Source: Sphingobium cyanobacteriorum (GTDB lineage: Bacteria; Pseudomonadota; Alphaproteobacteria; Sphingomonadales; Sphingomonadaceae). From it: 64,000 bases of DNA. The notes under the pieces are model-generated. The model had not been told where the DNA came from. It saw only the letters and a program-made list of their open reading frames with translations, and did no database searches. The first letter of the stretch is position 1. Every line of letters starts with the position of its first letter. The translations under genes were made by a program, and so were the position numbers. Positions 1 through 64,000 of this stretch are shown piece after piece. Where the stretch lies: the NCBI RefSeq assembly GCF_030580935.1, contig NZ_JAUQOM010000001.1, positions 744,001 to 808,000 of the forward strand, in the 5' to 3' direction.

Positions 1-2
1 AT

Positions 3-1511
3 CTGGCCCAGCTCATCTACGACTGCAAGCAGATCAACCCGCGCGCCAAGGTGTGCGTGAAGCTGGTCAGCCAGGCCGGCATCGGCACGGTCGCGGCGGG
101 CGTGGCAAAGGCGCATGCCGACGTGATCCTGGTCGCCGGCCATGTCGGCGGCACCGGCGCGTCCCCGCAGACCAGCATCAAATATGCCGGCACGCCCTGG
201 GAAATGGGCCTGTCGGAAACCAATCAGGTGCTGACCCTCAACGGCCTGCGCCACCGGGTAAAGCTGCGCACGGACGGGGGCCTCAAGACCGGGCGCGACA
301 TCGTGATCGCCGCGATCCTGGGTGCGGAGGAATATGGCATCGGCACGCTCAGCCTTGTCGCCATGGGCTGCATCATGGTGCGCCAGTGCCACAGCAACAC
401 CTGCCCCGTGGGCGTGTGCGTGCAGGATGAAAAGCTGCGCCAGAAATTCACTGGCACGCCCGAAAAGGTCATCAACCTGATGACCTTCATCGCGGAAGAA
501 GTGCGCGAAATCCTGGCGCGTCTGGGCTTCCGCAGCCTGGACGAGGTGATCGGTCGCACCGAATTGCTGAAACAGGTCAATCGCGGCGCGGAGCATCTGG
601 ACGATCTCGATCTCAACCCGATCCTGGCCAAGGTGGACGCCCCCGACGCATTGCGCCGCTTCAGTCTGGAAGGGCGCAATCCGGTGCCCGACAGCCTGGA
701 CGCGCAGATGATGAAGGACGCGCGCGCCGTGTTCGAACGCGGCGAAAAGATGCAGCTCACCTACACGGTGCGCAACACGCATCGCGCCGTGGGCACCCGC
801 CTGTCCGCCGCCGTGACCGAAAAGTTCGGCATGTCGGCACTTGCCGACGGCCATCTGACCGTGCGCCTGCGCGGATCGGCGGGCCAGTCGCTCGGCGCCT
901 TCCTGTGCAAGGGCATCACGCTTGAAGTGTTCGGCGACGCCAACGACTATGTGGGCAAGGGGCTGTCGGGCGGCATCATCAAGGTCCGCACCACCGTCTC
1001 CTCGCCGCTGTCGTCGAAGGACAATACGATCATCGGCAACACCGTCCTTTATGGCGCGACCAGCGGCAAGCTGTTCGCGGCGGGCCAGGCGGGCGAGCGG
1101 TTCGCGGTTCGCAATTCGGGCGCGCAAGTGGTGGTCGAGGGCTGCGGCGCGAATGGCTGCGAATATATGACCGGCGGGACGGCGGTGATCCTGGGCAAGA
1201 CCGGCGCCAATTTCGGCGCGGGCATGACCGGCGGCATGGCCTTCATCCTGGACGAGGATGGCAGCTTCCCGACCCAGGCGAACCCCGAAAGCATCGTCTG
1301 GCAGCGGCTGGAAAGCGCCCATTGGGAGGCGCTGGTCAAGGCCCTGATCGCCGAACATGCGGTCGCGACCGACAGCAAATGGTCGAACACCATCCTGGAC
1401 GACTGGGATCGCTGGCGCCGCTATATCTGGCAGGTGTGCCCCAAGGAAATGGTGAACCGCCTCGCCCATCCGCTGAGCGACACGGAGGCCGAAACCGTCG
1501 CGGCCGAATAA
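3..1511 (+). CDS. gltB: Glutamate synthase large subunit, 3' part (partial)
   Basis: C-terminal 502 residues of the large subunit of NADPH-glutamate synthase, which makes glutamate from 2-oxoglutarate and glutamine amide nitrogen; the 5' part lies before the window and the frame is open from base 3. Visible are the end of the FMN-binding synthase barrel (GHVGGTGASP), the 3Fe-4S cysteines in GCIMVRQCHSNTC (Cys-x5-Cys-x4-Cys), and the C-terminal right-handed helix domain with glycine repeats (GKGLSGG, GATSGK, GGTAVILG, GAGMTGG). No gltD follows within the window on this strand, so the small subunit is either upstream or elsewhere. The family assignment is secure. Confidence 0.96.
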   Translation: MAQLIYDCKQINPRAKVCVKLVSQAGIGTVAAGVAKAHADVILVAGHVGGTGASPQTSIKYAGTPWEMGLSETNQVLTLNGLRHRVKLRTDGGLKTGRDIVIAAILGAEEYGIGTLSLVAMGCIMVRQCHSNTCPVGVCVQDEKLRQKFTGTPEKVINLMTFIAEEVREILARLGFRSLDEVIGRTELLKQVNRGAEHLDDLDLNPILAKVDAPDALRRFSLEGRNPVPDSLDAQMMKDARAVFERGEKMQLTYTVRNTHRAVGTRLSAAVTEKFGMSALADGHLTVRLRGSAGQSLGAFLCKGITLEVFGDANDYVGKGLSGGIIKVRTTVSSPLSSKDNTIIGNTVLYGATSGKLFAAGQAGERFAVRNSGAQVVVEGCGANGCEYMTGGTAVILGKTGANFGAGMTGGMAFILDEDGSFPTQANPESIVWQRLESAHWEALVKALIAEHAVATDSKWSNTILDDWDRWRRYIWQVCPKEMVNRLAHPLSDTEAETVAAE

Positions 1512-1512
1512 G

Positions 1513-1590
1513 GCCGCCTGAAACTAAAGCCGCCCGAAACTAAGGCATCGTGCGGAAAAGTGGGAACCGGCTTTCGGCAAAAAACGACGC
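1513..1590. repeat. 16-bp tandem duplication plus dispersed alphaproteobacterial repeat
   Basis: Immediately after gltB a 16-bp unit (GCCGCCYGAAACTAAR) occurs twice at 1513-1528 and 1529-1544. It is followed by an element running from GCATCGTGCGG (1545) to ACGACGC (1590) whose ends pair imperfectly. From memory this GTGCGGAAAAGTGGGAACC-type sequence recurs between genes in many Sphingomonadales and Rhizobiales; copy number in this genome cannot be seen here. Confidence 0.5.
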
Positions 1591-1594
1591 GAAA

Positions 1595-1618
1595 ATCCTC
1601 CCCTGTGAAGGGGAGGAT
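1595..1618. terminator. Stem-loop downstream of gltB
   Basis: Perfect 9-bp stem ATCCTCCCC / GGGGAGGAT with a TGTGAA loop, 84 bases after the gltB stop. There is no T-run on either side, so it is a possible Rho-independent-like or 3'-end-protecting hairpin rather than a classical terminator. Confidence 0.4.
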
Positions 1619-1691
1619 GGAGTGTAACGCAGGCACCCGTATCAGGGCGCGAACTGCATGATCGTCAGCCGGAGTCCGAGGACACAGATTT

Positions 1692-1788
1692 GCTGCGTCC
1701 TTGCAAGCGCAGCGGGCCGAAGGCGGGTGAAGCCCAACCCGTCCACCGCGCGCCATGGATTGCTGCGCTGCGCCCGCAAGGACGGAGC
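1692..1788. repeat. Imperfect inverted repeat, 22-bp arms
   Basis: Arm 1692-1713 (GCTGCGTCCTTGCAAGCGCAGC) reads in reverse complement at 1767-1788 with three mismatches, leaving a 53-base centre. It lies just beyond the stop of the gene at 1813-2328. Function unknown; remnant of a mobile element or a structured 3' UTR are both possible. Confidence 0.45.
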
Positions 1789-1812
1789 GGATCGATCTGA
1801 CAGCATCCCGCT

Positions 1813-2328
1813 CTAGAAGCGGGGCTCCACCGTCGCCACCACCGGCACCACCACCGGCGCCACCGGCGGCGTGCGCTCCGCGGCGGCCTGCGCAAGGGCC
1901 GCAGGCTCCGCGCCCTCGCCCGCCGCGAAGCGCGCGATCCGCGGCGGCAGGGCATGGATCGGCGATGGCGCCGCATCGGGCATCATGTCCTCCGCGATGG
2001 TCTGCGCCTGATAATCGCGCACCACCGGATCGCTGCTGCCATGAAGCATCCCGTCGGCGTCCAGCCCCGCCATGTCGGCCTTCCACCGGCGTTCCTCCAG
2101 CGTCGGGCCGCAACCGCGACAATCGATCACCGCTGGCCCATTCTGCGCCGCGACCGACGCATCGGCGGCCGGCGCGTTGCCGTCGAACGTCTCGTAAACC
2201 GACTGCGCCGCCGCCGTGTCGGCGGGCGACTGGGCCTGCGGGCTGGTGACATAATGGCCCAGGCCCAGCCCCATGCAGGATGCGACGGCCATGGTCGCGC
2301 CTGCCGTTATCCAGAAATGCATCGGCAT
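1813..2328 (-). CDS. Hypothetical membrane-anchored or secreted protein
   Basis: 171-residue protein of unrecognised family. Residues 1-25 (MPMHFWITAGATMAVASCMG) form a hydrophobic segment that could be a signal anchor; the rest is Ala/Pro/Asp-rich and low complexity except for a CRGCGPTLEERRW stretch with a CxxC pair that may be a small conserved core. The C-terminus ends in a Pro/Val-rich tail. I place the start at 2328 because an upstream in-frame Met at 2400 would put a basic Arg-rich leader in front of the hydrophobic segment. It stands alone between gltB and tRNA-Leu, convergent with gltB. A coding gene is likely; a function cannot be given. Confidence 0.6.
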   Translation of the reverse strand: MPMHFWITAGATMAVASCMGLGLGHYVTSPQAQSPADTAAAQSVYETFDGNAPAADASVAAQNGPAVIDCRGCGPTLEERRWKADMAGLDADGMLHGSSDPVVRDYQAQTIAEDMMPDAAPSPIHALPPRIARFAAGEGAEPAALAQAAAERTPPVAPVVVPVVATVEPRF

Positions 2329-2500
2329 TGTCACCTGCTCCCATGTCCGGCGCGTCCTGGCGCGTCCTCTCGCCACGCCGGCGCCAACCTTCCCGGTCAA
2401 TCACAACGCGGATGCAGAACACTTGTTGCATGACCCAAAAGCCTTTGCTAATGGCCGCCTCCTACCAAGGCACCGGCCCCGCCGGTTTCCTGTTTGATGT

Positions 2501-2587
2501 GCGGTCATGGCGGAATTGGTAGACGCGCAACGTTGAGGTCGTTGTGGCCGAAAGGCCGTGGAAGTTCGAGTCTTCTTGACCGCACCA
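2501..2587 (+). tRNA. tRNA-Leu (anticodon GAG)
   Basis: 87-nt class II tRNA. The acceptor stem pairs GCGGTCA (2501-2507) with TGACCGC (2577-2583), followed by discriminator A and an encoded CCA (2585-2587). The D-arm reads TGGCGGAATTGGTAGACGC. The anticodon stem CAACG/CGTTG encloses the loop TTGAGGT with anticodon GAG at 2535-2537. A long variable arm (TGGCCGAAAGGCCG) and T-loop TTCGAGT complete the Leu-type fold. Confidence 0.95.
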
Positions 2588-3254
2588 GACAGTCCAAGTC
2601 CTTGCAGGGTAAGGAAAAATTCCCCGCCAGGGGAAAGCCCTTCCGGCTTTGGCGCCTCCCGGAATTCGGCGGCAGTCACAGCCGTCTCCACGAAGCCCGC
2701 TTTCGTCCAGCATCTCAGCATTCGTTTCTCCTGCGATGTCGACTGGCTGCAAGAATCATATTGGCGCAAGCTTATTGGTCATTCTTGGCACCCAATCTTT
2801 CCTTACAGTGCATTCCCGACTGCGCGGTCGGGAATGCAGTCAGTCCATCATCCATTTCTCATACACCGGACTCGGTTGCCGCGTCCTGGGCTGGTCCAGG
2901 CCGTGTGAAACGGATTTACACGAGAAGGCGCAGCCCCTTAGGAGTGGTGCGCGGGTCATTCGGCCGTTGACCCTCGACGCCCATGGCGTCCTTGGCGTGC
3001 GCAGCCATGGAAGAGAGCTGGCCGCGATCCTACCCGATATTCAAAAGCGCGCGCAACAATGAGAGGATGCTCAGTATCGACGGCCGCCTGGAGAGTATAG
3101 CCGGCGAGCCGCATCGATTTGGGTGCCGTCGGCCACATCGGACGCGCGCTTGTTGCCCGTGGCAACGCCAGCGGTCAGAGTGATTGTCTTGCATCCTCTT
3201 GAGCAGGAAGTGGAAGCTGGAGCCAGGGCGGCACCTGCCATGAGGTCGCCTTGG
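2588..3254. other. Gene-poor stretch downstream of tRNA-Leu
   Basis: No convincing coding frame is present. The open frames here are short, Arg/Ser-rich and lack ribosome binding sites. The only clear structure is the hairpin at 2809-2838. Composition is a little less GC-biased than the neighbours, compatible with a degraded insertion next to the tRNA gene, but no transposase or integrase motif can be read. Confidence 0.5.
2809..2838. terminator. Perfect 12-bp stem-loop downstream of tRNA-Leu
   Basis: TGCATTCCCGAC pairs perfectly with GTCGGGAATGCA around a TGCGCG loop. It lies 221 bases after the tRNA CCA. No poly-T tract follows on either strand. It could end the tRNA transcript or be an isolated palindromic element. 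Confidence 0.4.
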
Positions 3255-4229
3255 TCAATGCCGGCGCAGAAAGGCCGTGAACAGGTCCAGCCAATGCCCT
3301 GCCGGAGCGTCGGGTGCTCCAAGGCCAAACCCGTGCCCGCCTTTCTCAAAAAGATGAAGCTCCACCGGGCGCCGGCTGGCCCGCATCGCCTCCGCGAACA
3401 AGACCGCATTCTGATAAGGCACCACATCATCGTCGAACGCATGCACAAGGAATGCCGGTGGAGTATCGGGGCCAATGCTATCGGCCGGACTGTGTCGGCG
3501 CAGAAGGTCCGGTGCGGCAGCCTTGCCCAGGAGCGCCTCCGTCACGAAGGGCACCCCGAATGGATCGTGCAATAGCGTTACCGGGTAGATGAGCCCGCCA
3601 ACGCGCGGCCGTGCATCCCATTGGTCGATGGCGTCACGCGGTTCATAAAGCCTGTGATCGGCCCCTGTCAGCAGGCTGGCGGCAAGATGTCCGCCAGCGG
3701 AAAAGCCCAGGACGGAAACGGCGTCAGGTGAAAAACCATATTGTGCCGCGCTCGCCCGGATCTGGCGCATGGCCCGCTGGCCATCCTGTAGCGCCACTGT
3801 CGCACGCTCATTCCATCCTTCGTCGGGAAGGCGATATTCCAATATGAAAACGACAAATCCCCGCTGGACAAGCGCATGGGCGACATCGAATCCTTCATGC
3901 TGCAAGGCAATGACGGTATATCCGCCGCCCGGTATGACCAATATCGCCTGGCCATTGGGTTTGGCGGGCCGCACCATATGCAATCTGGGGTTTGCTATCC
4001 CCATGATCAGTTCGGGCTTGCCCGGCGGGGCTTTAGCGACCTTTTGCCGCGCCCCACCGGGAGGCGTGTCGTTCCACAACGGGATGATCTGCGCAGGCAC
4101 GTCAGGCAAGGACGGGCCGTTCGAAGGAGTGGCGGACATCTTCGGTGATTTGGCCCTTGCCGCAGATGGCATCAAGAGGCCGGCTGCCGTGCCGGCCAGA
4201 AGATGTCGGCGATCGAGCGACACTGGCAT
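3255..4229 (-). CDS. Exported alpha/beta hydrolase, acetyl-xylan-esterase-like
   Basis: 324-residue serine hydrolase. The N-terminus (SLDRRHLLAGTAAGLLMPSAARA) is a Tat-like signal with twin Arg. The core has the oxyanion region VIPGGGYT, the nucleophile elbow GFSAGGHLA, a probable catalytic Asp in VHAFDDDVVP and His in GGHGFGLG, the pattern of carbohydrate esterases/BD-FAE-type lipases that remove acetyl or feruloyl groups from sugars. Start 4229 is chosen so that the Tat signal is N-terminal; a longer frame begins at 4295 inside the preceding gene. It lies 53 bp after the GH3 gene on the same strand, probably one transcript, so it would deacylate glycosides that GH3 then cleaves. Substrate unknown. 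Confidence 0.8.
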   Translation of the reverse strand: MPVSLDRRHLLAGTAAGLLMPSAARAKSPKMSATPSNGPSLPDVPAQIIPLWNDTPPGGARQKVAKAPPGKPELIMGIANPRLHMVRPAKPNGQAILVIPGGGYTVIALQHEGFDVAHALVQRGFVVFILEYRLPDEGWNERATVALQDGQRAMRQIRASAAQYGFSPDAVSVLGFSAGGHLAASLLTGADHRLYEPRDAIDQWDARPRVGGLIYPVTLLHDPFGVPFVTEALLGKAAAPDLLRRHSPADSIGPDTPPAFLVHAFDDDVVPYQNAVLFAEAMRASRRPVELHLFEKGGHGFGLGAPDAPAGHWLDLFTAFLRRH

Positions 4230-4282
4230 GTTCAGCCTCCATTTGCCCCCAGCCAGACGCCTTGAGGCCGCGTTGTCGTGGT

Positions 4283-6493
4283 TCAATCCTTCCATGCGCG
4301 CGCAGGCAATCGGACCGTCACGACCGGACCGAGGCGCTCGGCATTTTCGCCCAGCGCAAAGCCGAAATTGCCGGCCGGGATAGACCAGCCCGACTGTCCC
4401 CAGTCGGCAAGAAGGCGTGGATCGATGCTGACATCGACCATGCGGCTTTCCCCCGCGTCAAGCTGTACGCGGGCAAAGCCCACCAGCCGCTGTTTCTGCT
4501 CGGCGCCCCGGTTCACCAGATAGAGCTGGGCGACCGTGGCGCCCGCCACTTTGCCAATATTCTTGACGGTGAAGCTTGCCTTGCGGCCGTCGGTTGACAG
4601 GCCGGTGGCGGAAAAGCTGGTATAGGACAGGCCAAAGCCAAACGGGAACAGCGCCTTGCGGCCGGTGCGCGCGTTCCAGCGGTATCCGATATCCGAACCC
4701 TCGATATCGTAGTTCGCCGAAAGCTTGGCGTCCGGGGTGGGCGGAGAGCCGACGAAATTGGTTTCCAGCGTGTTCATGCCATCCAGTTCGGGCCGCGGCA
4801 GGTCTGCGACAGCGGCCGGGAATGTGACCGGCAAACGGCCGGAAGGATTGGTTTCGCCAAACAGCACCGATGCGATGGCCTCGCCTCCGCGGGCGCCCGG
4901 ATACCAGGCCTCGATGACGGCGGCCGTCTTGTCCAGCCAGGGCATCAGAACAGGGTTGCCAGTCTCCAGCACCACGATGGTATTGGGATTGGCCGCCGCA
5001 ACAGCCTCGATCAGGGCATCCTGCCCGGACGGCAGGGTCAGGTCGGGCTGGTCTATCCCTTCGGTTGACCATTTCGTTGCGAATATGATCGCGACATCGG
5101 CGGATCGGGCCGCATGGACGGCTGGCGCAACATAGCGGCCATCGCGAAACTTTACGTCCGCAGCGGGCGCGAGCTTGCGGATCGCAGCCAGGGGCGCGGA
5201 ACGGTGATATTGCTGGGAAAGGGCGGTCAGGCCGGAATCGCCGCCGATCGGAATCAGGGCGGCCGGCCCGTCCTGCCCGTGCACCTGCGTCGATCCGCCG
5301 CCGGACAGCACGCCGGTATCCGCATAGCCTCCAATAACGACGATGGATTTCGCGGTGCGCGCCAGGGGCAAGGCATTCTGCCTGTTGCGCAGCAGGACGA
5401 TGCCCTGCTTCGCCATCTCCAGCGCCAGTTGGCCATGGGCCTCGAAATCGATCGGAGCGCCACGGCTGGCCCGCTGCTTATCCAGCCCATTGGCGTAGAT
5501 CGCCCACAATATCCGGCGGTTCATGTCGTCCAGCCGCCGGGCATAGCGGGGGTCGCGCTTCGCGGCCTTGGCGATGTCGACCTCGAAAAACCGTGCCGGA
5601 TCATATTCCGCTGCGGATTGGTGATCCAGCCCTTTCAGAGCCGCGTCCAGACTGGTCACGGCGCCCCAGTCACTCATGACATAGCCTTTGTAGCGCCAGT
5701 CCCGCTTGAGGACGGTGTTGAGGAGGTAATCGCTCGCGCAGGCCGGTGCGTCATTCACCAGATTATAGGCGCACATCACGGCGCCAGGACGGCCGATCTC
5801 TATGCCCAACTGGAAGGCGAGCAGGTCGCTTTCGCGGGCGGCGGCATCCGATATCTTGACATTGACGAATTTCCGGCCGGTTTCCTGGCCGTTCAATGCA
5901 TAATGCTTGATTGTGGATATGATGTTGTTCGACTGGATACCCTGTATCGCATTGCCGACCAGAATGCCGGTGAGCAGCGGGTCTTCGGAAAAATATTCGA
6001 ACGTGCGTCCATTGCGCGGGTCACGCATCAGGTTGGCGCCGCCGCCCAACAGCACGTTGAAGCCCTTGGCGCGCGCCTCGAAGCCGATCGTCGCGCCACC
6101 GCGTCGAACCATGTCCGGGTTCCATGTCGCCCCTTGTGCGAGCCCGGAAGGCAGGGCGGTCGCCCCATCCTTGCGTAGCCCGAACACGTAACCGATGCCC
6201 AGGCTGGCATCCGTCTCGGTCAATGCCGGGATGCCCAGGCGGGGAATCCCGGCCACATAACCCGCGCCAGTGATGGCTTCGGGCGGCGGCGTTGCCGGAT
6301 TCGGCCCGATCGGCAACGGCATGAGGCTGTGCGTCAGGGCAAGCTTTTCCTCCGGCCGCATCGCCCTGAGCGCGGCCTCCGCCTTTGCAGAAGCCTCATC
6401 AGCGTCGGAACGGGGCGGCGCGGCGGATAATGGCGCGCCCGCCCCAGTCGCGAGTGCCGTTGCAAGGTAAGCCATCATGATAGAGCGAAGCAT
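4283..6493 (-). CDS. Glycoside hydrolase family 3 beta-glucosidase-like
   Basis: 736 residues, usual for exported GH3 enzymes. A signal peptide (about 1-25, MLRSIMMAYLATALATGAGA) precedes the TIM-barrel domain with the conserved KHY (196-198) and the catalytic Asp275 in YVMSDWGAV; then the alpha/beta sandwich domain and a fibronectin III-like C-terminus starting near GFGLSYTSF. GH3 enzymes release beta-linked glucose or xylose from non-reducing ends; the exact sugar cannot be read from sequence. Start 6493 is chosen at the Met directly before the signal peptide rather than the open frame to 6601. Transcribed with the esterase downstream and preceded by repeat/dyad-rich DNA and a lacI-type gene, which is the likely regulator. 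Confidence 0.88.
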   Translation of the reverse strand: MLRSIMMAYLATALATGAGAPLSAAPPRSDADEASAKAEAALRAMRPEEKLALTHSLMPLPIGPNPATPPPEAITGAGYVAGIPRLGIPALTETDASLGIGYVFGLRKDGATALPSGLAQGATWNPDMVRRGGATIGFEARAKGFNVLLGGGANLMRDPRNGRTFEYFSEDPLLTGILVGNAIQGIQSNNIISTIKHYALNGQETGRKFVNVKISDAAARESDLLAFQLGIEIGRPGAVMCAYNLVNDAPACASDYLLNTVLKRDWRYKGYVMSDWGAVTSLDAALKGLDHQSAAEYDPARFFEVDIAKAAKRDPRYARRLDDMNRRILWAIYANGLDKQRASRGAPIDFEAHGQLALEMAKQGIVLLRNRQNALPLARTAKSIVVIGGYADTGVLSGGGSTQVHGQDGPAALIPIGGDSGLTALSQQYHRSAPLAAIRKLAPAADVKFRDGRYVAPAVHAARSADVAIIFATKWSTEGIDQPDLTLPSGQDALIEAVAAANPNTIVVLETGNPVLMPWLDKTAAVIEAWYPGARGGEAIASVLFGETNPSGRLPVTFPAAVADLPRPELDGMNTLETNFVGSPPTPDAKLSANYDIEGSDIGYRWNARTGRKALFPFGFGLSYTSFSATGLSTDGRKASFTVKNIGKVAGATVAQLYLVNRGAEQKQRLVGFARVQLDAGESRMVDVSIDPRLLADWGQSGWSIPAGNFGFALGENAERLGPVVTVRLPARAWKD

Positions 6494-6901
6494 AATATAT
6501 CCTTGGTTCAGGCCCATGGCCCGGAAAAGCTGTTCGCAGCGCATCGGCATCCGCGCGTCAGGAACCGGGGCATGCTGCGCCATGCCAGTTTTGTGGCGCA
6601 TGTTTGTGGGCGGCAGAAAAGTCGGAAGGCCCGTGTCGTGCGATCATATGTCGTGCGATCATGATCGGATCGCCTGGCGGCACGTTCCAGCCATCAACAG
6701 GCCTCCCCTGATAATATCAGGCGCAAATTTGCACCGCCTCCCCATCAGGGTCAATATGAAAAGGGTAGCGCTGGCATTTATTCTGACGAACAGGCTTTGC
6801 CCATGGCGTCGGGCGGCCATGCGGACAGGCGGGCGGCGTGTCGTGCCCGCGAAACAGGGCGCATGCCTGGACAAGGCGCCCAGCGCTGCATCATGGATGG
6901 C
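6494..6901. other. Dyad-rich intergenic region between lacI-type gene and GH3 gene
   Basis: No gene. Holds a 14-bp direct repeat (6634-6647, 6649-6662), a palindrome CCTGATA-A-TATCAGG (6707-6721), the palindrome GCAAATTTGC (6723-6732) and GGTAGCGCTGGC centred on AGCGCT (6767-6772), a form often bound by LacI-family proteins. Presumably the promoter/operator region of the GH3-esterase pair. Confidence 0.55.
6634..6662. repeat. 14-bp direct repeat upstream of GH3
   Basis: TGTCGTGCGATCAT occurs at 6634-6647 and again at 6649-6662, separated by one base, so the centres are 15 bp apart. The position about 140-170 bp upstream of the GH3 start would suit a regulator site or a replication slippage duplication. 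Confidence 0.6.
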
Positions 6902-7927
6902 TCAGGCGCAGGGCCCGCCGGAGTCCTGGGCAGGATGGTCCACGATTGTCTCGGCTCCGCCGGTCGAGCCACGCACGATCAGGCGGAGCGGGAAGTCGGG
7001 CGCGTCCTGCGCCTTTCCCAGGACGGCATCCACGCAATATCTTATGATTTCCTCCAGCGGCTGGTGAACAGTCGTCAGCGCGGGATAGACGATCCGGCTG
7101 TCCGATGCATTGTCGAAGCCGGCAATGGCCAGGTCTTTGGGAATGCGAAAGCCCAGATCCTGGGCGCAGGCCATCGCGCCCAGGGCCGCCAGGTCGCTGC
7201 CACCGAAAATCGCCGTGGGCCGGTCGGCCAGCGCCAGCAGGGACCGCGCAGCGATCACGCCGGAACGAAAGCTGAAATTGGTGCGCACGACCAGCCGGGG
7301 ATCAGGGCAAATCCCTGCATCTTCCAGCGCGTCCAGATAGCCCAGACGCCGATCATCGGCAGGATAATCCTCGCTCACGGCAGCAAGCATGCCGATGCGC
7401 CGATGCCCCTGCGCTATCAGGTGCGCCGTCATCTCTCGCGCCGCGACCCGCCCAGGCACGGGGACGCGAATGCCGGGGCCGCCATCACCCGCTTCGATCC
7501 GGGCAAAGGGAATGCCGAGTCCTGCCAGCTTCTCAATCAGCCTGATATTGTTGGAAAAAGGCGGCGCTACCACAATCGCGTCCGGCATGCAGGACAGGCG
7601 AAGCTCTATGTCCGATTGCAAGTCCGTGTCAAAAGCGTGGGTTTCGACCATGGCATGATAGCCATATCTGGCACAGGCCCTGGTCATTTCCATGATCATG
7701 CGGGAATAATAATCGCCGCCTTCGGCCGCGAGAAGCAGGGTGACAATGTAGGATTTTCCGCTCGCAAGCTGCCTGGCCCCAAGCGCGGGCCGGTAGTCCA
7801 GGTCCGAAATCGCATCGTCAATGCGCTGCTTGAGGCGCGGCCTGACAGTGTCGGCCCCGTTCAGCACCTTCGATACGGTCTTAATGGAAACGCCTGCTCT
7901 GGCGGCGACATCTGCGATGGTACTCAT
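6902..7927 (-). CDS. LacI/GalR-family transcriptional regulator
   Basis: 341 residues. The N-terminal LacI helix-turn-helix is clear (MSTIADVAARAGVSIKTVSKV), followed by the hinge helix (RQLASGKS) and a periplasmic-binding-protein-like sugar-sensing domain (GFDNASDSRIVYPALTTVHQP near the C-terminus). Start 7927 places the HTH at residues 3-23. It is divergent from the TonB receptor at 8176 and lies upstream of the GH3-esterase pair, both likely targets. A perfect 16-bp palindrome with central CG at 8013-8028 fits its operator. The inducer is presumably a sugar released by the GH3 enzyme; identity unknown. Confidence 0.9.
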   Translation of the reverse strand: MSTIADVAARAGVSIKTVSKVLNGADTVRPRLKQRIDDAISDLDYRPALGARQLASGKSYIVTLLLAAEGGDYYSRMIMEMTRACARYGYHAMVETHAFDTDLQSDIELRLSCMPDAIVVAPPFSNNIRLIEKLAGLGIPFARIEAGDGGPGIRVPVPGRVAAREMTAHLIAQGHRRIGMLAAVSEDYPADDRRLGYLDALEDAGICPDPRLVVRTNFSFRSGVIAARSLLALADRPTAIFGGSDLAALGAMACAQDLGFRIPKDLAIAGFDNASDSRIVYPALTTVHQPLEEIIRYCVDAVLGKAQDAPDFPLRLIVRGSTGGAETIVDHPAQDSGGPCA

Positions 7928-8012
7928 GTCGCCAGTGGCACGAACATGGGGCGGGCTGTCAATGCGAAAGCGGGAAAATCCGCGCCGGACCGACCATGGC
8001 AACCCAACGCTC

Positions 8013-8028
8013 GCATATGCGCATATGC
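8013..8028. promoter_or_regulatory. Perfect 16-bp palindrome, candidate LacI-type operator
   Basis: GCATATGCGCATATGC is a perfect even palindrome with a central CG pair, the usual geometry of LacI-family operators, placed in the divergent region between the lacI-type gene and the TonB receptor. Confidence 0.6.
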
Positions 8029-8114
8029 CCTGTGAAACCCAAGGGTGCCGGCCATTTCGGAACCGTCGCATGTGCGGCAGTCGCTCAAAAATAGCAGCGC
8101 TTCCCTTTTTGCGG

Positions 8115-8120
8115 TTGACA
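8115..8120 (+). promoter_or_regulatory. Candidate -35 element of the TonB receptor gene
   Basis: Consensus TTGACA about 55 bp before the start codon. The hexamer 17 bp downstream (CAGTCA) is a poor -10, so the promoter assignment is tentative. Confidence 0.3.
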
Positions 8121-8175
8121 TCCTGCCCTGCCGTGCGCAGTCATCGCCAAAATTCAAGACATAGGGGGGATGAAG

Positions 8176-10599
8176 ATGCTGAATGGACGACTCACGCCGG
8201 CTGCACGCATTGCACTGTTGGCGAGCACGATGTTTGTCGCGTTGCCGGCGGCCGCGCAGGGAATTGCCGACACGTCCGAAGCGGGCGCGGCATCCGATGA
8301 AATCATCGTTACCGCCCAGAAACGCTCCGAACGGCTGCAGGATGTGCCGCTGGCGGTCACGGCGGTCACGGCGGATGCCCTGGCCCGGCAGAATATCAAC
8401 GATACCGCGTCGCTCACCCGCGCCGTGCCGTCGCTCCAGCTTCAGCAGGGTGCGTCGTCCAGCACCGGCGGGTTCCGCATTCGCGGCGTCGGTACGCAAC
8501 TGTTCAGCCTGGGCGTCGAAGCGTCGGTGGCGATGGTTGTCGACGGGGTCGTCGCGGCGCGACAGACGCAGAACTTCGCAGACTTTGCCGATATCGAACG
8601 GATCGAAGTCCTGCGCGGACCGCAGGGAACGCTTTTCGGCAAAAATGCGACCGCTGGCGTGATCAACATCGTGACGGCGCGGCCCAAGGACGTGTTTGGC
8701 GGCTCCATCGACGCGACCGTGGCGGAACAGAATGAATATCGTGTCAAGGGGACCGTCACTGGCCCGATCACCGACACATTGAAGGCGCGGGTCAGCGGCT
8801 ATTACAACAGCGTTGGTGGCTATCTTCGCAACGTGCCGACCGGCGAGGCGGTGAACAAGGCGGAAGGCTGGGGCCTGCGTGGCAAGCTGGACTGGCAGGC
8901 CACGCCTGATCTCAACTTCCTCCTCACCATGGACTATCGCAAGAACGACACCAGTTGCTGCAACGCGGTGATCATCCGTTCGCAGAACCCCGATACGTTG
9001 GCGCTGATCGCGCCGGTCAGGCCTTCGATCGGCAACACGCGGATCAGCCAGGACGTGATCGCGTTCAACGATGACCGTCAATTCCAGACCGCGCTCGAAG
9101 CCAACTGGGATCTGGGCGCCGCGACCATCACGTCGATCACCGCCTATCAAAAGTACAAAAATGAATCGAACTTCCCGCCTGATCTTCTGAACAATCCGGT
9201 CCCTGTCTACATTCCGGGCAATGCGCAATTTGGCCCTGGATTGACGCTCGCCAAATTCGACCAGAATGGCGGCGGCATCGATCTTCGCCAGTTTTCCCAT
9301 GAACTGCGCATCGCATCCAATGGCACACGCGACCTCACCTATGTGCTTGGCCTGTTTTATTCGAATGTAACGATTGACCGGGATTTCCTGCGGACAGCCT
9401 CCACATGCCCGACGGACGGAGGGCCGATCGGCGTGGCCTGTGCCAATCCACTGACATTCTCGGCATCATCGCTTTCGCGCAACAAGTCCGAAGGCATTGC
9501 CGGGTTCGGCCAGGTCGAATGGCGGGTTGCGGGCGGCCTGAAGCTCATCGGCGGCCTGCGCGTGCAGCATGAAAGCACTTCGGTCGAAGGCTCGACCCAG
9601 GCGCCCGCGATTGTCGGGACCATTCCCTTCGCTGCGCCCTACGCCGGGAAGCGATCCGCCAGCGATACGGCAGTGACCGGCAAGGCCGGCGTGCAATATG
9701 AATTCAGCCGCGATGCCCAGATTTATGCCACCTACACGCGCGGCTACAAGGGGCTTGGTTTCAATACCGAGCTTGGCACCGATTTCGCAACCCAGGACCC
9801 CGTCCTGCCCGAACATGTCAACGCCTATGAAGTGGGTTTCAAGGGCCGTACCGCCGACGGCGTGCTGACCGTGGCCCTGGCTGGATTCATTGCCGACTAC
9901 ACCGACCTTCAGGTGCTCGCGGACCGCTCCAACCTTGCGGCTGGCCAGTATGGCTTCGTTCAGACCAACGCCGGCAAATCGCAGACCAAGGGCATCGAGC
10001 TGGAAGCCACGGTGAAGCCTGCCGACAACTTCGCGGTCAGTTTCGGCATGACCTATGCCAAGACCCGGCTGGACGTTGATGGCCTGAGCTGCGCGCTTCA
10101 GGACCAGGCGGCGGCCAACATCTTCACCGGCAATTTTCCGGTCAACACCTGCTATCGCCGGCAAACGCTGGACACGAACGGCAATGTCATAGCCACGTCC
10201 GGCGCGCTGCAAGACATTCGCGGCGGCATTCTGCCGGTTTCGCCGAAACTGCGCCTCACCATCTCGCCCAGTTACGAGATGCCACTTGGCAATAACGGCA
10301 TGTCGGCGGTGTTCCAGACCGGCATCAATTTCCAGTCGAAGCAGCAGACGTCGCTGGAGCAGGACCCGCTGCTGGAGCAGGAGGCCTATGCGCTGGTCGA
10401 CGCCTCCATCGGCATCAGGGGACCGGACAATCGCTGGTATGTGACCGGCTTTGTGCGGAATCTTTTCGATCAGCACTTTGCGGCAGCCAAGATTCACCTG
10501 TCGCCGATCGCGACCCCGGCGCAGCCGTTCGATATCGCGGCGTTTACGTCGAAGGAATCCAATCGCTACTTTGGCGTGAATTTCGGCGCGAAATTCTGA
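8176..10599 (+). CDS. TonB-dependent outer-membrane receptor
   Basis: About 807 residues. A signal peptide ending in PAAAQG is followed by the plug domain (EIIVTAQKRSERLQDVPLAVTAV; RIRGVGTQ; VLRGPQGTLFGKNATAGVINIVTARP) and a beta-barrel closing with a C-terminal aromatic strand (YFGVNFGAKF). These receptors import oligosaccharides, glycosides or siderophores using TonB energy. I favour the ATG at 8176, six bases after the purine run GGGGGG; ATG 8170 would leave no spacing. Divergence from a LacI regulator and the adjacent GH3 and esterase suggest a sugar or glycoside cargo. Confidence 0.92.
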   Translation: MLNGRLTPAARIALLASTMFVALPAAAQGIADTSEAGAASDEIIVTAQKRSERLQDVPLAVTAVTADALARQNINDTASLTRAVPSLQLQQGASSSTGGFRIRGVGTQLFSLGVEASVAMVVDGVVAARQTQNFADFADIERIEVLRGPQGTLFGKNATAGVINIVTARPKDVFGGSIDATVAEQNEYRVKGTVTGPITDTLKARVSGYYNSVGGYLRNVPTGEAVNKAEGWGLRGKLDWQATPDLNFLLTMDYRKNDTSCCNAVIIRSQNPDTLALIAPVRPSIGNTRISQDVIAFNDDRQFQTALEANWDLGAATITSITAYQKYKNESNFPPDLLNNPVPVYIPGNAQFGPGLTLAKFDQNGGGIDLRQFSHELRIASNGTRDLTYVLGLFYSNVTIDRDFLRTASTCPTDGGPIGVACANPLTFSASSLSRNKSEGIAGFGQVEWRVAGGLKLIGGLRVQHESTSVEGSTQAPAIVGTIPFAAPYAGKRSASDTAVTGKAGVQYEFSRDAQIYATYTRGYKGLGFNTELGTDFATQDPVLPEHVNAYEVGFKGRTADGVLTVALAGFIADYTDLQVLADRSNLAAGQYGFVQTNAGKSQTKGIELEATVKPADNFAVSFGMTYAKTRLDVDGLSCALQDQAAANIFTGNFPVNTCYRRQTLDTNGNVIATSGALQDIRGGILPVSPKLRLTISPSYEMPLGNNGMSAVFQTGINFQSKQQTSLEQDPLLEQEAYALVDASIGIRGPDNRWYVTGFVRNLFDQHFAAAKIHLSPIATPAQPFDIAAFTSKESNRYFGVNFGAKF

Positions 10600-10606
10600 T
10601 ATGTGC

Positions 10607-10630
10607 GGGAGCCGCCTGAGGGCGGCTCCC
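10607..10630. terminator. Stem-loop terminator after TonB receptor
   Basis: Perfect 10-bp GC stem GGGAGCCGCC / GGCGGCTCCC with a TGAG loop starting 8 bases after the stop codon. No T-tract follows, as is common in this high-GC group. Confidence 0.65.
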
Positions 10631-10714
10631 GGTTCCACTTGTCATATATGAACCGGGCACCGTGCCGGCGGGGGTCGTCGACACGGGCTGCGGAAGAGAG
10701 ATTGCCTGAAAAGG

Positions 10715-10912
10715 GGAAGCGGCAAGCCGATCTTTTACGGGCTGGGCGCGTTTCTGTTCGGCGGCCATGGCGTGTTGACCCAGGAGCAGATAGCCGGGCC
10801 GCGCACGAGAAATATTGGCGACACTCCAATATTGGCGACACTCCGGGCGCTCTCTCGGCCTTTCGGCACGGTGATGGCGGCAGAAGGCGCAACCGGCGTC
10901 ATCCGCCCGTGA
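10715..10912 (+). pseudogene. Possible CapA-like (capsule/poly-gamma-glutamate protein) C-terminal remnant
   Basis: In the gap between the convergent TonB receptor and GH106 genes, one plus-strand frame reads GSGKPIFYGLGAFLFGGHG and stays open to a TGA at 10910-10912. The GKPIFYxLGxFxF pattern is the one found near the C-terminus of CapA-type metallophosphatase-fold proteins. There is no start codon or N-terminal part, and a 17-bp tandem duplication interrupts it, so if real it is a decayed fragment. Assignment from one motif only. Confidence 0.3.
10811..10844. repeat. 17-bp tandem duplication
   Basis: AATATTGGCGACACTCC occurs twice back to back (10811-10827, 10828-10844). The unit is not a multiple of three, which would shift any reading frame through it. 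Confidence 0.8.
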
Positions 10913-10991
10913 CAGATATCCCGATTTGAAAGGATCAGCATGTGACCGCTATCCACTTGTCTCATGCGTTGTTGCCGGTGCGGCGGATATC

Positions 10992-13900
10992 TTAAGGTTC
11001 GCAATGCGTGAAAAGGCGGACAGGGCCTTTGAGGCCAGCCGATCGAAGTGGCGCATCTGGCCGATACATCTTGGCGCCTGCCGATGAAGGATTGTGCGCC
11101 GCTTCGCCGATCAGCCGGTTGACCCACAGATTTGCGACTTCGATCTTCAGCCGATTGCGTCCGGCTCTTATCATGGCTGAAACATTTACCCTGTGCGGCT
11201 GCGTCCATATCATGCCGGCCTCGATGCCGTTGACTGTGACTCTGGCAACATCGGCCATTGCGCCGAGATCAAGCCGGAAAACGGGTCTGGCACATGATGG
11301 CTTTGGCAATCGAATGGTGCCGGTATAGGTCGCCTTGCCTGAAAAATAGCGAAGCCTGGGATCGGATTGCTCATTCAGCCAATGCAGCGAGAAGGCACGG
11401 CGTTCGTCAGTGGCCAACCCAGGGGTTGCCAGCGAGACATGCCAACGATCATCGGCGGTCACGACCGATACGGGGTCGATCGGCGCAACAGCCTTTGCGC
11501 TGGCCAGATCGCGCGCAACGAGGAAGCGGCTTTGGTGGGGTGCAAGAGCGACATGGACGGCTCCGGCTTTTGCTCCCGCATCGACCTGCGATCCATCGAC
11601 CGCGTCCCACCATGTCGTCACGGCCTTTGCAGGGATCTGAAAATCGCCCTCCACATGCGCAGACCCGCGATTTACCAGGAAATAAATGTCGCCATCGGGC
11701 AAAACCCGGTGCAGCACGGAAAGGCCCTGGCCGGTAAAGCGCCAGTCCAGCGCCACTCGCAGCGATTTTGCCGCGGCCTCCGGCGTGTCAGCCTCAACGA
11801 CATGGGGAAGCGCCCATAATGTAGCGATGGCCTTTGCAACAGCTTTCGGATCGTCCGCCAGGCTTGGTGAATCGACTGGCCGCACGCCGGCGATAGCAAC
11901 GCCCTGCCTAGCAAAGGCAAGCAGTCGATTCAATGTCGCCAATGTCAGGCGCGCGCTGCTGCCGCCCAGGAACAGAAACTGATAGCTGTTACCGGAACGA
12001 TTGATGAGTTTGCCATCCTGAACGGCCAATCCCGACGCCAACAATGTCGCGTCGATGAAATCATAGTCCAGGCCGGACGGGACGCCTTCCGGTTCCTTGC
12101 CGCCGAATAATCCGGTGACTGGCGCTTCCTCGCCCACGAACCAGGCGAATCCCGCCTGCGGGCGCCCCTGCTGGAGCAGAAACTGCGTTCGGGCGAGATA
12201 GTCGGTCCACCCCTTGGCCATGTCGCCCCAGGCATCGTTCCGGTTGAAATAATGGCCCAGCAACGGGGCCATCGTCATCCCTGGAAACTGGCCTGACACC
12301 AGGTTGGAGCCGGTCCCCTGATGCACGGAGCTGTGGAGCATCAGGCGATTGCCGCCCATCAGGAACGCCAGGTCGGCCGCCGGGCGCATGTCCGCGGGAG
12401 AAAGACCCCATGGTCTGCCAAAAACGGTAAGCGCCTCGACCGCGATATAGGGCTTGCCCAAAATATGGGCGACGGACGCTGCGCCCTTCACATCGGCGAC
12501 ATAGGTTGGCTTCGGGCCGGTCGATGGATCGAACCACCACATGGCGCCGGCAGGCACGTCCGCCTTGGCCCGTATCGCCAGGTCGTTGCCCAGTTGGGGC
12601 CGGTTATCCTCCAGCGCTTCGGCATAATAGGTCAGCCCAGCCGCTTTGGCACGGGCCGCCAGGGTGCCATAATGCGCCTCGGTCAGCAGGTCGGATATCG
12701 TTCGGCGAAAGTCATACAGGAACGCATCGGATTGCGCCGGTTTCCCGACGATATAGCCCGCCAGCGCCGGATACCATCGGTCGAGGGCATAGCCTGTGCG
12801 GTTGCGAAATTGCGACGGCATATCGTCCGTCCAGTTTTGCGCCCCTGCTTCGATACTATCGCTCAAAAGACCGTTCAGGCCGACAACCCCTTTCAGCGCG
12901 GCACGCTGATCGGCCAGATAGCGATCAATATAGGCGCCGACGCGGCTGGCCGATAATTTGTCGACTTCCAGCCCGGTGGCCTCTGCAGGCGCGGGTCCGT
13001 TGCGATGGCCCGTCAGGGACATCCCAAATCGCAGGACCGTCCATGCGCCCTTTCCCGGCGGTATCCAGTCGAGCGTCCCGTCTGGTCCCAGGCGGGGAGT
13101 AAGGTCGATAATGCTGGCCGGATCAATGGACGGCCCATCGGTGTGCGTCGCGCGGGCATAATAATCCGGCACCGCAGCAAAGCCCGCCTTTTCCTCGGCA
13201 TTCTGGATCAGGCCAGCCGGAGACAGCAGCAATTCCGAAACGGCATAGGCTTGCTTTTGCGGCGGGAATGAAAGGGGGATGGCACCAGGCGCATAGTTCA
13301 GCCTTGCGCCCTCGCCTTGTGCGTCGGGTGCGATCGCCATTCTGAAATATCGTCCGCTAACGGCCGGAAAGCTTGCGGTTCTGACCGGCGATTTCGACGC
13401 ATATACTGTCGTGACGTTGCGATATGTCAGGCCGTCATCGCTGACTTCCAACCTGGCGACAGGTGGCGCGGGCGCACCGAAGCCGGCGGCGGCGGGCATC
13501 CCGATGCGGATGCTCCGAACAGTTTCCGGCCGGGCAAACCGATATATGATCCAGCCAATGCCGTCTGTGTCCGGCAACAGATCCTGCGGCTCGTCAAAAC
13601 GGCCATCGGCCAGCCGCTCTGCCGAAATGACACTGGACGAAGCTATGTTGTCGGCCTTCAATATGGTCCGGCTTCCGGGGAAGGCGATCACGGCGACATC
13701 GCGATAGAAGTCCGCGCCTGCGCCCTTGGTCAGCGGAACATCCTGATAGGCGCCTTCTACCACCGGGGGCCGGGCCAGACGGATCGGCATCTTGCCGCCA
13801 TCCCCGCGAACGACCGTTTCCGACCAGACCAGTTTTTTCATGGCATCGGCCGGCTGGACGAAAGGCGCGCCTGTCGCACTCCATCCCGGCGAGGTCGCAA

Positions 13901-14240
13901 TGCTGAAGTCCATGCCCCTTTCATGCGCGCGCTGCACGCTTTTCCGCATGGCATCCTGCCAGGCGGGGGACATCCACGGCTTCAACTCGGCAATCTGCTT
14001 TGGCGCACCCAGGCCGCCTTCGAACAGATGAATGCCACCAATAGCTTGGTCAGCCATCCATTCGATATCGGCAACCGCTTCGTCCGCGTCGATATTGCCG
14101 TTCATCCAGTGCCACCAGACCTGCGCCCGTGCGGCCTGCGGCGGATTGCGGAACTGATCCTCCAGCGAAGGACCGGCAACCACAGGCGTCGAAGCGGCGC
14201 TGGCCAATAGCAGCATGGGCAACCACATGGGGCGATGCAT
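10992..14240 (-). CDS. GH106-like alpha-L-rhamnosidase
   Basis: 1082 residues with a signal peptide (about 1-22). The N-terminal barrel opens with the family hallmark ARAQVWWHWMNGNIDADEAV and continues with GGIHLFEGG; candidate acidic catalytic residues lie in LLSDSIEAGAQNW and YIAVEALTVFGRPWG; beta-sandwich accessory regions and a jelly-roll-like C-terminus (ARVTVNGIEAGMIWTQP) follow. GH106 enzymes remove alpha-L-rhamnose from plant polysaccharides and flavonoid glycosides. It is the last gene of the long glycoside operon, 41 bp after the GH1 gene, with an AAGGGA ribosome site seven bases before the ATG. Family-level confidence is good; a relative acting on another deoxy sugar is possible. 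Confidence 0.8.
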   Translation of the reverse strand: MHRPMWLPMLLLASAASTPVVAGPSLEDQFRNPPQAARAQVWWHWMNGNIDADEAVADIEWMADQAIGGIHLFEGGLGAPKQIAELKPWMSPAWQDAMRKSVQRAHERGMDFSIATSPGWSATGAPFVQPADAMKKLVWSETVVRGDGGKMPIRLARPPVVEGAYQDVPLTKGAGADFYRDVAVIAFPGSRTILKADNIASSSVISAERLADGRFDEPQDLLPDTDGIGWIIYRFARPETVRSIRIGMPAAAGFGAPAPPVARLEVSDDGLTYRNVTTVYASKSPVRTASFPAVSGRYFRMAIAPDAQGEGARLNYAPGAIPLSFPPQKQAYAVSELLLSPAGLIQNAEEKAGFAAVPDYYARATHTDGPSIDPASIIDLTPRLGPDGTLDWIPPGKGAWTVLRFGMSLTGHRNGPAPAEATGLEVDKLSASRVGAYIDRYLADQRAALKGVVGLNGLLSDSIEAGAQNWTDDMPSQFRNRTGYALDRWYPALAGYIVGKPAQSDAFLYDFRRTISDLLTEAHYGTLAARAKAAGLTYYAEALEDNRPQLGNDLAIRAKADVPAGAMWWFDPSTGPKPTYVADVKGAASVAHILGKPYIAVEALTVFGRPWGLSPADMRPAADLAFLMGGNRLMLHSSVHQGTGSNLVSGQFPGMTMAPLLGHYFNRNDAWGDMAKGWTDYLARTQFLLQQGRPQAGFAWFVGEEAPVTGLFGGKEPEGVPSGLDYDFIDATLLASGLAVQDGKLINRSGNSYQFLFLGGSSARLTLATLNRLLAFARQGVAIAGVRPVDSPSLADDPKAVAKAIATLWALPHVVEADTPEAAAKSLRVALDWRFTGQGLSVLHRVLPDGDIYFLVNRGSAHVEGDFQIPAKAVTTWWDAVDGSQVDAGAKAGAVHVALAPHQSRFLVARDLASAKAVAPIDPVSVVTADDRWHVSLATPGLATDERRAFSLHWLNEQSDPRLRYFSGKATYTGTIRLPKPSCARPVFRLDLGAMADVARVTVNGIEAGMIWTQPHRVNVSAMIRAGRNRLKIEVANLWVNRLIGEAAHNPSSAGAKMYRPDAPLRSAGLKGPVRLFTHCEP

Positions 14241-14281
14241 CTGATTTCCCTTTTTACATCGGTGCGGTCACGACCTGCGCG

Positions 14282-15607
14282 TCAAAGCGCGTTATTGCGT
14301 GCAATGGTGCCCAACACCCCGGCGCTCGGCTTGGGCGTCCGTCGAAATGTCCGGCGATCCAGGTCATGCAATCCGAATTTGGGTTTGTAGCCAAAGCCCC
14401 ATTCAAAATTGTCGATCAGCGACCAGTGGATATAGCCCAGAACGGGAACGCCTTGCGCCATGAGCTTGTGCAGGTCCACAAGAGCTGCCGGAATGAGGCG
14501 CTGGCGAATGTGATCGTCGGGCGTATTCACGCCATGTTCGGTCACGATGACGGGCACCTTGGCGACCGCATGGGCATAGCGCACCGCGCCTGCCAATGAT
14601 GCCGGATAGACTTCGGTGCCAGCCGCGTTTCGATCCCCGCCGGCAGGCGGATCGACGCGACCCTTTGCATCCCAGATCGCCCGCTCGTAATTCTGGACAC
14701 CGACGAAATCATCCTGCCGGGCCGCGCGCAACCATGGCGCATACAGGCGTTCGCGAACATCGTCGCGCATGCTGTTGCGACCCACGGCCTGATCGTCGAT
14801 CATCGCCAGATTGACGCCCACGGGCAGGTCGCCGCGAACCGACTTGATGGCGGCACGCCCCAGGGCATGGCCTTTGAGCAAATGCGCCTGCACCGCTGCC
14901 GGATCGGGATACCAGATATTATTACCCGCCAGAAACAGCGGAACGCCATGGGCCTTGGCGATCGTTTCGCAGACCGCCTTGTCGGCCGGCAGCAACCATT
15001 TGGCCACGGCTTGGGGCAAGACGCTTGCCAGTTGCCCCGCCAGGTTAGGCTCGTTCAGCGTGGTGGCAACGCTGATCCCCTCAGCCAGATGCGTCGCCGC
15101 GATTTGGCAATAGCGCGCGAACAGGTCTGGCGCGTCCGGCTGGCTCCACCCCCCGCGCAACGCGAACCAGGCCGGTGTGGTAAAATGGTTGAAGGTCACG
15201 AACGGCTTTATCCCGCGCGCGTGACAGCCTTCGATCATCCGCTTGTAATGGTCGAGCATGGCGTTCGAAAACACGCCCATCCGTGGTTCGATCCGCGCCC
15301 ATTCCAGGCTGAACCGATATGTGTTCAGGCCCATGGCCTTGACCAGGTCCAGATCGACCGGCCAAAGTTCGAAACTGTTGGCCGCATCACCGGCTGGTTC
15401 GGCATAATGGCTGTTGGGCGCGCCTTCGACCAGCCACAAATCCGAATTGAGATTATTGCCCTCCACCTGATAGGCTGCGGTCGCCGCGCCCCACAGAAAG
15501 CCTTCGGGAAAGGCACGGCGCGGCGCGGCTTTGCCGAGTGAGGGGCGGGATATCAGCGCACTGCCCGCGATCGCCAGGCCGGTCGCGAATTGCCGTCGAT
15601 CCATCAT
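14282..15607 (-). CDS. GH1 beta-glucosidase, Tat-exported
   Basis: 441 residues. The N-terminus MMDRRQFATGLAIAGSALIS is a Tat signal. The barrel shows FLWGAATAAYQVEGN, acid/base Glu186 in TTLNEPN and nucleophile Glu357 in VIVTEHGVN (family ITENG), so the retaining beta-glycosidase machinery is intact. Such enzymes hydrolyse beta-glucosides, including plant aglycone glucosides. An AGGA site seven bases upstream supports the first Met. It sits between Gfo/Idh/MocA and GH106 genes in the same operon and likely acts in the periplasm on O-linked glucose. Confidence 0.9.
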   Translation of the reverse strand: MMDRRQFATGLAIAGSALISRPSLGKAAPRRAFPEGFLWGAATAAYQVEGNNLNSDLWLVEGAPNSHYAEPAGDAANSFELWPVDLDLVKAMGLNTYRFSLEWARIEPRMGVFSNAMLDHYKRMIEGCHARGIKPFVTFNHFTTPAWFALRGGWSQPDAPDLFARYCQIAATHLAEGISVATTLNEPNLAGQLASVLPQAVAKWLLPADKAVCETIAKAHGVPLFLAGNNIWYPDPAAVQAHLLKGHALGRAAIKSVRGDLPVGVNLAMIDDQAVGRNSMRDDVRERLYAPWLRAARQDDFVGVQNYERAIWDAKGRVDPPAGGDRNAAGTEVYPASLAGAVRYAHAVAKVPVIVTEHGVNTPDDHIRQRLIPAALVDLHKLMAQGVPVLGYIHWSLIDNFEWGFGYKPKFGLHDLDRRTFRRTPKPSAGVLGTIARNNAL

Positions 15608-15701
15608 TGCACGTTCCTGTCTTTCGTTGGTCTTGTCTGCGCGGCCGGACTGTTCGCGCGGGCATTGCGAGACGATTGCGTCGGGAAGATCGCGGAATCC
15701 T

Positions 15702-16853
15702 TCATTGTTCCGGCTCGGTCAGATCAACCCACTTATTGCCCGCGACGCTGCTGTCATGCGCTGCCTGGATGAATCGCATGCCGGCGATCCCGTCTGCCAG
15801 GCTGGCATAGGCCGGATGAGTGGGCGTGCGTCCGGCGACGGCTTCGGCAAAATCATGATAGATATTGGCAAAGGCCTCCAGATAGCCTTCGGGATGCCCG
15901 GCGGGCAATCGGACCGCCGCCAGTGCGGACGGGTCCAGCCACGCGCCATCGGTCCCGGCCCGCCAGATTTCCTCCGGGCCGGATCGGCGCGCGACCCTCA
16001 GCCTGTCGGGCTGTTCCTGCCGCCAGTGCAGCCCGGCTTCCTCGCACCATAGAGATATGTCCAGCCCATTGGCGTCGCCGGCGCAAATCTGGCTGGCGAT
16101 CAACGTCCCGCGTCCGCCGCCCGCCAGGTGGAACATCGCCGCGCCATCGTCGTCCAGCAAGCGTCCGGGCACTGCGGCGCGGATTTCGGCGGCGATGCGC
16201 GTCATCCTTTCCCCGGTGATGAATTCGACCAGGTTGAAGGCGTGGGTGCCGATGTCGCCGAACGCCCCGGCCAGGCCGGATCGGGCCGGATCGACCCGCC
16301 ATTGCGCCTGCTTGCCTGCCGCATCCTGCGCCGTGGCCAGCCATCCTTGCGTGTAGCGGACCGCGACGCGGCGCACTTTGCCGAACCCGCCTTGCGCCAC
16401 GAGCGCCCGCGCCTGCCGCACCATCGGATAGGCGCTATAGCTATGGGTGACGCCGACCATGCCCCCCGTCCGCTGCGCAACCTGCTCCAGATGAAGCGCC
16501 GCCGCCATGGTGTCTGTCAGCGGCTTGTCCACCAGCACCGCAAAGCCCGCTTCCAGCGCCGCAATGGCCGCGGGCGCATGGACGTGATTGGGCGTCACGA
16601 TCGCGATGAACTGGGCGCGTATCTGCGGCGGGAGAGCGGATTCGCGGGCGATCAGTTCGGCATAGCTGCCATAGCTGCGATCTGACGCGATCCCCGCCAT
16701 GTCGCCGGATCGGCGCGCCCGTTCGGCATCGCTGCTCAATGCGCCCGCGACCAGGCGGCAATTGCCCGCGATGGCGGCGGCCGTGCGGTGGACCGGGCCG
16801 ATGAACGCCCCTTCGCCACCACCGATCATCGCGTAACGAACCTGTTCTACCAT
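15702..16853 (-). CDS. Gfo/Idh/MocA-family NAD(P)-dependent oxidoreductase
   Basis: 383 residues, cytoplasmic. An N-terminal Rossmann fold (YAMIGGGEGAFIGPVHRTAA), the VTPNHVHAPAA strand and the catalytic-lysine motif VLVDKPLTD (EKP in relatives) are followed by the alpha/beta substrate domain (DIGTHAFNLVEF holds the usual DxGxH). Members oxidise or reduce sugars and inositols; in C-glycoside catabolism a homologue (DgpA) oxidises the sugar at C3. It lies between GH43 and GH1 in the operon that also encodes a CarB/CarC-like pair, so a 3-keto-sugar role is a reasonable inference but the substrate is unproven. Confidence 0.85.
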   Translation of the reverse strand: MVEQVRYAMIGGGEGAFIGPVHRTAAAIAGNCRLVAGALSSDAERARRSGDMAGIASDRSYGSYAELIARESALPPQIRAQFIAIVTPNHVHAPAAIAALEAGFAVLVDKPLTDTMAAALHLEQVAQRTGGMVGVTHSYSAYPMVRQARALVAQGGFGKVRRVAVRYTQGWLATAQDAAGKQAQWRVDPARSGLAGAFGDIGTHAFNLVEFITGERMTRIAAEIRAAVPGRLLDDDGAAMFHLAGGGRGTLIASQICAGDANGLDISLWCEEAGLHWRQEQPDRLRVARRSGPEEIWRAGTDGAWLDPSALAAVRLPAGHPEGYLEAFANIYHDFAEAVAGRTPTHPAYASLADGIAGMRFIQAAHDSSVAGNKWVDLTEPEQ

Positions 16854-16907
16854 GATGAAACCTTGAAGCAGGATGAGGCAAGGGCAGGCGCCGTCACTGT
16901 TCGCACC

Positions 16908-18596
16908 TCACGCCAATGCTTTGTAGAAGAAGCGCCGGAACCTGACCGATCCGTCCCCGGTTGCAAACAGGGCGGGTCTCAGGCTCAGCAGGTCGTCCAT
17001 CGTATTGGCATGATAGCCCGACACTTCGTTGCGGACGCCGTGACGGGTCCATGTCGCGCCGTCCATGCTGTAATAGAATGTCACGATCTGATGCGCGTTG
17101 ACGATTCGGAGGAACAGTTGGCGCGAAGGCGGCGCGGGTTCGACCCAATAGCTTGGCTTGCCACCGCGATAGGTGATCATTGTCTGCCCGTCGATGCCCA
17201 TGCCCAGGAACAGCCGGTCGTTGAAGAAGAGCAGCAGGCCGCCCGTCGCTGCGCCAACCAGTTCCAATGCGACGCTGACGTCGTAGGCGCGGTCGCCGAC
17301 CTGCTGGACGAGGGGCGCGCTATCCTGCGGGCCGGTCCCCTTCCCTACCAGGGTCAGCGCGCCATGGCTGACGGATACGCGCCCGGCTTCGGCGGGGGCG
17401 CTGCCATGCAGGTTCCATCTTGTGCCCAGGCTTGCCTTGGCGAAATCGTCCGATCGCGCGAAACCGTGGGCAAGCGCGCGTCCTGCCGGCTTTGGCAACG
17501 GCCTGGACAGGTCGCCGCCGGTGGCCTTGAACCATCCATCGACCGTCCATGCGATCGGCTCCAGCAGCGTCTGGCGGCCCAGCGAGCGATAGCCGTTCTC
17601 GAACCCGTGATACATCATGTACCAGCGTCCGTCGGTGCCCTCGACACAGGTTGCATGCCCCCGCGACCACCACATTTCCGTGTCGCTGCGCGTGCGCTGG
17701 ATCGGATTATGCGGGCAATGCTCCCATGGGCCATGGATCGACCGGGATCGCGACGCGACGATCATATGGCCGGTGGCAGGGCCGCCGGTCCCGCCGACCG
17801 CGCTGACCAGATAGAAATAGGCGCCGCGCCGGAACAGCTTGGGGCCTTCGAGCGCATAGGCTTCGGTGATCCAGTCGTCCGGGTAGCGCCAGCCTTCATA
17901 GACGGTATCGACCGGGCCATCGGTGCGAAGGCCATCTGCCGACAGGCGCACCCGCTTGCCCGCGCTCAGGAACAGATAGCGATGGCCGTCCTCGCCCACG
18001 ACATGGCCCGGATCGATCAGCCCTCCGATGCCCAGGTCGATCGGGTCGCTCCACGGGCCGTCGATCGACGGGGCGTGGATGACATGGATGTTGGCGAAGC
18101 TCGCCAGCCCGGTGGACCAGGGCGCCCGCATGAACGGGATATAGATGAAATAGCGGTCGCCATGCTTGACCAGGTCCGGCGCAAACACCGTGCCCAACGG
18201 CTTGTGCAACGCCGGGCCAACCGGCGACCAGTTCACCAGGTCGCGGGAATGCCAGATCAGCAGGCCCGGCGAGGCTTCGAACGAGGAATGGGTCATGTAA
18301 TAATCATCGCCGTCCTTCAGGACGGACGGATCGGGATAGTCGCCCGCGATCACGGGGTTGAGATACAGGCCGTTGCCCAGATCCGCCTTGCGCTGACCTT
18401 CGATGCCACCGGCCCATTGCGGCGTATCGGCGCGGCATGCTGCATTGGCTGCATTGGCTGCATTGGCTGCATTGGCTGCATTGGCTGCATTGGCTTCATC
18501 CGCATGCGCCGATGCGCGGGCTGTGGGAGCAAGGGCTGCGGGCATCGCGGCAACGCCCGCGACGGCGAACCTCATCGCGTCCCGGCGCGTTGTCAT
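16908..18596 (-). CDS. GH43-family glycosidase (xylosidase/arabinosidase-like) with NAA repeat
   Basis: 562 residues. A Tat-like signal (TTRRDAMRFAVAGVAAMPAAL) is followed by a low-complexity (NAA)n tract at about 35-52, then a five-bladed propeller domain beginning NPVIAGDYPDPSVLKDGDDYY with the catalytic Asp of DYPDPS and an acidic EGPKLF motif, and a C-terminal beta-sandwich (GLLLFFNDRLFLGMGIDG) as in GH43 xylosidases. Such enzymes release xylose or arabinose. The six 9-bp repeats encoding the NAA tract are perfectly identical and so may vary in number between strains. Operon member between GMC and Gfo/Idh/MocA genes. Confidence 0.85.
   Translation of the reverse strand: MTTRRDAMRFAVAGVAAMPAALAPTARASAHADEANAANAANAANAANAANAACRADTPQWAGGIEGQRKADLGNGLYLNPVIAGDYPDPSVLKDGDDYYMTHSSFEASPGLLIWHSRDLVNWSPVGPALHKPLGTVFAPDLVKHGDRYFIYIPFMRAPWSTGLASFANIHVIHAPSIDGPWSDPIDLGIGGLIDPGHVVGEDGHRYLFLSAGKRVRLSADGLRTDGPVDTVYEGWRYPDDWITEAYALEGPKLFRRGAYFYLVSAVGGTGGPATGHMIVASRSRSIHGPWEHCPHNPIQRTRSDTEMWWSRGHATCVEGTDGRWYMMYHGFENGYRSLGRQTLLEPIAWTVDGWFKATGGDLSRPLPKPAGRALAHGFARSDDFAKASLGTRWNLHGSAPAEAGRVSVSHGALTLVGKGTGPQDSAPLVQQVGDRAYDVSVALELVGAATGGLLLFFNDRLFLGMGIDGQTMITYRGGKPSYWVEPAPPSRQLFLRIVNAHQIVTFYYSMDGATWTRHGVRNEVSGYHANTMDDLLSLRPALFATGDGSVRFRRFFYKALA
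18442..18495. repeat. Six perfect 9-bp tandem repeats inside the GH43 gene
   Basis: GCATTGGCT is repeated six times without a mismatch, encoding an Asn-Ala-Ala tract just after the signal peptide. Being in multiples of three, copy changes would lengthen or shorten the linker without a frameshift. Confidence 0.95.
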
Positions 18597-18632
18597 GATG
18601 CTTTCTCCCGACGCGCATCCGTCCGTGGCGGT

Positions 18633-20276
18633 TCAGGTCTGGTTGTCACGGGCGTCCTGCGCGATCAATTCGGCGGCGCGCCATCCGATCACCATTGCCG
18701 GGCCATTGGTATTGCCTGCGGGCGGAACAGGCATGACCGAACAATCCACGACCCGCAAACCGTCGATGCCATGCACACGCAACCGGCTGTCGACGACGCT
18801 GTCCTGCGCTGGTCCCATCCGGCAGGTGCCGGTCGCATGGATGCCAGGGCTGGTCAGCCATTCCAGGGCCTCACCAATCTGATCGTCGGTTTGGACGGAT
18901 GCGCCCGGCACCACTTCGTCGCCGACAAAGCGTTTGAGCGCCGGCTGCGCCATGTATCGGCGGACCAACCGCACCATATCGATCATGAAGGCCTTGTCGG
19001 CGGGATCGCCCCACCAGTTGGCGTCGATATCCACCATGTCGGCGACATCGCCCGACCGGATCGACACGCTGCCCCGGCTTTTGGGGCGCAGGGCGATGGC
19101 GTTCACGGTGATGCCCGGCTTGTCCTCCAGCGCGCCGCGCCCCGGATCGGCCTTCATCTCCTCGGACGATCGCATCGAAAACGGACCGATGCCAAATTGC
19201 ACGTCGGGCCAGTCGGCGGGGGACCGCATCGACAGGAGGGCGGTGACTTCCGGCGAGGTATAGGCCATCAGCCCCTTGCGCGTCAGATAATAGCGGGCGA
19301 CATGAGTCATCAGACGCCAGCCGGAAAATTCGCGATTGGCGCCGGGATCATTGTGCAGGCGGTAGGATATCGAAAACATCGCGTGATCGGCCAGGTTACG
19401 GCCAACCGCGGGCAGGTCGTGCAGCACCGGCACACCGGCCTGCGCCAGAACGTCCGCAGGGCCGACGCCCGATAGCTGCAACAATTTGGGGCTCTGGATG
19501 GCACCGGCGCTCAGGATCACGTCGCGGCGGGCACTAAAGCTCTGCACGCCGCTGTCGGTGCGGGCCCGCACGCCGGTCGCGCGCTTGCCTTCAATCTCCA
19601 CCTTTTCCACGACCGTATCGGTCAGCACGACCAGATTGGGCCGCCGCATCGCCGGCTTCAGGAACGCCTGATAGCTTGATGCCCGGCGCCCCCGCCGGCT
19701 CACGGTCGCCTGGGTATAGCCTATCCCGGTCGTGCCCGGCATATTGATGTCGTCCAGCCGGGGCAGGCCCATTTCGACCCCTGCCTCGATGGTCGCGGCG
19801 ATGGCCGGCGACCGATAGGGTAGCTGCGTGATTTGCAGCGGACCGCCTTTGCCGCGTGAGGGATGAGCGCCAGTGTCGCGATAGCTTTCCATCGCGCGAT
19901 AGCAGCGCTCGATTTCGCTCCAGCGCCATTCGCCATGCCCCGCCCGCGCCCAGCCATCAAAGTCGGCGGGCATGCCGCGCAGATACCAGGTGCCGTTGGT
20001 CGAGCTGGAGCCGCCGAGGCCACGGCCATAGGGCCATATCTCGCCCTCCGGCCGCCCGGCCTGCGCCTTGACCGGGAAATGCCAGAAATGCGTCGGATTG
20101 CCGAACATCTTCATGAAGGCGCGCGGCATGTTCACCAGTTCGGTCTCGTTGCGACCGCCTGCCTCGATCAGCAGCACGCGGCTGTTGCCGTCCGCGCTCA
20201 GCCGGTCGGCCAGCACGCAACCCGAAGAGCCTGCGCCAACGATGATATAGTCGAATTCGGTATCGGCAGAGGTCAT
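18633..20276 (-). CDS. GMC-family FAD-dependent oxidoreductase
   Basis: 547 residues, choline-dehydrogenase-like. It has the FAD dinucleotide motif YIIVGAGSSGCVLADRL, the GMC signature LGGSSSTNGTWYLRG, the second signature LSAGAIQSPKLLQLSGVGP, and catalytic His in GIHATGTCRMG with Asn in AGNTNGPAMVIG. It oxidises an alcohol with FAD. In known C-glycoside routes an FAD enzyme (CarA) oxidises glucose C3 of the glycoside before CarBC acts; this gene could fill that role, although it looks closer to the choline/alcohol-dehydrogenase branch than to pyranose oxidases. Thirteen bases separate it from the MFS gene upstream. Confidence 0.85.
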   Translation of the reverse strand: MTSADTEFDYIIVGAGSSGCVLADRLSADGNSRVLLIEAGGRNETELVNMPRAFMKMFGNPTHFWHFPVKAQAGRPEGEIWPYGRGLGGSSSTNGTWYLRGMPADFDGWARAGHGEWRWSEIERCYRAMESYRDTGAHPSRGKGGPLQITQLPYRSPAIAATIEAGVEMGLPRLDDINMPGTTGIGYTQATVSRRGRRASSYQAFLKPAMRRPNLVVLTDTVVEKVEIEGKRATGVRARTDSGVQSFSARRDVILSAGAIQSPKLLQLSGVGPADVLAQAGVPVLHDLPAVGRNLADHAMFSISYRLHNDPGANREFSGWRLMTHVARYYLTRKGLMAYTSPEVTALLSMRSPADWPDVQFGIGPFSMRSSEEMKADPGRGALEDKPGITVNAIALRPKSRGSVSIRSGDVADMVDIDANWWGDPADKAFMIDMVRLVRRYMAQPALKRFVGDEVVPGASVQTDDQIGEALEWLTSPGIHATGTCRMGPAQDSVVDSRLRVHGIDGLRVVDCSVMPVPPAGNTNGPAMVIGWRAAELIAQDARDNQT

Positions 20277-20289
20277 GAGGAGGCTCTTT

Positions 20290-21483
20290 TCAAGCGGTGG
20301 TGGCGTCCTGTCGGCGCCCCATGGAAAAGCGGACGAGCGCGGCGAAGATCAGCGCGATGACGCCCATCATCAGGATCGCAGGATCAAGGCCGCCAGCCCG
20401 CCCGACTATGGCGGACAGGATGGGAGGGCACAGGAAGGCGCCCGCGAAGAAGGACGTTGCCCATATCCCCATGCCGCGCCCACGCTGGTCGAACGGCAAC
20501 CGTGCCTGGCCCCAGGCCAGCAGTGCGGGAATGACCATGCCGCCGCCCAACTGCTGGACGGTGGCGCCGGCCACTGCGCCATAATAGCTGGTCGTCAGGC
20601 CGATCAGGATCATCCCTGCGCCGATCAGCCCGCCGGCGATGCCCAGCAACGCGCCGATGCTGTGACCATGCAAACGCCGGTACAGGAAGGCGCCCGCGAT
20701 GTAGGCAAGGCTGGTGGCCGCCTGGATCAACCCGACCTGGGTGGATGATCCGGCGCCGCGATCCGCCAGGATGGTCGCGATGTTCAACGGCTCGACATAA
20801 TAGATGATCGACGCGATCAGTGTGACCGACCCGATGGACAAGGCCGCAGCCCAGGGAAAGCCCGCTGGCTTGCCGGCCCGCCGGCCGCGATCGTCGGACA
20901 CAGGTTCATCGATGAAGGCGATGGCCATCAGCAGCAGCGGGACCGCCAGCGCATAGATGGCAAAGGGGCCGCGCCAGCTTGCATCCGCCAATATGCCGCC
21001 CGCCGCGATCAGCACCGTGCCGGCGATCGATGTCGCCGCCCCGGTCCAGGCGACCCAGCGATAGCGCTGATCGCCGAAATAATCGCCGATCAGCGCACTG
21101 GAAATCGTGATCGCAAAGGCGTCGGCCAAACCGAGCACCGCGCGGCTGGCGACGATCAGGATCAGATCGTCCACCACCAGCGGCGTCAGGCCGGCCAGAA
21201 TATAGAGCGCAATGCCACCGACAAAGGCCGGACGGCGGCCAAAGCGATCCGCGATCCATCCCGCCGCCGGCGCGAACAGCGCCGCGCACAGGGACGGGAT
21301 AGTGACGATCATCGGCACCAGCAGCCCGGCGTGCGGCAATCCGCCGAAATGCGCGAACAGCTTGGGGATGGCCGGGAAAAGAGCGACGATGGCCATGACA
21401 GGCAGGACCTGCGCAAAGACCAGCGTTACACCCTTGGCCGTCGGGTGTCGCAGCGGCCTGGCCTGCTGGAACGTCGCTGCCAT
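20290..21483 (-). CDS. Major facilitator superfamily transporter
   Basis: 397 residues with about twelve hydrophobic segments and the loop motif AGWIADRFGRRPAFVGG after TM2 (MFS motif A). Nine bases separate its start from the CarC-like gene. Expected to carry a glycoside, sugar or aglycone across the inner membrane, matching the outer-membrane receptor at the head of the operon. Direction and substrate cannot be told from the sequence. Confidence 0.88.
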   Translation of the reverse strand: MAATFQQARPLRHPTAKGVTLVFAQVLPVMAIVALFPAIPKLFAHFGGLPHAGLLVPMIVTIPSLCAALFAPAAGWIADRFGRRPAFVGGIALYILAGLTPLVVDDLILIVASRAVLGLADAFAITISSALIGDYFGDQRYRWVAWTGAATSIAGTVLIAAGGILADASWRGPFAIYALAVPLLLMAIAFIDEPVSDDRGRRAGKPAGFPWAAALSIGSVTLIASIIYYVEPLNIATILADRGAGSSTQVGLIQAATSLAYIAGAFLYRRLHGHSIGALLGIAGGLIGAGMILIGLTTSYYGAVAGATVQQLGGGMVIPALLAWGQARLPFDQRGRGMGIWATSFFAGAFLCPPILSAIVGRAGGLDPAILMMGVIALIFAALVRFSMGRRQDATTA

Positions 21484-21492
21484 GATCAGCCC

Positions 21493-21882
21493 CTATGCCG
21501 CCAGGGTCGGCGCCAAAGTCAGCGTCTTGCTGTCCTCCGCCACCAGCGGGAAGGGAAGATAGGATATGCGCAGGACTTCCTTGAGCGACAAATGATGATC
21601 GCCCGCGGCCAGGGGCTGCGGACATTGCACCATGATCGTCGCCTTGCTGCCAAAGGGCCAGCGCCGGTCATAGGCATGTTCCATGTCGCAAAGCGCGATC
21701 GGCCCCTTGCCTTCATCGAACAGGATCGCGTCGCGGGGCACGGCCTGGCCGTCAACGCTCACCACCAGGTCCTCGATCATCGACAGGCCAAGGCCGCGAT
21801 AATAGCCCAGCATGACATCGAAGGAAAAGCCGTCCGCGGTGCTGCGCAGGCTGCCATCTACCAGAATATATTTGTCGAACAT
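21493..21882 (-). CDS. C-glycoside deglycosidase beta (small) subunit-like protein
   Basis: 129 residues, all-beta, no signal peptide. The landmarks YYRGLGLSMIEDLVVSVDG, the DRRWPFG stretch and the closing VLRISYLPFPL match my knowledge of the small subunits of 3-keto-C-glycoside deglycosidases (CarC, DgpB; DUF6379 family), about 130-140 residues in that family. The small subunit packs on a TIM-barrel alpha subunit and contributes to the active site. The gene follows, by 59 bp, exactly such a TIM-barrel gene, which strengthens the call. Biochemical activity on a C-C glycosidic bond is inferred; action on 3-keto O-glycosides is an alternative. Confidence 0.78.
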   Translation of the reverse strand: MFDKYILVDGSLRSTADGFSFDVMLGYYRGLGLSMIEDLVVSVDGQAVPRDAILFDEGKGPIALCDMEHAYDRRWPFGSKATIMVQCPQPLAAGDHHLSLKEVLRISYLPFPLVAEDSKTLTLAPTLAA

Positions 21883-21941
21883 CGCGTCAATTGCCTTTCA
21901 AAATGCAGGGAACGGCCAGCATGTGCGATAGCGCCGGGGCC

Positions 21942-22958
21942 TCAGCCAACGGCGTCCGCAGCGCTCCGCGCCTCGGCCTTGGCGATCAACTGTTCGAACA
22001 TGATGTGCTGACGCCGCACCTGTTCGCGGCTGTCGACCGGCTGCACATCCTGAACCCAGCGATTGCCTTCATATTCGCTCGACAGATAGCCTTCCCAGCC
22101 ACCCGCGACGAGTTCGTTGATGACCTCCTCATAGGCATGGGTCGGATCGGTGCAATCTGCATCCATTTCATAGAATTTCGCCTGGATATGGCGGAAATAG
22201 GGAATGTAATCGCGGATACGCCTGGGGTTGGCATAGGGGTGATGGCGCAGCGTTTCGGCCATCGCCACTTCCGCCTTGTTGCCCTTCATCTTCACGGCGA
22301 CTTCGTAGATGACATATTCCGCCATGATCTTCTGTTCATGCTGGTCCAGGATGAACTCGACGACCTCCGGCCGGGCGCCCTGCCGGATGAAGCGGTCGCG
22401 AAAGACTGGCGGATAATGTTTCATGAAAATGCCCATGTCGGGCAACAGGCCAAGATGCCTGGTGCCCAGCCGGTCGGCCACTTCCACCGTGCGCAGGATC
22501 CAGGCATGGTCCATATGCCAGGGGGCATGGACTTCCACCCCCATATGAACGTCCAGTTCTTCGGCATAGGGAACACAGCGTTCCAATATGTCCGGTCGCA
22601 CGAACACCAGCACCCGCATGTTGCGAATGCCCAGCCTGTTGCAGAGCAGGAGATCGCGGCGGATCGACGCGACCTGCTCGTCATCGGTCATCAACCGGTC
22701 CTTGCGGATCTTGGTGTCCAGGAACATGTCGTAACAGGTCAGTTCCGCGCCATGCCGCGCCATCATCTCCTGCCACGCGGCAATGTCATGATCCGATATG
22801 TTCGGGAATGCCGGCATATTCTGTTCAGGCAGGATTTCGATCCCCTTGGCGCCGATGGACGCGGCAAAGGCGACACAGTCGTCCACCGTCATCTGCCCCA
22901 GGAACATTTCCTCCTGAAAACTGTAGAGGCTGACGCCGCGTTTGATTTTGGAAGTCAT
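21942..22958 (-). CDS. C-glycoside deglycosidase alpha subunit-like TIM-barrel protein
   Basis: 338 residues of the sugar phosphate isomerase/epimerase (xylose-isomerase-like TIM barrel) superfamily, no signal peptide. Opens KIKRGVSLYSFQEEMF; probable metal ligands are Glu in GVEVHAPWHMDH, Asp in LGLLPDMGIF, His in FRHIQAKFYEMD and Glu in LSSEYEGNRW, the Glu-Asp-His-Glu set used by this superfamily for Mn. CarB/DgpC-type alpha subunits share this fold and are always paired with a small beta subunit, as here (next gene). The pair would cleave 3-keto glycosides by deprotonation at C2 and elimination of the aglycone. Second gene of the operon after the TonB receptor. Confidence 0.78.
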   Translation of the reverse strand: MTSKIKRGVSLYSFQEEMFLGQMTVDDCVAFAASIGAKGIEILPEQNMPAFPNISDHDIAAWQEMMARHGAELTCYDMFLDTKIRKDRLMTDDEQVASIRRDLLLCNRLGIRNMRVLVFVRPDILERCVPYAEELDVHMGVEVHAPWHMDHAWILRTVEVADRLGTRHLGLLPDMGIFMKHYPPVFRDRFIRQGARPEVVEFILDQHEQKIMAEYVIYEVAVKMKGNKAEVAMAETLRHHPYANPRRIRDYIPYFRHIQAKFYEMDADCTDPTHAYEEVINELVAGGWEGYLSSEYEGNRWVQDVQPVDSREQVRRQHIMFEQLIAKAEARSAADAVG

Positions 22959-23012
22959 GGGTATTCAGCCTCCGGCAAGCACACGCAAAACAGGGAAAGC
23001 GATGATCGTCCC

Positions 23013-23039
23013 GGCGGCCCGGCGACAGGCCGGACCGCC
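23013..23039. terminator. Intercistronic hairpin after operon TonB receptor
   Basis: GGCGG-C-CCGGC / GCCGG-A-CCGCC with a GACAG loop begins nine bases after the receptor stop on the minus strand. With no T-run it probably protects the receptor mRNA or attenuates, rather than ends, transcription into the enzyme genes. Confidence 0.5.
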
Positions 23040-23047
23040 AGGCCGCA

Positions 23048-25390
23048 TCAGAATTCAAATCCGAAATTGACGCCGATCTGGCGGACGGAATTGAAATTGG
23101 TCAGGAAAGCCGTGCCCAATCGGCCGTTATTGGCCTCGCCCGGATCGATGCTCAGCGACGATGGCACGAACTTGTCGGAACAGTTGCGGCAGAAGATCGA
23201 CGCACGCCAGCCGTTCAGGCTTTGCAGCCCGATGCTCGCGCCCAGCGTCTCATAGCCGCCCAGCCGCGTCCCCGGCGCCTGGTTGATCGTGAACCATTGC
23301 GACGAACGATGCAGGATATTGCCTTCGACAAAGGCGTTGAGCGATGCGTCGAGCGCCCACTCATATTGCACTTGCGCCGTGGCGACCAGTTTGGACGAGG
23401 CGGGCGTGCGCAAGCCGCCTGCATTGAACTGACGGCCGGTTGCCACATTGCAGGATGCATCAGGCTGGCCGACATAGCATTCCGTGCCGGGGAAATCCTG
23501 GAACTTGGAATCCAGCAAGGTTGCCGCCAGGTTGAAGGTCAGGCCGCGCTGCGGCCGCGCGTTGATCGACAGTTCGATGCCCTGGCTCTTGGCCGACGCC
23601 GCATTTTGAACGATGGTCGATCCCAATTCCGGGTTGAAGGACGACACCTGAAGATTTTTGAACTTCGACCGGAATGCCGCCAGATTGAATATCAGCTTGC
23701 GGTCCAGCAGGCTCGACTTCAGACCCACTTCGATATTGTTGTTGATCTCCGGCTGGACGACCGGCGACACGCCCAGGCGGGGGACATTCTGCGAGAAGCC
23801 CGGCCCTTTATAGCCGCGTCCGAACGTGCCGTAGGCCATGATGTCAGGCGTGAAATTATATTGCGCGCCCAGACGATAGCTGAAATTGGTATTCGATACC
23901 TTGTCGGACGTGACAAGCGGAACGCCCAATGTCACGAAATACAGGCCTTGATGCTGCGCCAGATCGGCGCTGAGCCGGTCGTGCGTGACACGCCCGCCCG
24001 CGATCAGTTTCAGATTGTCGACCACTTCATAAGTGAATTGCCCGAACGCGGCGTAGCTTTTGCTCTTAAGGTCGAACTTGCCGTCCTGCCCCAGGAACGC
24101 CGTATTGCTGCGCCGGCACTGGCCAGGCCCTGTGCCGATGTTGGTCGCACCGACGCAGAAGGGGAAATTGGGCAGCACGACCGCCGGCAGGAAGTTGAAC
24201 CCATAAAGGGCACTTTCGTTCTTGGTATGGCCGCTGTAGAAAAACAGGCCCATCTGTCCGGTGAAACGATTGGCCGCGGGCAGCGCGACCCGCAATTCGT
24301 TCGTAAACTGGCTATAATCCGTCTTGGACTGGTTGATGTCGACGCCGTTCACATTGGTATAGTCGGTATCGAAATTCTGGCGACGGCTTGCCGCTTTCCA
24401 TGCCGCGATATTGCTGACCTCGACACCGGACGGCAATTCATACGACAGTTTCGCCTGGATGCCGCCACGCTTCACGTCCCGGTAGAAATCGCCTCCACCG
24501 CCGATCAGCAAGTTGCCCAGGCCAGGCTCGATGCCGATAGCCTGCAATGGTCCCCGCGCCTGGGCATTGGGCGCCAGGCTGGCATAGGGGCGATCAAAAT
24601 AGGTCGCGATGCCATGTTCTTCATTATAGTCGCCAATGATGTAGAGCGAGACCGCATCGCTGAATTCGACCAGATATTTTGCGCGCACCCCATATTGGGT
24701 CTGGCCAAAATCGCCCTTGCCGCTGCCGATGAACTTCACCACCGGATCCTGCGACGAATAGACCGCATTGATGCGCAGCGCGGATTTTTCGCTGACCGGC
24801 AGATTGATCGTGCCCTGGCCGATGAAGCCCAGCCCATTATTTGGCGTGGTCGGCCGATGAACGCCCTCAAGCTGAAGGTCGCCGCTGAACTTGCCCAGTT
24901 CCGGGCGCCGCGTCACGATGTTGAGCAGGCCGGCCGACGCATTCTTCCCGAACAGCAGGCCCTGCGGTCCGCTCAACACTTCGACCTGTGCCACGTCGTA
25001 AAATGTGCCGACCGCGCCGCCCAGGATCGAACTGACCAGATTGACTTCATCCTGCGCGATGGCGACGCTCGATTCCAGCCCCTGCTGAAATGCCAGGGTG
25101 CCGACGCCGCGCACCGTGAAATTATTTTCGCCACTGACCTGAAGGCTGGGCGCGGCCTGGCTCAACTGGCTCAGATTGCTGATGCCGCGCGCCTCAAGCC
25201 CTTCGGCGGTCACTGCGGTGACGCTGACCGGCACGTCCTGCAGGCGCTCCGCGCGGCGCTGGGCCGTGACCACGATATCGGTCGAACCGTCCGTCGCCAT
25301 GTCCGCCTGGGCGGGCAGGCTCGCCGTATCAGCCTGCGCCAGCGCTGGCGTGGCCGCACCAAGAAACAGCGTGAATATCAGCTTGTGCAT
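23048..25390 (-). CDS. TonB-dependent outer-membrane receptor (head of glycoside operon)
   Basis: 780 residues. Signal peptide ends near PALAQA; plug domain DIVVTAQRRAERLQDVPVSVTAV, FTVRGVGT, VEVLSGPQGLLFGKNASAGLLNIVTRRP; beta-barrel ending IGVNFGFEF. A strong AGGAGGG ribosome site lies nine bases before the ATG. It is first in a minus-strand run of nine closely spaced genes and is divergent from a NodD-like LysR gene, so it most likely imports the glycoside that the operon degrades. Confidence 0.93.
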   Translation of the reverse strand: MHKLIFTLFLGAATPALAQADTASLPAQADMATDGSTDIVVTAQRRAERLQDVPVSVTAVTAEGLEARGISNLSQLSQAAPSLQVSGENNFTVRGVGTLAFQQGLESSVAIAQDEVNLVSSILGGAVGTFYDVAQVEVLSGPQGLLFGKNASAGLLNIVTRRPELGKFSGDLQLEGVHRPTTPNNGLGFIGQGTINLPVSEKSALRINAVYSSQDPVVKFIGSGKGDFGQTQYGVRAKYLVEFSDAVSLYIIGDYNEEHGIATYFDRPYASLAPNAQARGPLQAIGIEPGLGNLLIGGGGDFYRDVKRGGIQAKLSYELPSGVEVSNIAAWKAASRRQNFDTDYTNVNGVDINQSKTDYSQFTNELRVALPAANRFTGQMGLFFYSGHTKNESALYGFNFLPAVVLPNFPFCVGATNIGTGPGQCRRSNTAFLGQDGKFDLKSKSYAAFGQFTYEVVDNLKLIAGGRVTHDRLSADLAQHQGLYFVTLGVPLVTSDKVSNTNFSYRLGAQYNFTPDIMAYGTFGRGYKGPGFSQNVPRLGVSPVVQPEINNNIEVGLKSSLLDRKLIFNLAAFRSKFKNLQVSSFNPELGSTIVQNAASAKSQGIELSINARPQRGLTFNLAATLLDSKFQDFPGTECYVGQPDASCNVATGRQFNAGGLRTPASSKLVATAQVQYEWALDASLNAFVEGNILHRSSQWFTINQAPGTRLGGYETLGASIGLQSLNGWRASIFCRNCSDKFVPSSLSIDPGEANNGRLGTAFLTNFNSVRQIGVNFGFEF

Positions 25391-25420
25391 TTCGCATCCC
25401 TCCTGAAGGGCTGGACCATC

Positions 25421-25439
25421 CGCATCGCGTGACGATGCG
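25421..25439. promoter_or_regulatory. Perfect 7-bp inverted repeat upstream of operon
   Basis: CGCATCG-CGTGA-CGATGCG lies 31 bp before the receptor start in the divergent LysR/receptor region. It contains ATC-N7-GAT, reminiscent of but not equal to the ATC-N9-GAT of nod-box half sites. Operator or 5' UTR hairpin. Confidence 0.45.
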
Positions 25440-25521
25440 GCAGCCAGCCTTTTTATTGGCTCTTCAATGTTGGTCGTTCGCTGCCGAACCTTCGTAGCGA
25501 GGGGATAATGCCACCATGGCC

Positions 25522-25531
25522 TTCATATGAA
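25522..25531. promoter_or_regulatory. 10-bp palindrome TTCATATGAA near LysR gene
   Basis: A perfect palindrome about 60 bp before the LysR start. It may be the autoregulatory part of the LysR binding region or chance. Confidence 0.25.
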
Positions 25532-25592
25532 AAATTGATTGTTTTGATGCTGATCTACCGATATTCGACATGCATCTGGCAGGAGGTTCGTG

Positions 25593-26513
25593 ATGCGTTT
25601 AAAGGGCCTGGATCTGAATTTGCTCGTGGCGTTGGACGTTCTGCTGGAAGAACAGAATGTTACGCGCGCGGCCAACCGCATGCATGTCGGCCAGTCGGCC
25701 ATGAGCGCGGCGCTTGCCCGCCTGCGACAGCATTTCGAAGATGAACTGCTGATCGTAACGGGGCGCCGGATGATGCCGACCGCCTTGGCGGAATCGATGC
25801 GCCAGCCGCTGCGCGAAGCGATCCTCAGAATCACCGGCGTTGTCGAGATCGAACGCTCGTTCATCGCCGCGACCTCGACACGGCGCTTCACGATCGAAAT
25901 GCCGGACCATCTTGTGCCGGTCATCCTGCCCGCTTTGACGCGCCGCCTGTCGCGTCATGCGCCCCACCTGATGCTGGAAGTGCGTCCCCCTGTCGGCGAT
26001 CCGTCGCCATTGCTGCACAAGGGCGAGCTTGACCTTGTCCTCACCCCCAGCATCTATTCCGACCCGGAATATGTCATCGAACCGCTCGTCGCCAACGACC
26101 TGGTCCTGGTCGGCTGGCGGGACAATCCCGCCCTACAGGTACAGCCCACGCTGGAAACCATCATGGCGCTGCCCCAGGCGATCGTCAAATTCGACCGTGT
26201 CAGGCTGGCGAGCATCTTGTCCGAACAGCAGCTTTCCATTTACGGTGGCACAGGGCGTATTGCTCTGGTCGCCCCGAATTTCAGTTGCATCCCGCCCAGC
26301 CTGATCGAAACCAACCTCATCGCGATCCTCAATAGCCGCCTCGTCAGGGCGGCAGAGCGGAACCTGCCGCTGGCGGTCTGGAATGTCCCGGTGCCGATGC
26401 CCACCATGATGGACGTCATGATGTTCCATCAGATACGCAAGCAAGATAGCGGCCTGGCGTGGCTGCGCGGCCAATTGCGGGAAACCGTCGCGGAAATCGA
26501 CGATCATGGTTGA
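25593..26513 (+). CDS. LysR-family regulator, NodD-like
   Basis: 306 residues. The first residues ([20 protein letters not shown]) and the HTH ([32 protein letters not shown]) follow the NodD pattern ([18 protein letters not shown]...SQPAMSAAxxRLR) almost residue for residue, then a co-inducer-binding domain starting [19 protein letters not shown]. Start ATG 25593 lies six bases after AGGAGG; a GTG at 25590 is too close. NodD proteins sense flavonoids, and NodD-like LysRs in sphingomonads often control aromatic catabolism. Placement opposite the glycoside operon makes it the likely activator. Inducer unknown. Confidence 0.9.
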
Positions 26514-26623
26514 TCGTGCAGGCCGATGGCATGCTGGCGCGCGCAGGACCGCGCCCGGCAGAATCTTCGCCCCTGAAACGATTGCCTGTTGCATTGCAAC
26601 AGGGGGTGGCGTTTGATCCGGCC

Positions 26624-29600
26624 ATGCTCAAGGCCGCTCTCCACCACCTCACCGCCTATCGTTACAATCGCCCGATCCGGCTGGGGCCGCAGGTCATTCG
26701 CCTGCGCCCTGCCCCGCACAGCCGGACCAGGGTGCCCAATTACGCGCTGAAGATCGAGCCGGCGAACCACTTCCTCAACTGGCAGCAGGATCCGCACGGC
26801 AACTGGCTGGCGCGGGTGGTGTTCCCCGATCCGGTGGATCATTTCAGGATAGAAGTCGACCTGCTGGCCGATCTCGACATCATCAACCCCTTCGATTTCT
26901 TCGTGGAACCCTATGCGGAGGTTTATCCCTTCGCCTATGACGACCAGCTCAGGACCGACCTTGCCGCCTATTTCGACATCGAACCGCAAGGCCCGCTGTT
27001 CGACGCGCTGGTCGCCGAATATGACGGCCGGCAGGACCGCACGGTCGATTTCCTGGTCGGGGTGAACCGCCGCCTGCAACAGCAGGTGGGCTATGTCATC
27101 CGCATGGAGGCGGGCGTGCAGACGCCGGAGGAGACGCTGGAAATCGGCACCGGCTCCTGCCGCGACTCCGCCTGGCTGCTGGTGCAGTTGCTGCGCCGCC
27201 TGGGCTTTGCCGCCCGCTTCGTGTCGGGCTATTCGATCCAGCTCGTCGCCGATGTGGAACCGATCGAAGGGCCAAAGGGCGTCACCCAGGATGTGGTCGA
27301 CCTTCACGCCTGGGCGGAAGCCTATGTGCCGGGCGCCGGCTGGGTCGCGCTCGACGCGACCAGCGGCATGTTCGCGGGCGAAGGCCATATCCCGCTCTGC
27401 GCCACCCCCCATTACCGCTCCGCCGCGCCGATCAGCGGCATGGCCGAACCGGCCGAGGTCGATTTCGAATTCGCGATGCGCGTGTCCCGCATTGCCGAAG
27501 CGGTGCGCATCACCAAGCCGTTCACCGACACCCGCTGGGACGCGGTGATGGCGCTGGGGGCCAAAGTCGATGCCGATCTGACGACGCAGGATGTGCGCCT
27601 GACCACCGGCGGCGAGCCGACCTTCGTGGCGGAACAGGGCGGCGATGCGGGCGAATGGAATGGCGATGCGGTCGGCCCGACCAAGGCCGCCTATGCCGAC
27701 CGGCTGATCCGCAGGCTGCGCGCCGCATTCGCACCGGGCGGGCTGCTGCACCATGGCCAGGGCAAATGGTATCCGGGCGAAAGCCTGCCGCGCTGGGCCT
27801 ATGCGGTCTATTGGCGCAAGGACGGCGTGCCGGTGTGGCGCGACGACAGCCTGATCGCGCCCGACGACCCGCCCCCCGGCGCGCGCACGGTCACGCCCGA
27901 CGATGCCCGCACATTCCTCAGCCATATGGCTGGCACCATGGGCTTTTCCGACGACTATACCCATGCCGTCTATGAAGACCCGGCGGTCTGGGCGGTCAAG
28001 GAAGCCGACCTGCCGATCAACGCCAGCCCCGATGATCCCAAGATCAGCGACCCCGAAGCACGCGCGCGCATGGTCAAGACGTTCGAACGCGGCCTCGACC
28101 AGCCGGTCGGCTATGTCCTGCCGGTGCAGCGCTGGCAAAGCCAGGCAGCGACACCCCGCTGGCAGAGCGAGATCTGGCAATTGCGCCGGGGCAGGCTGTT
28201 CGCCGTGCCCGGCGATTCGGCGCTGGGCTACCGCCTGCCGCTGGGTTCGCTGCCCTATGTGCCGCCATCGGACTATCCCTATATCCACCCCCGCGACACC
28301 AGCGAACCGCGTGAACCGCTGGCTGATTTCCGTGTCCAGGTGACACAGCAGGCCAATGTCGAACAGGTCCGTGCCCAGCCGTCGCAGCGGGTCGCCGGGC
28401 CGGAGGGCGGCGTCGCCGCGCAGGACCGGGTCGAACAGGTGATCATCGAAGGCGCGGTCCGCACCGCCGTCACGGTCGAACCGCGCGGTCATTATCTGTC
28501 CGTGTTCCTGCCCCCGGTGCAGGCGCTGGAGGATTATCTGGAACTGATCGCCCTGGTCGAGGCGACGGCGGAGGCGCTGCGCATCCCGGTACGGATCGAA
28601 GGCTATGCACCGCCTCCCGACCCCCGCATCGACGTGCTCAAGGCCACGCCCGATCCCGGCGTGATCGAAGTCAATGTCCAGCCCGCCGCCAGTTGGGACG
28701 ACACCGTCGCCATCACCGAAAAACTGTACGCGCTGGCCCGCGAATGCCAACTGACCGCCGACAAGTTCATGGTGGACGGCCGCTCGGTCGGCACCGGCGG
28801 CGGCAATCATATCGTGCTGGGCGGGGCGACGCTGGCGGATTCCCCCTTCATCCGCCGCCCCGACCTGCTCAAGAGCTTCGTCCTCTACTGGCAACGCCAT
28901 CCCGCCCTGTCCTACCTGTTTTCCGGCCTCTGCATCGGCCCGACCAGCCAGGCGCCCCGCATCGACGAAGCGCGGCATGATGGCCTGTACGAACTGGAAA
29001 TCGCGCTGGCGCAGGTGCCGGACCCGTTGAAGGACGGCGTGGACAAGCTGCCGCCGCCATGGCTGGTGGACCGGCTGCTGCGCAACCTGCTGGTCGATGT
29101 CACCGGCAACACCCACCGCACCGAAATCTGCATCGACAAGATGTTCTCGCCCGACGGTCCCACCGGCCGCCTTGGCCTGCTGGAATTTCGCGGTTTCGAA
29201 ATGCCGCCCGAAGCGCGGATGAGCCTGGTTCAGCAATTGCTGATCCGCGCGCTTGCCGCCTGGTTCTGGCGCCAGCCGCAACAGGGCGGCCTCATCCGCT
29301 GGGGCACCACGCTGCATGATCGCTTCATGCTGCCCCATTTCGTCTGGGCCGATTTCCTGGAGGTGCTGTCCGACCTGCGCGGCGCGGGCTATGATTTCGA
29401 CCCCAACTGGTTCGAAGCGCAACGCCAGTTCCGCTTCCCGGTCCATGGCACGGTCGATGCGGGCGGCGTCGGGCTGGAAATCAGCCATGCGCTCGAACCC
29501 TGGAACGTGCTGGGCGAAACCGGCGCGATCGGCGGCACGGTGCGCTATGTCGACTCCTCGACCGAACGGTTGCAGGTGCGCGCCACCGGCCTTGTCGCCG

Positions 29601-29986
29601 GGCGGCACATCGTCGCCTGCAACGGGCGGCAGGTGCCGATGACCGCGACCGCCGTGCCGGGCGAAGGCGTCGGCGGCGTCCGCTACAAGGCGTGGACACC
29701 GGCCAACTGCCTCCATCCCAACCTGCCCGCCAACGCGCCCCTGACCTTCGACGTGCTGGATAGCTGGAGCGGCCGGTCGCTGGGCGGCTGCGTCTATCAT
29801 GTCGCCCATCCGGGCGGACGCAATTACGACACGCTGCCGGTCAACGGCTATGAAGCCGAAGCCCGGCGCAAGGCGCGGTTCCAGGATTATGGCCACACGC
29901 CCGGCCCGGTCGACATGCCGCCCGCCGAACTGCCCGGCGAATTTCCCATGACACTCGACCTGCGCTTCCGGCCTCCCGGCGCGTAA
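26624..29986 (+). CDS. Transglutaminase-like protein with DUF2126 domain
   Basis: 1120 residues. N-terminal bacterial transglutaminase-associated region ([25 protein letters not shown]), a transglutaminase-like core with Cys in [20 protein letters not shown], His in [17 protein letters not shown] and an Asp in [11 protein letters not shown], then a long DUF2126 part ([32 protein letters not shown]). The Met at 26624 is chosen since upstream residues in frame overlap the LysR gene and are not family-like. Its partners downstream (ATP-grasp/alpha-E fusion, second transglutaminase) form a widely conserved cluster proposed to make or modify an amide-linked peptide; the substrate is not known. Confidence 0.88.
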
Positions 29987-29996
29987 GGGCGATCCC

Positions 29997-32462
29997 ATGG
30001 ACGCCGACCTCCGACCCGACTGGGCCGACGCCTATCTTGCCGCCGCGCCGGGCGGCGACCTGTTCGCCGGCGCATCGCCCGCCATGGCGGCCCACTGGCG
30101 CGCGATGCTGGCGCGACTGTCGCATCAGGCGCAGGGCGATCCGGCCACCCTCGCCGATCATGTCGGGCGGCAGGCGAGCGACCTGGGCATGGCGTTCCGC
30201 CTGACCGGCGACGAACAGGAACGCCCCTGGCCGCTCGGCCCGGTCCCGCTGCTGATCGGGGCGGAGGAATGGACCCATATCGAAAACGGCCTGACCCAGC
30301 GGGCCGAACTGCTCGAACGGGTGATCGCCGACATCTATTCCACCCAGTCACTGGTGCGCGACGGCAAACTGCCCGCCAGCATCGTCACCGGCAGCCCGCA
30401 TTATTGGCGGGTGATGACCGGCACGCCGCCGCCGCGCGGCCATCATCTCCATTTCTACGCCGCCGACATCGGCCGTGGCCCGGCGGGCGAATGGCGCGTG
30501 CTGGCGGATCGGGTGCGCACGCCGGTGGGCGTGGGCTATGCGCTGGAAAACCGCCTCGCCCTGTCGCGCGCGACCGGCGACCTGCTGGGCGCGATGAACA
30601 CGCGCCGGCTCGCCCCCTTCTTCGCCGAGCTGCGCCGGGGGCTGGCCGCCGACTGCGCCCGCGCCGATCCCCGCATCGGCCTGCTGACGCCCGGCCGGTT
30701 CAACCAGAGCTATGCCGAACAGGCGCATCTTGCCCGTTATCTTGGCCTGTTGCTGGTCGAAGGGGACGATCTTATCGTGTCGGATGGTCGGCTGTTCGTC
30801 CGTACCATTCAGGGCCTCAAGCGGATCGACGGCCTGTGGCGCTGGATGGACAGCCGGTTCCTGGACCCGCTGGCGTTCGATGGCAAATCGCGCATCGGCG
30901 TGCCCGACCTGCATGACGCCTGCGCCCGCGGTGGCCTGATGATCGGCAACTGGCCGGGTGCGGGCGTGATCGAATCGCGCGCCTTCGCCGCCTTCCTGCC
31001 GCAACTGGCCAGGGCGGTGCTGGGTCAGGCCCTGATCCTGCCCAATATCGCCACCTGGTGGTGCGGTCAGCCGCGCGAGCGCGATCATGTCCGCGCCCGG
31101 ATCGACGATCTGATGGTCGGCTCCGCCTTTGACCAGAATGTGCCCGGCCTGCCCGACGGCCATTTCATCCCCGGCGCATCGCTCGACCCTGCCCGGCGCG
31201 CCATCTTGCTGGCGGCGATGGCGAAGCGGCCGATGGATTATGTCGGGCAGGAAGTGGTGAAACTGTCCACTACCCCGGCGGTGATCGATGGCCGCCTCGC
31301 CCCCCTGCCCTTCACCCTGCGCCTCTTCGTCGCGCGCGACGGCGCGGGCCAGTGGCGGGTGATGCCCGGCGGCTTCAGCCGTCTCGCGGGCCATGGTGAC
31401 ATTCGCGCCGCGCTGATGGGCCGGGGGGACATGTCCGCCGACATGTGCGTCATCGACGCCCGGCCGGTGCCGCCCGACACGCTGCTCGGTTCGGGCGCAC
31501 CCGCGATCCGCCGGGTCGGCGGCATGTTGCCGGCCAAGGCGGCGGACAATCTCTTCTGGCTGGGCCGCTATATCGAGCGTGCGGAAATGACGCTGCGGCT
31601 GGTCCGCGCCATCGCCGGCGGCTCGATCGAGGCAGACCTTGGCCCCTCGCTCGATTCCCCCGCCATGACGCGCCTCGTGGGCCAGCTCGTCCAGTGGAAC
31701 GCGGTGCCCGCCCGCTTCGGCGCGCCCGGCGCGGCGGTCGGCCCGCTCTGCGCCACCGCGCTCGGCGACGCGCGCCAGCCCGGCAGCGTCCGCGCGCTGA
31801 TGGCAATCGTCGGCAATATCGGCGAAGGGCTGCGCGATCGGCTGGCGAGCGATTTCTGGCGACTGGTCCGCCTGCCCTTGCCGACCTTTGACGCGGCGGT
31901 AACGGAAACCCTGCTCGACGCCTCATCCCGCATGATCGAGCGGATTTCGGCGCTGGCGGGCCTGGCGGCGGAAAATATGGGCCGCACCGACGGCTGGCGC
32001 TTCCACGACATGGGCCGCCGCATGGAGCGCGCGATCAACGGTTGCCGCCTGCTCGGCCTGTTCGGCGGCGACCATGCCTCGGCCGACGACCTGACCGTCC
32101 TGCTCGACCTGATGGACAGCCAGATCAGCTATCGCACCCGCTATCTGACCGAACCGGCGCTCCCCCCGGTGCGCGACCTGCTCGCGCTCGAACCCTTCAA
32201 CCCCCGCGCCATCGCCTATCAGGCGCAACGCCTCGCCGACCATGTCGCTGCCCTGCCCACCCTGCGCGCCGACGGAATGCCGGAGGAGCCGAGGCGGCTT
32301 GCCGATGCCCTGGTCGCGCGGCTCGCCCCGCTGACCGGCGACATGGTAACGATGGCCGATATCGCCGATACCGAAAGCCGGCTGCTCGGCCTGTCCGACG
32401 CGATCGGCCAGCGCTATTTCCTGCAACTGCACAAGACCCAGGATGCCGATCTGCTGTCATGA
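29997..32462 (+). CDS. Circularly permuted type 2 ATP-grasp protein fused to alpha-E domain
   Basis: 821 residues. Residues about 60-490 are a circularly permuted ATP-grasp amidoligase-type domain (VLADRVRTPVGVGYALENRL; LLTPGRFNQSYAEQAHLARYLG; PNIATWWCGQ; AILAAMAKRPMDYVGQEVV-like region). From about 510 (MLPAKAADNLFWLGRYIERAEMTLRL) an all-helical alpha-E domain follows; the two are separate genes in many genomes. ATP-grasp enzymes form amide bonds via acyl phosphates, so together with the flanking transglutaminase-like proteins a peptide-tagging or peptide-synthesis role has been proposed. The gene begins 10 bp after the DUF2126 gene and its stop overlaps the next start (ATGA). Confidence 0.88.
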   Translation: MDADLRPDWADAYLAAAPGGDLFAGASPAMAAHWRAMLARLSHQAQGDPATLADHVGRQASDLGMAFRLTGDEQERPWPLGPVPLLIGAEEWTHIENGLTQRAELLERVIADIYSTQSLVRDGKLPASIVTGSPHYWRVMTGTPPPRGHHLHFYAADIGRGPAGEWRVLADRVRTPVGVGYALENRLALSRATGDLLGAMNTRRLAPFFAELRRGLAADCARADPRIGLLTPGRFNQSYAEQAHLARYLGLLLVEGDDLIVSDGRLFVRTIQGLKRIDGLWRWMDSRFLDPLAFDGKSRIGVPDLHDACARGGLMIGNWPGAGVIESRAFAAFLPQLARAVLGQALILPNIATWWCGQPRERDHVRARIDDLMVGSAFDQNVPGLPDGHFIPGASLDPARRAILLAAMAKRPMDYVGQEVVKLSTTPAVIDGRLAPLPFTLRLFVARDGAGQWRVMPGGFSRLAGHGDIRAALMGRGDMSADMCVIDARPVPPDTLLGSGAPAIRRVGGMLPAKAADNLFWLGRYIERAEMTLRLVRAIAGGSIEADLGPSLDSPAMTRLVGQLVQWNAVPARFGAPGAAVGPLCATALGDARQPGSVRALMAIVGNIGEGLRDRLASDFWRLVRLPLPTFDAAVTETLLDASSRMIERISALAGLAAENMGRTDGWRFHDMGRRMERAINGCRLLGLFGGDHASADDLTVLLDLMDSQISYRTRYLTEPALPPVRDLLALEPFNPRAIAYQAQRLADHVAALPTLRADGMPEEPRRLADALVARLAPLTGDMVTMADIADTESRLLGLSDAIGQRYFLQLHKTQDADLLS

Positions 32463-33355
32463 TCTACCATGTCCGTCATCGCAGCATCTTGCGCTACGCC
32501 GCGCCGGTCCGGGTCGCCCGCTTCAACCTGCGGCTGAAGCCCGCGCCCTGGCCCGGCCAATGGACATCCGACCATGTGCTGGCGGTCGATCCCGCCCCGT
32601 CCATGATCGAATCGCGCCCCGCCGCCTGGCCGGTGCAGGTGTCGCGGCTGGTGATCGAAAGCCCGATCCGCGAACTGGTGATCGAAAGCCGCTTTCGCGC
32701 CGGGGTGCAGGGCGGCACGATCGCACCCCAGCCCGACGATCCGGCCATCGGCGCGGTCGCCGACGCCGCCTTGCTCGACCGCAATATGGGGCCATCCGCG
32801 CCCGCCCATTATCTCTACGCCTCCGCCCGCGCGCCCTTGCTGGCGCAGATCGGCGACTGGGTCGGCGACGCGCTCGCCCCCGACCGGCCGATCGTCGCCG
32901 CCGCATTGGAGCTGGCGCTGCGTATCCAGGCGGAATTCGCCTATCAGCCCGGCGTCACCGATGCGGGCACCCCGGTCGCCGACGCCTTCGCCGCGCGCCA
33001 TGGCGTGTGCCAGGATTTCGCCCATGTCATGCTCGTCGCGCTGCGCCTGGCCGGCCTGCCCGCCGCCTATGTCAGCGGATACCTCCGCACCGATCCGCCG
33101 CCTGGAATGCCCCGGCTGGTCGGCGCGGACGCGATGCACGCCTGGACCATGTTGTGGTGCGGGCCGACGCGCGGCTGGATCGGCTTTGATCCCACCAATG
33201 GCTGCATTACCGGCGACGGGCATCTGTTCGTCGCGATGGGGCGCGACTATGCCGATGTCGCGCCGATGGACGGCCTGTTCGTCGGCGGCGCGGGGCAGAG
33301 TCTGTCGGTGATGGTCGATGTCGCGCCGGAAGAGGAAGAAGCGGCGATCAGCTGA
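32459..33355 (+). CDS. Transglutaminase-like family protein
   Basis: 298 residues, cytoplasmic. N-terminal beta region (MIYHVRHRSILRYAAPVRVARFNLRLKP) then a transglutaminase core with catalytic Cys in FAARHGVCQDFAHVMLVALR, His in GADAMHAWTMLWCG and Asp in WIGFDPTNG. Start overlaps the preceding stop by four bases (ATGA), typical translational coupling. Third gene of the ATP-grasp cluster. In related proteobacterial clusters an Anbu proteasome-like peptidase often accompanies these genes; none is seen nearby here. Its last 8 bp overlap the 3' end of the convergent P450 gene. Confidence 0.9.
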   Translation: MIYHVRHRSILRYAAPVRVARFNLRLKPAPWPGQWTSDHVLAVDPAPSMIESRPAAWPVQVSRLVIESPIRELVIESRFRAGVQGGTIAPQPDDPAIGAVADAALLDRNMGPSAPAHYLYASARAPLLAQIGDWVGDALAPDRPIVAAALELALRIQAEFAYQPGVTDAGTPVADAFAARHGVCQDFAHVMLVALRLAGLPAAYVSGYLRTDPPPGMPRLVGADAMHAWTMLWCGPTRGWIGFDPTNGCITGDGHLFVAMGRDYADVAPMDGLFVGGAGQSLSVMVDVAPEEEEAAIS

Positions 33356-34721
33356 TCGGGTCCAGCATCAGCATCATGCCCTTGCGCGGCCGCACCGTCA
33401 GCCGGCTGATCGGCTCCGGCTTCCATCCCGGCTTCACCCCGATCCGGTAGCGGCGCACCACCGTCGCGATCACCGTCATCACCTCCTGCTGGGCAAAGCC
33501 CGCGCCCACGCACACGCGCGGCCCCCGGCTGAACGGGAACCAGGCCTGTTTCACCATGTCGGCATTGGCCGGATCGGCGAAGCGGTCGGGGTCGAAACTG
33601 TGGGGGCAGGCCCAGTTGTCCTTGTTGCGCTGGGTCAGCCATGGCGCGACCACCAGCATCGCGCCGGGCTCCAGTTGCTTGTCGCGCATCTGCATCGGGC
33701 AGGGCACCTCGCGCGGGAAGAAGGCGAGCGGCGGATAGAGGCGCAGCGTCTCCTTGAACACGTTGCGCACGACATGCATGTCCTTGAGCATCGTCGCGGT
33801 AAAGGGCTGGTCGCCCGCCACCTGCGCCACTTCGGCGCGCGCACGGTCCTGGACAGCGCCACATTCCGCCAGCAGATAAAGCGCCCAGGTCATGGTGCTG
33901 GCCGATGTCTCATGCCCCGCCAGGAAGATGGTCGCCACCTGGTCCATCAATTCCTTCAATGTGAAATGCGCGCCCGTTTGCGCATGTTTCGCCTCGACCA
34001 GCGACTGGAGGATATCCTTGTGCTGGCCCGGTTCACCGGCATGGAACGCCTCGAATCGCGCGGTCACGATCGGCCGGAACACGTCGCGGATCGCTTCGGC
34101 CGGGCGGGCCGACCGCTTCTCGAACCAGCGGCTGGGCAGGCCGTAGAGGCCCAGCATCGACGCCGAATGGGACAGGCGCTGGAACCGGCCGAACGCCCGG
34201 TGGATGATCGCCGACCGCTCCGCATCCAGCGTCTGCGAAAACAGCGTGCGAAAAATGATGTCGGCCGCCACATGGGTCATCATCGGGTCGATGTTGATGG
34301 CCCTGCGCCGGTCCATCGCCTCCACCCGCGCCAGGAAGGCATCGGCCGCGCCCACCATCAGCGGCATCGATTTGGTCAGCGCGGTATGGGCAAAGGCGGG
34401 ATTGACCATCGCCCGCTGATGCTCCCAATCCTCGCCATTGGCGGAAAAGACGCTGTTGCCGATCAGCGGCCACAGTCCCTTCACCAGTTCATGATGTTTG
34501 GGAAACTCCGTCCCCCCTTTCAGGATGCGATCGACCAGCACCAGTTCGTTGGCGATGTACATGGTCTGGCCGCGCCCGCGCACCTCGCCCATCTTCATCG
34601 TATAGCTTTTCTCGAACAGCACATGGATCCAGCTATGCCAGCCGATGAAGAAGCGCCGCATCATCGTGCGCTTGTTGCGCGTGGGCTGCGGAAAGGGCGG
34701 GGTGAACAGCGGCTGCGTCAT
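33348..34721 (-). CDS. Cytochrome P450
   Basis: 457 residues. I-helix oxygen-binding motif AGHETSAS, K-helix KETLRLYPP (ExxR), and heme-thiolate loop FPFSRGPRVCVGAGFA with the Cys ligand, all intact. No signal peptide. Family resembles the class of bacterial P450s acting on fatty acids or terpenoids, but the substrate cannot be inferred. Its ATG overlaps the stop of the upstream serine hydrolase gene (ATGA), so the two proteins are translationally coupled and probably work on the same, likely lipidic, compound. Confidence 0.92.
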   Translation of the reverse strand: MTQPLFTPPFPQPTRNKRTMMRRFFIGWHSWIHVLFEKSYTMKMGEVRGRGQTMYIANELVLVDRILKGGTEFPKHHELVKGLWPLIGNSVFSANGEDWEHQRAMVNPAFAHTALTKSMPLMVGAADAFLARVEAMDRRRAINIDPMMTHVAADIIFRTLFSQTLDAERSAIIHRAFGRFQRLSHSASMLGLYGLPSRWFEKRSARPAEAIRDVFRPIVTARFEAFHAGEPGQHKDILQSLVEAKHAQTGAHFTLKELMDQVATIFLAGHETSASTMTWALYLLAECGAVQDRARAEVAQVAGDQPFTATMLKDMHVVRNVFKETLRLYPPLAFFPREVPCPMQMRDKQLEPGAMLVVAPWLTQRNKDNWACPHSFDPDRFADPANADMVKQAWFPFSRGPRVCVGAGFAQQEVMTVIATVVRRYRIGVKPGWKPEPISRLTVRPRKGMMLMLDPIS

Positions 34722-35845
34722 GGAATCGCCCTGAAGAGAGCGACGGCCTCGTCCAGCCGCCGGGGCCCGGCGGTCAGGCTCACGAAATCCACCGGCGACA
34801 ACCGATCGCCGACCCGCAGATAGTCGAAATGCGCCTCATATTTGTTCGACCATCCCTTGTTGTGATTGTCCGGTTCGTAGAACAGGTGGAAGCGGGGTGA
34901 CAGCATATCCACCCGCGCGGCGCATTGATCGGCGACAAGGGTGAGCGGATTGACGTTGAAATAGGCCGCGCCATCGGGCGGATAGGACAGGTCGACATAG
35001 CGGAAATGCTTGTCCGCCAGGGCCTTGAGGTCCGCATGATACCAGTGCGCGTCGGTGCGCAGCGCGATCACCGGCACCACCTGCCCCAGCCCCACCATCG
35101 CGAAATGACCGGGCAGGGTGTCGCCGCGCAGCGCGAACACCCGCCGCATCAGCGACATGCCCAGGATCGTGCCAGCGCTGTGGGTGACGAGCAATATCTC
35201 GTCCCACGGCCCGTCCATCTCCGCCACGATCCGCCGTGCGAACAGGTCCAGCCGCGCGTCCAGGTCCGGCCCCGGCCCGTTCGCCGCCAGCCCGTGATGA
35301 TAATAGGTAAAGCGCAGCAGCCAGGGCACGACCAGCTTTGTCAGCCACTTGCCCGACAACGCCACGCTCACCCCGATCCCCGCCAGCGCCGCCGCCCAGA
35401 AAGGCAGCAGGATCGACAGCAGCAATGCGGGGATCAGCGCGAACAGCAACGGGATCATCACCGCCAGGAAGGGCGGGTAACAGATGGTCAGCACCGGCCC
35501 CGGCCGCAACCGCTTCATCCGCTTGAACTGCATGAAGCGGGCATGGCCGACATAGGTGGCGATCGACCGCCAGGCGAGTTTCAGGGGATTGCGAATCCAC
35601 ACCTTGCCGACCAGATCCTCCCAGCGCAGGAATTCATACTCCGTCTCGACCCCGGCCGCGTCATTGCCGACGGTCCAGATCGCCGACGATGCCGGCCCCG
35701 CGCGCCGGGCGCTGACCGACAGCGCCTCCCCGCTCAGCGCGCCATGCCGCGCCGCCTGGTCGCGATAGAGCTGATGGTAGAAACGGACCCCGCGCGGATC
35801 GAATCCGCCAAGGTAAAAGACTTTGCGCTTGAACTTTTCCAACAC
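34718..35845 (-). CDS. Membrane-associated alpha/beta-hydrolase-like protein
   Basis: 375 residues with a GTG start after an AGGGCGG-like ribosome site. Starts VLEKFKRKVFYLGGFDPRG; a central hydrophobic block (about 125-185: FLAVMIPLLFALIPALLLSI, then PFWAAALAGIGVSVAL) predicts two or three membrane segments; then ILLVTHSAGTILGMSLM carries a GxSxG-like nucleophile motif (THSAG). C-terminal acid and His candidates are not certain. I reject the longer frame to 36124 because its added residues are antisense to the small gene at 35864. Coupled to the P450 downstream. Possibly a lipase or esterase on membrane lipids. Confidence 0.7.
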   Translation of the reverse strand: MLEKFKRKVFYLGGFDPRGVRFYHQLYRDQAARHGALSGEALSVSARRAGPASSAIWTVGNDAAGVETEYEFLRWEDLVGKVWIRNPLKLAWRSIATYVGHARFMQFKRMKRLRPGPVLTICYPPFLAVMIPLLFALIPALLLSILLPFWAAALAGIGVSVALSGKWLTKLVVPWLLRFTYYHHGLAANGPGPDLDARLDLFARRIVAEMDGPWDEILLVTHSAGTILGMSLMRRVFALRGDTLPGHFAMVGLGQVVPVIALRTDAHWYHADLKALADKHFRYVDLSYPPDGAAYFNVNPLTLVADQCAARVDMLSPRFHLFYEPDNHNKGWSNKYEAHFDYLRVGDRLSPVDFVSLTAGPRRLDEAVALFRAIP

Positions 35846-35863
35846 TGCCGCCCTAATCGGCGC

Positions 35864-36157
35864 ATGACCACGCCCGAACGCGACTATTGCTATTTCATCG
35901 ACCACCGCAAATACAACCGAAACATCGGTTGCCGCAAACATGACAATATGTACGGCATCAATGGCGGCGGCAGTGAGCGGGATCGGTGGCGCGCCGACCT
36001 CGCCTTTTATCGCCATATGAAGGCCAATGGTGATCCGATGGCGCTGCCCGCCCTGCTCGCCTGCCTCGCATTCGGCTGGTTCTGCTGGAATTATCATCCC
36101 GGCAAGGGGCTGTGGCGCGGGCAATTGTTGCGCCGTTTCGCCAAAGCGCCCAAATGA
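35864..36157 (+). CDS. Small phospholipase-A2-like protein with C-terminal membrane segment
   Basis: 97 residues. The stretch DYCYFIDHRKYNRNIGCRKHDNMYG contains the Cys-x-x-His-Asp-x-x-Tyr pattern of phospholipase A2 active sites, followed by a region (RWRADLAFYRHM) where PLA2 enzymes carry the second Asp. A hydrophobic segment (LPALLACLAFGWFCWNY) and a basic tail end the protein. It lacks a signal peptide and is far shorter than animal PLA2s, as in some bacterial and fungal relatives. The start is only 18 bp from the divergent GTG of the hydrolase gene, and its stop overlaps the kdsA start (ATGA). PLA2 relation is from the motif alone. Confidence 0.65.
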   Translation: MTTPERDYCYFIDHRKYNRNIGCRKHDNMYGINGGGSERDRWRADLAFYRHMKANGDPMALPALLACLAFGWFCWNYHPGKGLWRGQLLRRFAKAPK

Positions 36158-37008
36158 CCGCCATGACTGATCCCAAACATGTTCAGGTCGGCCCGGTCAC
36201 ATTCGGCAACGACCTGCCCTTCGTCCTGATTTCCGGCCCCTGCCAGATCGAAAGCCGCGATCATGCGCTGTTCATGGCGGACGCGCTGGCGCGCGCGGCG
36301 CGGCAGGCGGGCGTGCCCTTCATCTTCAAGAGCAGCTTCGACAAGGCGAACCGGACATCGGTGTCGGGCCGGCGCGGCGTCGGCATCGATGCGGGGCTGG
36401 CCATCCTGGCCGAAGTGAAGGCGTCGCTCGGCTGCCCTGTCCTCACCGACATCCACGACGCCAGCCAGGTGGAGGCCGCCGCGCAGGCGGTCGACATTCT
36501 CCAGATTCCCGCCTTCCTCTGCCGCCAGACCGACCTGCTGCTGGCGGCGGGCCGGACCGGCGCGGTGATCAACGTCAAGAAGGGGCAGTTCCTCGCCCCC
36601 TGGGATATGGCGGCGGTGGCGCAGAAGGTAGCCTCGACCGGCAACGACCGCATCCTGCTCACCGAACGCGGCGCCAGCTTTGGCTATAATACATTGGTCA
36701 GCGACATGCGCGCGCTGCCGACCATGGCGCAGACCGGCTATCCGGTCGTGTTCGACGCCACCCATTCGGTGCAGCAGCCCGGCGGCCTGGGCAGCGCGTC
36801 CGGCGGCCAGCGCGAATTTGCTCCCCTGCTCGCCCGCAGCGCGGTCGCGGCCGGCGTCGCGGCGATCTTCGCCGAAGCCCATGACGATCCCGACAATGCC
36901 CCCTCTGACGGCCCGGTCATGCTCCCGCTGGCCTGGGTCGGACCGATGCTGGAAACGCTCAAGGGCATCGACCGCATCATCAAGAATCAGGCCCCCGCAA
37001 TCGATTAG
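36154..37008 (+). CDS. kdsA: 3-deoxy-8-phosphooctulonate synthase
   Basis: 284 residues. Condenses phosphoenolpyruvate and arabinose-5-phosphate to Kdo-8-phosphate for lipopolysaccharide core or lipid A attachment. Motifs GPCQIES, FKSSFDKANRTS, GLAILAEVKASLGCPVLTDIHD, NVKKGQFLAPWDM, LTERGASFGYNTLVSDMR and DATHSVQQPGG are all present. ATG 36154 overlaps the stop of the preceding small gene; an ATG at 36163 is an alternative start. The 3' end lies in a perfect 34-bp palindrome. Confidence 0.96.
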   Translation: MTAMTDPKHVQVGPVTFGNDLPFVLISGPCQIESRDHALFMADALARAARQAGVPFIFKSSFDKANRTSVSGRRGVGIDAGLAILAEVKASLGCPVLTDIHDASQVEAAAQAVDILQIPAFLCRQTDLLLAAGRTGAVINVKKGQFLAPWDMAAVAQKVASTGNDRILLTERGASFGYNTLVSDMRALPTMAQTGYPVVFDATHSVQQPGGLGSASGGQREFAPLLARSAVAAGVAAIFAEAHDDPDNAPSDGPVMLPLAWVGPMLETLKGIDRIIKNQAPAID

Positions 37009-37029
37009 TTAGCTAACTAATCGATTGCG
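36996..37029. terminator. Perfect 34-bp palindrome over the kdsA stop codon
   Basis: CGCAATCGATTAGTTAG followed at once by its exact reverse complement, no unpaired centre. The kdsA TAG is inside. The AT-rich core in a GC-rich genome and the position between convergent kdsA and proA suggest a bidirectional 3'-end hairpin, though a dimeric-protein binding site is possible. Confidence 0.55.
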
Positions 37030-37095
37030 CAAATTGCACAGAGCTGTCCACTTCGCTGTATCGTTCAGAGCGGGATGGCGGCAGCCCCAGGATGT

Positions 37096-38361
37096 TCAGG
37101 GCCGCGCCTGCCCGGTCCCGCGCACGATCCACTTGTATGTCGTCAGCCCCTCCAGCGCCACCGGCCCGCGCGCATGGAGCCGCCCGGTGGAAATGCCGAT
37201 CTCCGCGCCCAGACCGAACTCGCCGCCATCGGCAAACTGGGTGGAGGCGTTCCACATCACGATCGCGCTGTCGACGGCGTTCAGGAAATGCTCGGCCTTC
37301 GCCGCATCCTGGGTGATGATCGCATCGGTATGATGGCTGGCATGGGCGGCGATATGGGCGATCGCATCGTCCACGCCCTCGACCAGCCGCACCGACACGA
37401 TCGCGTCGAGATATTCGGTGTCCCAGTCCGCGTCCGACGCCGGCACCACGCGCGCGTCCATCGCCTGCACCGCCACGTCGCCGCGCACTTCACACTTTGC
37501 GTCGATCAGCGCCCGCACCAGCGCGGGCGCCTGATCATAGGCGCGGTCGATCAGCACCGTTTCGGTCGATCCGCAAATGCCGGTCCGCCGCATCTTGGCG
37601 TTGACCACCAGCTTTTGCGCCATCGCCGGATCGGCCGCGCCATCGACATAGCTGTGGTTGATGCCGTCCAGATGCGCCAGCACCGGCACCCGCGCCTCCT
37701 CCTGCACCCGCGCGACCAGGCTCTTGCCGCCGCGCGGCACGATCAGGTCGACAAACTCGGCCGCGCGCAGCAGCGCGCCCACCACCGCGCGGTCGGTCGT
37801 GGGCACCAGTTGCACCGCTTCGGCGGGAAGGCCGGCGGCGACGATCCCTTCGATCATCGCGGCATGGATGGCGCGGTTGCTTTCCTTCGCCTCGCTGCCG
37901 CCGCGCAGGATCACGGCGTTGCCCGCCCGCAGGCAGAGCGCGGCCGCATCCGCCGTCACATTGGGGCGGCTTTCATAAATGATGCCGATCACGCCCAGCG
38001 GCACCCGCACGCGCGACAATTCCAGCCCGTTGGGCCGCACCTGCCGGTCGATCACGCTGCCCAGCGGATTGGCCAGCGCCGCGACCTGCTCCACGCCCGC
38101 CGCCGCACCGGCGATCCGTTCCGCGTCCAGCCGCAGCCGGTCCAGCAGCGCCGGCGACAGGCCGTTGGCGGCGGCATTGTCCATGTCGCGGGCGTTGGCG
38201 GCGATGATCGCCGGCGCCTGATCCCGCAACGCCTGCGCGGCGCGGCGCAGCGCGTCCGACTTCTGCGCGTCACTCGCCTGCGCGATGATCGCCGCCGCCT
38301 TGCGCGCACGCGCGCCCAGCATGGCGATCAGCATTTCGGGGGTCTGGGTCAGGTCGTTCAT
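37096..38361 (-). CDS. proA: Gamma-glutamyl phosphate reductase
   Basis: 421 residues. Reduces gamma-glutamyl phosphate to glutamate semialdehyde with NADPH in proline synthesis. Family motifs [41 protein letters not shown], the nucleophile Cys in [11 protein letters not shown], and the C-terminal [29 protein letters not shown] are clear. No proB neighbour on either side. Ordinary housekeeping gene. Confidence 0.96.
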
Positions 38362-38462
38362 AGTCGCTCTCGCCGAAGGATCGGGCGCGCCTTAACATGA
38401 AAGCCAAGCGCAGCGAAAGCGGTACAACCCGCCGCACGCAACCCCGGCGTGCCCATGACCAT

Positions 38463-38489
38463 CCGCCAGCCCCCATGGGGGCCCGGCGG
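38463..38489. terminator. GC-rich stem-loop after methyltransferase gene
   Basis: CCGCC-a-GCCCCCATGGGGGC-cc-GGCGG forms a nested palindrome 16 bases beyond the methyltransferase stop on the minus strand; no T-tract. Confidence 0.5.
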
Positions 38490-38504
38490 ACTGTCGGCAA
38501 CAGA

Positions 38505-39149
38505 TCAGGCGGCCTGCGCCAGCGTCTCTTGCTTGATCGCCCGGATGATACGGCAGGGCGGAATATTGCGCCACTCCAGCGAGTCCGTGACACAGCCGAA
38601 CACGGGCGTCAGGAACCGGCGCACGAAGCGCGAATATTGATAGATCAGGAATGCGCCGCCCGGCCGCAAAGCCGCCTGCGTTTCCACGCAGATCGCCTGG
38701 CCGACACCTTCGGGCAGGGTGGAGAAAGGAATGCCCGACAGCACATAATCGGCCTGATAATGGCCCGCTTCCTTGATGAAGCGGCGCACATCGGCGGCCG
38801 ACCCATGGACCACGCGCAAGCGCGGATCATCGATCTCCGCTTCCAGATAGGCCACGAAGTCGAGATTGAGGTCGATCGTCAGCAGCATCGCGTCGGCGGG
38901 CAGCCGCTCCAGGATCGGCCGGGTAAAGGTGCCGACACCCGGCCCATATTCCACGAACAGCCGGGTGTTCCGCCAATCGACCTGATCCAGCATCCGCTCC
39001 ACCAGCGTGGCGGACGAAGGGATGACCGAACCGATCATGCCAGGATGCTTGACGAACTGGCGGAAGAACATGCGCCACTGGCTGAAAAATGATCCAGGCG
39101 AACCAGCCCTGGCCTTATCCTTGTTCTTTTTCAATGGAATGGAGGCCAT
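38505..39149 (-). CDS. Class I SAM-dependent methyltransferase, phospholipid N-methyltransferase-like
   Basis: 214 residues. After a basic N-terminus (ASIPLKKNKDKARA) and an amphipathic helix (FFRQFVKHPGMIGSVIPSSATL), the SAM-binding motif LFVEYGPGVGTFTRPILER and acidic strand LTIDLNLDF appear, with the NIPF-like motif as SGIPFSTLP. The overall pattern is that of PmtA-type phosphatidylethanolamine methyltransferases and rRNA dimethylase relatives. PmtA would make phosphatidylcholine precursors. Start 39149 is taken as the first Met of the conserved part. Substrate class uncertain. Confidence 0.7.
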   Translation of the reverse strand: MASIPLKKNKDKARAGSPGSFFSQWRMFFRQFVKHPGMIGSVIPSSATLVERMLDQVDWRNTRLFVEYGPGVGTFTRPILERLPADAMLLTIDLNLDFVAYLEAEIDDPRLRVVHGSAADVRRFIKEAGHYQADYVLSGIPFSTLPEGVGQAICVETQAALRPGGAFLIYQYSRFVRRFLTPVFGCVTDSLEWRNIPPCRIIRAIKQETLAQAA

Positions 39150-39280
39150 CAACCCTCGCCTGTCTCTATCATGTCCATGGCCTTGCAAATCCGGGGCGGG
39201 CTTGCAAGCGGCTTTGCAACAAGCCGGTCATAAAACGCGGAAACGGCGGATGGGTTCAATCCGCCGCCCCGCTTCCTCGC

Positions 39281-41575
39281 TTAATCGGCGGACCCGCGCG
39301 GCCGCAACATGCCCGGCGCGACGAAGCCGATCGGATCGACCTGCATCGCCCGCTGTTTCAGTTGCGACTGGATCTGCTCATATTCGCGTTCCATCTCCGG
39401 CGTCACCGACGCCCGCGTGTCGGCCAGCGCACTGTCGAAATGCGCCTGCGTCACCCTGTCGATCGACAGTGACTGGCGCAGCGCAACCAGCCCCGCCCGC
39501 CGCACCAGATCCTCCAGGTCGGCGCCGGTGAAGCGGTCGGTCTGCGCCGCCAGCCCATCCAGGTCGACATCCTCGCCCAGCGGCATCTTGGCGGTATGGA
39601 TGCCCAATATGCGCCGTCGCCCGGCCTTGTCAGGCACCGGCACATAGATCAGCTCGTCGAACCGCCCCGGCCGCAACAGCGCGGGATCGATCAGCGTCGG
39701 CCGGTTGGTCGCGCCGATCACCACCACCTGCTGCAATTCCTCCAGCCCGTCCATCTCGGCCAGGATGGTGTTGACCACCCGCTCCGTCACCGCCGGCTCG
39801 CCCAGCCCGCCGCCGCGCGCAGGCACCAGGCTGTCCAGTTCGTCGATGAAGATCACGGTCGGCGCCACCTGCCGCGCGCGGGCGAACAGGCGGGCGATCT
39901 GCTGCTCGCTCTCGCCATACCATTTGCTCAGCAGGTCGCTCGACTTGGTGGCGATGAAATTGGCCTGCGCCTCGCGCGCGACCGCCTTGGCCAGCAATGT
40001 CTTGCCAGTGCCGGGCGGGCCGTAGAGCAGAAAGCCCTTGGCCGGACGAATACCGATCCGGCGGAAGGCGTCGGGGTCTTTGAGCGGCAACTCGACCCCT
40101 TCCTTCAGCCGCATCTGCGCGTCGTCCAGCCCGCCAATGTCGGACCAGCCGATATTGGGCGCCTGCACCATCACCTCGCGCATCGCGGACGGCTGGACCC
40201 GCTTGATCGCGGCCATGAAATCCTCGCGCGTGACCGACAGCTCCTCCAGCACGTCGGCGGGGATCGTCCCTTCCTCCAGGTTGAGCCGCGGCATGAAGCG
40301 CCGCACCGTCTCGATCGCCGCCTCGCGGCTCAGCGCCGCCAGGTCCGCGCCGACAAAGCCGTAAGTCATGCGCGCCAGTTCGGCCAGGTCGACCTTGTCG
40401 CCCAGCGGCATGCCGCGCGTATGGATACCCAATATCTCGCGCCGGCCGCGCTCGTCCGGCACGCCGACCACGATCTCGCGGTCGAACCGGCCCGGCCGGC
40501 GCAGCGCCTCGTCAATGGCTTCGGGCCGGTTGGTGGCCGCGATCACGACCAGATTGGCGCGCGGTTCCAGCCCGTCCATCAGCGTCAGCAACTGCGCGAC
40601 CAGCCGCTTTTCCGTCTCGCCCGTCACCTGTCCCCGTTTCGGCGCGATCGAATCGATCTCGTCGATGAACAGGATCGATGGCGACGCCTTGGCCGCCGCC
40701 TCGAAAATCTCGCGCAACTGCTTTTCGGACTCGCCATAGGCCGACCCCATGATCTCCGGCCCGTTGATCAGGAAGAATTCGGCGTCCGATTCATTGGCCA
40801 CTGCGCGCGCCAGCCGCGTCTTGCCGGTGCCCGGCGGGCCGTGGAGCAGCACCCCCTTGGGCGGATCGACGCCCAGCCGCTCGAACAGTTCGGGATAGCG
40901 CAGCGGCAGTTCCACCATCTCGCGCAACTGGTCGATCGTCTCGGCCATGCCGCCGACATCGTCATAGGTCACGTCCGCGCGCCGGGATTCGCGCGGTTCC
41001 TCATATTCGGCGCGCAGTTCGACCTCGGTGTCGCCATCGATATGGACGATTCCCTTGGGCACGGTCGATACCACGACCAGCCGGATCTCCTGCAACGCAT
41101 AGGCGGGCGCGGCCAGCATCTGCCGCAACTGGGGCGGCATGTCGCCGGGCGGCACCTGCTGCTGCCCGGCGGTCGCGACAATGTCGCCCGCCGCCAGCGG
41201 CCGTTGAAAGAAAACCCGCTTGAGCGCGTCGGGATTGCCCTGCAAGCGCAGGTTGTTTTGTGCAGGCGCGAACACCACCCGCTGCGCCGGCCGCGTCTCG
41301 ACCTTGGCGATCTGGACGAAATCGCCCGATCCGACCCCGGCATTGGCGCGCTGCAAACCGTCGAGGCGCAGGACATCCAGCCCCTCATCCTCCTTATAGG
41401 GGCGCACCACCCGCGCCGATGTCGCGCGCTTGCCGACAATCTCGACCACATCGCCTTCGGCCAGATGCAGTTCGGCCATCACCGCCAGCGGCAACCGCGC
41501 CAATCCGCGCCCGGCATCTTCCGGCCGCGCATTGGCGACCTGAATCCGGCGTCCTGCTTGTTCCTGATCGGCCAC
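39281..41575 (-). CDS. CDC48-type AAA+ ATPase with two AAA modules
   Basis: 764 residues with a probable GTG start (first residues VADQEQAGRRIQVANARPED). An N-terminal double-psi barrel substrate domain is followed by two AAA modules with Walker A GPPGTGKTRLARAVANE and GPPGTGKTLLAKAVAREA, and Walker B SILFIDEIDSIAP and VIFIDELDSLVP, plus second-region-of-homology arginines. CDC48/p97-type proteins unfold or extract protein substrates. Such bacterial homologues are known in several alphaproteobacteria. It stands alone, divergent from a LysR gene. The long open frame upstream of the GTG is antisense to that LysR gene and is not included. Confidence 0.9.
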   Translation of the reverse strand: MADQEQAGRRIQVANARPEDAGRGLARLPLAVMAELHLAEGDVVEIVGKRATSARVVRPYKEDEGLDVLRLDGLQRANAGVGSGDFVQIAKVETRPAQRVVFAPAQNNLRLQGNPDALKRVFFQRPLAAGDIVATAGQQQVPPGDMPPQLRQMLAAPAYALQEIRLVVVSTVPKGIVHIDGDTEVELRAEYEEPRESRRADVTYDDVGGMAETIDQLREMVELPLRYPELFERLGVDPPKGVLLHGPPGTGKTRLARAVANESDAEFFLINGPEIMGSAYGESEKQLREIFEAAAKASPSILFIDEIDSIAPKRGQVTGETEKRLVAQLLTLMDGLEPRANLVVIAATNRPEAIDEALRRPGRFDREIVVGVPDERGRREILGIHTRGMPLGDKVDLAELARMTYGFVGADLAALSREAAIETVRRFMPRLNLEEGTIPADVLEELSVTREDFMAAIKRVQPSAMREVMVQAPNIGWSDIGGLDDAQMRLKEGVELPLKDPDAFRRIGIRPAKGFLLYGPPGTGKTLLAKAVAREAQANFIATKSSDLLSKWYGESEQQIARLFARARQVAPTVIFIDELDSLVPARGGGLGEPAVTERVVNTILAEMDGLEELQQVVVIGATNRPTLIDPALLRPGRFDELIYVPVPDKAGRRRILGIHTAKMPLGEDVDLDGLAAQTDRFTGADLEDLVRRAGLVALRQSLSIDRVTQAHFDSALADTRASVTPEMEREYEQIQSQLKQRAMQVDPIGFVAPGMLRPRGSAD

Positions 41576-41908
41576 TTGCCATCCCCGTCTTTGTCGTTCC
41601 GTAACGAGATAGGGAACGCAGCAGCCGGGGAAAAGAGGCAGCGATCGCGATCGCGCCACGAAAAAATGGCCGGCGCAAAGGCCGGCCCGAAAGTTTTTAG
41701 GAGAGGATGCCTGAAAGGCCTGCCCTGTGTGCAGTGCAGCGTGACTCCTTACAAGTGCGAAATGATTCGGGGAGTTGCAAAAAATGCACCTTGCCATTTT
41801 CCGCTTTTTCCTGCTCATTACCCTCAGGATGCTTGGAACCGGGGTGCACGCCGCCCGATAAAGAGAATTGACGCGGCGCAGCAGATCGGCTTCGGAATTA
41901 TACAGATT
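41576..41908. other. Divergent promoter region between CDC48-type and LysR genes
   Basis: 333 bp without a gene. It must hold promoters for both flanking genes. Beyond the minus-strand terminator at 41661-41687 it contains a CTCTCCT motif read on the minus strand (about 41700-41706), of the anti-ribosome-binding-site kind seen in small RNAs. Confidence 0.5.
41661..41687 (-). terminator. Rho-independent terminator on minus strand with no cognate gene
   Basis: Read on the minus strand, GGCCGGC-CTTTGC-GCCGGCC is followed by ATTTTTT, a textbook intrinsic terminator. It precedes the CDC48-type gene by about 90 bp and no coding frame ends upstream of it, so it points to an unannotated short RNA or an attenuator. 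Confidence 0.6.
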
Positions 41909-42787
41909 ATGCGCAGATTGCCGCCCCTCACGGCCCTGGAGGCCTTTGTTCAGGTTGCCCGCCTTGGCTCTGTCAAGGCGGCGGCCGAAGAACTTGCGCT
42001 CTCGACTCCTGCGCTCAGCCGGCGCGTCCAGGCGCTGGAGCGCTTCATCGGCCGCCCCCTGTTCGACCGCAAGCATCAGGCGCTGGAGATCAATGCCGAC
42101 GGCCAGAGGCTGCTCGACGACATCGCCCCGGCGCTCGATTCGCTCAGCCAGGCGCTGGAAAATATCCAGAGCGGCGGCAATCAACTGCGCCTGCGCCTGG
42201 CGGTGATGCCATTGTTCGCGACCCAGCGGCTCTTCCCGCACCTGGGCCGCCTGCGCCAGCAGCATCCCCAATTGCATATCGATATCGAAACCACGCCCCA
42301 CGCCGTCGCGCGTCTGGGCGAAGGGCTGGATGCGGCGATCGTCCTGTCAAAGGATATTGATCCCGCACTCTACGCCCATGAACTGGATCATGAGGAAGTC
42401 TATCTGATCGGCCGGCGCGAACTGCTCGAAGGGCCGCACGCGCTCAAGACGCCAGAGGAACTGGCGCAACAGACCGTCCTGCTCCATCGCGACATGGCCA
42501 TGGCCTTCGAAACCTGGAAGGAAGCCGCGGGCCTGCCCGACCTGCAACCGCTCGCCATCGACAATTATGATTCGGGCCAGTTGATGCTGGAAGCCGCCGC
42601 GCAGGGCCTGGGCGTCGCCGTGATGCACGCCAGCCATTATGAACAGGCCGGCGACCCGCGCCTGGTGCGGCTGTTCCCGATCCATGTCGACAGCCCCTAC
42701 CGCTATTTCTTCGTCTGCCGCCCGCGCGCGCTCCATACCCGCGCCGTCCGCATCTTCCGCGACTGGCTGCTGGCGGCCGATATCTGA
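41909..42787 (+). CDS. LysR-family transcriptional regulator, GcvA-like
   Basis: 292 residues. HTH at the N-terminus (MRRLPPLTALEAFVQVARLGSVKAAAEELALSTPALSRRVQALERFIGRPLF) as in GcvA-type regulators, then a two-lobed inducer domain (LRLAVMPLFATQRLFPHLGRL to LGVAVMHASHYE). ATG 41909 is the first Met before the HTH. Divergent from the CDC48-type ATPase gene, a possible target, though LysR proteins may also act elsewhere. Confidence 0.9.
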   Translation: MRRLPPLTALEAFVQVARLGSVKAAAEELALSTPALSRRVQALERFIGRPLFDRKHQALEINADGQRLLDDIAPALDSLSQALENIQSGGNQLRLRLAVMPLFATQRLFPHLGRLRQQHPQLHIDIETTPHAVARLGEGLDAAIVLSKDIDPALYAHELDHEEVYLIGRRELLEGPHALKTPEELAQQTVLLHRDMAMAFETWKEAAGLPDLQPLAIDNYDSGQLMLEAAAQGLGVAVMHASHYEQAGDPRLVRLFPIHVDSPYRYFFVCRPRALHTRAVRIFRDWLLAADI

Positions 42788-42848
42788 CCGGGGATTCTTT
42801 TTCCCACCGCGCCCTTAACCTTGTTTCACGCTGGCCGTTATCGGGTGC

Positions 42849-44003
42849 ATGACCGGGGCAACTTCCTCTTCCGCAAGTCCGCAGCATGGACTGACCGACC
42901 GTCTGGCACGCTGGGCCAGGGGCATTTCAGGCAAAGCCGGGGAGGAACCGACCGAGGAACAGCGCCCCCGCGCCGGCAGCGCGGCCAACCGCGAGATCAA
43001 CCGGCGGCGACAGCTTTATGCCGACATCGGCGACTTCCTCTTTGCCCATGACCTGGATCTGACACCGATCAATTTCAGTGTCGCGCTCGATTATCTGACC
43101 GGCGCCAATCTGGGCGTCGAAAAGGCGATCAAGGCCGTGATGATGGAACGGGGCAAGATCACCAATGGCTGGATCGAATCGATCGCGGCCGATCAGCGCG
43201 CCGATGAAGTCACGCCCGAATCGCTCGCCTCGATGCTGGACAAGGTCGAGGAAAATCTTACCCAGTTCACCGGCCTGATGCATGAATCGCGGAACAGCGC
43301 GAAGGATTATGGCGCCGCCTTGCAGGAACAGGCCAAGGATCTGGTCGAAGGCCGCGACAGCGAGCCGGTGCTGGCCCGGCTGGTCGGCCTGACCCGGTCG
43401 ATGGTGGAAAAGACCCGCCAGGTCGAAACCCAGTTGCGCGACAATCAGCGCCAGACCCAAGCGCTCAAGTCCAGCCTGGAAAATGCCCGGCGCGCGGCCG
43501 AGCATGACCATCTGACCGGCCTGCCCAACCGCCGCGCTTTCGAAAGCGTGCTGCGCGACGAACTGGCCCAGGCGCAGGCCAACGGCGAAACGCTCTCCAT
43601 CGCCTTCTGCGACATCGACCATTTCAAACATATCAACGACACGCACGGCCATGACACCGGCGACAGGGTGCTCAAATTCGTCGCCGGCCTGCTGGCCAAG
43701 GTATCGGACGACAAATGCCATGTCGCCCGCCATGGCGGCGAGGAATTCGTGATGCTGTTCCGTGGCAAGACCGCGGCCGAAACCTGCGAAGCGGTCGATG
43801 ACGTGCGAGAGGATCTGGCCAACCGCAGCCTGGTCAACCGCACCAATGGCGAACGGATGGACCGGGTCAGCTTTTCCGCCGGCGTCGCCAACGTCCTGGC
43901 CTATGAAGATCCCCGCACGGCGCTCAAGGCCGCCGATCGCGCTCTCTATCTGGCCAAGGAACATGGCCGCAACCGCGTCTATCTGGCGGCCGAAACCGAC
44001 TGA
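42849..44003 (+). CDS. Diguanylate cyclase (GGDEF domain)
   Basis: 384 residues, soluble. N-terminal 200 residues are helical with coiled-coil character (TRSMVEKTRQVETQLRDNQRQ) and resemble a sensory region without a recognised domain. The GGDEF domain starts at DHLTGLPNRRAF, has the substrate motif FCDIDHFKHINDTHGHDTGD and the active signature RHGGEEFVML. The RxxD inhibitory site expected five residues before the signature is replaced by DDKC, so product feedback at the I-site is probably missing. Makes cyclic di-GMP. Confidence 0.93.
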   Translation: MTGATSSSASPQHGLTDRLARWARGISGKAGEEPTEEQRPRAGSAANREINRRRQLYADIGDFLFAHDLDLTPINFSVALDYLTGANLGVEKAIKAVMMERGKITNGWIESIAADQRADEVTPESLASMLDKVEENLTQFTGLMHESRNSAKDYGAALQEQAKDLVEGRDSEPVLARLVGLTRSMVEKTRQVETQLRDNQRQTQALKSSLENARRAAEHDHLTGLPNRRAFESVLRDELAQAQANGETLSIAFCDIDHFKHINDTHGHDTGDRVLKFVAGLLAKVSDDKCHVARHGGEEFVMLFRGKTAAETCEAVDDVREDLANRSLVNRTNGERMDRVSFSAGVANVLAYEDPRTALKAADRALYLAKEHGRNRVYLAAETD

Positions 44004-44024
44004 GGCCCTCAGGCCCCCTTCGCC

Positions 44025-44696
44025 CTAGAAATCGGGCTTTTCATAATGGGGCGGCGGGGTGATGACCTCCATCCGTTCCGACAGCAGCGGCCGGAAGGAC
44101 GGCCGCGACTTGAAGCCCGCATACCAGCGCTTGACCGGCTCATGCCCGGCCCAGTCGATGCCGCCCAGATAATCCGCCACCGACAGATGCGCCGCTGCGG
44201 TAATGTCCGCCAGGCTCAGCGTCGGCCCGGCCATCCAGCTCCGGTGGTCCAGCAGATAGTCCATATAGTCCATATGGACATTGGCCCGCTTCATCGCCTC
44301 GCGCAGCACGCGCGCATCGGGCGATGCCCGTTCCACCAGGCGCTTCTTCATCCGTTCATGCAGCAGCGGGCCGACCACATCGCCATAGAAATTCTGGTCG
44401 AAAAAGGCGGTCAGCCGCCGCACCTCCGCCCGCCCGGCGGCCGCGCCGGAGATCAGCGGGAATTTCTCCACCGTCTCCTCGAAATATTCGCAGATCGCCT
44501 GGCTGTCGATCAGCGTGACGCCCTTCTCCGCCTCCACCATCACCGGCGTCGTGCCGGCCGGGTTCAGATCCAGGAACTCGTCGCGCATTGCCCAGGGCGA
44601 TTCGCGCACCAGATCATAGCCGATCCCCTTCTCCCCAAGGAGGAGCCGGACCTTGCGCGAAAAGGGGCAGAGCGGAAATTGATAAAGCAGCCACAT
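44025..44696 (-). CDS. Glutathione S-transferase family protein
   Basis: 223 residues. An N-terminal thioredoxin-like GST domain (LYQFPLCPFSRKVRLLLGEKGI; PAGTTPVMVE; LIDSQAICEYFEE) with a CPFS motif, then an all-helical C-terminal domain (WMAGPTLSLADITAAAHLSVADYL). It may conjugate or bind glutathione. It is convergent with the diguanylate cyclase gene, 21 bp apart, and divergent from acetyl-CoA synthetase. Specific role unknown. Confidence 0.85.
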   Translation of the reverse strand: MWLLYQFPLCPFSRKVRLLLGEKGIGYDLVRESPWAMRDEFLDLNPAGTTPVMVEAEKGVTLIDSQAICEYFEETVEKFPLISGAAAGRAEVRRLTAFFDQNFYGDVVGPLLHERMKKRLVERASPDARVLREAMKRANVHMDYMDYLLDHRSWMAGPTLSLADITAAAHLSVADYLGGIDWAGHEPVKRWYAGFKSRPSFRPLLSERMEVITPPPHYEKPDF

Positions 44697-44880
44697 AGGC
44701 GATCCCTGTTAGGCGCGGCGGTGCATCGGGGGAAGCGGCAAAATGCGCTCGCCACCTCCATGATAGATGACACTATTGGCCAAAAGGATGGCGATAAACG
44801 GCATGGCGCGATCTTTCGATCCTGCTATCGGGGCGGTACAAGTAGCCGCAACAATGGTTTCGCGATGGAAAGGATGCCTG

Positions 44881-46824
44881 ATGTCTGACGATTTCTTCCC
44901 GGTGCCCGAAAGCTGGGCCAAGGGGGCATTGATGGACCGGGCCGCCCGCGAAGCCGATTATGCGCGCTCGATCAACGATGCCGACGCCTATTGGCTGGAA
45001 CGTGCGCAGCGACTGGACTGGATCACGCCGCCGACCAAAGCCAATGAGAGCAGCTTCGACGAAGCCGATTTCGGCGTCAAATGGTTCGCCGACGGCGTGC
45101 TCAACGTCAGCGCCAACTGCATCGATCGCCACTTGGCAACCCGTGCTGATCAGGTCGCGATCCTCTGGGAGCCCGATTCGCCCGATGCACAGCCGCGCCG
45201 CTATACCTATGCCCAGGTGCATGAAGCGGTCTGCCGCTTCGCCAATGTGCTGAAAGCCGCCGGCGCGAAGAAGGGCGATCGTGTCACCCTCTATCTGCCG
45301 ATGATCCCGGAGGCCGCCTTCGCCCTGCTCGCCTGCGCCCGCATCGGCGCGGTCCACAGCGTCGTGTTCGGCGGCTTTTCGCCCGAAGCGCTGGCTGGCC
45401 GCATTCAGGATTGCGACTCGACGCTGGTTGTCACCGCCGATGAAGGCCGTCGCGCCGGCAAGAGCGTGCCCCTGAAAGCCAATGTCGACGCCGCGCTCAA
45501 GGATTGCCCCAGCGTCAAGAAGGTCGTCGTGGTCCAGGCCACCGGCGGCGCGGTGACGATGCAGGACGGCCGCGACCTGTGGCTGCATGAAGAAGCCGCC
45601 AGAGCGTCTGCCGACTGCGCGCCCGAACCGATGAATGCGGAAGACCCGCTGTTCATCCTCTACACCTCAGGTTCCACGGGCAAGCCCAAGGGCGTGCTGC
45701 ACACGACCGGCGGCTATCTGCTCTGGGCCAGCCTGACCCATGAACTGTGCTTCGACTATCGCCCCGGCGACATCTACTGGTGCGCTGCCGATATCGGCTG
45801 GGTCACGGGCCACAGCTATATCGTCTATGGTCCGCTGGCGAACGGTGCGACGACTTTGATGTATGAAGGCGTCCCCAACTACCCGACACCCGCGCGTATC
45901 TGGCAGGTTGTCGACCGCCATCAGGTGCAGACCATCTTCACCGCCCCCACGGCGCTGCGCGCGCTGATGAAGGAGGGCGACGGTTTCGTCCATTCCACCA
46001 GCCGCAAATCGCTTCGCCTGCTCGGCACGGTGGGCGAACCGATCAACCCGGAAGCCTGGCGCTGGTATCATGGCGTGGTAGGCGAAGGCCGCTGCCCGAT
46101 CATCGACACCTGGTGGCAGACCGAAACCGGCGCGGCGATGATCGCGCCCACGCCCGGCGCCACCGATCTCAAGCCCGGCTCGGCCACCTTCCCCATGCCC
46201 GGCGTCGTGCCGCAGATCGTGGATGGCGAAGGCGTGGTGCTGGAGGGGGCGGCCGAAGGCAATCTCGTCATCGCACGGAGCTGGCCCGGCCAGATGCGCA
46301 CCGTCTGGGGCGATCATGACCGCTTCTTCCAGACCTATTTCACCACCTTCCCCGGCAAATATACGACCGGCGACGGCGCGCGACGCGACGCCGACGGCTA
46401 TTACTGGATCACCGGCCGCGTCGACGATGTCATCAACGTATCAGGCCACCGCATGGGCACGGCGGAGGTCGAAAGCGCGCTGGTACTGCACGAAAGCGTG
46501 GCCGAAGCGGCTGTCGTCGGCTTCCCCCACGATATCAAGGGGCAGGGCATCTACGCCTATGTCACGCTCAACAGCGGCGAGGAAGCGACCGATGACCTGC
46601 GCAAGACGCTGGTGAAATGGGTCCGCACCGAAATCGGCCCGATCGCCACGCCCGATGCGATCCAGTTCGCCCCCGGCCTGCCCAAGACCCGCTCTGGCAA
46701 GATCATGCGCCGCATCCTCCGTAAGATTGCGGAGGGCGAAGTGTCGGCGCAGGCGCTAGGGGATACCAGCACGCTGGCCGACCCGTCCGTGGTGGACAAT
46801 CTGGTCGCCAATCGTCAGGGTTAG
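44881..46824 (+). CDS. acsA: Acetyl-CoA synthetase
   Basis: 647 residues, the normal length. Activates acetate to acetyl-CoA through acetyl-AMP. The motifs [65 protein letters not shown] and the regulatory lysine site [11 protein letters not shown] (reversible acetylation) are all present. ATG 44881 starts the conserved N-terminus; upstream in-frame residues lie in the promoter region. Followed after 26 bp by the cytochrome b561 gene. Confidence 0.97.
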
Positions 46825-46850
46825 GCACAACAAGCCGCAAGGGAGCCATC

Positions 46851-47363
46851 ATGGACCGCTACACCACCTTCGCCCGTGCCCTGCACTGGATCATGGCGGT
46901 CCTGATCATCGCCAATCTCGCGCTGGGCATCGGCCATGACGCACTGCCCAGGGACTGGGCGGTGATGCCGATGCACAAATCGATCGGGCTGACCGTGCTG
47001 GTGCTGACGCTGGTGCGGATCGGCTGGCGGATCGGCCACCCGGCCCCGCGCCTGCCCGCCGCGATGCCGGCGTGGGAAAAAGGCGCGGCCCATGCGACCC
47101 ATGCGCTCTTCTACGCCTTCATGATCCTGGTGCCGCTGTCGGGCTGGATCATGACATCGGCCGGCACGCGGCCGCTCAACTGGTTCTTCCTGTTCGACGT
47201 GCCCAAATTCGCGGTGACGAAGGGCGACGCCATCGTCGACCTGTCGGGCGAAGGGCATGAGATCATGGGCTTCGCCTGGGCGGCGCTGATCCTCGTTCAT
47301 ATCGGCGCGGCGCTGCGCCATCATCTCGTGCTGAAGGACAATGTGCTGCGACGGATGCTGTGA
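46851..47363 (+). CDS. Cytochrome b561-family protein
   Basis: 170 residues with four predicted membrane helices. Heme-ligand histidines are in ARALHWIMAVL, MPMHKSIGLTVL, HATHALFYAFM and HIGAALRHHLVLKDN, as in the YceJ/CybB family of di-heme b cytochromes that shuttle electrons from ubiquinol, for example to superoxide. It lies just after acsA on the same strand; a functional link is not apparent. Confidence 0.9.
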   Translation: MDRYTTFARALHWIMAVLIIANLALGIGHDALPRDWAVMPMHKSIGLTVLVLTLVRIGWRIGHPAPRLPAAMPAWEKGAAHATHALFYAFMILVPLSGWIMTSAGTRPLNWFFLFDVPKFAVTKGDAIVDLSGEGHEIMGFAWAALILVHIGAALRHHLVLKDNVLRRML

Positions 47364-47367
47364 CAGG

Positions 47368-47396
47368 TTGAATTTTTAGCGGTTCGGGCCTATATC
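47368..47396 (+). promoter_or_regulatory. Sigma-70-like promoter immediately after cytochrome b561
   Basis: TTGAAT (47368-47373), exactly 17 bases, then TATATC (47391-47396). Transcription would start near 47403 and read towards the 3' end of the 30-residue peptide gene on the other strand. No plus-strand gene follows, so it probably drives a short RNA. Confidence 0.55.
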
Positions 47397-47402
47397 TGCA
47401 TT

Positions 47403-47465
47403 CTACGAAACGAATGCGTCAGCCTTCGTTACAGAACCCCCGTCATTGCCGTGGCGGGGGTTCGC
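47403..47465 (+). ncRNA. Candidate antisense RNA facing small hydrophobic peptide gene
   Basis: From the promoter at 47368-47396 the transcript would fold a short stem AACGAA/TTCGTT (47409-47414 with 47425-47430) and a strong 9-bp stem GAACCCCCG/CGGGGGTTC (47434-47442 with 47455-47463), then could stop. It would overlap the 3' UTR of the mRNA for the peptide encoded at 47512-47604, the geometry of RatA opposite TxpA. No expression data, so this is inferred. Confidence 0.4.
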
Positions 47466-47511
47466 TCGTTCAGGAGGCGGGTTGCCGCCCGCCCCCTGTC
47501 CGTCGCACACC

Positions 47512-47604
47512 TTATTTGGAGCGCGAAACCTCCACGATCTTGAGGATCAAGGTCGCAAAGGCGATCATCACCACAAGGGCGATGCACGCATCTACGAAAC
47601 TCAC
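47512..47604 (-). CDS. 30-residue hydrophobic peptide, possible type I toxin
   Basis: GTG start with a perfect AAGGAGT ribosome site seven bases upstream; 30 codons to TAA. The peptide starts MSFVDACIALVVMIAFATLI and ends with the charged tail KIVEVSRSK: one membrane helix with a basic end. The pattern xxxMIAFATLIL is what I know from TxpA/BsrG and holin-like type I toxins of Firmicutes. It is followed on the same strand by GC-rich stems, and a convergent promoter lies opposite its 3' UTR. A small membrane regulator is an alternative. Confidence 0.55.
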   Translation of the reverse strand: MSFVDACIALVVMIAFATLILKIVEVSRSK

Positions 47605-47687
47605 TTGTCTACTCCTTCTGTTACGCGGCAAGATCACCGCACAAAGGATGTAGCCATGTTATGGTTCTGGCTCCCAGTGGTCTGATC

Positions 47688-47706
47688 GGTAGCAGCCCCT
47701 GCTACC
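47688..47706. terminator. Stem-loop after UbiH-type gene
   Basis: GGTAGCAG / CTGCTACC with a CCC loop, five bases past the stop of the FAD hydroxylase gene on the minus strand. No T-tract. Confidence 0.5.
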
Positions 47707-47710
47707 ATAA

Positions 47711-48919
47711 CTAGACCATCTCGCCCGTCAGCAGCCTTGGCAACGCCCCCGACTGCCCGCGCGCTTCCGCCATGAAGCGCCCCTTGAGCGCGCCGCTGCG
47801 CTGCACCGCGGCCAGCCCCGCGCGCCGCACCAGCGACGGCAGCTTGCCGGGCACGTCGAACAGCCGCACCAGACCGTCCATCGCCACGCTGGTCATCAGC
47901 GAATCCAGCCCGCGCCAGCGCTGGTAGCGTGCCAGCAACTGCGCATCGCCCGGATCGAGGCCCAGCCGCATACCCTCCACCAGCACCTCGACCAGCGCCG
48001 CGACATCGCGGAAGCCAAGGTTGACCCCCTGCCCCGCGATCGGATGGATGGCGTGCGCGCTGTCGCCGACCAGCGCGAGGCGGGTGTCGGTGATGCGCGC
48101 GGCATGGTGGAAGCCCAGAGGATAGGAGGAGCGCGGCCCTGCGAGCGTAATCTCGCCCAGGAAACCGCCGATCCGCTTCTGCGCCTCGGCCAGCCAGGCG
48201 CGCTCGCCCAGCTTCATCATTGCCGGCGCCTGGTCTGTCGGCACCGTCCACACGACCGCAGACCGTGTGCCCGGCTGCATCGGCAGCAGCGCGAACGGCC
48301 CGCCGACATAGAAAATCTCATAGGCCGTATTGGCGTGCGGCACCGCATGGTCGATCGCCGTGACCATGGCGGTATGCTTATATTGCCAGCGGGTGGTGTT
48401 GATCCCCGCCGCTTCGCGCGTCGGGCTGTTGCGCCCCTCCGCCGCGACCAGCAGCGCGCCATGGATCGTCGCCCCGCCCGCCAGCGTCAGCGTCACCCCA
48501 TCGACATTGCGATCGACATGGATCGCGCGATCGGGCTGGAAGATCGTCAGATTTTCCGCCTCCGCCGCCGTCTGCGCCAGTGCGACGCGCAGGTCGCGAT
48601 TGGGCACCATCGTCCCCATCACGCCATCGTCCGCATCCGGCGCGAAATCGAGCGCGCCCGGCTCCAGCCCGTCGCTCACCCAGATACGGTCGATCGGGCA
48701 GCCCTTGCCTTCCAGATGCCTGCCCACGCCGATGGCGTTCATCATCGCATAGCTGGTGGAACTGATCGCCGACACGCGACCATCGAACCCGGCGGCAGTG
48801 GTCGCAACCGGATCGGCCGGGTCGATCACGGCGCAGCGCACGCCATGGCCCGAAAGTGCGATCCCCAGGGTCAGGCCAACCAGCCCGCCCCCCAATATGA
48901 CGACATCGAAGCGTTCCAT
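47711..48919 (-). CDS. UbiH/UbiF/COQ6-family FAD-dependent hydroxylase
   Basis: 402 residues. FAD motif FDVVILGGGLVGLTLGIALSG at the start, DG-like region, and C-terminal VGDSAHAIHPIAGQGVNLGFRD, the COQ6 signature. These monooxygenases hydroxylate the ubiquinone ring. Which ring position (UbiH, UbiF, UbiI or the broad-range UbiL/UbiM types of alphaproteobacteria) cannot be settled by eye. Single gene with its own terminator-like hairpin. Confidence 0.88.
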   Translation of the reverse strand: MERFDVVILGGGLVGLTLGIALSGHGVRCAVIDPADPVATTAAGFDGRVSAISSTSYAMMNAIGVGRHLEGKGCPIDRIWVSDGLEPGALDFAPDADDGVMGTMVPNRDLRVALAQTAAEAENLTIFQPDRAIHVDRNVDGVTLTLAGGATIHGALLVAAEGRNSPTREAAGINTTRWQYKHTAMVTAIDHAVPHANTAYEIFYVGGPFALLPMQPGTRSAVVWTVPTDQAPAMMKLGERAWLAEAQKRIGGFLGEITLAGPRSSYPLGFHHAARITDTRLALVGDSAHAIHPIAGQGVNLGFRDVAALVEVLVEGMRLGLDPGDAQLLARYQRWRGLDSLMTSVAMDGLVRLFDVPGKLPSLVRRAGLAAVQRSGALKGRFMAEARGQSGALPRLLTGEMV

Positions 48920-48996
48920 GCCACGCTATCTAGGCGCTCGGCCAGGGATTGGGAAGCCGGGTTTCCCCTCGACTTCCCCTTGTCGATGATACGCGA

Positions 48997-50088
48997 TTAA
49001 ACAGTCCGTACCCAGCCCGCCGGATCGGCCACGATCCCGCGCTGGATGCCGGTCAGCTCCGCGCGCAGGCTTTCCGTCACCAGCCCGCCATTGCCATTGC
49101 CGATGGTGAACTCGCCGTCCGTGCTCCTGACCGTGCCGATCGCGGTGACGACCGCCGCCGTGCCGCAGGCGAAGGCTTCGCGCAGCTTGCCGCTCGCAGC
49201 GTCGGCCCGCCACTGGGCGAAGCTATAGGGTTCCTCGCGCACCTCATGCCCCTTGGCGCGCGCCAGCGTGATGATCGAGTTGCGGGTGATGCCCGGCAGG
49301 ATCGTCCCGGTGAGTGGCGGGGTGACGATCGACCCGTCCTCCATCACGAAAAAGACGTTCATGCCGCCCAGTTCCTCGACCCATTTGTTCTCGGCCGCGT
49401 CCAGGAACACCACCTGGTCGCAACCCTGCCGGGTCGCTTCCTTCTGCGCGACCAGCGACGCGGCATAATTGCCGCCGCACTTGGCCGCGCCCGTGCCGCC
49501 GCGCGCCGCGCGGGTATAATGTTCCGACACCCACAGCGTCACGGCCTTCTTCCCGCCCTTGAAATAGGCGCCGGCGGGCGAGGCGATGACGCAGAAAATA
49601 TATTCGTTCGACGGCCGCACGCCCAGAAACGCCTCGCTCGCAAACAGGAACGGGCGCAGATAAAGGCTGCCCTCGCCAGTCGGAATCCAGTCGGCGTCGA
49701 TCTTCACCAATTGCTCGACCGCTTCCAGGAACAGGTCCTGCGGGATCGCGGGCATCGCCATGCGCTCGGCCGACTCCGCGAAACGGCGGGCGTTTTCCTC
49801 CGGGCGGAACATGGCGATGCTGCCATCCTCCAGCCGGTAGGCCTTCATCCCTTCGAAGATTTCCTGCGCATAATGGAGCACGGCACAGGCGGGATCGAGC
49901 ATGAAGGGCGCGCGCGGCTCGACCTTGTGACTGTGCCAGCCCTGGCCTTCGGTATAGCGAATCGTCACCATATGGTCGGTGAAGAGCCGGCCAAAACCGG
50001 GATCTTCGAGCAGCACCGCACGCTGGTCCGCCGCCACAGCCTGGCTGTTGCGGGTGACGGTGAAGCGCGACGTCTGCTCGGCGGCCAT
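48997..50088 (-). CDS. ilvE: Branched-chain amino acid aminotransferase
   Basis: 363 residues, the class II (eukaryote-like) size. Transfers the amino group between glutamate and branched-chain 2-oxo acids. The PLP-binding Lys is in GTGAAKCGGNYAASL; other motifs are ALHYAQ-like VLHYAQEIFEGMKAYR, FLDAAENKWVEELGGMNVFFV and CGTAAVVTAIGTV. A divergent gene (threonine aldolase) starts 160 bp away across a strong inverted repeat. Confidence 0.95.
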   Translation of the reverse strand: MAAEQTSRFTVTRNSQAVAADQRAVLLEDPGFGRLFTDHMVTIRYTEGQGWHSHKVEPRAPFMLDPACAVLHYAQEIFEGMKAYRLEDGSIAMFRPEENARRFAESAERMAMPAIPQDLFLEAVEQLVKIDADWIPTGEGSLYLRPFLFASEAFLGVRPSNEYIFCVIASPAGAYFKGGKKAVTLWVSEHYTRAARGGTGAAKCGGNYAASLVAQKEATRQGCDQVVFLDAAENKWVEELGGMNVFFVMEDGSIVTPPLTGTILPGITRNSIITLARAKGHEVREEPYSFAQWRADAASGKLREAFACGTAAVVTAIGTVRSTDGEFTIGNGNGGLVTESLRAELTGIQRGIVADPAGWVRTV

Positions 50089-50150
50089 GGTGAGTCTCCT
50101 TATATATGGCTCGAATGCGGCTGCCTATGTCACAGAGCCGTCAATGAAAC

Positions 50151-50175
50151 AATGGGTCATATATACTGACCCATT
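50151..50175. promoter_or_regulatory. 9-bp perfect inverted repeat, candidate operator
   Basis: AATGGGTCA-TATATAC-TGACCCATT lies between divergent ilvE and the threonine aldolase gene, 63 bp before ilvE's start and 74 bp before the aldolase start. The AT-rich spacer and dyad suggest a dimeric regulator site overlapping a promoter. Confidence 0.5.
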
Positions 50176-50248
50176 CCTGTTCAAAAAGGGCCAGCCGCGC
50201 CGCGCTGGCCTCTTCCCGCGCCCCGGCGGCCTCGCTATCGCTGGAGCC

Positions 50249-51268
50249 ATGCATTTCTTTTCCGACAACGCCACCCCCGTCTGCCCCGCAGTCATGGCCG
50301 CCATCGCAGCCGCCGACCGTGCCGACCATGGCTATGACGGCGACGGCTGGAGCGCACGGCTGGACGGCGCCTTTTCGGACCTGTTCGAAACCCCGGTCCG
50401 GGCCTTGTGGCTTGCCACCGGCACGGCGGCGAACAGCATCGCGCTCGCCACCCTCTGCCCGCCTTATGGCGGCGTCATCTGCCATGAAGAAGCGCATATC
50501 CTGATCGACGAATGTGGCGCGCCCGGTTTCTTCACCCATGGCGCAACCCTGATGCCGCTGCCTGGCGACGGTGCGAAGCTGACGCCCGACAGCGTGACCG
50601 CCCGGCTCAGGATGATCCGTCCTGACGTGCATCAATCGCCCGCGCGCGCGATCAGCATCACCAACGCCACCGAATATGGCCGGGCCTACACCCCCGCAGA
50701 GGTCGCCGCGCTGGGCGATATCGCCAAGGGTCATGGCCTGGGCTTTCACATGGACGGCGCGCGCTTCGCCAATGCGGTGGCGCATCTGGGTTGCACGCCC
50801 GCCGACATCACATGGCGCGCTGGCGTCGATGCGCTCAGCTTCGGATGCGTCAAAAATGGCGGCATGGTGGGCGAAGCGCTGCTCTTCTTCGGCGATGCCG
50901 CGCCAGCCCGCGCGGCCGACGCAGCACGCTGGCGCAAGCGATCGGGCCATCTCTTTTCCAAGGGCCGCTATCTCGCCGCGCAGATTCTCGCCATGATCGA
51001 AGGCGACCTGTGGCTGCGCAACGCCCATGCCGCCAATGGCGCGGCGCAGGCGCTGGCCGCCAGCGTTGCGGAACGCCTGCTGCATCCGGTCGAAGCGAAC
51101 GAGCTGTTCGTCCGGCTGACCGCCGACGAAGCCGCCCGGCTGCGCGCACAGGGCTTCGACTTTTACGACTGGGGCGACGGCGCCGCCCGGCTCGTCACCA
51201 ACTGGTCGCAGGACGCGCAGAGCGTCGCCCCGCTGGCACAGGCGCTGAAAGCCCTTGACCATGGCTGA
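50249..51268 (+). CDS. Low-specificity L-threonine aldolase-like PLP enzyme
   Basis: 339 residues, fold-type I. Cleaves L-threonine or allo-threonine to glycine and acetaldehyde. The family start MHFFSDNATPVCPAVMAAI, HEEAHILIDECGAPGFF, GLGFHMDGARFANAVAHL and the PLP-lysine motif SFGCVKNGGMVGE are clear. A GGAG site precedes ATG 50249; the long frame upstream is antisense to ilvE. Its stop overlaps the start of the DMT transporter by 8 bp, so they are coupled; export of an amino acid or derivative is possible. Confidence 0.9.
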   Translation: MHFFSDNATPVCPAVMAAIAAADRADHGYDGDGWSARLDGAFSDLFETPVRALWLATGTAANSIALATLCPPYGGVICHEEAHILIDECGAPGFFTHGATLMPLPGDGAKLTPDSVTARLRMIRPDVHQSPARAISITNATEYGRAYTPAEVAALGDIAKGHGLGFHMDGARFANAVAHLGCTPADITWRAGVDALSFGCVKNGGMVGEALLFFGDAAPARAADAARWRKRSGHLFSKGRYLAAQILAMIEGDLWLRNAHAANGAAQALAASVAERLLHPVEANELFVRLTADEAARLRAQGFDFYDWGDGAARLVTNWSQDAQSVAPLAQALKALDHG

Positions 51269-52172
51269 TGACAGGCAGGGCGGGGTCGTCATCCCTTTCA
51301 TCCTCGTCACCCTGATCTGGAGTTCGACCTGGATCGTGATCCGCGACCAGATCGGATCGGTGCCCGCCAGTTGGTCGGTCTGCTACCGCTTCCTCCTCGC
51401 CGGCATCGCCATGGCCGCCTTTGCCAGATGGCGCGGCGTGCCGCTCCATATCGGGCGCAGCGGCCTGCTCTACGCCGCCCTGCTTGGCATCGCCCAGTTC
51501 GTATTGAACTTCAACTTCGTCTATCGGGCGGAGCATTATCTGACTTCCGGCGTCGTCGCGGTGATCTATGCGATGCTGCTCATTCCCAATTCGATCCTTG
51601 CTTTCCTCATCTTCCGCCAGCCCGTCAGCCGCGCCTTCATCGGCGGATCGGTGGTTGCGGTGGCTGGCATCATCCTGATGCTGCTGCACGAATATCGCGC
51701 CGCCCCATTGGAAACTGCCGGGGCCCACCCGGACATGGTGCTGCTGGGCGTGGCCTTCTCGATCGCCGGGCTGCTGAGCGCATCGGCCGCCAATGTCATG
51801 CAGGGGATGGAAATCGCCCGCCGCCTGCCGATGCTGGCGGTGCTGGCCTGGGCGATGCTGATCGGCGCGGGGGTGGACGCCGCCTTCGCCTGGGCCACCG
51901 TCGGTCCGCCGCAATTCGACATGCGCTGGGGCTATATAGCGGGCGTCGGCTGGCTCGGCCTTGCCGGATCGGTCGTCACCTTCCCGCTCTACTTCACCCT
52001 GATCCAGCGCATGGGCGCGGGCCGCGCCGCCTATACCAGCGTGCTGATCCCGGTGATCGCGATGCTGATCTCGACTCTGGTGGAAGCCTATGCCTGGTCC
52101 ACCCTGTCGATCGTCGGCGCACTGCTGGCGATCGCGGGCATGGCCATCGCGCTGCGGTCCAAGGCGGCTTAG
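51261..52172 (+). CDS. EamA/DMT-family transporter
   Basis: 303 residues with about ten membrane helices in two EamA repeats (IPFILVTLIWSSTWIVIRDQ first; LLGVAFSIAGLLSASAANV second). These proteins export amino acids or metabolites. ATG 51261 overlaps the preceding stop. Overlap with threonine aldolase suggests threonine/homoserine-related export but this is not established. Confidence 0.9.
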   Translation: MADDRQGGVVIPFILVTLIWSSTWIVIRDQIGSVPASWSVCYRFLLAGIAMAAFARWRGVPLHIGRSGLLYAALLGIAQFVLNFNFVYRAEHYLTSGVVAVIYAMLLIPNSILAFLIFRQPVSRAFIGGSVVAVAGIILMLLHEYRAAPLETAGAHPDMVLLGVAFSIAGLLSASAANVMQGMEIARRLPMLAVLAWAMLIGAGVDAAFAWATVGPPQFDMRWGYIAGVGWLGLAGSVVTFPLYFTLIQRMGAGRAAYTSVLIPVIAMLISTLVEAYAWSTLSIVGALLAIAGMAIALRSKAA

Positions 52173-52173
52173 A

Positions 52174-52273
52174 GCGATTTCTAATCAGATGGAATCATCT
52201 GATGACTCGGAAATCGCGTAAAATCGATAATCCAGAGCGGTTGATCCGATGCAATCGGATCGCAAACCGCTCT
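52174..52273. repeat. Paired palindromic elements (REP-like)
   Basis: Two adjoining hairpins: GCGATTTC...GAAATCGC (52174-52217) enclosing CAGATG/CATCTG, and AGAGCGGTT-GATCCGAT-GCA-ATCGGATC-..AACCGCTCT (52234-52273). Both begin with AGAGCGRTT. The second touches the stop of the small gene at 52272. Layout fits dispersed repetitive extragenic palindromes and may serve as terminator for both convergent genes. Confidence 0.6.
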
Positions 52274-52424
52274 AGCGCGCGCCCGGCTGGTAACGCAGCT
52301 TGGCGGCGTTGAGCTTGTCGATCAGGCTGGCGATCGGCTCATGGGCCGTCGCCGCCCGCCCCGGCGCGCCCATGGCGCGCATCCGGTGGCTGAGGGCGGC
52401 AAAGCTCTTGTCAATGCAGGTCAT
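52272..52424 (-). CDS. Small hypothetical protein
   Basis: 50 residues beginning MTCIDKSFAALSHRMRAMG and ending LRYQPGAR, largely polar, no membrane segment. Its stop is inside the palindromic element and it is not in an operon. Length and codon use are compatible with a real small protein of unknown role; a chance frame cannot be excluded. Confidence 0.4.
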   Translation of the reverse strand: MTCIDKSFAALSHRMRAMGAPGRAATAHEPIASLIDKLNAAKLRYQPGAR

Positions 52425-52500
52425 GCGGCATCCCTTGTGAAGCAATGCCTTCCTCATCGACAGGCGCGGTTAACAAGCCGTAAACCACGCGATGAACGCC

Positions 52501-53298
52501 TCAGTCGCAGGCCCGCAAACCCTGGCGATAGGTGGGATAAAGCGGCACCCAGCCCAGCAACCGCTTCGCCCGCCCATTGGCGACGCGGCGATTTTCGGCA
52601 TAGAAGCCCCGCGCCATCGGCGACAATTGCGCCTCCTCCATCGTCTGGAGCGGCGGCAGCGACCGGCCCAGTATCGCACAGGCCTCCTCGATCAGTCGGT
52701 TCTGGGCGCAGGGCAGGTCGTCCGACAGATTGTAAATACCCGCCGGCCCACCCCGGATCGACGCGATCACGCCTGCGACGATGTCGTCCACATGCGCGCG
52801 ACTGAATATCTGGCCCGGCAGGTCGATGCGATGCGCCCGCCCCTCACGCACCCGGTCGAGCGCCGATCGACCCGGCCCGTAAATGCCCGGCAGGCGAAAG
52901 CGGCGCATGTCGGCCCGCAACGCGCCCCAATCCGCATCCGCCCGCACCCGCGCCGACCGCCGGCCAAAGCCCACCGGGCTGCCCTCATCCACCCAGGCGC
53001 CGGCCGCATCGCCATAGACGCCGGTGGAGGAGAGATAGCCGCTCCAGACAGCGGGTGCCGCGGCTATGGCGACACCATAGCGGGTCAGGACGGGGTCTGC
53101 ATCCCCCTCAGGCGGGACGGAGGAGAGGATATGGGTCGCATCGGCAATGGCCGCGCACACGGCGTGCTCGTCATCGAAGGCGAGCATATCGGCCTGAGCA
53201 GCGCGACGAATGCCCGTCACCCGCCACCCTTGCGACCGCAGGCGCAGGGCAAGGCGGGATGCGGTATAGCCCATGCCGATGACAAGCAGATGGGGCAT
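52501..53298 (-). CDS. SDR/NAD-dependent epimerase-like protein
   Basis: 265 residues. A Rossmann start LLVIGMGYTASRLALRLRSQGWRVTGIRR, then SSVPPEGD, YLSSTGVYGDAAGAWVDE (Tyr-type active centre partly kept) and YNLSDDLPCAQNRLIEEACAILG, as in YeeZ-like extended SDR proteins. Predicted to bind NAD(P); substrate unknown. Start 53298 is the Met right before the Rossmann strand. Followed upstream, 25 bp away, by the suf operon tail on the same strand. Confidence 0.8.
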   Translation of the reverse strand: MPHLLVIGMGYTASRLALRLRSQGWRVTGIRRAAQADMLAFDDEHAVCAAIADATHILSSVPPEGDADPVLTRYGVAIAAAPAVWSGYLSSTGVYGDAAGAWVDEGSPVGFGRRSARVRADADWGALRADMRRFRLPGIYGPGRSALDRVREGRAHRIDLPGQIFSRAHVDDIVAGVIASIRGGPAGIYNLSDDLPCAQNRLIEEACAILGRSLPPLQTMEEAQLSPMARGFYAENRRVANGRAKRLLGWVPLYPTYRQGLRACD

Positions 53299-53323
53299 TG
53301 CAACCGACCTTCCGTGCTGCGCC

Positions 53324-53686
53324 CTAAACCGTGAAACTCTCGCCGCAGCCGCAGCTACCCTTGGCGTTGGGATTGGCAAACACGAAACCGGCGGTGAAAT
53401 CATCCTCCACCCAGTCCATCGTCGATCCGATCAGGTACAGCACCGATGCGCCGTCGATATACAGCACCCCGCCGGGCGTCTCGATCTTCTCATCGAACCT
53501 GGCTTCCTGCGTCACATAGTCGACCGAATAGGCCAGGCCCGAACAGCCGCGCTTGGGGGTGGACAGCTTGACCCCGATCGTCCCGTCGGGCGCCTGGCGC
53601 ATCAGGTCGGCGATCCGTGCCTGTGCGCTCGGCGTCAGGATGACGGCGGCGGGACGGGCGCGGGTCTTGGTCTGCACGTCTGTCAT
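53324..53686 (-). CDS. sufA: A-type Fe-S cluster carrier (SufA/ErpA-like)
   Basis: 120 residues. The three ligand cysteines occur as GCSGLAYS and the C-terminal GSCGCGESF. Carries Fe-S clusters from the SufBCD scaffold to apo-proteins. Last gene of the suf operon; its start overlaps the stop of sufT by one base. Confidence 0.92.
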   Translation of the reverse strand: MTDVQTKTRARPAAVILTPSAQARIADLMRQAPDGTIGVKLSTPKRGCSGLAYSVDYVTQEARFDEKIETPGGVLYIDGASVLYLIGSTMDWVEDDFTAGFVFANPNAKGSCGCGESFTV

Positions 53687-54150
53687 CACAGCATCCCCAG
53701 TTCGAGCTTCGCCTCGTCGCTCATCTTCTGCGGGTCCCATGGCGGATCCCAGACGAGATTGACCTGCGCATCGCCAACCCCCGGCACCGCGCCGACGCGC
53801 AGTTCGACCTCGCCCGGCATGGATTCGGCGACCGGGCAATGCGGCGTCGTCAACGTCATGGTGACGACGGCATGGCCGTCATCGGTAACATCGACGCCGT
53901 AGATCAGCCCCAGATCATAGATGTTGACCGGGATTTCAGGGTCGTAGATTTCCTTGAGCGCATCTATGATCCCGTCATAGAGATTGCCGCCCGGCTCACC
54001 GGCAGCGGCTTCGACCGGCTTCTGCGCCAGGAACCCGTCCAGATAGTCGCGCTGGCGCGGCGCGGTCTCCGCCACATCCTCGACGCGCGCCTTGGGCGGG
54101 GTTTCCACCGCATCCACTTCTTCCACCACGATCTTGCGTTCCTGCGTCAT
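53686..54150 (-). CDS. sufT: SufT-type MIP18/DUF59 protein
   Basis: 154 residues. After a charged N-terminal tail (residues 1-55) comes the DUF59 domain: LKEIYDPEIPVNIYDLGLIYGV, TMTLTTPHCPVAESMPGEVE with the conserved Cys, and VNLVWDPPWDPQKMSDEAKLELGM. Accessory factor in Fe-S cluster maturation. Overlaps sufS and sufA genes at both ends. Confidence 0.92.
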   Translation of the reverse strand: MTQERKIVVEEVDAVETPPKARVEDVAETAPRQRDYLDGFLAQKPVEAAAGEPGGNLYDGIIDALKEIYDPEIPVNIYDLGLIYGVDVTDDGHAVVTMTLTTPHCPVAESMPGEVELRVGAVPGVGDAQVNLVWDPPWDPQKMSDEAKLELGML

Positions 54151-55358
54151 CCGAAAATCTTCCTCACGCGCTCCAGCCCATGGACCAGCGCATCCACATC
54201 ACTCTCATCGCTATAAAGGCCGAAACTGGCCCGTGCCGTCGCTTCCACGCCCAGATGGCGCATCAGCGGCTGCGCGCAATGATGCCCGGCCCTTATGGCG
54301 ACGCCCGTTTCATCCAATATGGTGCCGACATCGTGCGGATGCACCCCCTCGACCGCAAAGGAGAGGATGCCCGCGCTGTCGTCCGGCCCGAACAGGCGGA
54401 TGCTGTTCATGCCCTCCAGCGCTGCCCGCGCTCTGGCCACCAGCGCGCACTCATGCGCGTGGATGGCGTCCAGCCCGATCGCCTGCACATAGTCGATCGC
54501 CGCCGACAGACCCACCACGCCGGTGATATGCGGCGTCCCCGCCTCGAATCGGGTCGGGGCAGGGGCGTAGGTGGTTTTTTCGAACGTCACCTTGTCGATC
54601 ATCGACCCGCCCCCCTGATAGGGCGGCATAGCCTCCAGCAGTTCGGACCGCCCCCACAGCACGCCGATGCCGGTCGGGCCATAGAGCTTGTGCGCGGAAA
54701 AGACGTAGAAATCGCAGTCCATCGCCGCCACATCGACCGCCAGCCGTGGCACCGCCTGGCACCCGTCGATCAATATCTTGGCGCCCACCATATGCGCGAT
54801 ATCGGCGGCGCGGCGCACGTCCAGCACGCTGCCCAGCACGTTGGACACATGGGCCAGCGCCACCATGCGGTGGCGTGGCGTGATCATCGCCCGCATCGCG
54901 TCCAGGTCGATCCGCCCATCGCCGGTCAGTGGCACGACATCGATATGCGCGCCGACCTTTTCCGCCACCATCTGCCACGGCACGATATTGCTGTGATGTT
55001 CGAGGGTCGACAGCAGGATGCGGTCGCCCGCCTGGAGCTGCGTCCCCGCCCAGCATGTCGCGACCAGGTTGATCCCCTCGGTCGCGCCCCGGACATAGAC
55101 GATCTCGCTGTCGCTCGCCGCGCCGATGAAGGTCGCGACCTTCCGCCGCGCCGCTTCATAGGCCAGCGTCATGTTCGCCGAGCGTTCATAGACGCCGCGA
55201 TGCACCGTCGCATAATCGGGACCATAGGCGCGCGCGATCGCGTCGATCACCGCGTTGGGCTTCTGCGCGGTGGCGGCGCTGTCGAGATAATGCCAGTCGC
55301 CCACACCGGGGAAATCGTCGCGCAGGCGCAGCGCCGAAGGTGCCAATGTCGCGCTCAT
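54147..55358 (-). CDS. sufS: Cysteine desulfurase
   Basis: 403 residues. PLP enzyme that takes sulfur from cysteine for Fe-S assembly. Start MSATLAPSALRLRDDFPG; YLDSAATAQKPNAVIDAI; PLP Lys in FYVFSAHKLYGPTGIGVLWG; catalytic Cys in GVAIRAGHHCAQPLMR. The ATG at 55358 overlaps the sufD stop by four bases. No SufE gene follows; sufT and sufA do. Confidence 0.96.
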   Translation of the reverse strand: MSATLAPSALRLRDDFPGVGDWHYLDSAATAQKPNAVIDAIARAYGPDYATVHRGVYERSANMTLAYEAARRKVATFIGAASDSEIVYVRGATEGINLVATCWAGTQLQAGDRILLSTLEHHSNIVPWQMVAEKVGAHIDVVPLTGDGRIDLDAMRAMITPRHRMVALAHVSNVLGSVLDVRRAADIAHMVGAKILIDGCQAVPRLAVDVAAMDCDFYVFSAHKLYGPTGIGVLWGRSELLEAMPPYQGGGSMIDKVTFEKTTYAPAPTRFEAGTPHITGVVGLSAAIDYVQAIGLDAIHAHECALVARARAALEGMNSIRLFGPDDSAGILSFAVEGVHPHDVGTILDETGVAIRAGHHCAQPLMRHLGVEATARASFGLYSDESDVDALVHGLERVRKIFG

Positions 55359-56107
55359 ACCAGCGCCTCCAGCTTGGCGATCGCCGCCGCCTCCAGCGCT
55401 TGCCTGACCACCGCGTCCGCCACATCGTCGAACACGCCCGCGACGAAGGACCGCAGCAGCAGCGTCTTGGCAGTCGCCGGGTCCATCCCCCGCGACGCCA
55501 TGTAGAACAACGCCGCCTTGTCCAGTTCGCCCACCGTCGCGCCATGCGCGCATTTCACGTCGTCGGCGAAGATTTCCAGCTCCGGCTTGGCGTTGGCGGT
55601 CGCCGTCCGGTCCAGCAGCATCGCCTTGACCGACTGGAAGGCATCGGTACGTTGCGCATCGCGGGCGACATTGATGCTGCCGAGGTAACTGCCAGTGGCG
55701 CGACCGCCCAGGATCGAGCGGATCGTCTGGCCGCTGGTCGAATCGGGCTGGGCGTGGGTGACGCTGGTGATGATCTCCAGCGTCTGGTCGCCGCCGCCGA
55801 TGATCGCACCGTTCAGCCCGAAATGCGCGTTGCTGCCCAGCGTGACGGTGAACGTCACCCGCCCCAGCTTGCCGCCGATGTTCAGCACGTGGAAATCGCA
55901 CCGCGCGCCATCGCCAATGGTGATGACATAATCATGCACCGCCGCCGCGCCGTCGCTTGCGTCCTGCAACAGATGATGGCGCGCGTTCCCGCCCGCGCCC
56001 ACGTCGATCCGCGTCGGCGCGGGGGTCGGCCAGATGGCGGCGACGGCGTCCAGGTCGCTATAGCGCCAGGCTTCATCCCTGCGCGTCGGAAGGGCGAGAG
56101 CGTTCAC
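55355..56107 (-). CDS. sufD: SufD scaffold subunit
   Basis: 250 residues, shorter than E. coli SufD (over 400), as in sphingomonads. Starts NALALPTRRDEAWRYSDLDA; beta-helix core (LNGAIIGGGDQTLEIITSV) and C-terminal DDVKCAHGATVGELDKAALFYMASRGMDP, the SufBD signature. Partners SufB and SufC to form the cluster scaffold. Overlaps sufC by four bases. Confidence 0.94.
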   Translation of the reverse strand: MNALALPTRRDEAWRYSDLDAVAAIWPTPAPTRIDVGAGGNARHHLLQDASDGAAAVHDYVITIGDGARCDFHVLNIGGKLGRVTFTVTLGSNAHFGLNGAIIGGGDQTLEIITSVTHAQPDSTSGQTIRSILGGRATGSYLGSINVARDAQRTDAFQSVKAMLLDRTATANAKPELEIFADDVKCAHGATVGELDKAALFYMASRGMDPATAKTLLLRSFVAGVFDDVADAVVRQALEAAAIAKLEALV

Positions 56108-56850
56108 GCCGCCACGACCTCGGCATAGCCCTCACGTTCCAGCTCCAGCGCCAGTTCCGGCCCGCCCGACTTTACGATCCGGCCACCGGCCAGCACATGC
56201 ACATAGTCCGGCTTCACATAATCGAGCAGCCGCTGATAATGGGTGATGAGCAGCACGGCCTTGTCGGGCTTGCGCATGATGGCATTGATGCCCGCACCCA
56301 CGATCTTCAATGCGTCGATGTCGAGGCCGCTGTCCGTCTCGTCCAAAATCGCCAGCCTGGGATCGAGAATCCCCATCTGCACCATTTCCGCGCGCTTCTT
56401 CTCGCCACCCGAAAAGCCGACATTCACCGGCCGCTTGAGCATGTCCATGTCCAGGCCCAGCAGCCCGGCCTTGTCCTTGGCCAGACGGATGAACTCGCCG
56501 CCGTTCAGCTCCTTCTCGCCCCGCGCCCGCTTCTGGCTGTTGAGGCTTTCGCGCAGGAATTGCAGGTTCGACACGCCGGGAATTTCGACCGGATATTGGA
56601 AGCCCAGGAACAGCCCGGCTGCCGCGCGCTCATGCGGCGCCATGTCGAACAGGTCCGCATCCTCGAACATGGCGCTGCCACCCGTCACCTCATATCCGGG
56701 GCGTCCGCCCAGCGTATAGGCCAGCGTGGACTTGCCTGCGCCGTTCGGTCCCATGATGGCATGGATTTCGCCCGCGTTGATCGTGAGCGACAGACCTTTC
56801 AGGATCGCCTTGCCACCGATTTCATTGGTCAGATTGTCGATCGTCAGCAT
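56104..56850 (-). CDS. sufC: SufC ATPase
   Basis: 248 residues. ABC-type ATPase driving the SufBCD scaffold: Walker A IMGPNGAGKSTLAYTLGG, signature NVGFSGGEKKRAEMVQM, Walker B LAILDETDSGLDIDALKIV. Normal length. Overlaps sufD and follows the unknown 151-residue gene by three bases. Confidence 0.97.
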   Translation of the reverse strand: MLTIDNLTNEIGGKAILKGLSLTINAGEIHAIMGPNGAGKSTLAYTLGGRPGYEVTGGSAMFEDADLFDMAPHERAAAGLFLGFQYPVEIPGVSNLQFLRESLNSQKRARGEKELNGGEFIRLAKDKAGLLGLDMDMLKRPVNVGFSGGEKKRAEMVQMGILDPRLAILDETDSGLDIDALKIVGAGINAIMRKPDKAVLLITHYQRLLDYVKPDYVHVLAGGRIVKSGGPELALELEREGYAEVVAA

Positions 56851-56853
56851 CTC

Positions 56854-57309
56854 TTATCCCTCATGCGCGCGCTGGAGCGTCCGCGCGGTCCAGAACGCCA
56901 TGTCGCGCACATCGCCGGGCGCGGGGAACAGTGTGTCGATATGCCGCTTGATCGGCATATAGGGCCACCAGTCGGCGTCCTTTTCAGGCGGGCCTTTTTC
57001 CAGCAGCGCGACGACGAACTCGCTGACCGGCCCCATGCGGGCCAGGTTGGGCGCCTTGGCCTTATGGAACGCCTTGTCCTTGCGCAGCTTCTCGGTCATC
57101 GCCGCATCGGCCTTCTGCAAGGCGTCGCGGCTTTGCGCCTCGAACGTGTCGAGATCGCCGAAATCGGCGCGGGCGCGCGGCTCCAGCTCGCCCTCTTCCA
57201 GCTCATAATCCTCGGTCAGGATACGGATCGCGGCGGTCCATGACTGGCCATTGCCGACATCCTCCGCGAAATCCGCGAGGGCATCCTGAATATCGTCTTC
57301 GTCGCTCAA
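56854..57309 (-). CDS. Hypothetical acidic protein in suf operon
   Basis: 151 residues, acidic and helical: SDEDDIQDALADFAEDVGNG at the start, EEGELEPRARADFGDLDTFEAQ in the middle and DWWPYMPIKRHIDTLFPAP near the end. No cysteine, no signal peptide, no family I recognise. It lies between the small membrane gene and sufC with a three-base gap to sufC, so it is co-transcribed with Fe-S assembly genes. Confidence 0.8.
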   Translation of the reverse strand: MSDEDDIQDALADFAEDVGNGQSWTAAIRILTEDYELEEGELEPRARADFGDLDTFEAQSRDALQKADAAMTEKLRKDKAFHKAKAPNLARMGPVSEFVVALLEKGPPEKDADWWPYMPIKRHIDTLFPAPGDVRDMAFWTARTLQRAHEG

Positions 57310-57341
57310 GTCTCAGTCCTTCAACTTCTCAAATTTGCTTT

Positions 57342-57596
57342 TCAGTCTACGAAGCTTCCAAAAAGGTCAGCCAAAACCATGACGGTGCCGGCAGTTACGA
57401 CCAGAAGGCCAGCGCCATAGAATATCATAGACAGCCAAAAGGCGGCTGGTCGCTCGGACTTAACGAAATTGCCAAAGCGGGTTTCGACCAGTCCATTCTT
57501 CCAGCCTTTCACGAAAAACCATCCGATCATCGGCCCTGCAATCATCATTGCCAGAAGCACAGTAATATCACTCGCAATGGCGGCATTTCGCGTCAC
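57342..57596 (-). CDS. Small two-helix membrane protein in suf operon
   Basis: 84 residues with two predicted membrane helices ([40 protein letters not shown]) and a short charged connection. The start overlaps the sufB stop by four bases, indicating coupling to SufB translation. No known family. A membrane protein inside a suf operon is unusual and could link cluster assembly to the membrane or to iron handling. Confidence 0.75.
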
Positions 57597-59077
57597 CCCA
57601 CGCTGCCTTCCAAGGAAATCCCCAGCAATTTCTGCGCCTCGACCGCAAATTCCATCGGCAGTTGTTGCAGCACTTCGCGGGCGAAGCCGTTGACGATCAG
57701 GCCGACGGCGCTTTCCGCGTCCAGGCCGCGCTGCATGGCATAGAAGAGCTGGTCGTCGCTGATCTTGCTCGTCGTTGCCTCATGTTCGATCTGCGCTGAT
57801 GGATTGCGCACCTCTATATAGGGCACCGTATGCGCGCCGCACTGGTCGCCCAGCAGCAGGCTATCGCACTGCGTAAAGTTGCGCACCCCTTCCGCGCCGG
57901 GCGCCACGCGGACGAGGCCGCGATAGGTGTTGTTGCTGCGGCCCGCGCTGATCCCCTTCGACACGATGGTCGATCGCGACCCCTTGCCGTTATGGATCAT
58001 CTTGGTGCCAGTATCGGCCTGCTGCATATTGTTAGTCAGTGCGACCGAGTAGAATTCGCCCACGCTATTTTCGCCGTTCAGCACGCAGGACGGATATTTC
58101 CAGGTGATCGCCGACCCGGTTTCCACCTGGGTCCACGACACCTTGCTGTTCCGGCCCTGGCACAGCGCGCGCTTGGTCACGAAATTATAGATGCCGCCCT
58201 TGCCGTCCGCATCGCCGGGATACCAGTTCTGCACGGTAGAATATTTGATCTCGGCATCATCCAGCGCGACCAGTTCCACGACGGCGGCGTGCAACTGGTT
58301 CTCGTCGCGCATCGGCGCGGTGCAGCCTTCGAGATAGGAGACATAGCTGCCCTCATCCGCGACGATCAGGGTGCGTTCGAACTGGCCGGTATTCTCCGCA
58401 TTGATGCGGAAATAGGTGCTCAATTCCATCGGGCAACGCACGCCCCTGGGAATGTAGACGAACGTCCCGTCGGAAAAGACCGCGCAGTTCAGGGTGGCGA
58501 AGTAGTTGTCGTGCATCGGCACGATCTTGCCCAGCCACTTCTTCACCAGGTCGGGATATTCGCGCACCGCTTCGCTGATCGAGCGGAAGATGACGCCAGC
58601 TTCCTCCAGCTCCTTGCGGAAGGTGGTGGCGACGGACACCGAGTCGAACACCGCGTCCACCGCGACCCGGCGACTGCCTTTCACCCCGGCGAGCATTTCC
58701 TGCTCGGCGATGGGGATGCCCAGCTTCTTGTAGGTGGCCAGGATTTCCGGGTCGACCTGATCGAGACTGTCCAGCTCCGCCTTCTTCTTCGGCTCGGCAT
58801 AATAATAGGCGTCCTGATAGTCGATCGGCGGCACGTTCAGCTTGGCCCAGTCGGGCGGCGTCATGCTTTTCCACAGGGCGAACGCCTTCAACCGCCAGTC
58901 GAGCAGCCATTGCGGCTCGTTTTTCTTGGCGGAGATGAAGCGGACCGTGTCCTCGTTCAGCCCCTTGGGCGCGAAATCCTGCTCGATCGCCGACGACCAG
59001 CCATGTTCGTAGGTGGAGGCGCGATCGGCCGCCTCCTGCGCTTCCTGGTTGCGAACCGTCGTTGCTTGTTCGGTCAT
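57593..59077 (-). CDS. sufB: SufB scaffold subunit
   Basis: 494 residues. Fe-S scaffold subunit with the signature regions [78 protein letters not shown] and the C-terminal [17 protein letters not shown]. Starts by overlapping the rrf2-type regulator by four bases. Family and role are certain. Confidence 0.97.
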
Positions 59078-59484
59078 GCCATTTCTCTGCTAAGGCTGGC
59101 GATGGTGACGCCCGCCAGGGCGGATCGGATCGCTTCATTGGCCACGTTCATATGCGGGCGGATGCGGCAGTCGGTTTCCAGATTGCAATCATGCGCGCCC
59201 AGTTCGTTGCAGGCGGTCATCGCGATCGGCCCTTCGACCGCTTCCACCACATCGGCCAGCGTGATCGTGGCGGGCGGGCGTGACAGGCGCACGCCGCCGC
59301 CCGTGCCCCGGCTTGATTCGAGCAGCCCGGCGGCCGACAGCCGGCTCACCAGCTTCTGCGCGGTGGGCAACGGGATGCCGGTTTCGGCGCTCAGCGTCGT
59401 CGCATTCATCCGCACGCCCCCGCAATGGCGGGCCGCAGCGGACATCAATACGACCGCATAGTCGGCAAAGCTCGATAATCTCAT
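59074..59484 (-). CDS. Rrf2-family regulator of the suf operon
   Basis: 136 residues. Rrf2 winged helix ([56 protein letters not shown]) with a three-cysteine cluster motif C-x8-C-x5-C ([15 protein letters not shown]), as in SufR/IscR-like Fe-S sensing regulators. First gene of the operon, overlapping sufB, so probably autoregulatory. An inverted-repeat iron-box-like site precedes it. Confidence 0.92.
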
Positions 59485-59489
59485 ATCAA

Positions 59490-59528
59490 TTGCGAACCAT
59501 TCTCAAATCGGACCGATTCCATCCGATT
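59490..59528. promoter_or_regulatory. Operator region of the suf operon
   Basis: Just before the regulator start lie TTGCGAACCATTCTCAA (59490-59506), an imperfect 7-1-7 dyad resembling Fur-type boxes, and the inverted repeat AATCGGA-N9-TCCGATT (59506-59512 and 59522-59528). Both could bind iron- or Fe-S-responsive repressors. No Shine-Dalgarno is visible before the start codon, so the mRNA may be nearly leaderless. Confidence 0.45.
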
Positions 59529-59609
59529 GGCCGCATGTGGTCGCAAGCATCCCCTGAATCAAGATATTTTTGCTTTGAAAAGGCGTAGGACAACGCGCTT
59601 CGAAGACAT

Positions 59610-59633
59610 CCCTTCGGGCTGAGCCTGCCGAAG
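59610..59633. repeat. REP-like intergenic palindrome fragment
   Basis: CCCTTCGGGCTGAGCCTGCCGAAG resembles the CCTTCGACAGGCTCAGCCCGAA-type repeat scattered through many proteobacterial genomes, here in the gap between the suf operon and an AraC gene. Dispersal cannot be confirmed from this window. Confidence 0.4.
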
Positions 59634-59709
59634 CCACCATCTGTCCTTGAGACGATGCAGCCGTCCGGCAAGCCTAGAACGAGCGGATATGAGCGCGATT
59701 CCGTGCCTC

Positions 59710-60651
59710 TCAGCTCAATCGGTTCAGCACCGCCACATCGCCACCCAGCGATCGGCGCAACAACGTCAGTTGCGCCACAGCCGATGGCTCGGTCTGCAAC
59801 TGGTGCGGAGTCAGGCCGATGAAATGCTTGATCTCCCGGATGAAGTGCGACTGGTCATAAAAACCGCCCTCGTCGCATAATTGCTGCCAGCTTTCCCCAT
59901 CCAGCGCGATCCGCGCCGAACAACGCAACGCACGATATTTGCGCGCCAGCAGCTTGGGCGGCGCGCCATAATATTTGTTGGCGAGCCGGGCAAGCTGGCG
60001 CGGCGACAGGCCGGTCGTCTCCACCAACGCCTCGATCCGCGGCGACCCCTCATCCATCAGCCAGGCGTCAATCGCTGCCAGCAAGTCCCAGATCGCCGGA
60101 CGCAATGGCCGCAGCAATTTGCCCAGTTCGGCCCAGCACAATTCCGCCATCCCATCGGCGTCATCGTCCAGCCCGCGCAACCGTTCCAGCAGCGCGTCAT
60201 AGGCCGGACCACGCACGGCCGCCAGGTCGCACAGCCGGTCCGCCAGTCCACTGGCGTCGTCACCATGCAGCGCCACCCAGCCCGCCGGCAGCAGGGAAAT
60301 ACCCACAACGCGCGATGGCCGGTCGAGCTGGAAACGGGTCGCACCCATGGTCGGACCCAACAGGCATACCGGCGGCGTGGCCATGACGGTCCCGTCGTGA
60401 AAATGATAGTCGCCACCGCCCTCCAGCATGAAACGCAATTGCGGCACATCGGCGCGGGTGGCATCGGCATAGTGATCCGCCGACACGGTGAAATAATAAA
60501 GCGATCCGAAATAGGCGCGCAGATCAGCAGGCGGGGCAAAATAACGCAGACCGACCGGCCCCTGCGCCGCCGCGACCGTATAGGAAAGCGGCCCACGCTC
60601 ATCGGGCAGCGCCACTGCGCCGCCGCCCATGTCGATGTGATGCGACCCCAT
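59710..60651 (-). CDS. AraC-family transcriptional regulator
   Basis: 313 residues from the ATG at 60651 (a GTG at 60675 is an alternative). An N-terminal cupin-like sensing part (YFTVSADHYADAT; FMLEGGGDYHFHDG) and two C-terminal helix-turn-helices (ALVETTGLSPRQLARLANKYYGAPPKLLARKYRALR; QQLCDEGGFYDQSHFIREIKHFIGLTPHQLQ). Regulon not evident; neighbours are the suf operon and pyrD. A minus-strand terminator lies about 100 bp upstream. Confidence 0.88.
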   Translation of the reverse strand: MGSHHIDMGGGAVALPDERGPLSYTVAAAQGPVGLRYFAPPADLRAYFGSLYYFTVSADHYADATRADVPQLRFMLEGGGDYHFHDGTVMATPPVCLLGPTMGATRFQLDRPSRVVGISLLPAGWVALHGDDASGLADRLCDLAAVRGPAYDALLERLRGLDDDADGMAELCWAELGKLLRPLRPAIWDLLAAIDAWLMDEGSPRIEALVETTGLSPRQLARLANKYYGAPPKLLARKYRALRCSARIALDGESWQQLCDEGGFYDQSHFIREIKHFIGLTPHQLQTEPSAVAQLTLLRRSLGGDVAVLNRLS

Positions 60652-60750
60652 CTTCTTCACCCCGTCGCCCGTCACTATGCGCCAACAGTCGCACCACGCA
60701 AGAGCTATGGCTAACGATCGGTAACTTTTATGTCCTTGTATCGGGACCGG

Positions 60751-60786
60751 AATAAAAATGACCCGGCGGTTTTACCCGCCGGGTCA
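60751..60786 (-). terminator. Intrinsic terminator on minus strand upstream of AraC gene
   Basis: Read on the minus strand: TGACCCGGCGG-GTAAAA-CCGCCGGGTCA followed by TTTTTATT, an 11-bp perfect GC stem with a U-tract. No minus-strand coding gene ends before it, so it terminates an RNA that starts between here and pyrD, or attenuates AraC transcription. Confidence 0.75.
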
Positions 60787-60900
60787 GTAAAAGGTCTCAT
60801 TCGGCCATGGGCCTAAGAGCCTTCGGGTCGCAGGAGGGCTTTACGCCCGAATCGGGGGCATATTATTGGATGGATCGGACATTTTCGGGCAGCAAACAGT
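60751..60900 (-). ncRNA. Candidate small RNA or leader transcript
   Basis: The terminator at 60751-60786 implies a minus-strand RNA from the 60790-60930 region. It contains a 13-codon frame, MSDPSNNMPPIRA (60841-60882), without a good ribosome site, and stem-forming sequence CCCCGATTCGGGCG. Start site not identified. Could be an independent sRNA or a leader upstream of the AraC gene. Confidence 0.3.
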
Positions 60901-60904
60901 CTCA

Positions 60905-60927
60905 TTCATGACGTTTTCTGTCATGAA
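60905..60927. promoter_or_regulatory. 8-bp perfect inverted repeat upstream of pyrD
   Basis: TTCATGAC-GTTTTCT-GTCATGAA, about 77 bp before pyrD and beside the likely start of the minus-strand RNA. Spacing and symmetry fit a dimeric regulator site. Confidence 0.45.
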
Positions 60928-61003
60928 ATAGATGGCGCCTGTCATTGTTGCGATGGTGCAACAGCGACTCGACGGATCGTTGCGCCACTGGCATAGCCGC
61001 TCC

Positions 61004-62047
61004 ATGTTCTACCGCCTCCTCCGCCCGCTGATCTTCACGCTGGAAGCAGAGCGCGCGCATAATCTGTCGATCGCCGCGCTGCGTATGATGCCGACCGCCG
61101 CGCCCCTCAATCCAGATCCCCTGCTGCAGAGCGAGGTGGCGGGAATATGCTTTCCCAACCCGGTCGGGCTGGCGGCAGGCTATGACAAGGATGGCCGTGT
61201 CGCGCACAAGATGCACGGCCTGGGCTTCGGCTTTGCCGAACTGGGCACGCTGACCCCGCTCGCCCAGCCGGGCAATCCGCAACCGCGCCTGTTCCGCCTG
61301 GCGGAGGACCGCGCGGTCATCAACCGCTTCGGCTTCAACAATGGCGGCCAGGGTGCGGCGGCCGACCGCATCGCCCGCTATCGCCGCCCCGTCGGCAAAG
61401 GCCCGGTCATCGGCATCAATATCGGCGCGAACAAGGACGCGGCCGACCGGATCGCCGACTATGTCACCGGCGTGCGCGTCATGGCCCCGCTGGCCGATTA
61501 TCTCACGGTCAACATCTCCTCGCCCAACACGCCCGGCCTGCGCGCGTTGCAGGATCGCTCGGCGCTGGACGCACTTCTCTCTGCCGTGATGAGCGCACGC
61601 GGCGCGGACCGAACGCCCATTTTCCTCAAGGTCGCGCCCGATCTGGAACCGGCCGATGTCGAGGATATCGCCATGGCCTGCCTCGATCATCAGGTCGACG
61701 CGCTGATCGTGTCCAATACCACAATTTCGCGGCCCGCCCTCCGCTCCGCCCATGCCGCAGAAACAGGCGGCCTGTCAGGCGCGCCCCTGCTCGACCTGTC
61801 GCATCAACGGCTCAGGGATTTTCACCGCCTGCTCGGATCGCGCGTACCGCTGATCGGCGTCGGCGGAATAGCCACCGCCACACAGGCCTATCAGCGCATC
61901 CGTGCCGGCGCCTCGCTGGTTCAGCTTTACAGCGCCCTGGTCTATGAAGGCCCCTATCTGGCGCGGCGCATCAACAAGGGTCTCAAACACCTCATGGCCC
62001 GTGACGGGGTGAAAAACATCACCGATTTGATCGGCGTCGACACCTGA
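61004..62047 (+). CDS. pyrD: Dihydroorotate dehydrogenase (quinone), class 2
   Basis: 347 residues. Oxidises dihydroorotate to orotate at the membrane using quinone. N-terminal helix (MFYRLLRPLIFTLEAERAHNL), FMN barrel motifs NPVGLAAGYDKDG, INRFGFNNGG, NISSPNTPGLR (with the catalytic Ser region), VSNTTISRP, GVGGIAT. ATG 61004 is used as it begins the class 2 membrane helix; the open frame extends upstream to 60932. Confidence 0.96.
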   Translation: MFYRLLRPLIFTLEAERAHNLSIAALRMMPTAAPLNPDPLLQSEVAGICFPNPVGLAAGYDKDGRVAHKMHGLGFGFAELGTLTPLAQPGNPQPRLFRLAEDRAVINRFGFNNGGQGAAADRIARYRRPVGKGPVIGINIGANKDAADRIADYVTGVRVMAPLADYLTVNISSPNTPGLRALQDRSALDALLSAVMSARGADRTPIFLKVAPDLEPADVEDIAMACLDHQVDALIVSNTTISRPALRSAHAAETGGLSGAPLLDLSHQRLRDFHRLLGSRVPLIGVGGIATATQAYQRIRAGASLVQLYSALVYEGPYLARRINKGLKHLMARDGVKNITDLIGVDT

Positions 62048-62096
62048 CCCGATCCGAAGGGTTGCGGCGCGCAACGCATTGACTAGGGTGATGGCC

Positions 62097-63797
62097 ATGA
62101 TCGCCCGCCTTTCCGGCCACCTGGCCACACTCGCCCTCCTCGCCCTGTCGCCCCTGCCCGCCGCCGCACGCGCGCCGGTATCGACCAACGCCACCGTCTC
62201 CGCCGCCGATCCACGCGCGGCGCAGGCGGGGCAGGAGATATTGCGCAAGGGGGGCAGCGCCACTGACGCGGCGATCGCGATGATGCTGACCCTGAACGTG
62301 GTGGAGCCGCATAATAGCGGCATTGGCGGCGGCGGCTTCCTTATGCATCATGACGGCACGACCGGCCTGCTGGATTCGATCGACGGCCGTGAAACGGCGC
62401 CGGCGGCGGCACGCCCCGATCGCTTCATGGGACCGGACGGCAAGCCGCTGCCTTTCCGAGACGCCTGGCCGGGCGGCTATTCGGCCGGGGTGCCGGGCAA
62501 TCTGCGCCTGGCGTGGGACGCCCATGCAAAGTGGGGCAAGCTCCCCTGGGCAGACCTGTTTCAGCCGGCGATCCGCTATGCAGAGGACGGCTTTCAGCTT
62601 GGCGAGCGCACCGCCACCGCCTTGCGCGCGACGCAGGGCGTCTGGGCTGATTTTCCGGCAATACAGAAGCTCTTCTGGATCAACGGCGCCCCGCCCCCGG
62701 TCGGCACCACCTTGAAAAACCTCCCGCTAGCCGCGCTTTTCAAGCGCATCGCGGCGGAAGGCCCGGACGCCTTCTACACGGGCGAGAATGCGAAGCTGCT
62801 GAGCGATGCCGTCACCCATGCACCCAAAAACCCCGTCCCGATGACAGAAGCGGACATTGCCGGCTATCAGGCCAAGCACCGCAAGCCGGTCTGCGGTCCT
62901 TATCGTATCTACACCGTCTGCGGCATGGGGCCGGCATCGGCGGGCGGCGTCACCGTGCTGGAAATCCTGGGCATGGTCGAGCGTTTCCCGCTGGCCCGAT
63001 GGGGCAAGGACGATCCCCGTTCCTGGCATGTCATCGGCGAAGCGATGCAACTGGCCTATGCCGATCGCGATACATGGCTGGGCGACCCGGATTTCGTCAC
63101 AGTGCCGGTCAGTGGCATGATCGACCCTGCCTATCTGAAACAGCGCGCATCGCTCATTCGCCTCAACAAGGCGCTCACCACATATCAGCCCGGCACACCG
63201 CCCGGCGCGCAGCCGCGCACCGCGTCACTGCCCCACCCCGAAAGCGGCACCAGCCATTTCGTCGCGGTGGACCGCAACGGCGACATCGCCGCCTGGACAT
63301 CGACCATCGAAAGTTTCTTTGGCAGCCAGTTGGTCGCCAATGGCGTGATCCTGAACAATGAACTGACCGATTTCAGCTTCACCCCGGAAAAAAATGGCGC
63401 GCCGGTCGCCAACCGGGTGGAACCGGGCAAGCGCCCCCTTTCCTCCATGTCTCCCACGATCGTTTACGACGCCAGCGGCACGCCGATTTTCACCGTCGGC
63501 GCGGCAGGCGGCAAGACCATCATCATGCAGGTTGCCAAGGCACTGATCGCGCATTTCGACTGGGGCCTGTCCGCCCAGGAATCGATCGCCCACGGCCTCA
63601 TCTTCTTCAATGGCGACGGGCTGGTGCTGGAACAGGGCACGTCACTGGAGGCGATGAAAGCCCCCCTGGAAAAACTCGGCCATCGCGTCAGCGTCAACCG
63701 GATGGGCCTCAAGGCCAACGCCGCCGAGCGGACAGAAGATGGCCGTTGGGTGGGTGCGGCGGACCCGCGCAGCCCTGGCGTATCTTTGCAGGAGTAA
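62097..63797 (+). CDS. ggt: Gamma-glutamyltransferase
   Basis: 566 residues. Periplasmic Ntn hydrolase precursor. The signal peptide IARLSGHLATLALLALSPLPAAARA is followed by DPRAAQAGQEILRKGGSATDAAIAM, LNVVEPHNSGIGGGGFL, and the autocleavage site ESGTSHFVAVD, where Thr becomes the N-terminal nucleophile of the small subunit; PLSSMSPTIV and GAAGGKTIIMQ are further family motifs. It hydrolyses or transfers gamma-glutamyl groups, e.g. glutathione. ATG 62097 lies eight bases after AGGG; ATG 62091 is an alternative. Confidence 0.94.
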   Translation: MIARLSGHLATLALLALSPLPAAARAPVSTNATVSAADPRAAQAGQEILRKGGSATDAAIAMMLTLNVVEPHNSGIGGGGFLMHHDGTTGLLDSIDGRETAPAAARPDRFMGPDGKPLPFRDAWPGGYSAGVPGNLRLAWDAHAKWGKLPWADLFQPAIRYAEDGFQLGERTATALRATQGVWADFPAIQKLFWINGAPPPVGTTLKNLPLAALFKRIAAEGPDAFYTGENAKLLSDAVTHAPKNPVPMTEADIAGYQAKHRKPVCGPYRIYTVCGMGPASAGGVTVLEILGMVERFPLARWGKDDPRSWHVIGEAMQLAYADRDTWLGDPDFVTVPVSGMIDPAYLKQRASLIRLNKALTTYQPGTPPGAQPRTASLPHPESGTSHFVAVDRNGDIAAWTSTIESFFGSQLVANGVILNNELTDFSFTPEKNGAPVANRVEPGKRPLSSMSPTIVYDASGTPIFTVGAAGGKTIIMQVAKALIAHFDWGLSAQESIAHGLIFFNGDGLVLEQGTSLEAMKAPLEKLGHRVSVNRMGLKANAAERTEDGRWVGAADPRSPGVSLQE

Positions 63798-63834
63798 ACC
63801 GCCTTTGCGGGCGCGAAGTCTTTTGTCGGGCGCC

Positions 63835-64000
63835 TCACCCCTTCAAATCCAGCCCCGCCACATTGAACACGAACGGGGCGGTGCCGGCCTTCCCGTCCAC
63901 CACCAGGTCGATCTTGACGCGCTTTGCGTCCCTGATCACATCATAGGCCCCCTGCGAGGGCGCAATGGCGATGCCATCATCATTGGTGGCCATCCGCCCC
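63835..64000 (-). CDS. Hypothetical protein, C-terminal part (partial)
   Basis: A minus-strand frame open from the window edge to TGA at 63835-63837, giving about 54 residues ending VKIDLVVDGKAGTAPFVFN and VAGLDLKG. It reads like the tail of a beta-rich secreted or periplasmic protein. Only the C-terminus is visible, so family and length are unknown. Convergent with ggt. Confidence 0.6.
   Translation of the reverse strand, partial: GRMATNDDGIAIAPSQGAYDVIRDAKRVKIDLVVDGKAGTAPFVFNVAGLDLKG

Follow-up and report, generated by a model that had tools for sequence, protein, structure and literature searches.

The gene pair at positions 21493-22958 of the 64,000-nucleotide stretch of Sphingobium cyanobacteriorum DNA analyzed here (the window) probably encodes a C-glycoside deglycosidase (a 3-keto-glycoside β-eliminase) of the CGD family, embedded in a putative operon of nine genes that would serve the catabolism of decorated plant glycosides; we assign this reading a probability of roughly 0.78. 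The α subunit, a TIM barrel of 338 amino acids recognized by sequence, fold and structure matches, is encoded at 21942-22958, and the β subunit (CGDB/DUF6379, 129 amino acids), recognized by Pfam, sequence and fold matches, at 21493-21882. The two genes lie on the minus strand, 59 bp apart, with the lengths and coordinates given in the initial annotation, and its sequence landmarks (GVEVHAP, LLPDMG, RHIQAK, SSEYEG, YYRG..SMIEDL and VLRISYLPFP) are all found in the translations. Both reading frames exhibit an in-frame GC3 bias. Comparison with Sphingobium sp. RAC03 yields dN/dS values of 0.072 for α and 0.110 for β, indicative of purifying selection. The window genome contains one CGDB gene.

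The α chain is assigned by Pfam to the AP_endonuc_2 TIM barrels. The β chain matches Pfam CGDB (PF19906) with E = 1e-27 and 96.6 bits against a cut-off of 27.6, and does not fall into an unrelated family, the outcome that the initial annotation had named as fatal to its proposal. The solved proteins closest in sequence are the two chains of the Deinococcus enzyme 8qvc (8qvc_A for α, 7.9e-111; 8qvc_B for β, 4.7e-28). AF2 single-chain models, computed with alignments of 20 (α) and 25 (β) sequences, have pLDDT values of 92.1 and 90.5, respectively. The α model superposes on 8qvc_A with an rmsd of 1.2 Å, 52% identity and a Z-score of 46.3 over 323 residues, and the β model on 8qvc_B with an rmsd of 1.1 Å and 43% identity. 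In the Foldseek search with the α model, rows 1-16 are all CGD chains; the E value then drops from 2.5e-19 at row 16 to 1.7e-12 at row 17, which is 4ovx, with a Z-score of 26.9 compared with 46.3 for 8qvc_A. The large subunit is modeled as the TIM barrel that had been proposed, and the small protein, described earlier as all-β, is a β-sandwich in the model but also contains two short helices. β adjoins α in 66/66 relatives, with one intervening gene in 14 of them. The family assignment holds because both predicted folds match D. aerius 8qvc, and as the nearest solved structures of both chains are CGDs, the earlier description of a CarBC/DgpBC-type α/β pair in a sphingomonad is borne out. The pair is a genuine, well-conserved CGD of known family, distinguished by an uncommon residue at the metal site and an uncommon probable oxidizing partner.

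According to Mori et al. (PMC8563793), the metal ligands of AgCGD2 are Glu147, Asp179, His269, Lys271 and Glu305, with His149 as the base and Glu307 in a supporting role. The aligned window positions are Glu142, Asp174, Gln259, Lys261 and Glu295 for the ligands, and His144 and Glu297 for the other two. Glu142, His144, Asp174, Lys261, Glu295 and Glu297 match their AgCGD2 counterparts (Glu147, His149, Asp179, Lys271, Glu305 and Glu307, respectively), and these six catalytic or metal-binding residues are conserved in every aligned α chain. The ligand His269 is not matched: Gln259 (codon CAG, 22182-22184, minus strand) is an unusual residue at this predicted metal-ligand position. The Glu-Asp-His-Glu metal set of the initial annotation must therefore be corrected, since the histidine of RHIQAK is His257, two residues ahead of the ligand position. 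That histidine was considered as a ligand and rejected, the offset to AgCGD2 being -10 for Lys271, Glu305 and Glu307 alike; by this uniform offset His269 corresponds to Gln259, and the alignment with 8qvc is free of gaps along the same stretch.

A contig scan with two peptide patterns lacking site 259 yielded 66 loci, comprising 61 from Sphingomonadales, 2 from Ideonella and 3 from Clostridia. The residue at this site is Gln in 63/63 Sphingomonadales and Ideonella loci and His in 3/3 Clostridia loci. A further 46 loci (L001-L026, L121-L140) include L020, which ends before site 259, and L121, which yielded no α chain; the 44 that are readable at the site have Gln in 15 cases and His in 29. Among solved structures, alignment places His at the site in 8qvc, 7bvr, 7bvs, 9m3a and 9m3b, and AgCGD2 is a sixth example (PMC8563793). 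The Microbacterium testaceum CGD, 8qrz, aligns with Gln at the metal-site position. His269 is thus the usual CGD ligand and is not taken here as family-defining, and the idea of Gln as a sphingomonad-only trait was rejected.

The distribution of the two residues was also followed on trees. The second of these has 31 rows, two solved CGDs having been added, seven redundant rows removed and column 259 excluded, and rejects a single Gln clade (AU p = 5e-5); the earlier set of 36 rows did not reject it (p-AU 0.054). The 31-row result is preferred, as it includes the solved Gln-type enzyme, and both trees take in only seven α chains of the 66 loci and contain long branches. Two His-bearing branches, D. 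aerius and a further sphingomonad clade, join the window clade with support of 97/97; 8qrz joins EuCGD (His) and two more Gln-type sphingomonad proteins with support of 100/99. Two His/Gln changes are required on the 31-row tree, a count that does not separate gain of Gln from its loss. Gln-type CGDs are present in two genomes of Ideonella (Burkholderiales; L086 and L087), and the nesting of the L086 α chain, the one placed in a tree, inside the sphingomonad clade suggests a lateral transfer.

The pair sits in a row of nine minus-strand genes separated by gaps of 89, 59, 9, 13, 36, 54, 94 and 41 bp, which we infer to form one transcript. The putative operon begins with a TonB-dependent receptor (23048-25390), followed by α, β, an MFS transporter (20290-21483) that is a probable inner-membrane uptake protein by its domain match, a choline-dehydrogenase-like GMC oxidoreductase (18633-20276), a GH43 glycosidase (16908-18596), a Gfo/Idh/MocA oxidoreductase (15702-16853) proposed as the 3-keto-sugar reductase, a GH1 glycosidase (14282-15607) and, as the last gene, a GH106 α-L-rhamnosidase (10992-14240). 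The Gfo/Idh/MocA protein matches 3v5n in the PDB at 4.8e-86 and DgpA1 (9m3d) at only 6.2e-5. By eye, leader-like N-termini are seen in GH43, GH1 and GH106, and none in α, β, the GMC enzyme or the Gfo/Idh/MocA protein. A LysR regulator (25590-26513, plus strand) is divergent from the operon and occupies the same place in RAC03. On plasmid pBSY17_1, Sphingobium sp. RAC03 has the genes in this order, apart from one extra gene, sugar phosphate isomerase-like, between Gfo/Idh/MocA and GH1. Against RAC03, all nine genes have dN/dS values of 0.07-0.14.

The operon hydratase, present in RAC03, is absent from the window. Between Gfo/Idh/MocA and GH1, blastn against the RAC03 locus (L149) identifies a remnant of roughly 31 bp from the beginning of the hydratase gene (15675-15705, minus strand), the remainder being deleted relative to RAC03. 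Sphingobium sp. Leaf26 (L047) likewise has a member of the hydratase family at this position. The family seen in the sister operons has a match in PDB 8ro4, a 2-hydroxy-3-keto-glucal hydratase; the copy from the window's own genome that was compared with this entry gave E = 1e-177. Elsewhere, the window genome encodes two homologues, with 81% and 70% identity to the L040 copy used as query.

These elements can be combined into a putative pathway. The TonB receptor would bring the glycoside into the periplasm, where GH106, GH43 and GH1 would trim O-linked sugars, and the MFS protein would import what is left, probably a C-linked glucoside. The GMC enzyme, for which no leader is seen, would then oxidize C3 of the sugar, and the α/β pair would eliminate the aglycone with the assistance of Tyr28 of β, the metal being held by Glu142, Asp174, Gln259, Lys261 and Glu295 and His144 acting as the base. 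The resulting 2-hydroxy-3-keto-glucal would be hydrated and subsequently reduced by the Gfo/Idh/MocA enzyme. From the distribution of leaders noted above, trimming would be periplasmic and elimination cytoplasmic; as the operon has lost its own hydratase, hydration is assigned to the product of another genomic locus.

The GMC enzyme scores 451 and 382 bits against two choline dehydrogenase models, both under their cut-offs (605 for the 451-bit model), and 22 bits against the pyranose oxidase model (pyranose_ox). Its best PDB matches, among the best 60 of 72, are a chloramphenicol-inactivating oxidoreductase and choline dehydrogenase. No pyranose_ox match over the cut-off of 544.9 was found in the window genome, where two matches of 56 and 49 bits lie away from the locus. 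A search of 298 genomes of the family, in which up to four first-look candidates were scored per genome, gave 53 matches in 42 genomes listed at E <= 1e-120. The eight best (557-1253 bits; genomes G000, G157, G119, G281, G127, G001, G207 and G095) all have a CGD gene 0.2-7 kb away; the ninth (508 bits, G114) belongs to a genome without a CGDB match. Since the eight best matches all lie near a CGD, the GMC enzyme is the likely C3-oxidizing partner, unlike CarA or DgpA. In 11/11 relatives that have the GMC gene at >=60% identity, the MFS gene lies less than 100 bp away from it. In five genomes, a divergent CGD pair is faced by a GMC enzyme 48-50% identical to the local one, and a GMC enzyme of Novosphingobium aromaticivorans shares 51% identity with it. 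To our knowledge, no C3-oxidase activity has been measured in this GMC clade.

The oxidizing partner is not fixed across the relatives, because the local type of GMC enzyme (at least 60% identity) is found near only 11/63 close relatives, a second type, accompanied by a Gluconate_2-dh3 partner, near 15/63, and 9/17 CGDB-bearing genomes of the family have no such GMC enzyme listed near their CGD. The counts in the 63 loci are lower bounds, the flanks being unequal and reaching 8 kb on both sides in 42/63. The second type resembles the large subunits of fructose and glucose dehydrogenases and is presumed to be GlycDH-like. The two types never occur together at 60% identity (0/63 loci; P = 0.037 if equal flanks are assumed), but at about 50% they co-occur in L075 and L078, where the second type neighbors a protein 52-53% identical to the local enzyme, leaving the exclusion between them weak. 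The partners named in PMC12724307 and PMC10628242 are CarA/PurA, DgpA and GlycDH, and the former source mentions PurABC homologues in Pseudomonadota. A search of mainly open-access literature turned up no article that names a sphingomonad CGD, or this GMC type in the partner role.

An alternative that we regard as rather doubtful is that C3 oxidation is carried out in trans by the second GMC type, with its large subunit and Gluconate_2-dh3 protein, and that the local GMC enzyme acts on the aglycone or on an alcohol. The window genome holds two such gene pairs (L118 and L120), the frequency of this type near the relatives and its presence in L075 and L078 are compatible with such a role, and the local enzyme looks like a choline dehydrogenase. 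Against it stand the proximity of all eight closest homologues of the local enzyme to CGD genes and the start of its gene only 13 bp behind the MFS gene; the non-overlap of the two types is a weaker argument, given the two loci with both. According to Bitter et al. (PMC10628242), PuCGE cleaves 3-keto C-glucosides and one 3-keto O-glucoside, and its β Tyr39Phe variant loses nearly all C-activity at only a 2.4-fold cost on the O-glucoside. The initial annotation's description of the two-subunit arrangement as the hallmark of 3-keto C-glycoside splitting is overstated in light of the O-cleavage. The preference for C- or O-glycosides, which it had left open, is narrowed by Tyr28 of β (codon 21799-21801, minus strand), which aligns with position 39 of 7bvr_B (native numbering assumed) and is Tyr in 66/66 relatives. 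As the counterpart of Tyr39, the determinant for C-glycosides in PuCGE, this residue favors C-glycosides as substrates, judged from the alignment, with O-glycosides as possible further substrates. C-glucosyl flavonoids or xanthones are the most probable natural substrates, and the pair probably also acts to some extent on 3-keto O-glucosides.

That the pair mainly serves O-glycosides, eliminating aglycones from 3-keto O-glucosides with C-cleavage minor or absent, appears unlikely. It would agree with the specific activity of PuCGE on 3-keto-phlorizin, which approximates its activity on 3-keto-nothofagin but is considerably lower than on 3-keto-puerarin (PMC10628242), with the presence of GH1, GH43 and GH106 in the same gene row, and with the replacement of Tyr303 of PuCGE α by Asn299 (pairwise alignment; a gap in PuCGD in the multiple alignment). 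However, Tyr28 of β is invariant, the nearest solved relative, from D. aerius, also has Asn at site 299 and is deposited as a C-glucosyl deglycosidase, and the pair lacks a leader that GH1 apparently has, suggesting that simple O-glucosides would be cut before import. An AtOGE-like enzyme, whose presence would have pointed to separate handling of O-glycosides, was sought at L118 in the same genome, yielding one ORF without a PDB match at 1e-3; the other candidate ORF there has IolE as its best match and a weak match to the hydratase. The main points against a C-glycoside deglycosidase as such are the O-cleavage by PuCGE (PMC10628242) together with the O-glycosidases around the pair, the loss of the operon's own hydratase, and the Gln at the ligand position, given that His-to-Ala substitution dramatically reduced the activity of PuCGD and MiCGD (PMC8563793). 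Taken further, the Gln substitution and the deleted hydratase could mean that the pair is a relic and no longer active. This is highly improbable: Gln is invariant in 63/63 relatives and shared by the solved M. testaceum enzyme, the dN/dS values of both genes are low (0.072 and 0.110), and hydratase homologues persist in the genome.

Among known systems, the CGD of D. aerius TR0125 (8qvc, 8qvd, 8umc) resembles the window pair in both subunits, fold, length, the E/H/D/K/E/E residues and Asn at 299, and differs in its metal-site His. In the related Deinococcus aetherius, the neighboring GMC enzyme is only 27% identical over 86 amino acids to the local one. The M. testaceum CGD (8qrz, 8un2) shares the metal-site Gln and 100/258 identical positions in an alignment of the available stretches, but its subunits are fused, with β first, and it lies on a separate tree branch; a literature search found no paper on this enzyme. 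CarABC of Microbacterium sp. and PurABC of Paenarthrobacter likewise employ a two-subunit lyase after flavin-dependent C3 oxidation and come from soil bacteria (PMC8563793, PMC12724307). C-glycoside oxidases like CarA and PurA show a relationship to pyranose oxidase (PMC10807413), and in contrast to these systems, no pyranose-oxidase-like enzyme is encoded with the lyase in the window. DgpABC (PuCGD) of the intestinal strain PUE has a homologous lyase pair whose Tyr39 of β has a counterpart in the window, and an α chain with 26-27% identity; it differs in that oxidation is performed by the NAD-dependent DgpA (PMC12724307), and it forms a hetero-octamer (PMC8563793). The Agrobacterium GlycDH-AtOGE-AtHYD-Gfo system follows the same order of oxidation, elimination, hydration and reduction, with a hydratase family common to both; AtOGE itself differs, as it is reported (PMC10628242) to be O-specific and without sequence relationship to CGDs.

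A broader proposal, to which we give a little less than even odds, is that at least two CGD lineages (sphingomonad and M. testaceum) independently swapped His for Gln and kept it, retuning the metal site in metal and substrate, and that the GMC clade constitutes a further class of C3-oxidizing partner beside CarA, DgpA and GlycDH. Plant C-glycosides withstand ordinary glycosidases, and their breakdown by soil and plant-associated Proteobacteria has been little studied. If the proposal is correct, sphingomonads have a complete C-glycoside route with a new kind of oxidizing partner, and the repeated His/Gln change opens the function of this metal ligand to direct tests by single-residue swaps in either direction, with harmless soil bacteria as the enzyme source. 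Genetics should be possible, as RAC03 carries the full gene row and N. aromaticivorans DSM 12444 has a GMC gene of this type next to a CGD pair.

CGDB is found in 17/298 genomes of the family and 16/94 of the genus. In the phylum sample it occurs in 4/398 genomes, with 3 over the cut-off, all from the window's own family. Group-II α chains are also carried on Sphingobium and Novosphingobium plasmids. A divergent CGD clade (L031, L034, L040, L042, L044 and L152; 27-28% identity to the window α in the four measured) faces a divergently transcribed GMC gene of the local, choline-dehydrogenase-like type, in clusters that also hold a second CGD pair, and plasmid pNL2 of N. aromaticivorans DSM 12444 shows this arrangement too. 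In 14/63 close relatives (L056, L057, L061, L063, L068, L078, L079, L095, L096, L100, L102, L103, L105 and L106), the gene between α and β encodes about 300 amino acids with a leader-like start. In the two scanned, L056 and L095, it is an α/β hydrolase (Abhydrolase_3), possibly a deacylase for acylated glycosides.

Elsewhere in the window genome, L118, L119 and L120 contain further parts of glycoside-oxidation pathways, comprising the second GMC type with Gluconate_2-dh3, Gfo/Idh/MocA, hydratase, GH3 and TonB receptors. Within the window, a neighboring group at 3255-10599 encodes an esterase-like protein, GH3, a LacI regulator and a second TonB receptor, and perhaps belongs to the same plant-glycoside island. 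The GH43 protein has a short Ala-Asn-Ala repeat just past its leader (~18430-18500), which is perhaps variable in length.
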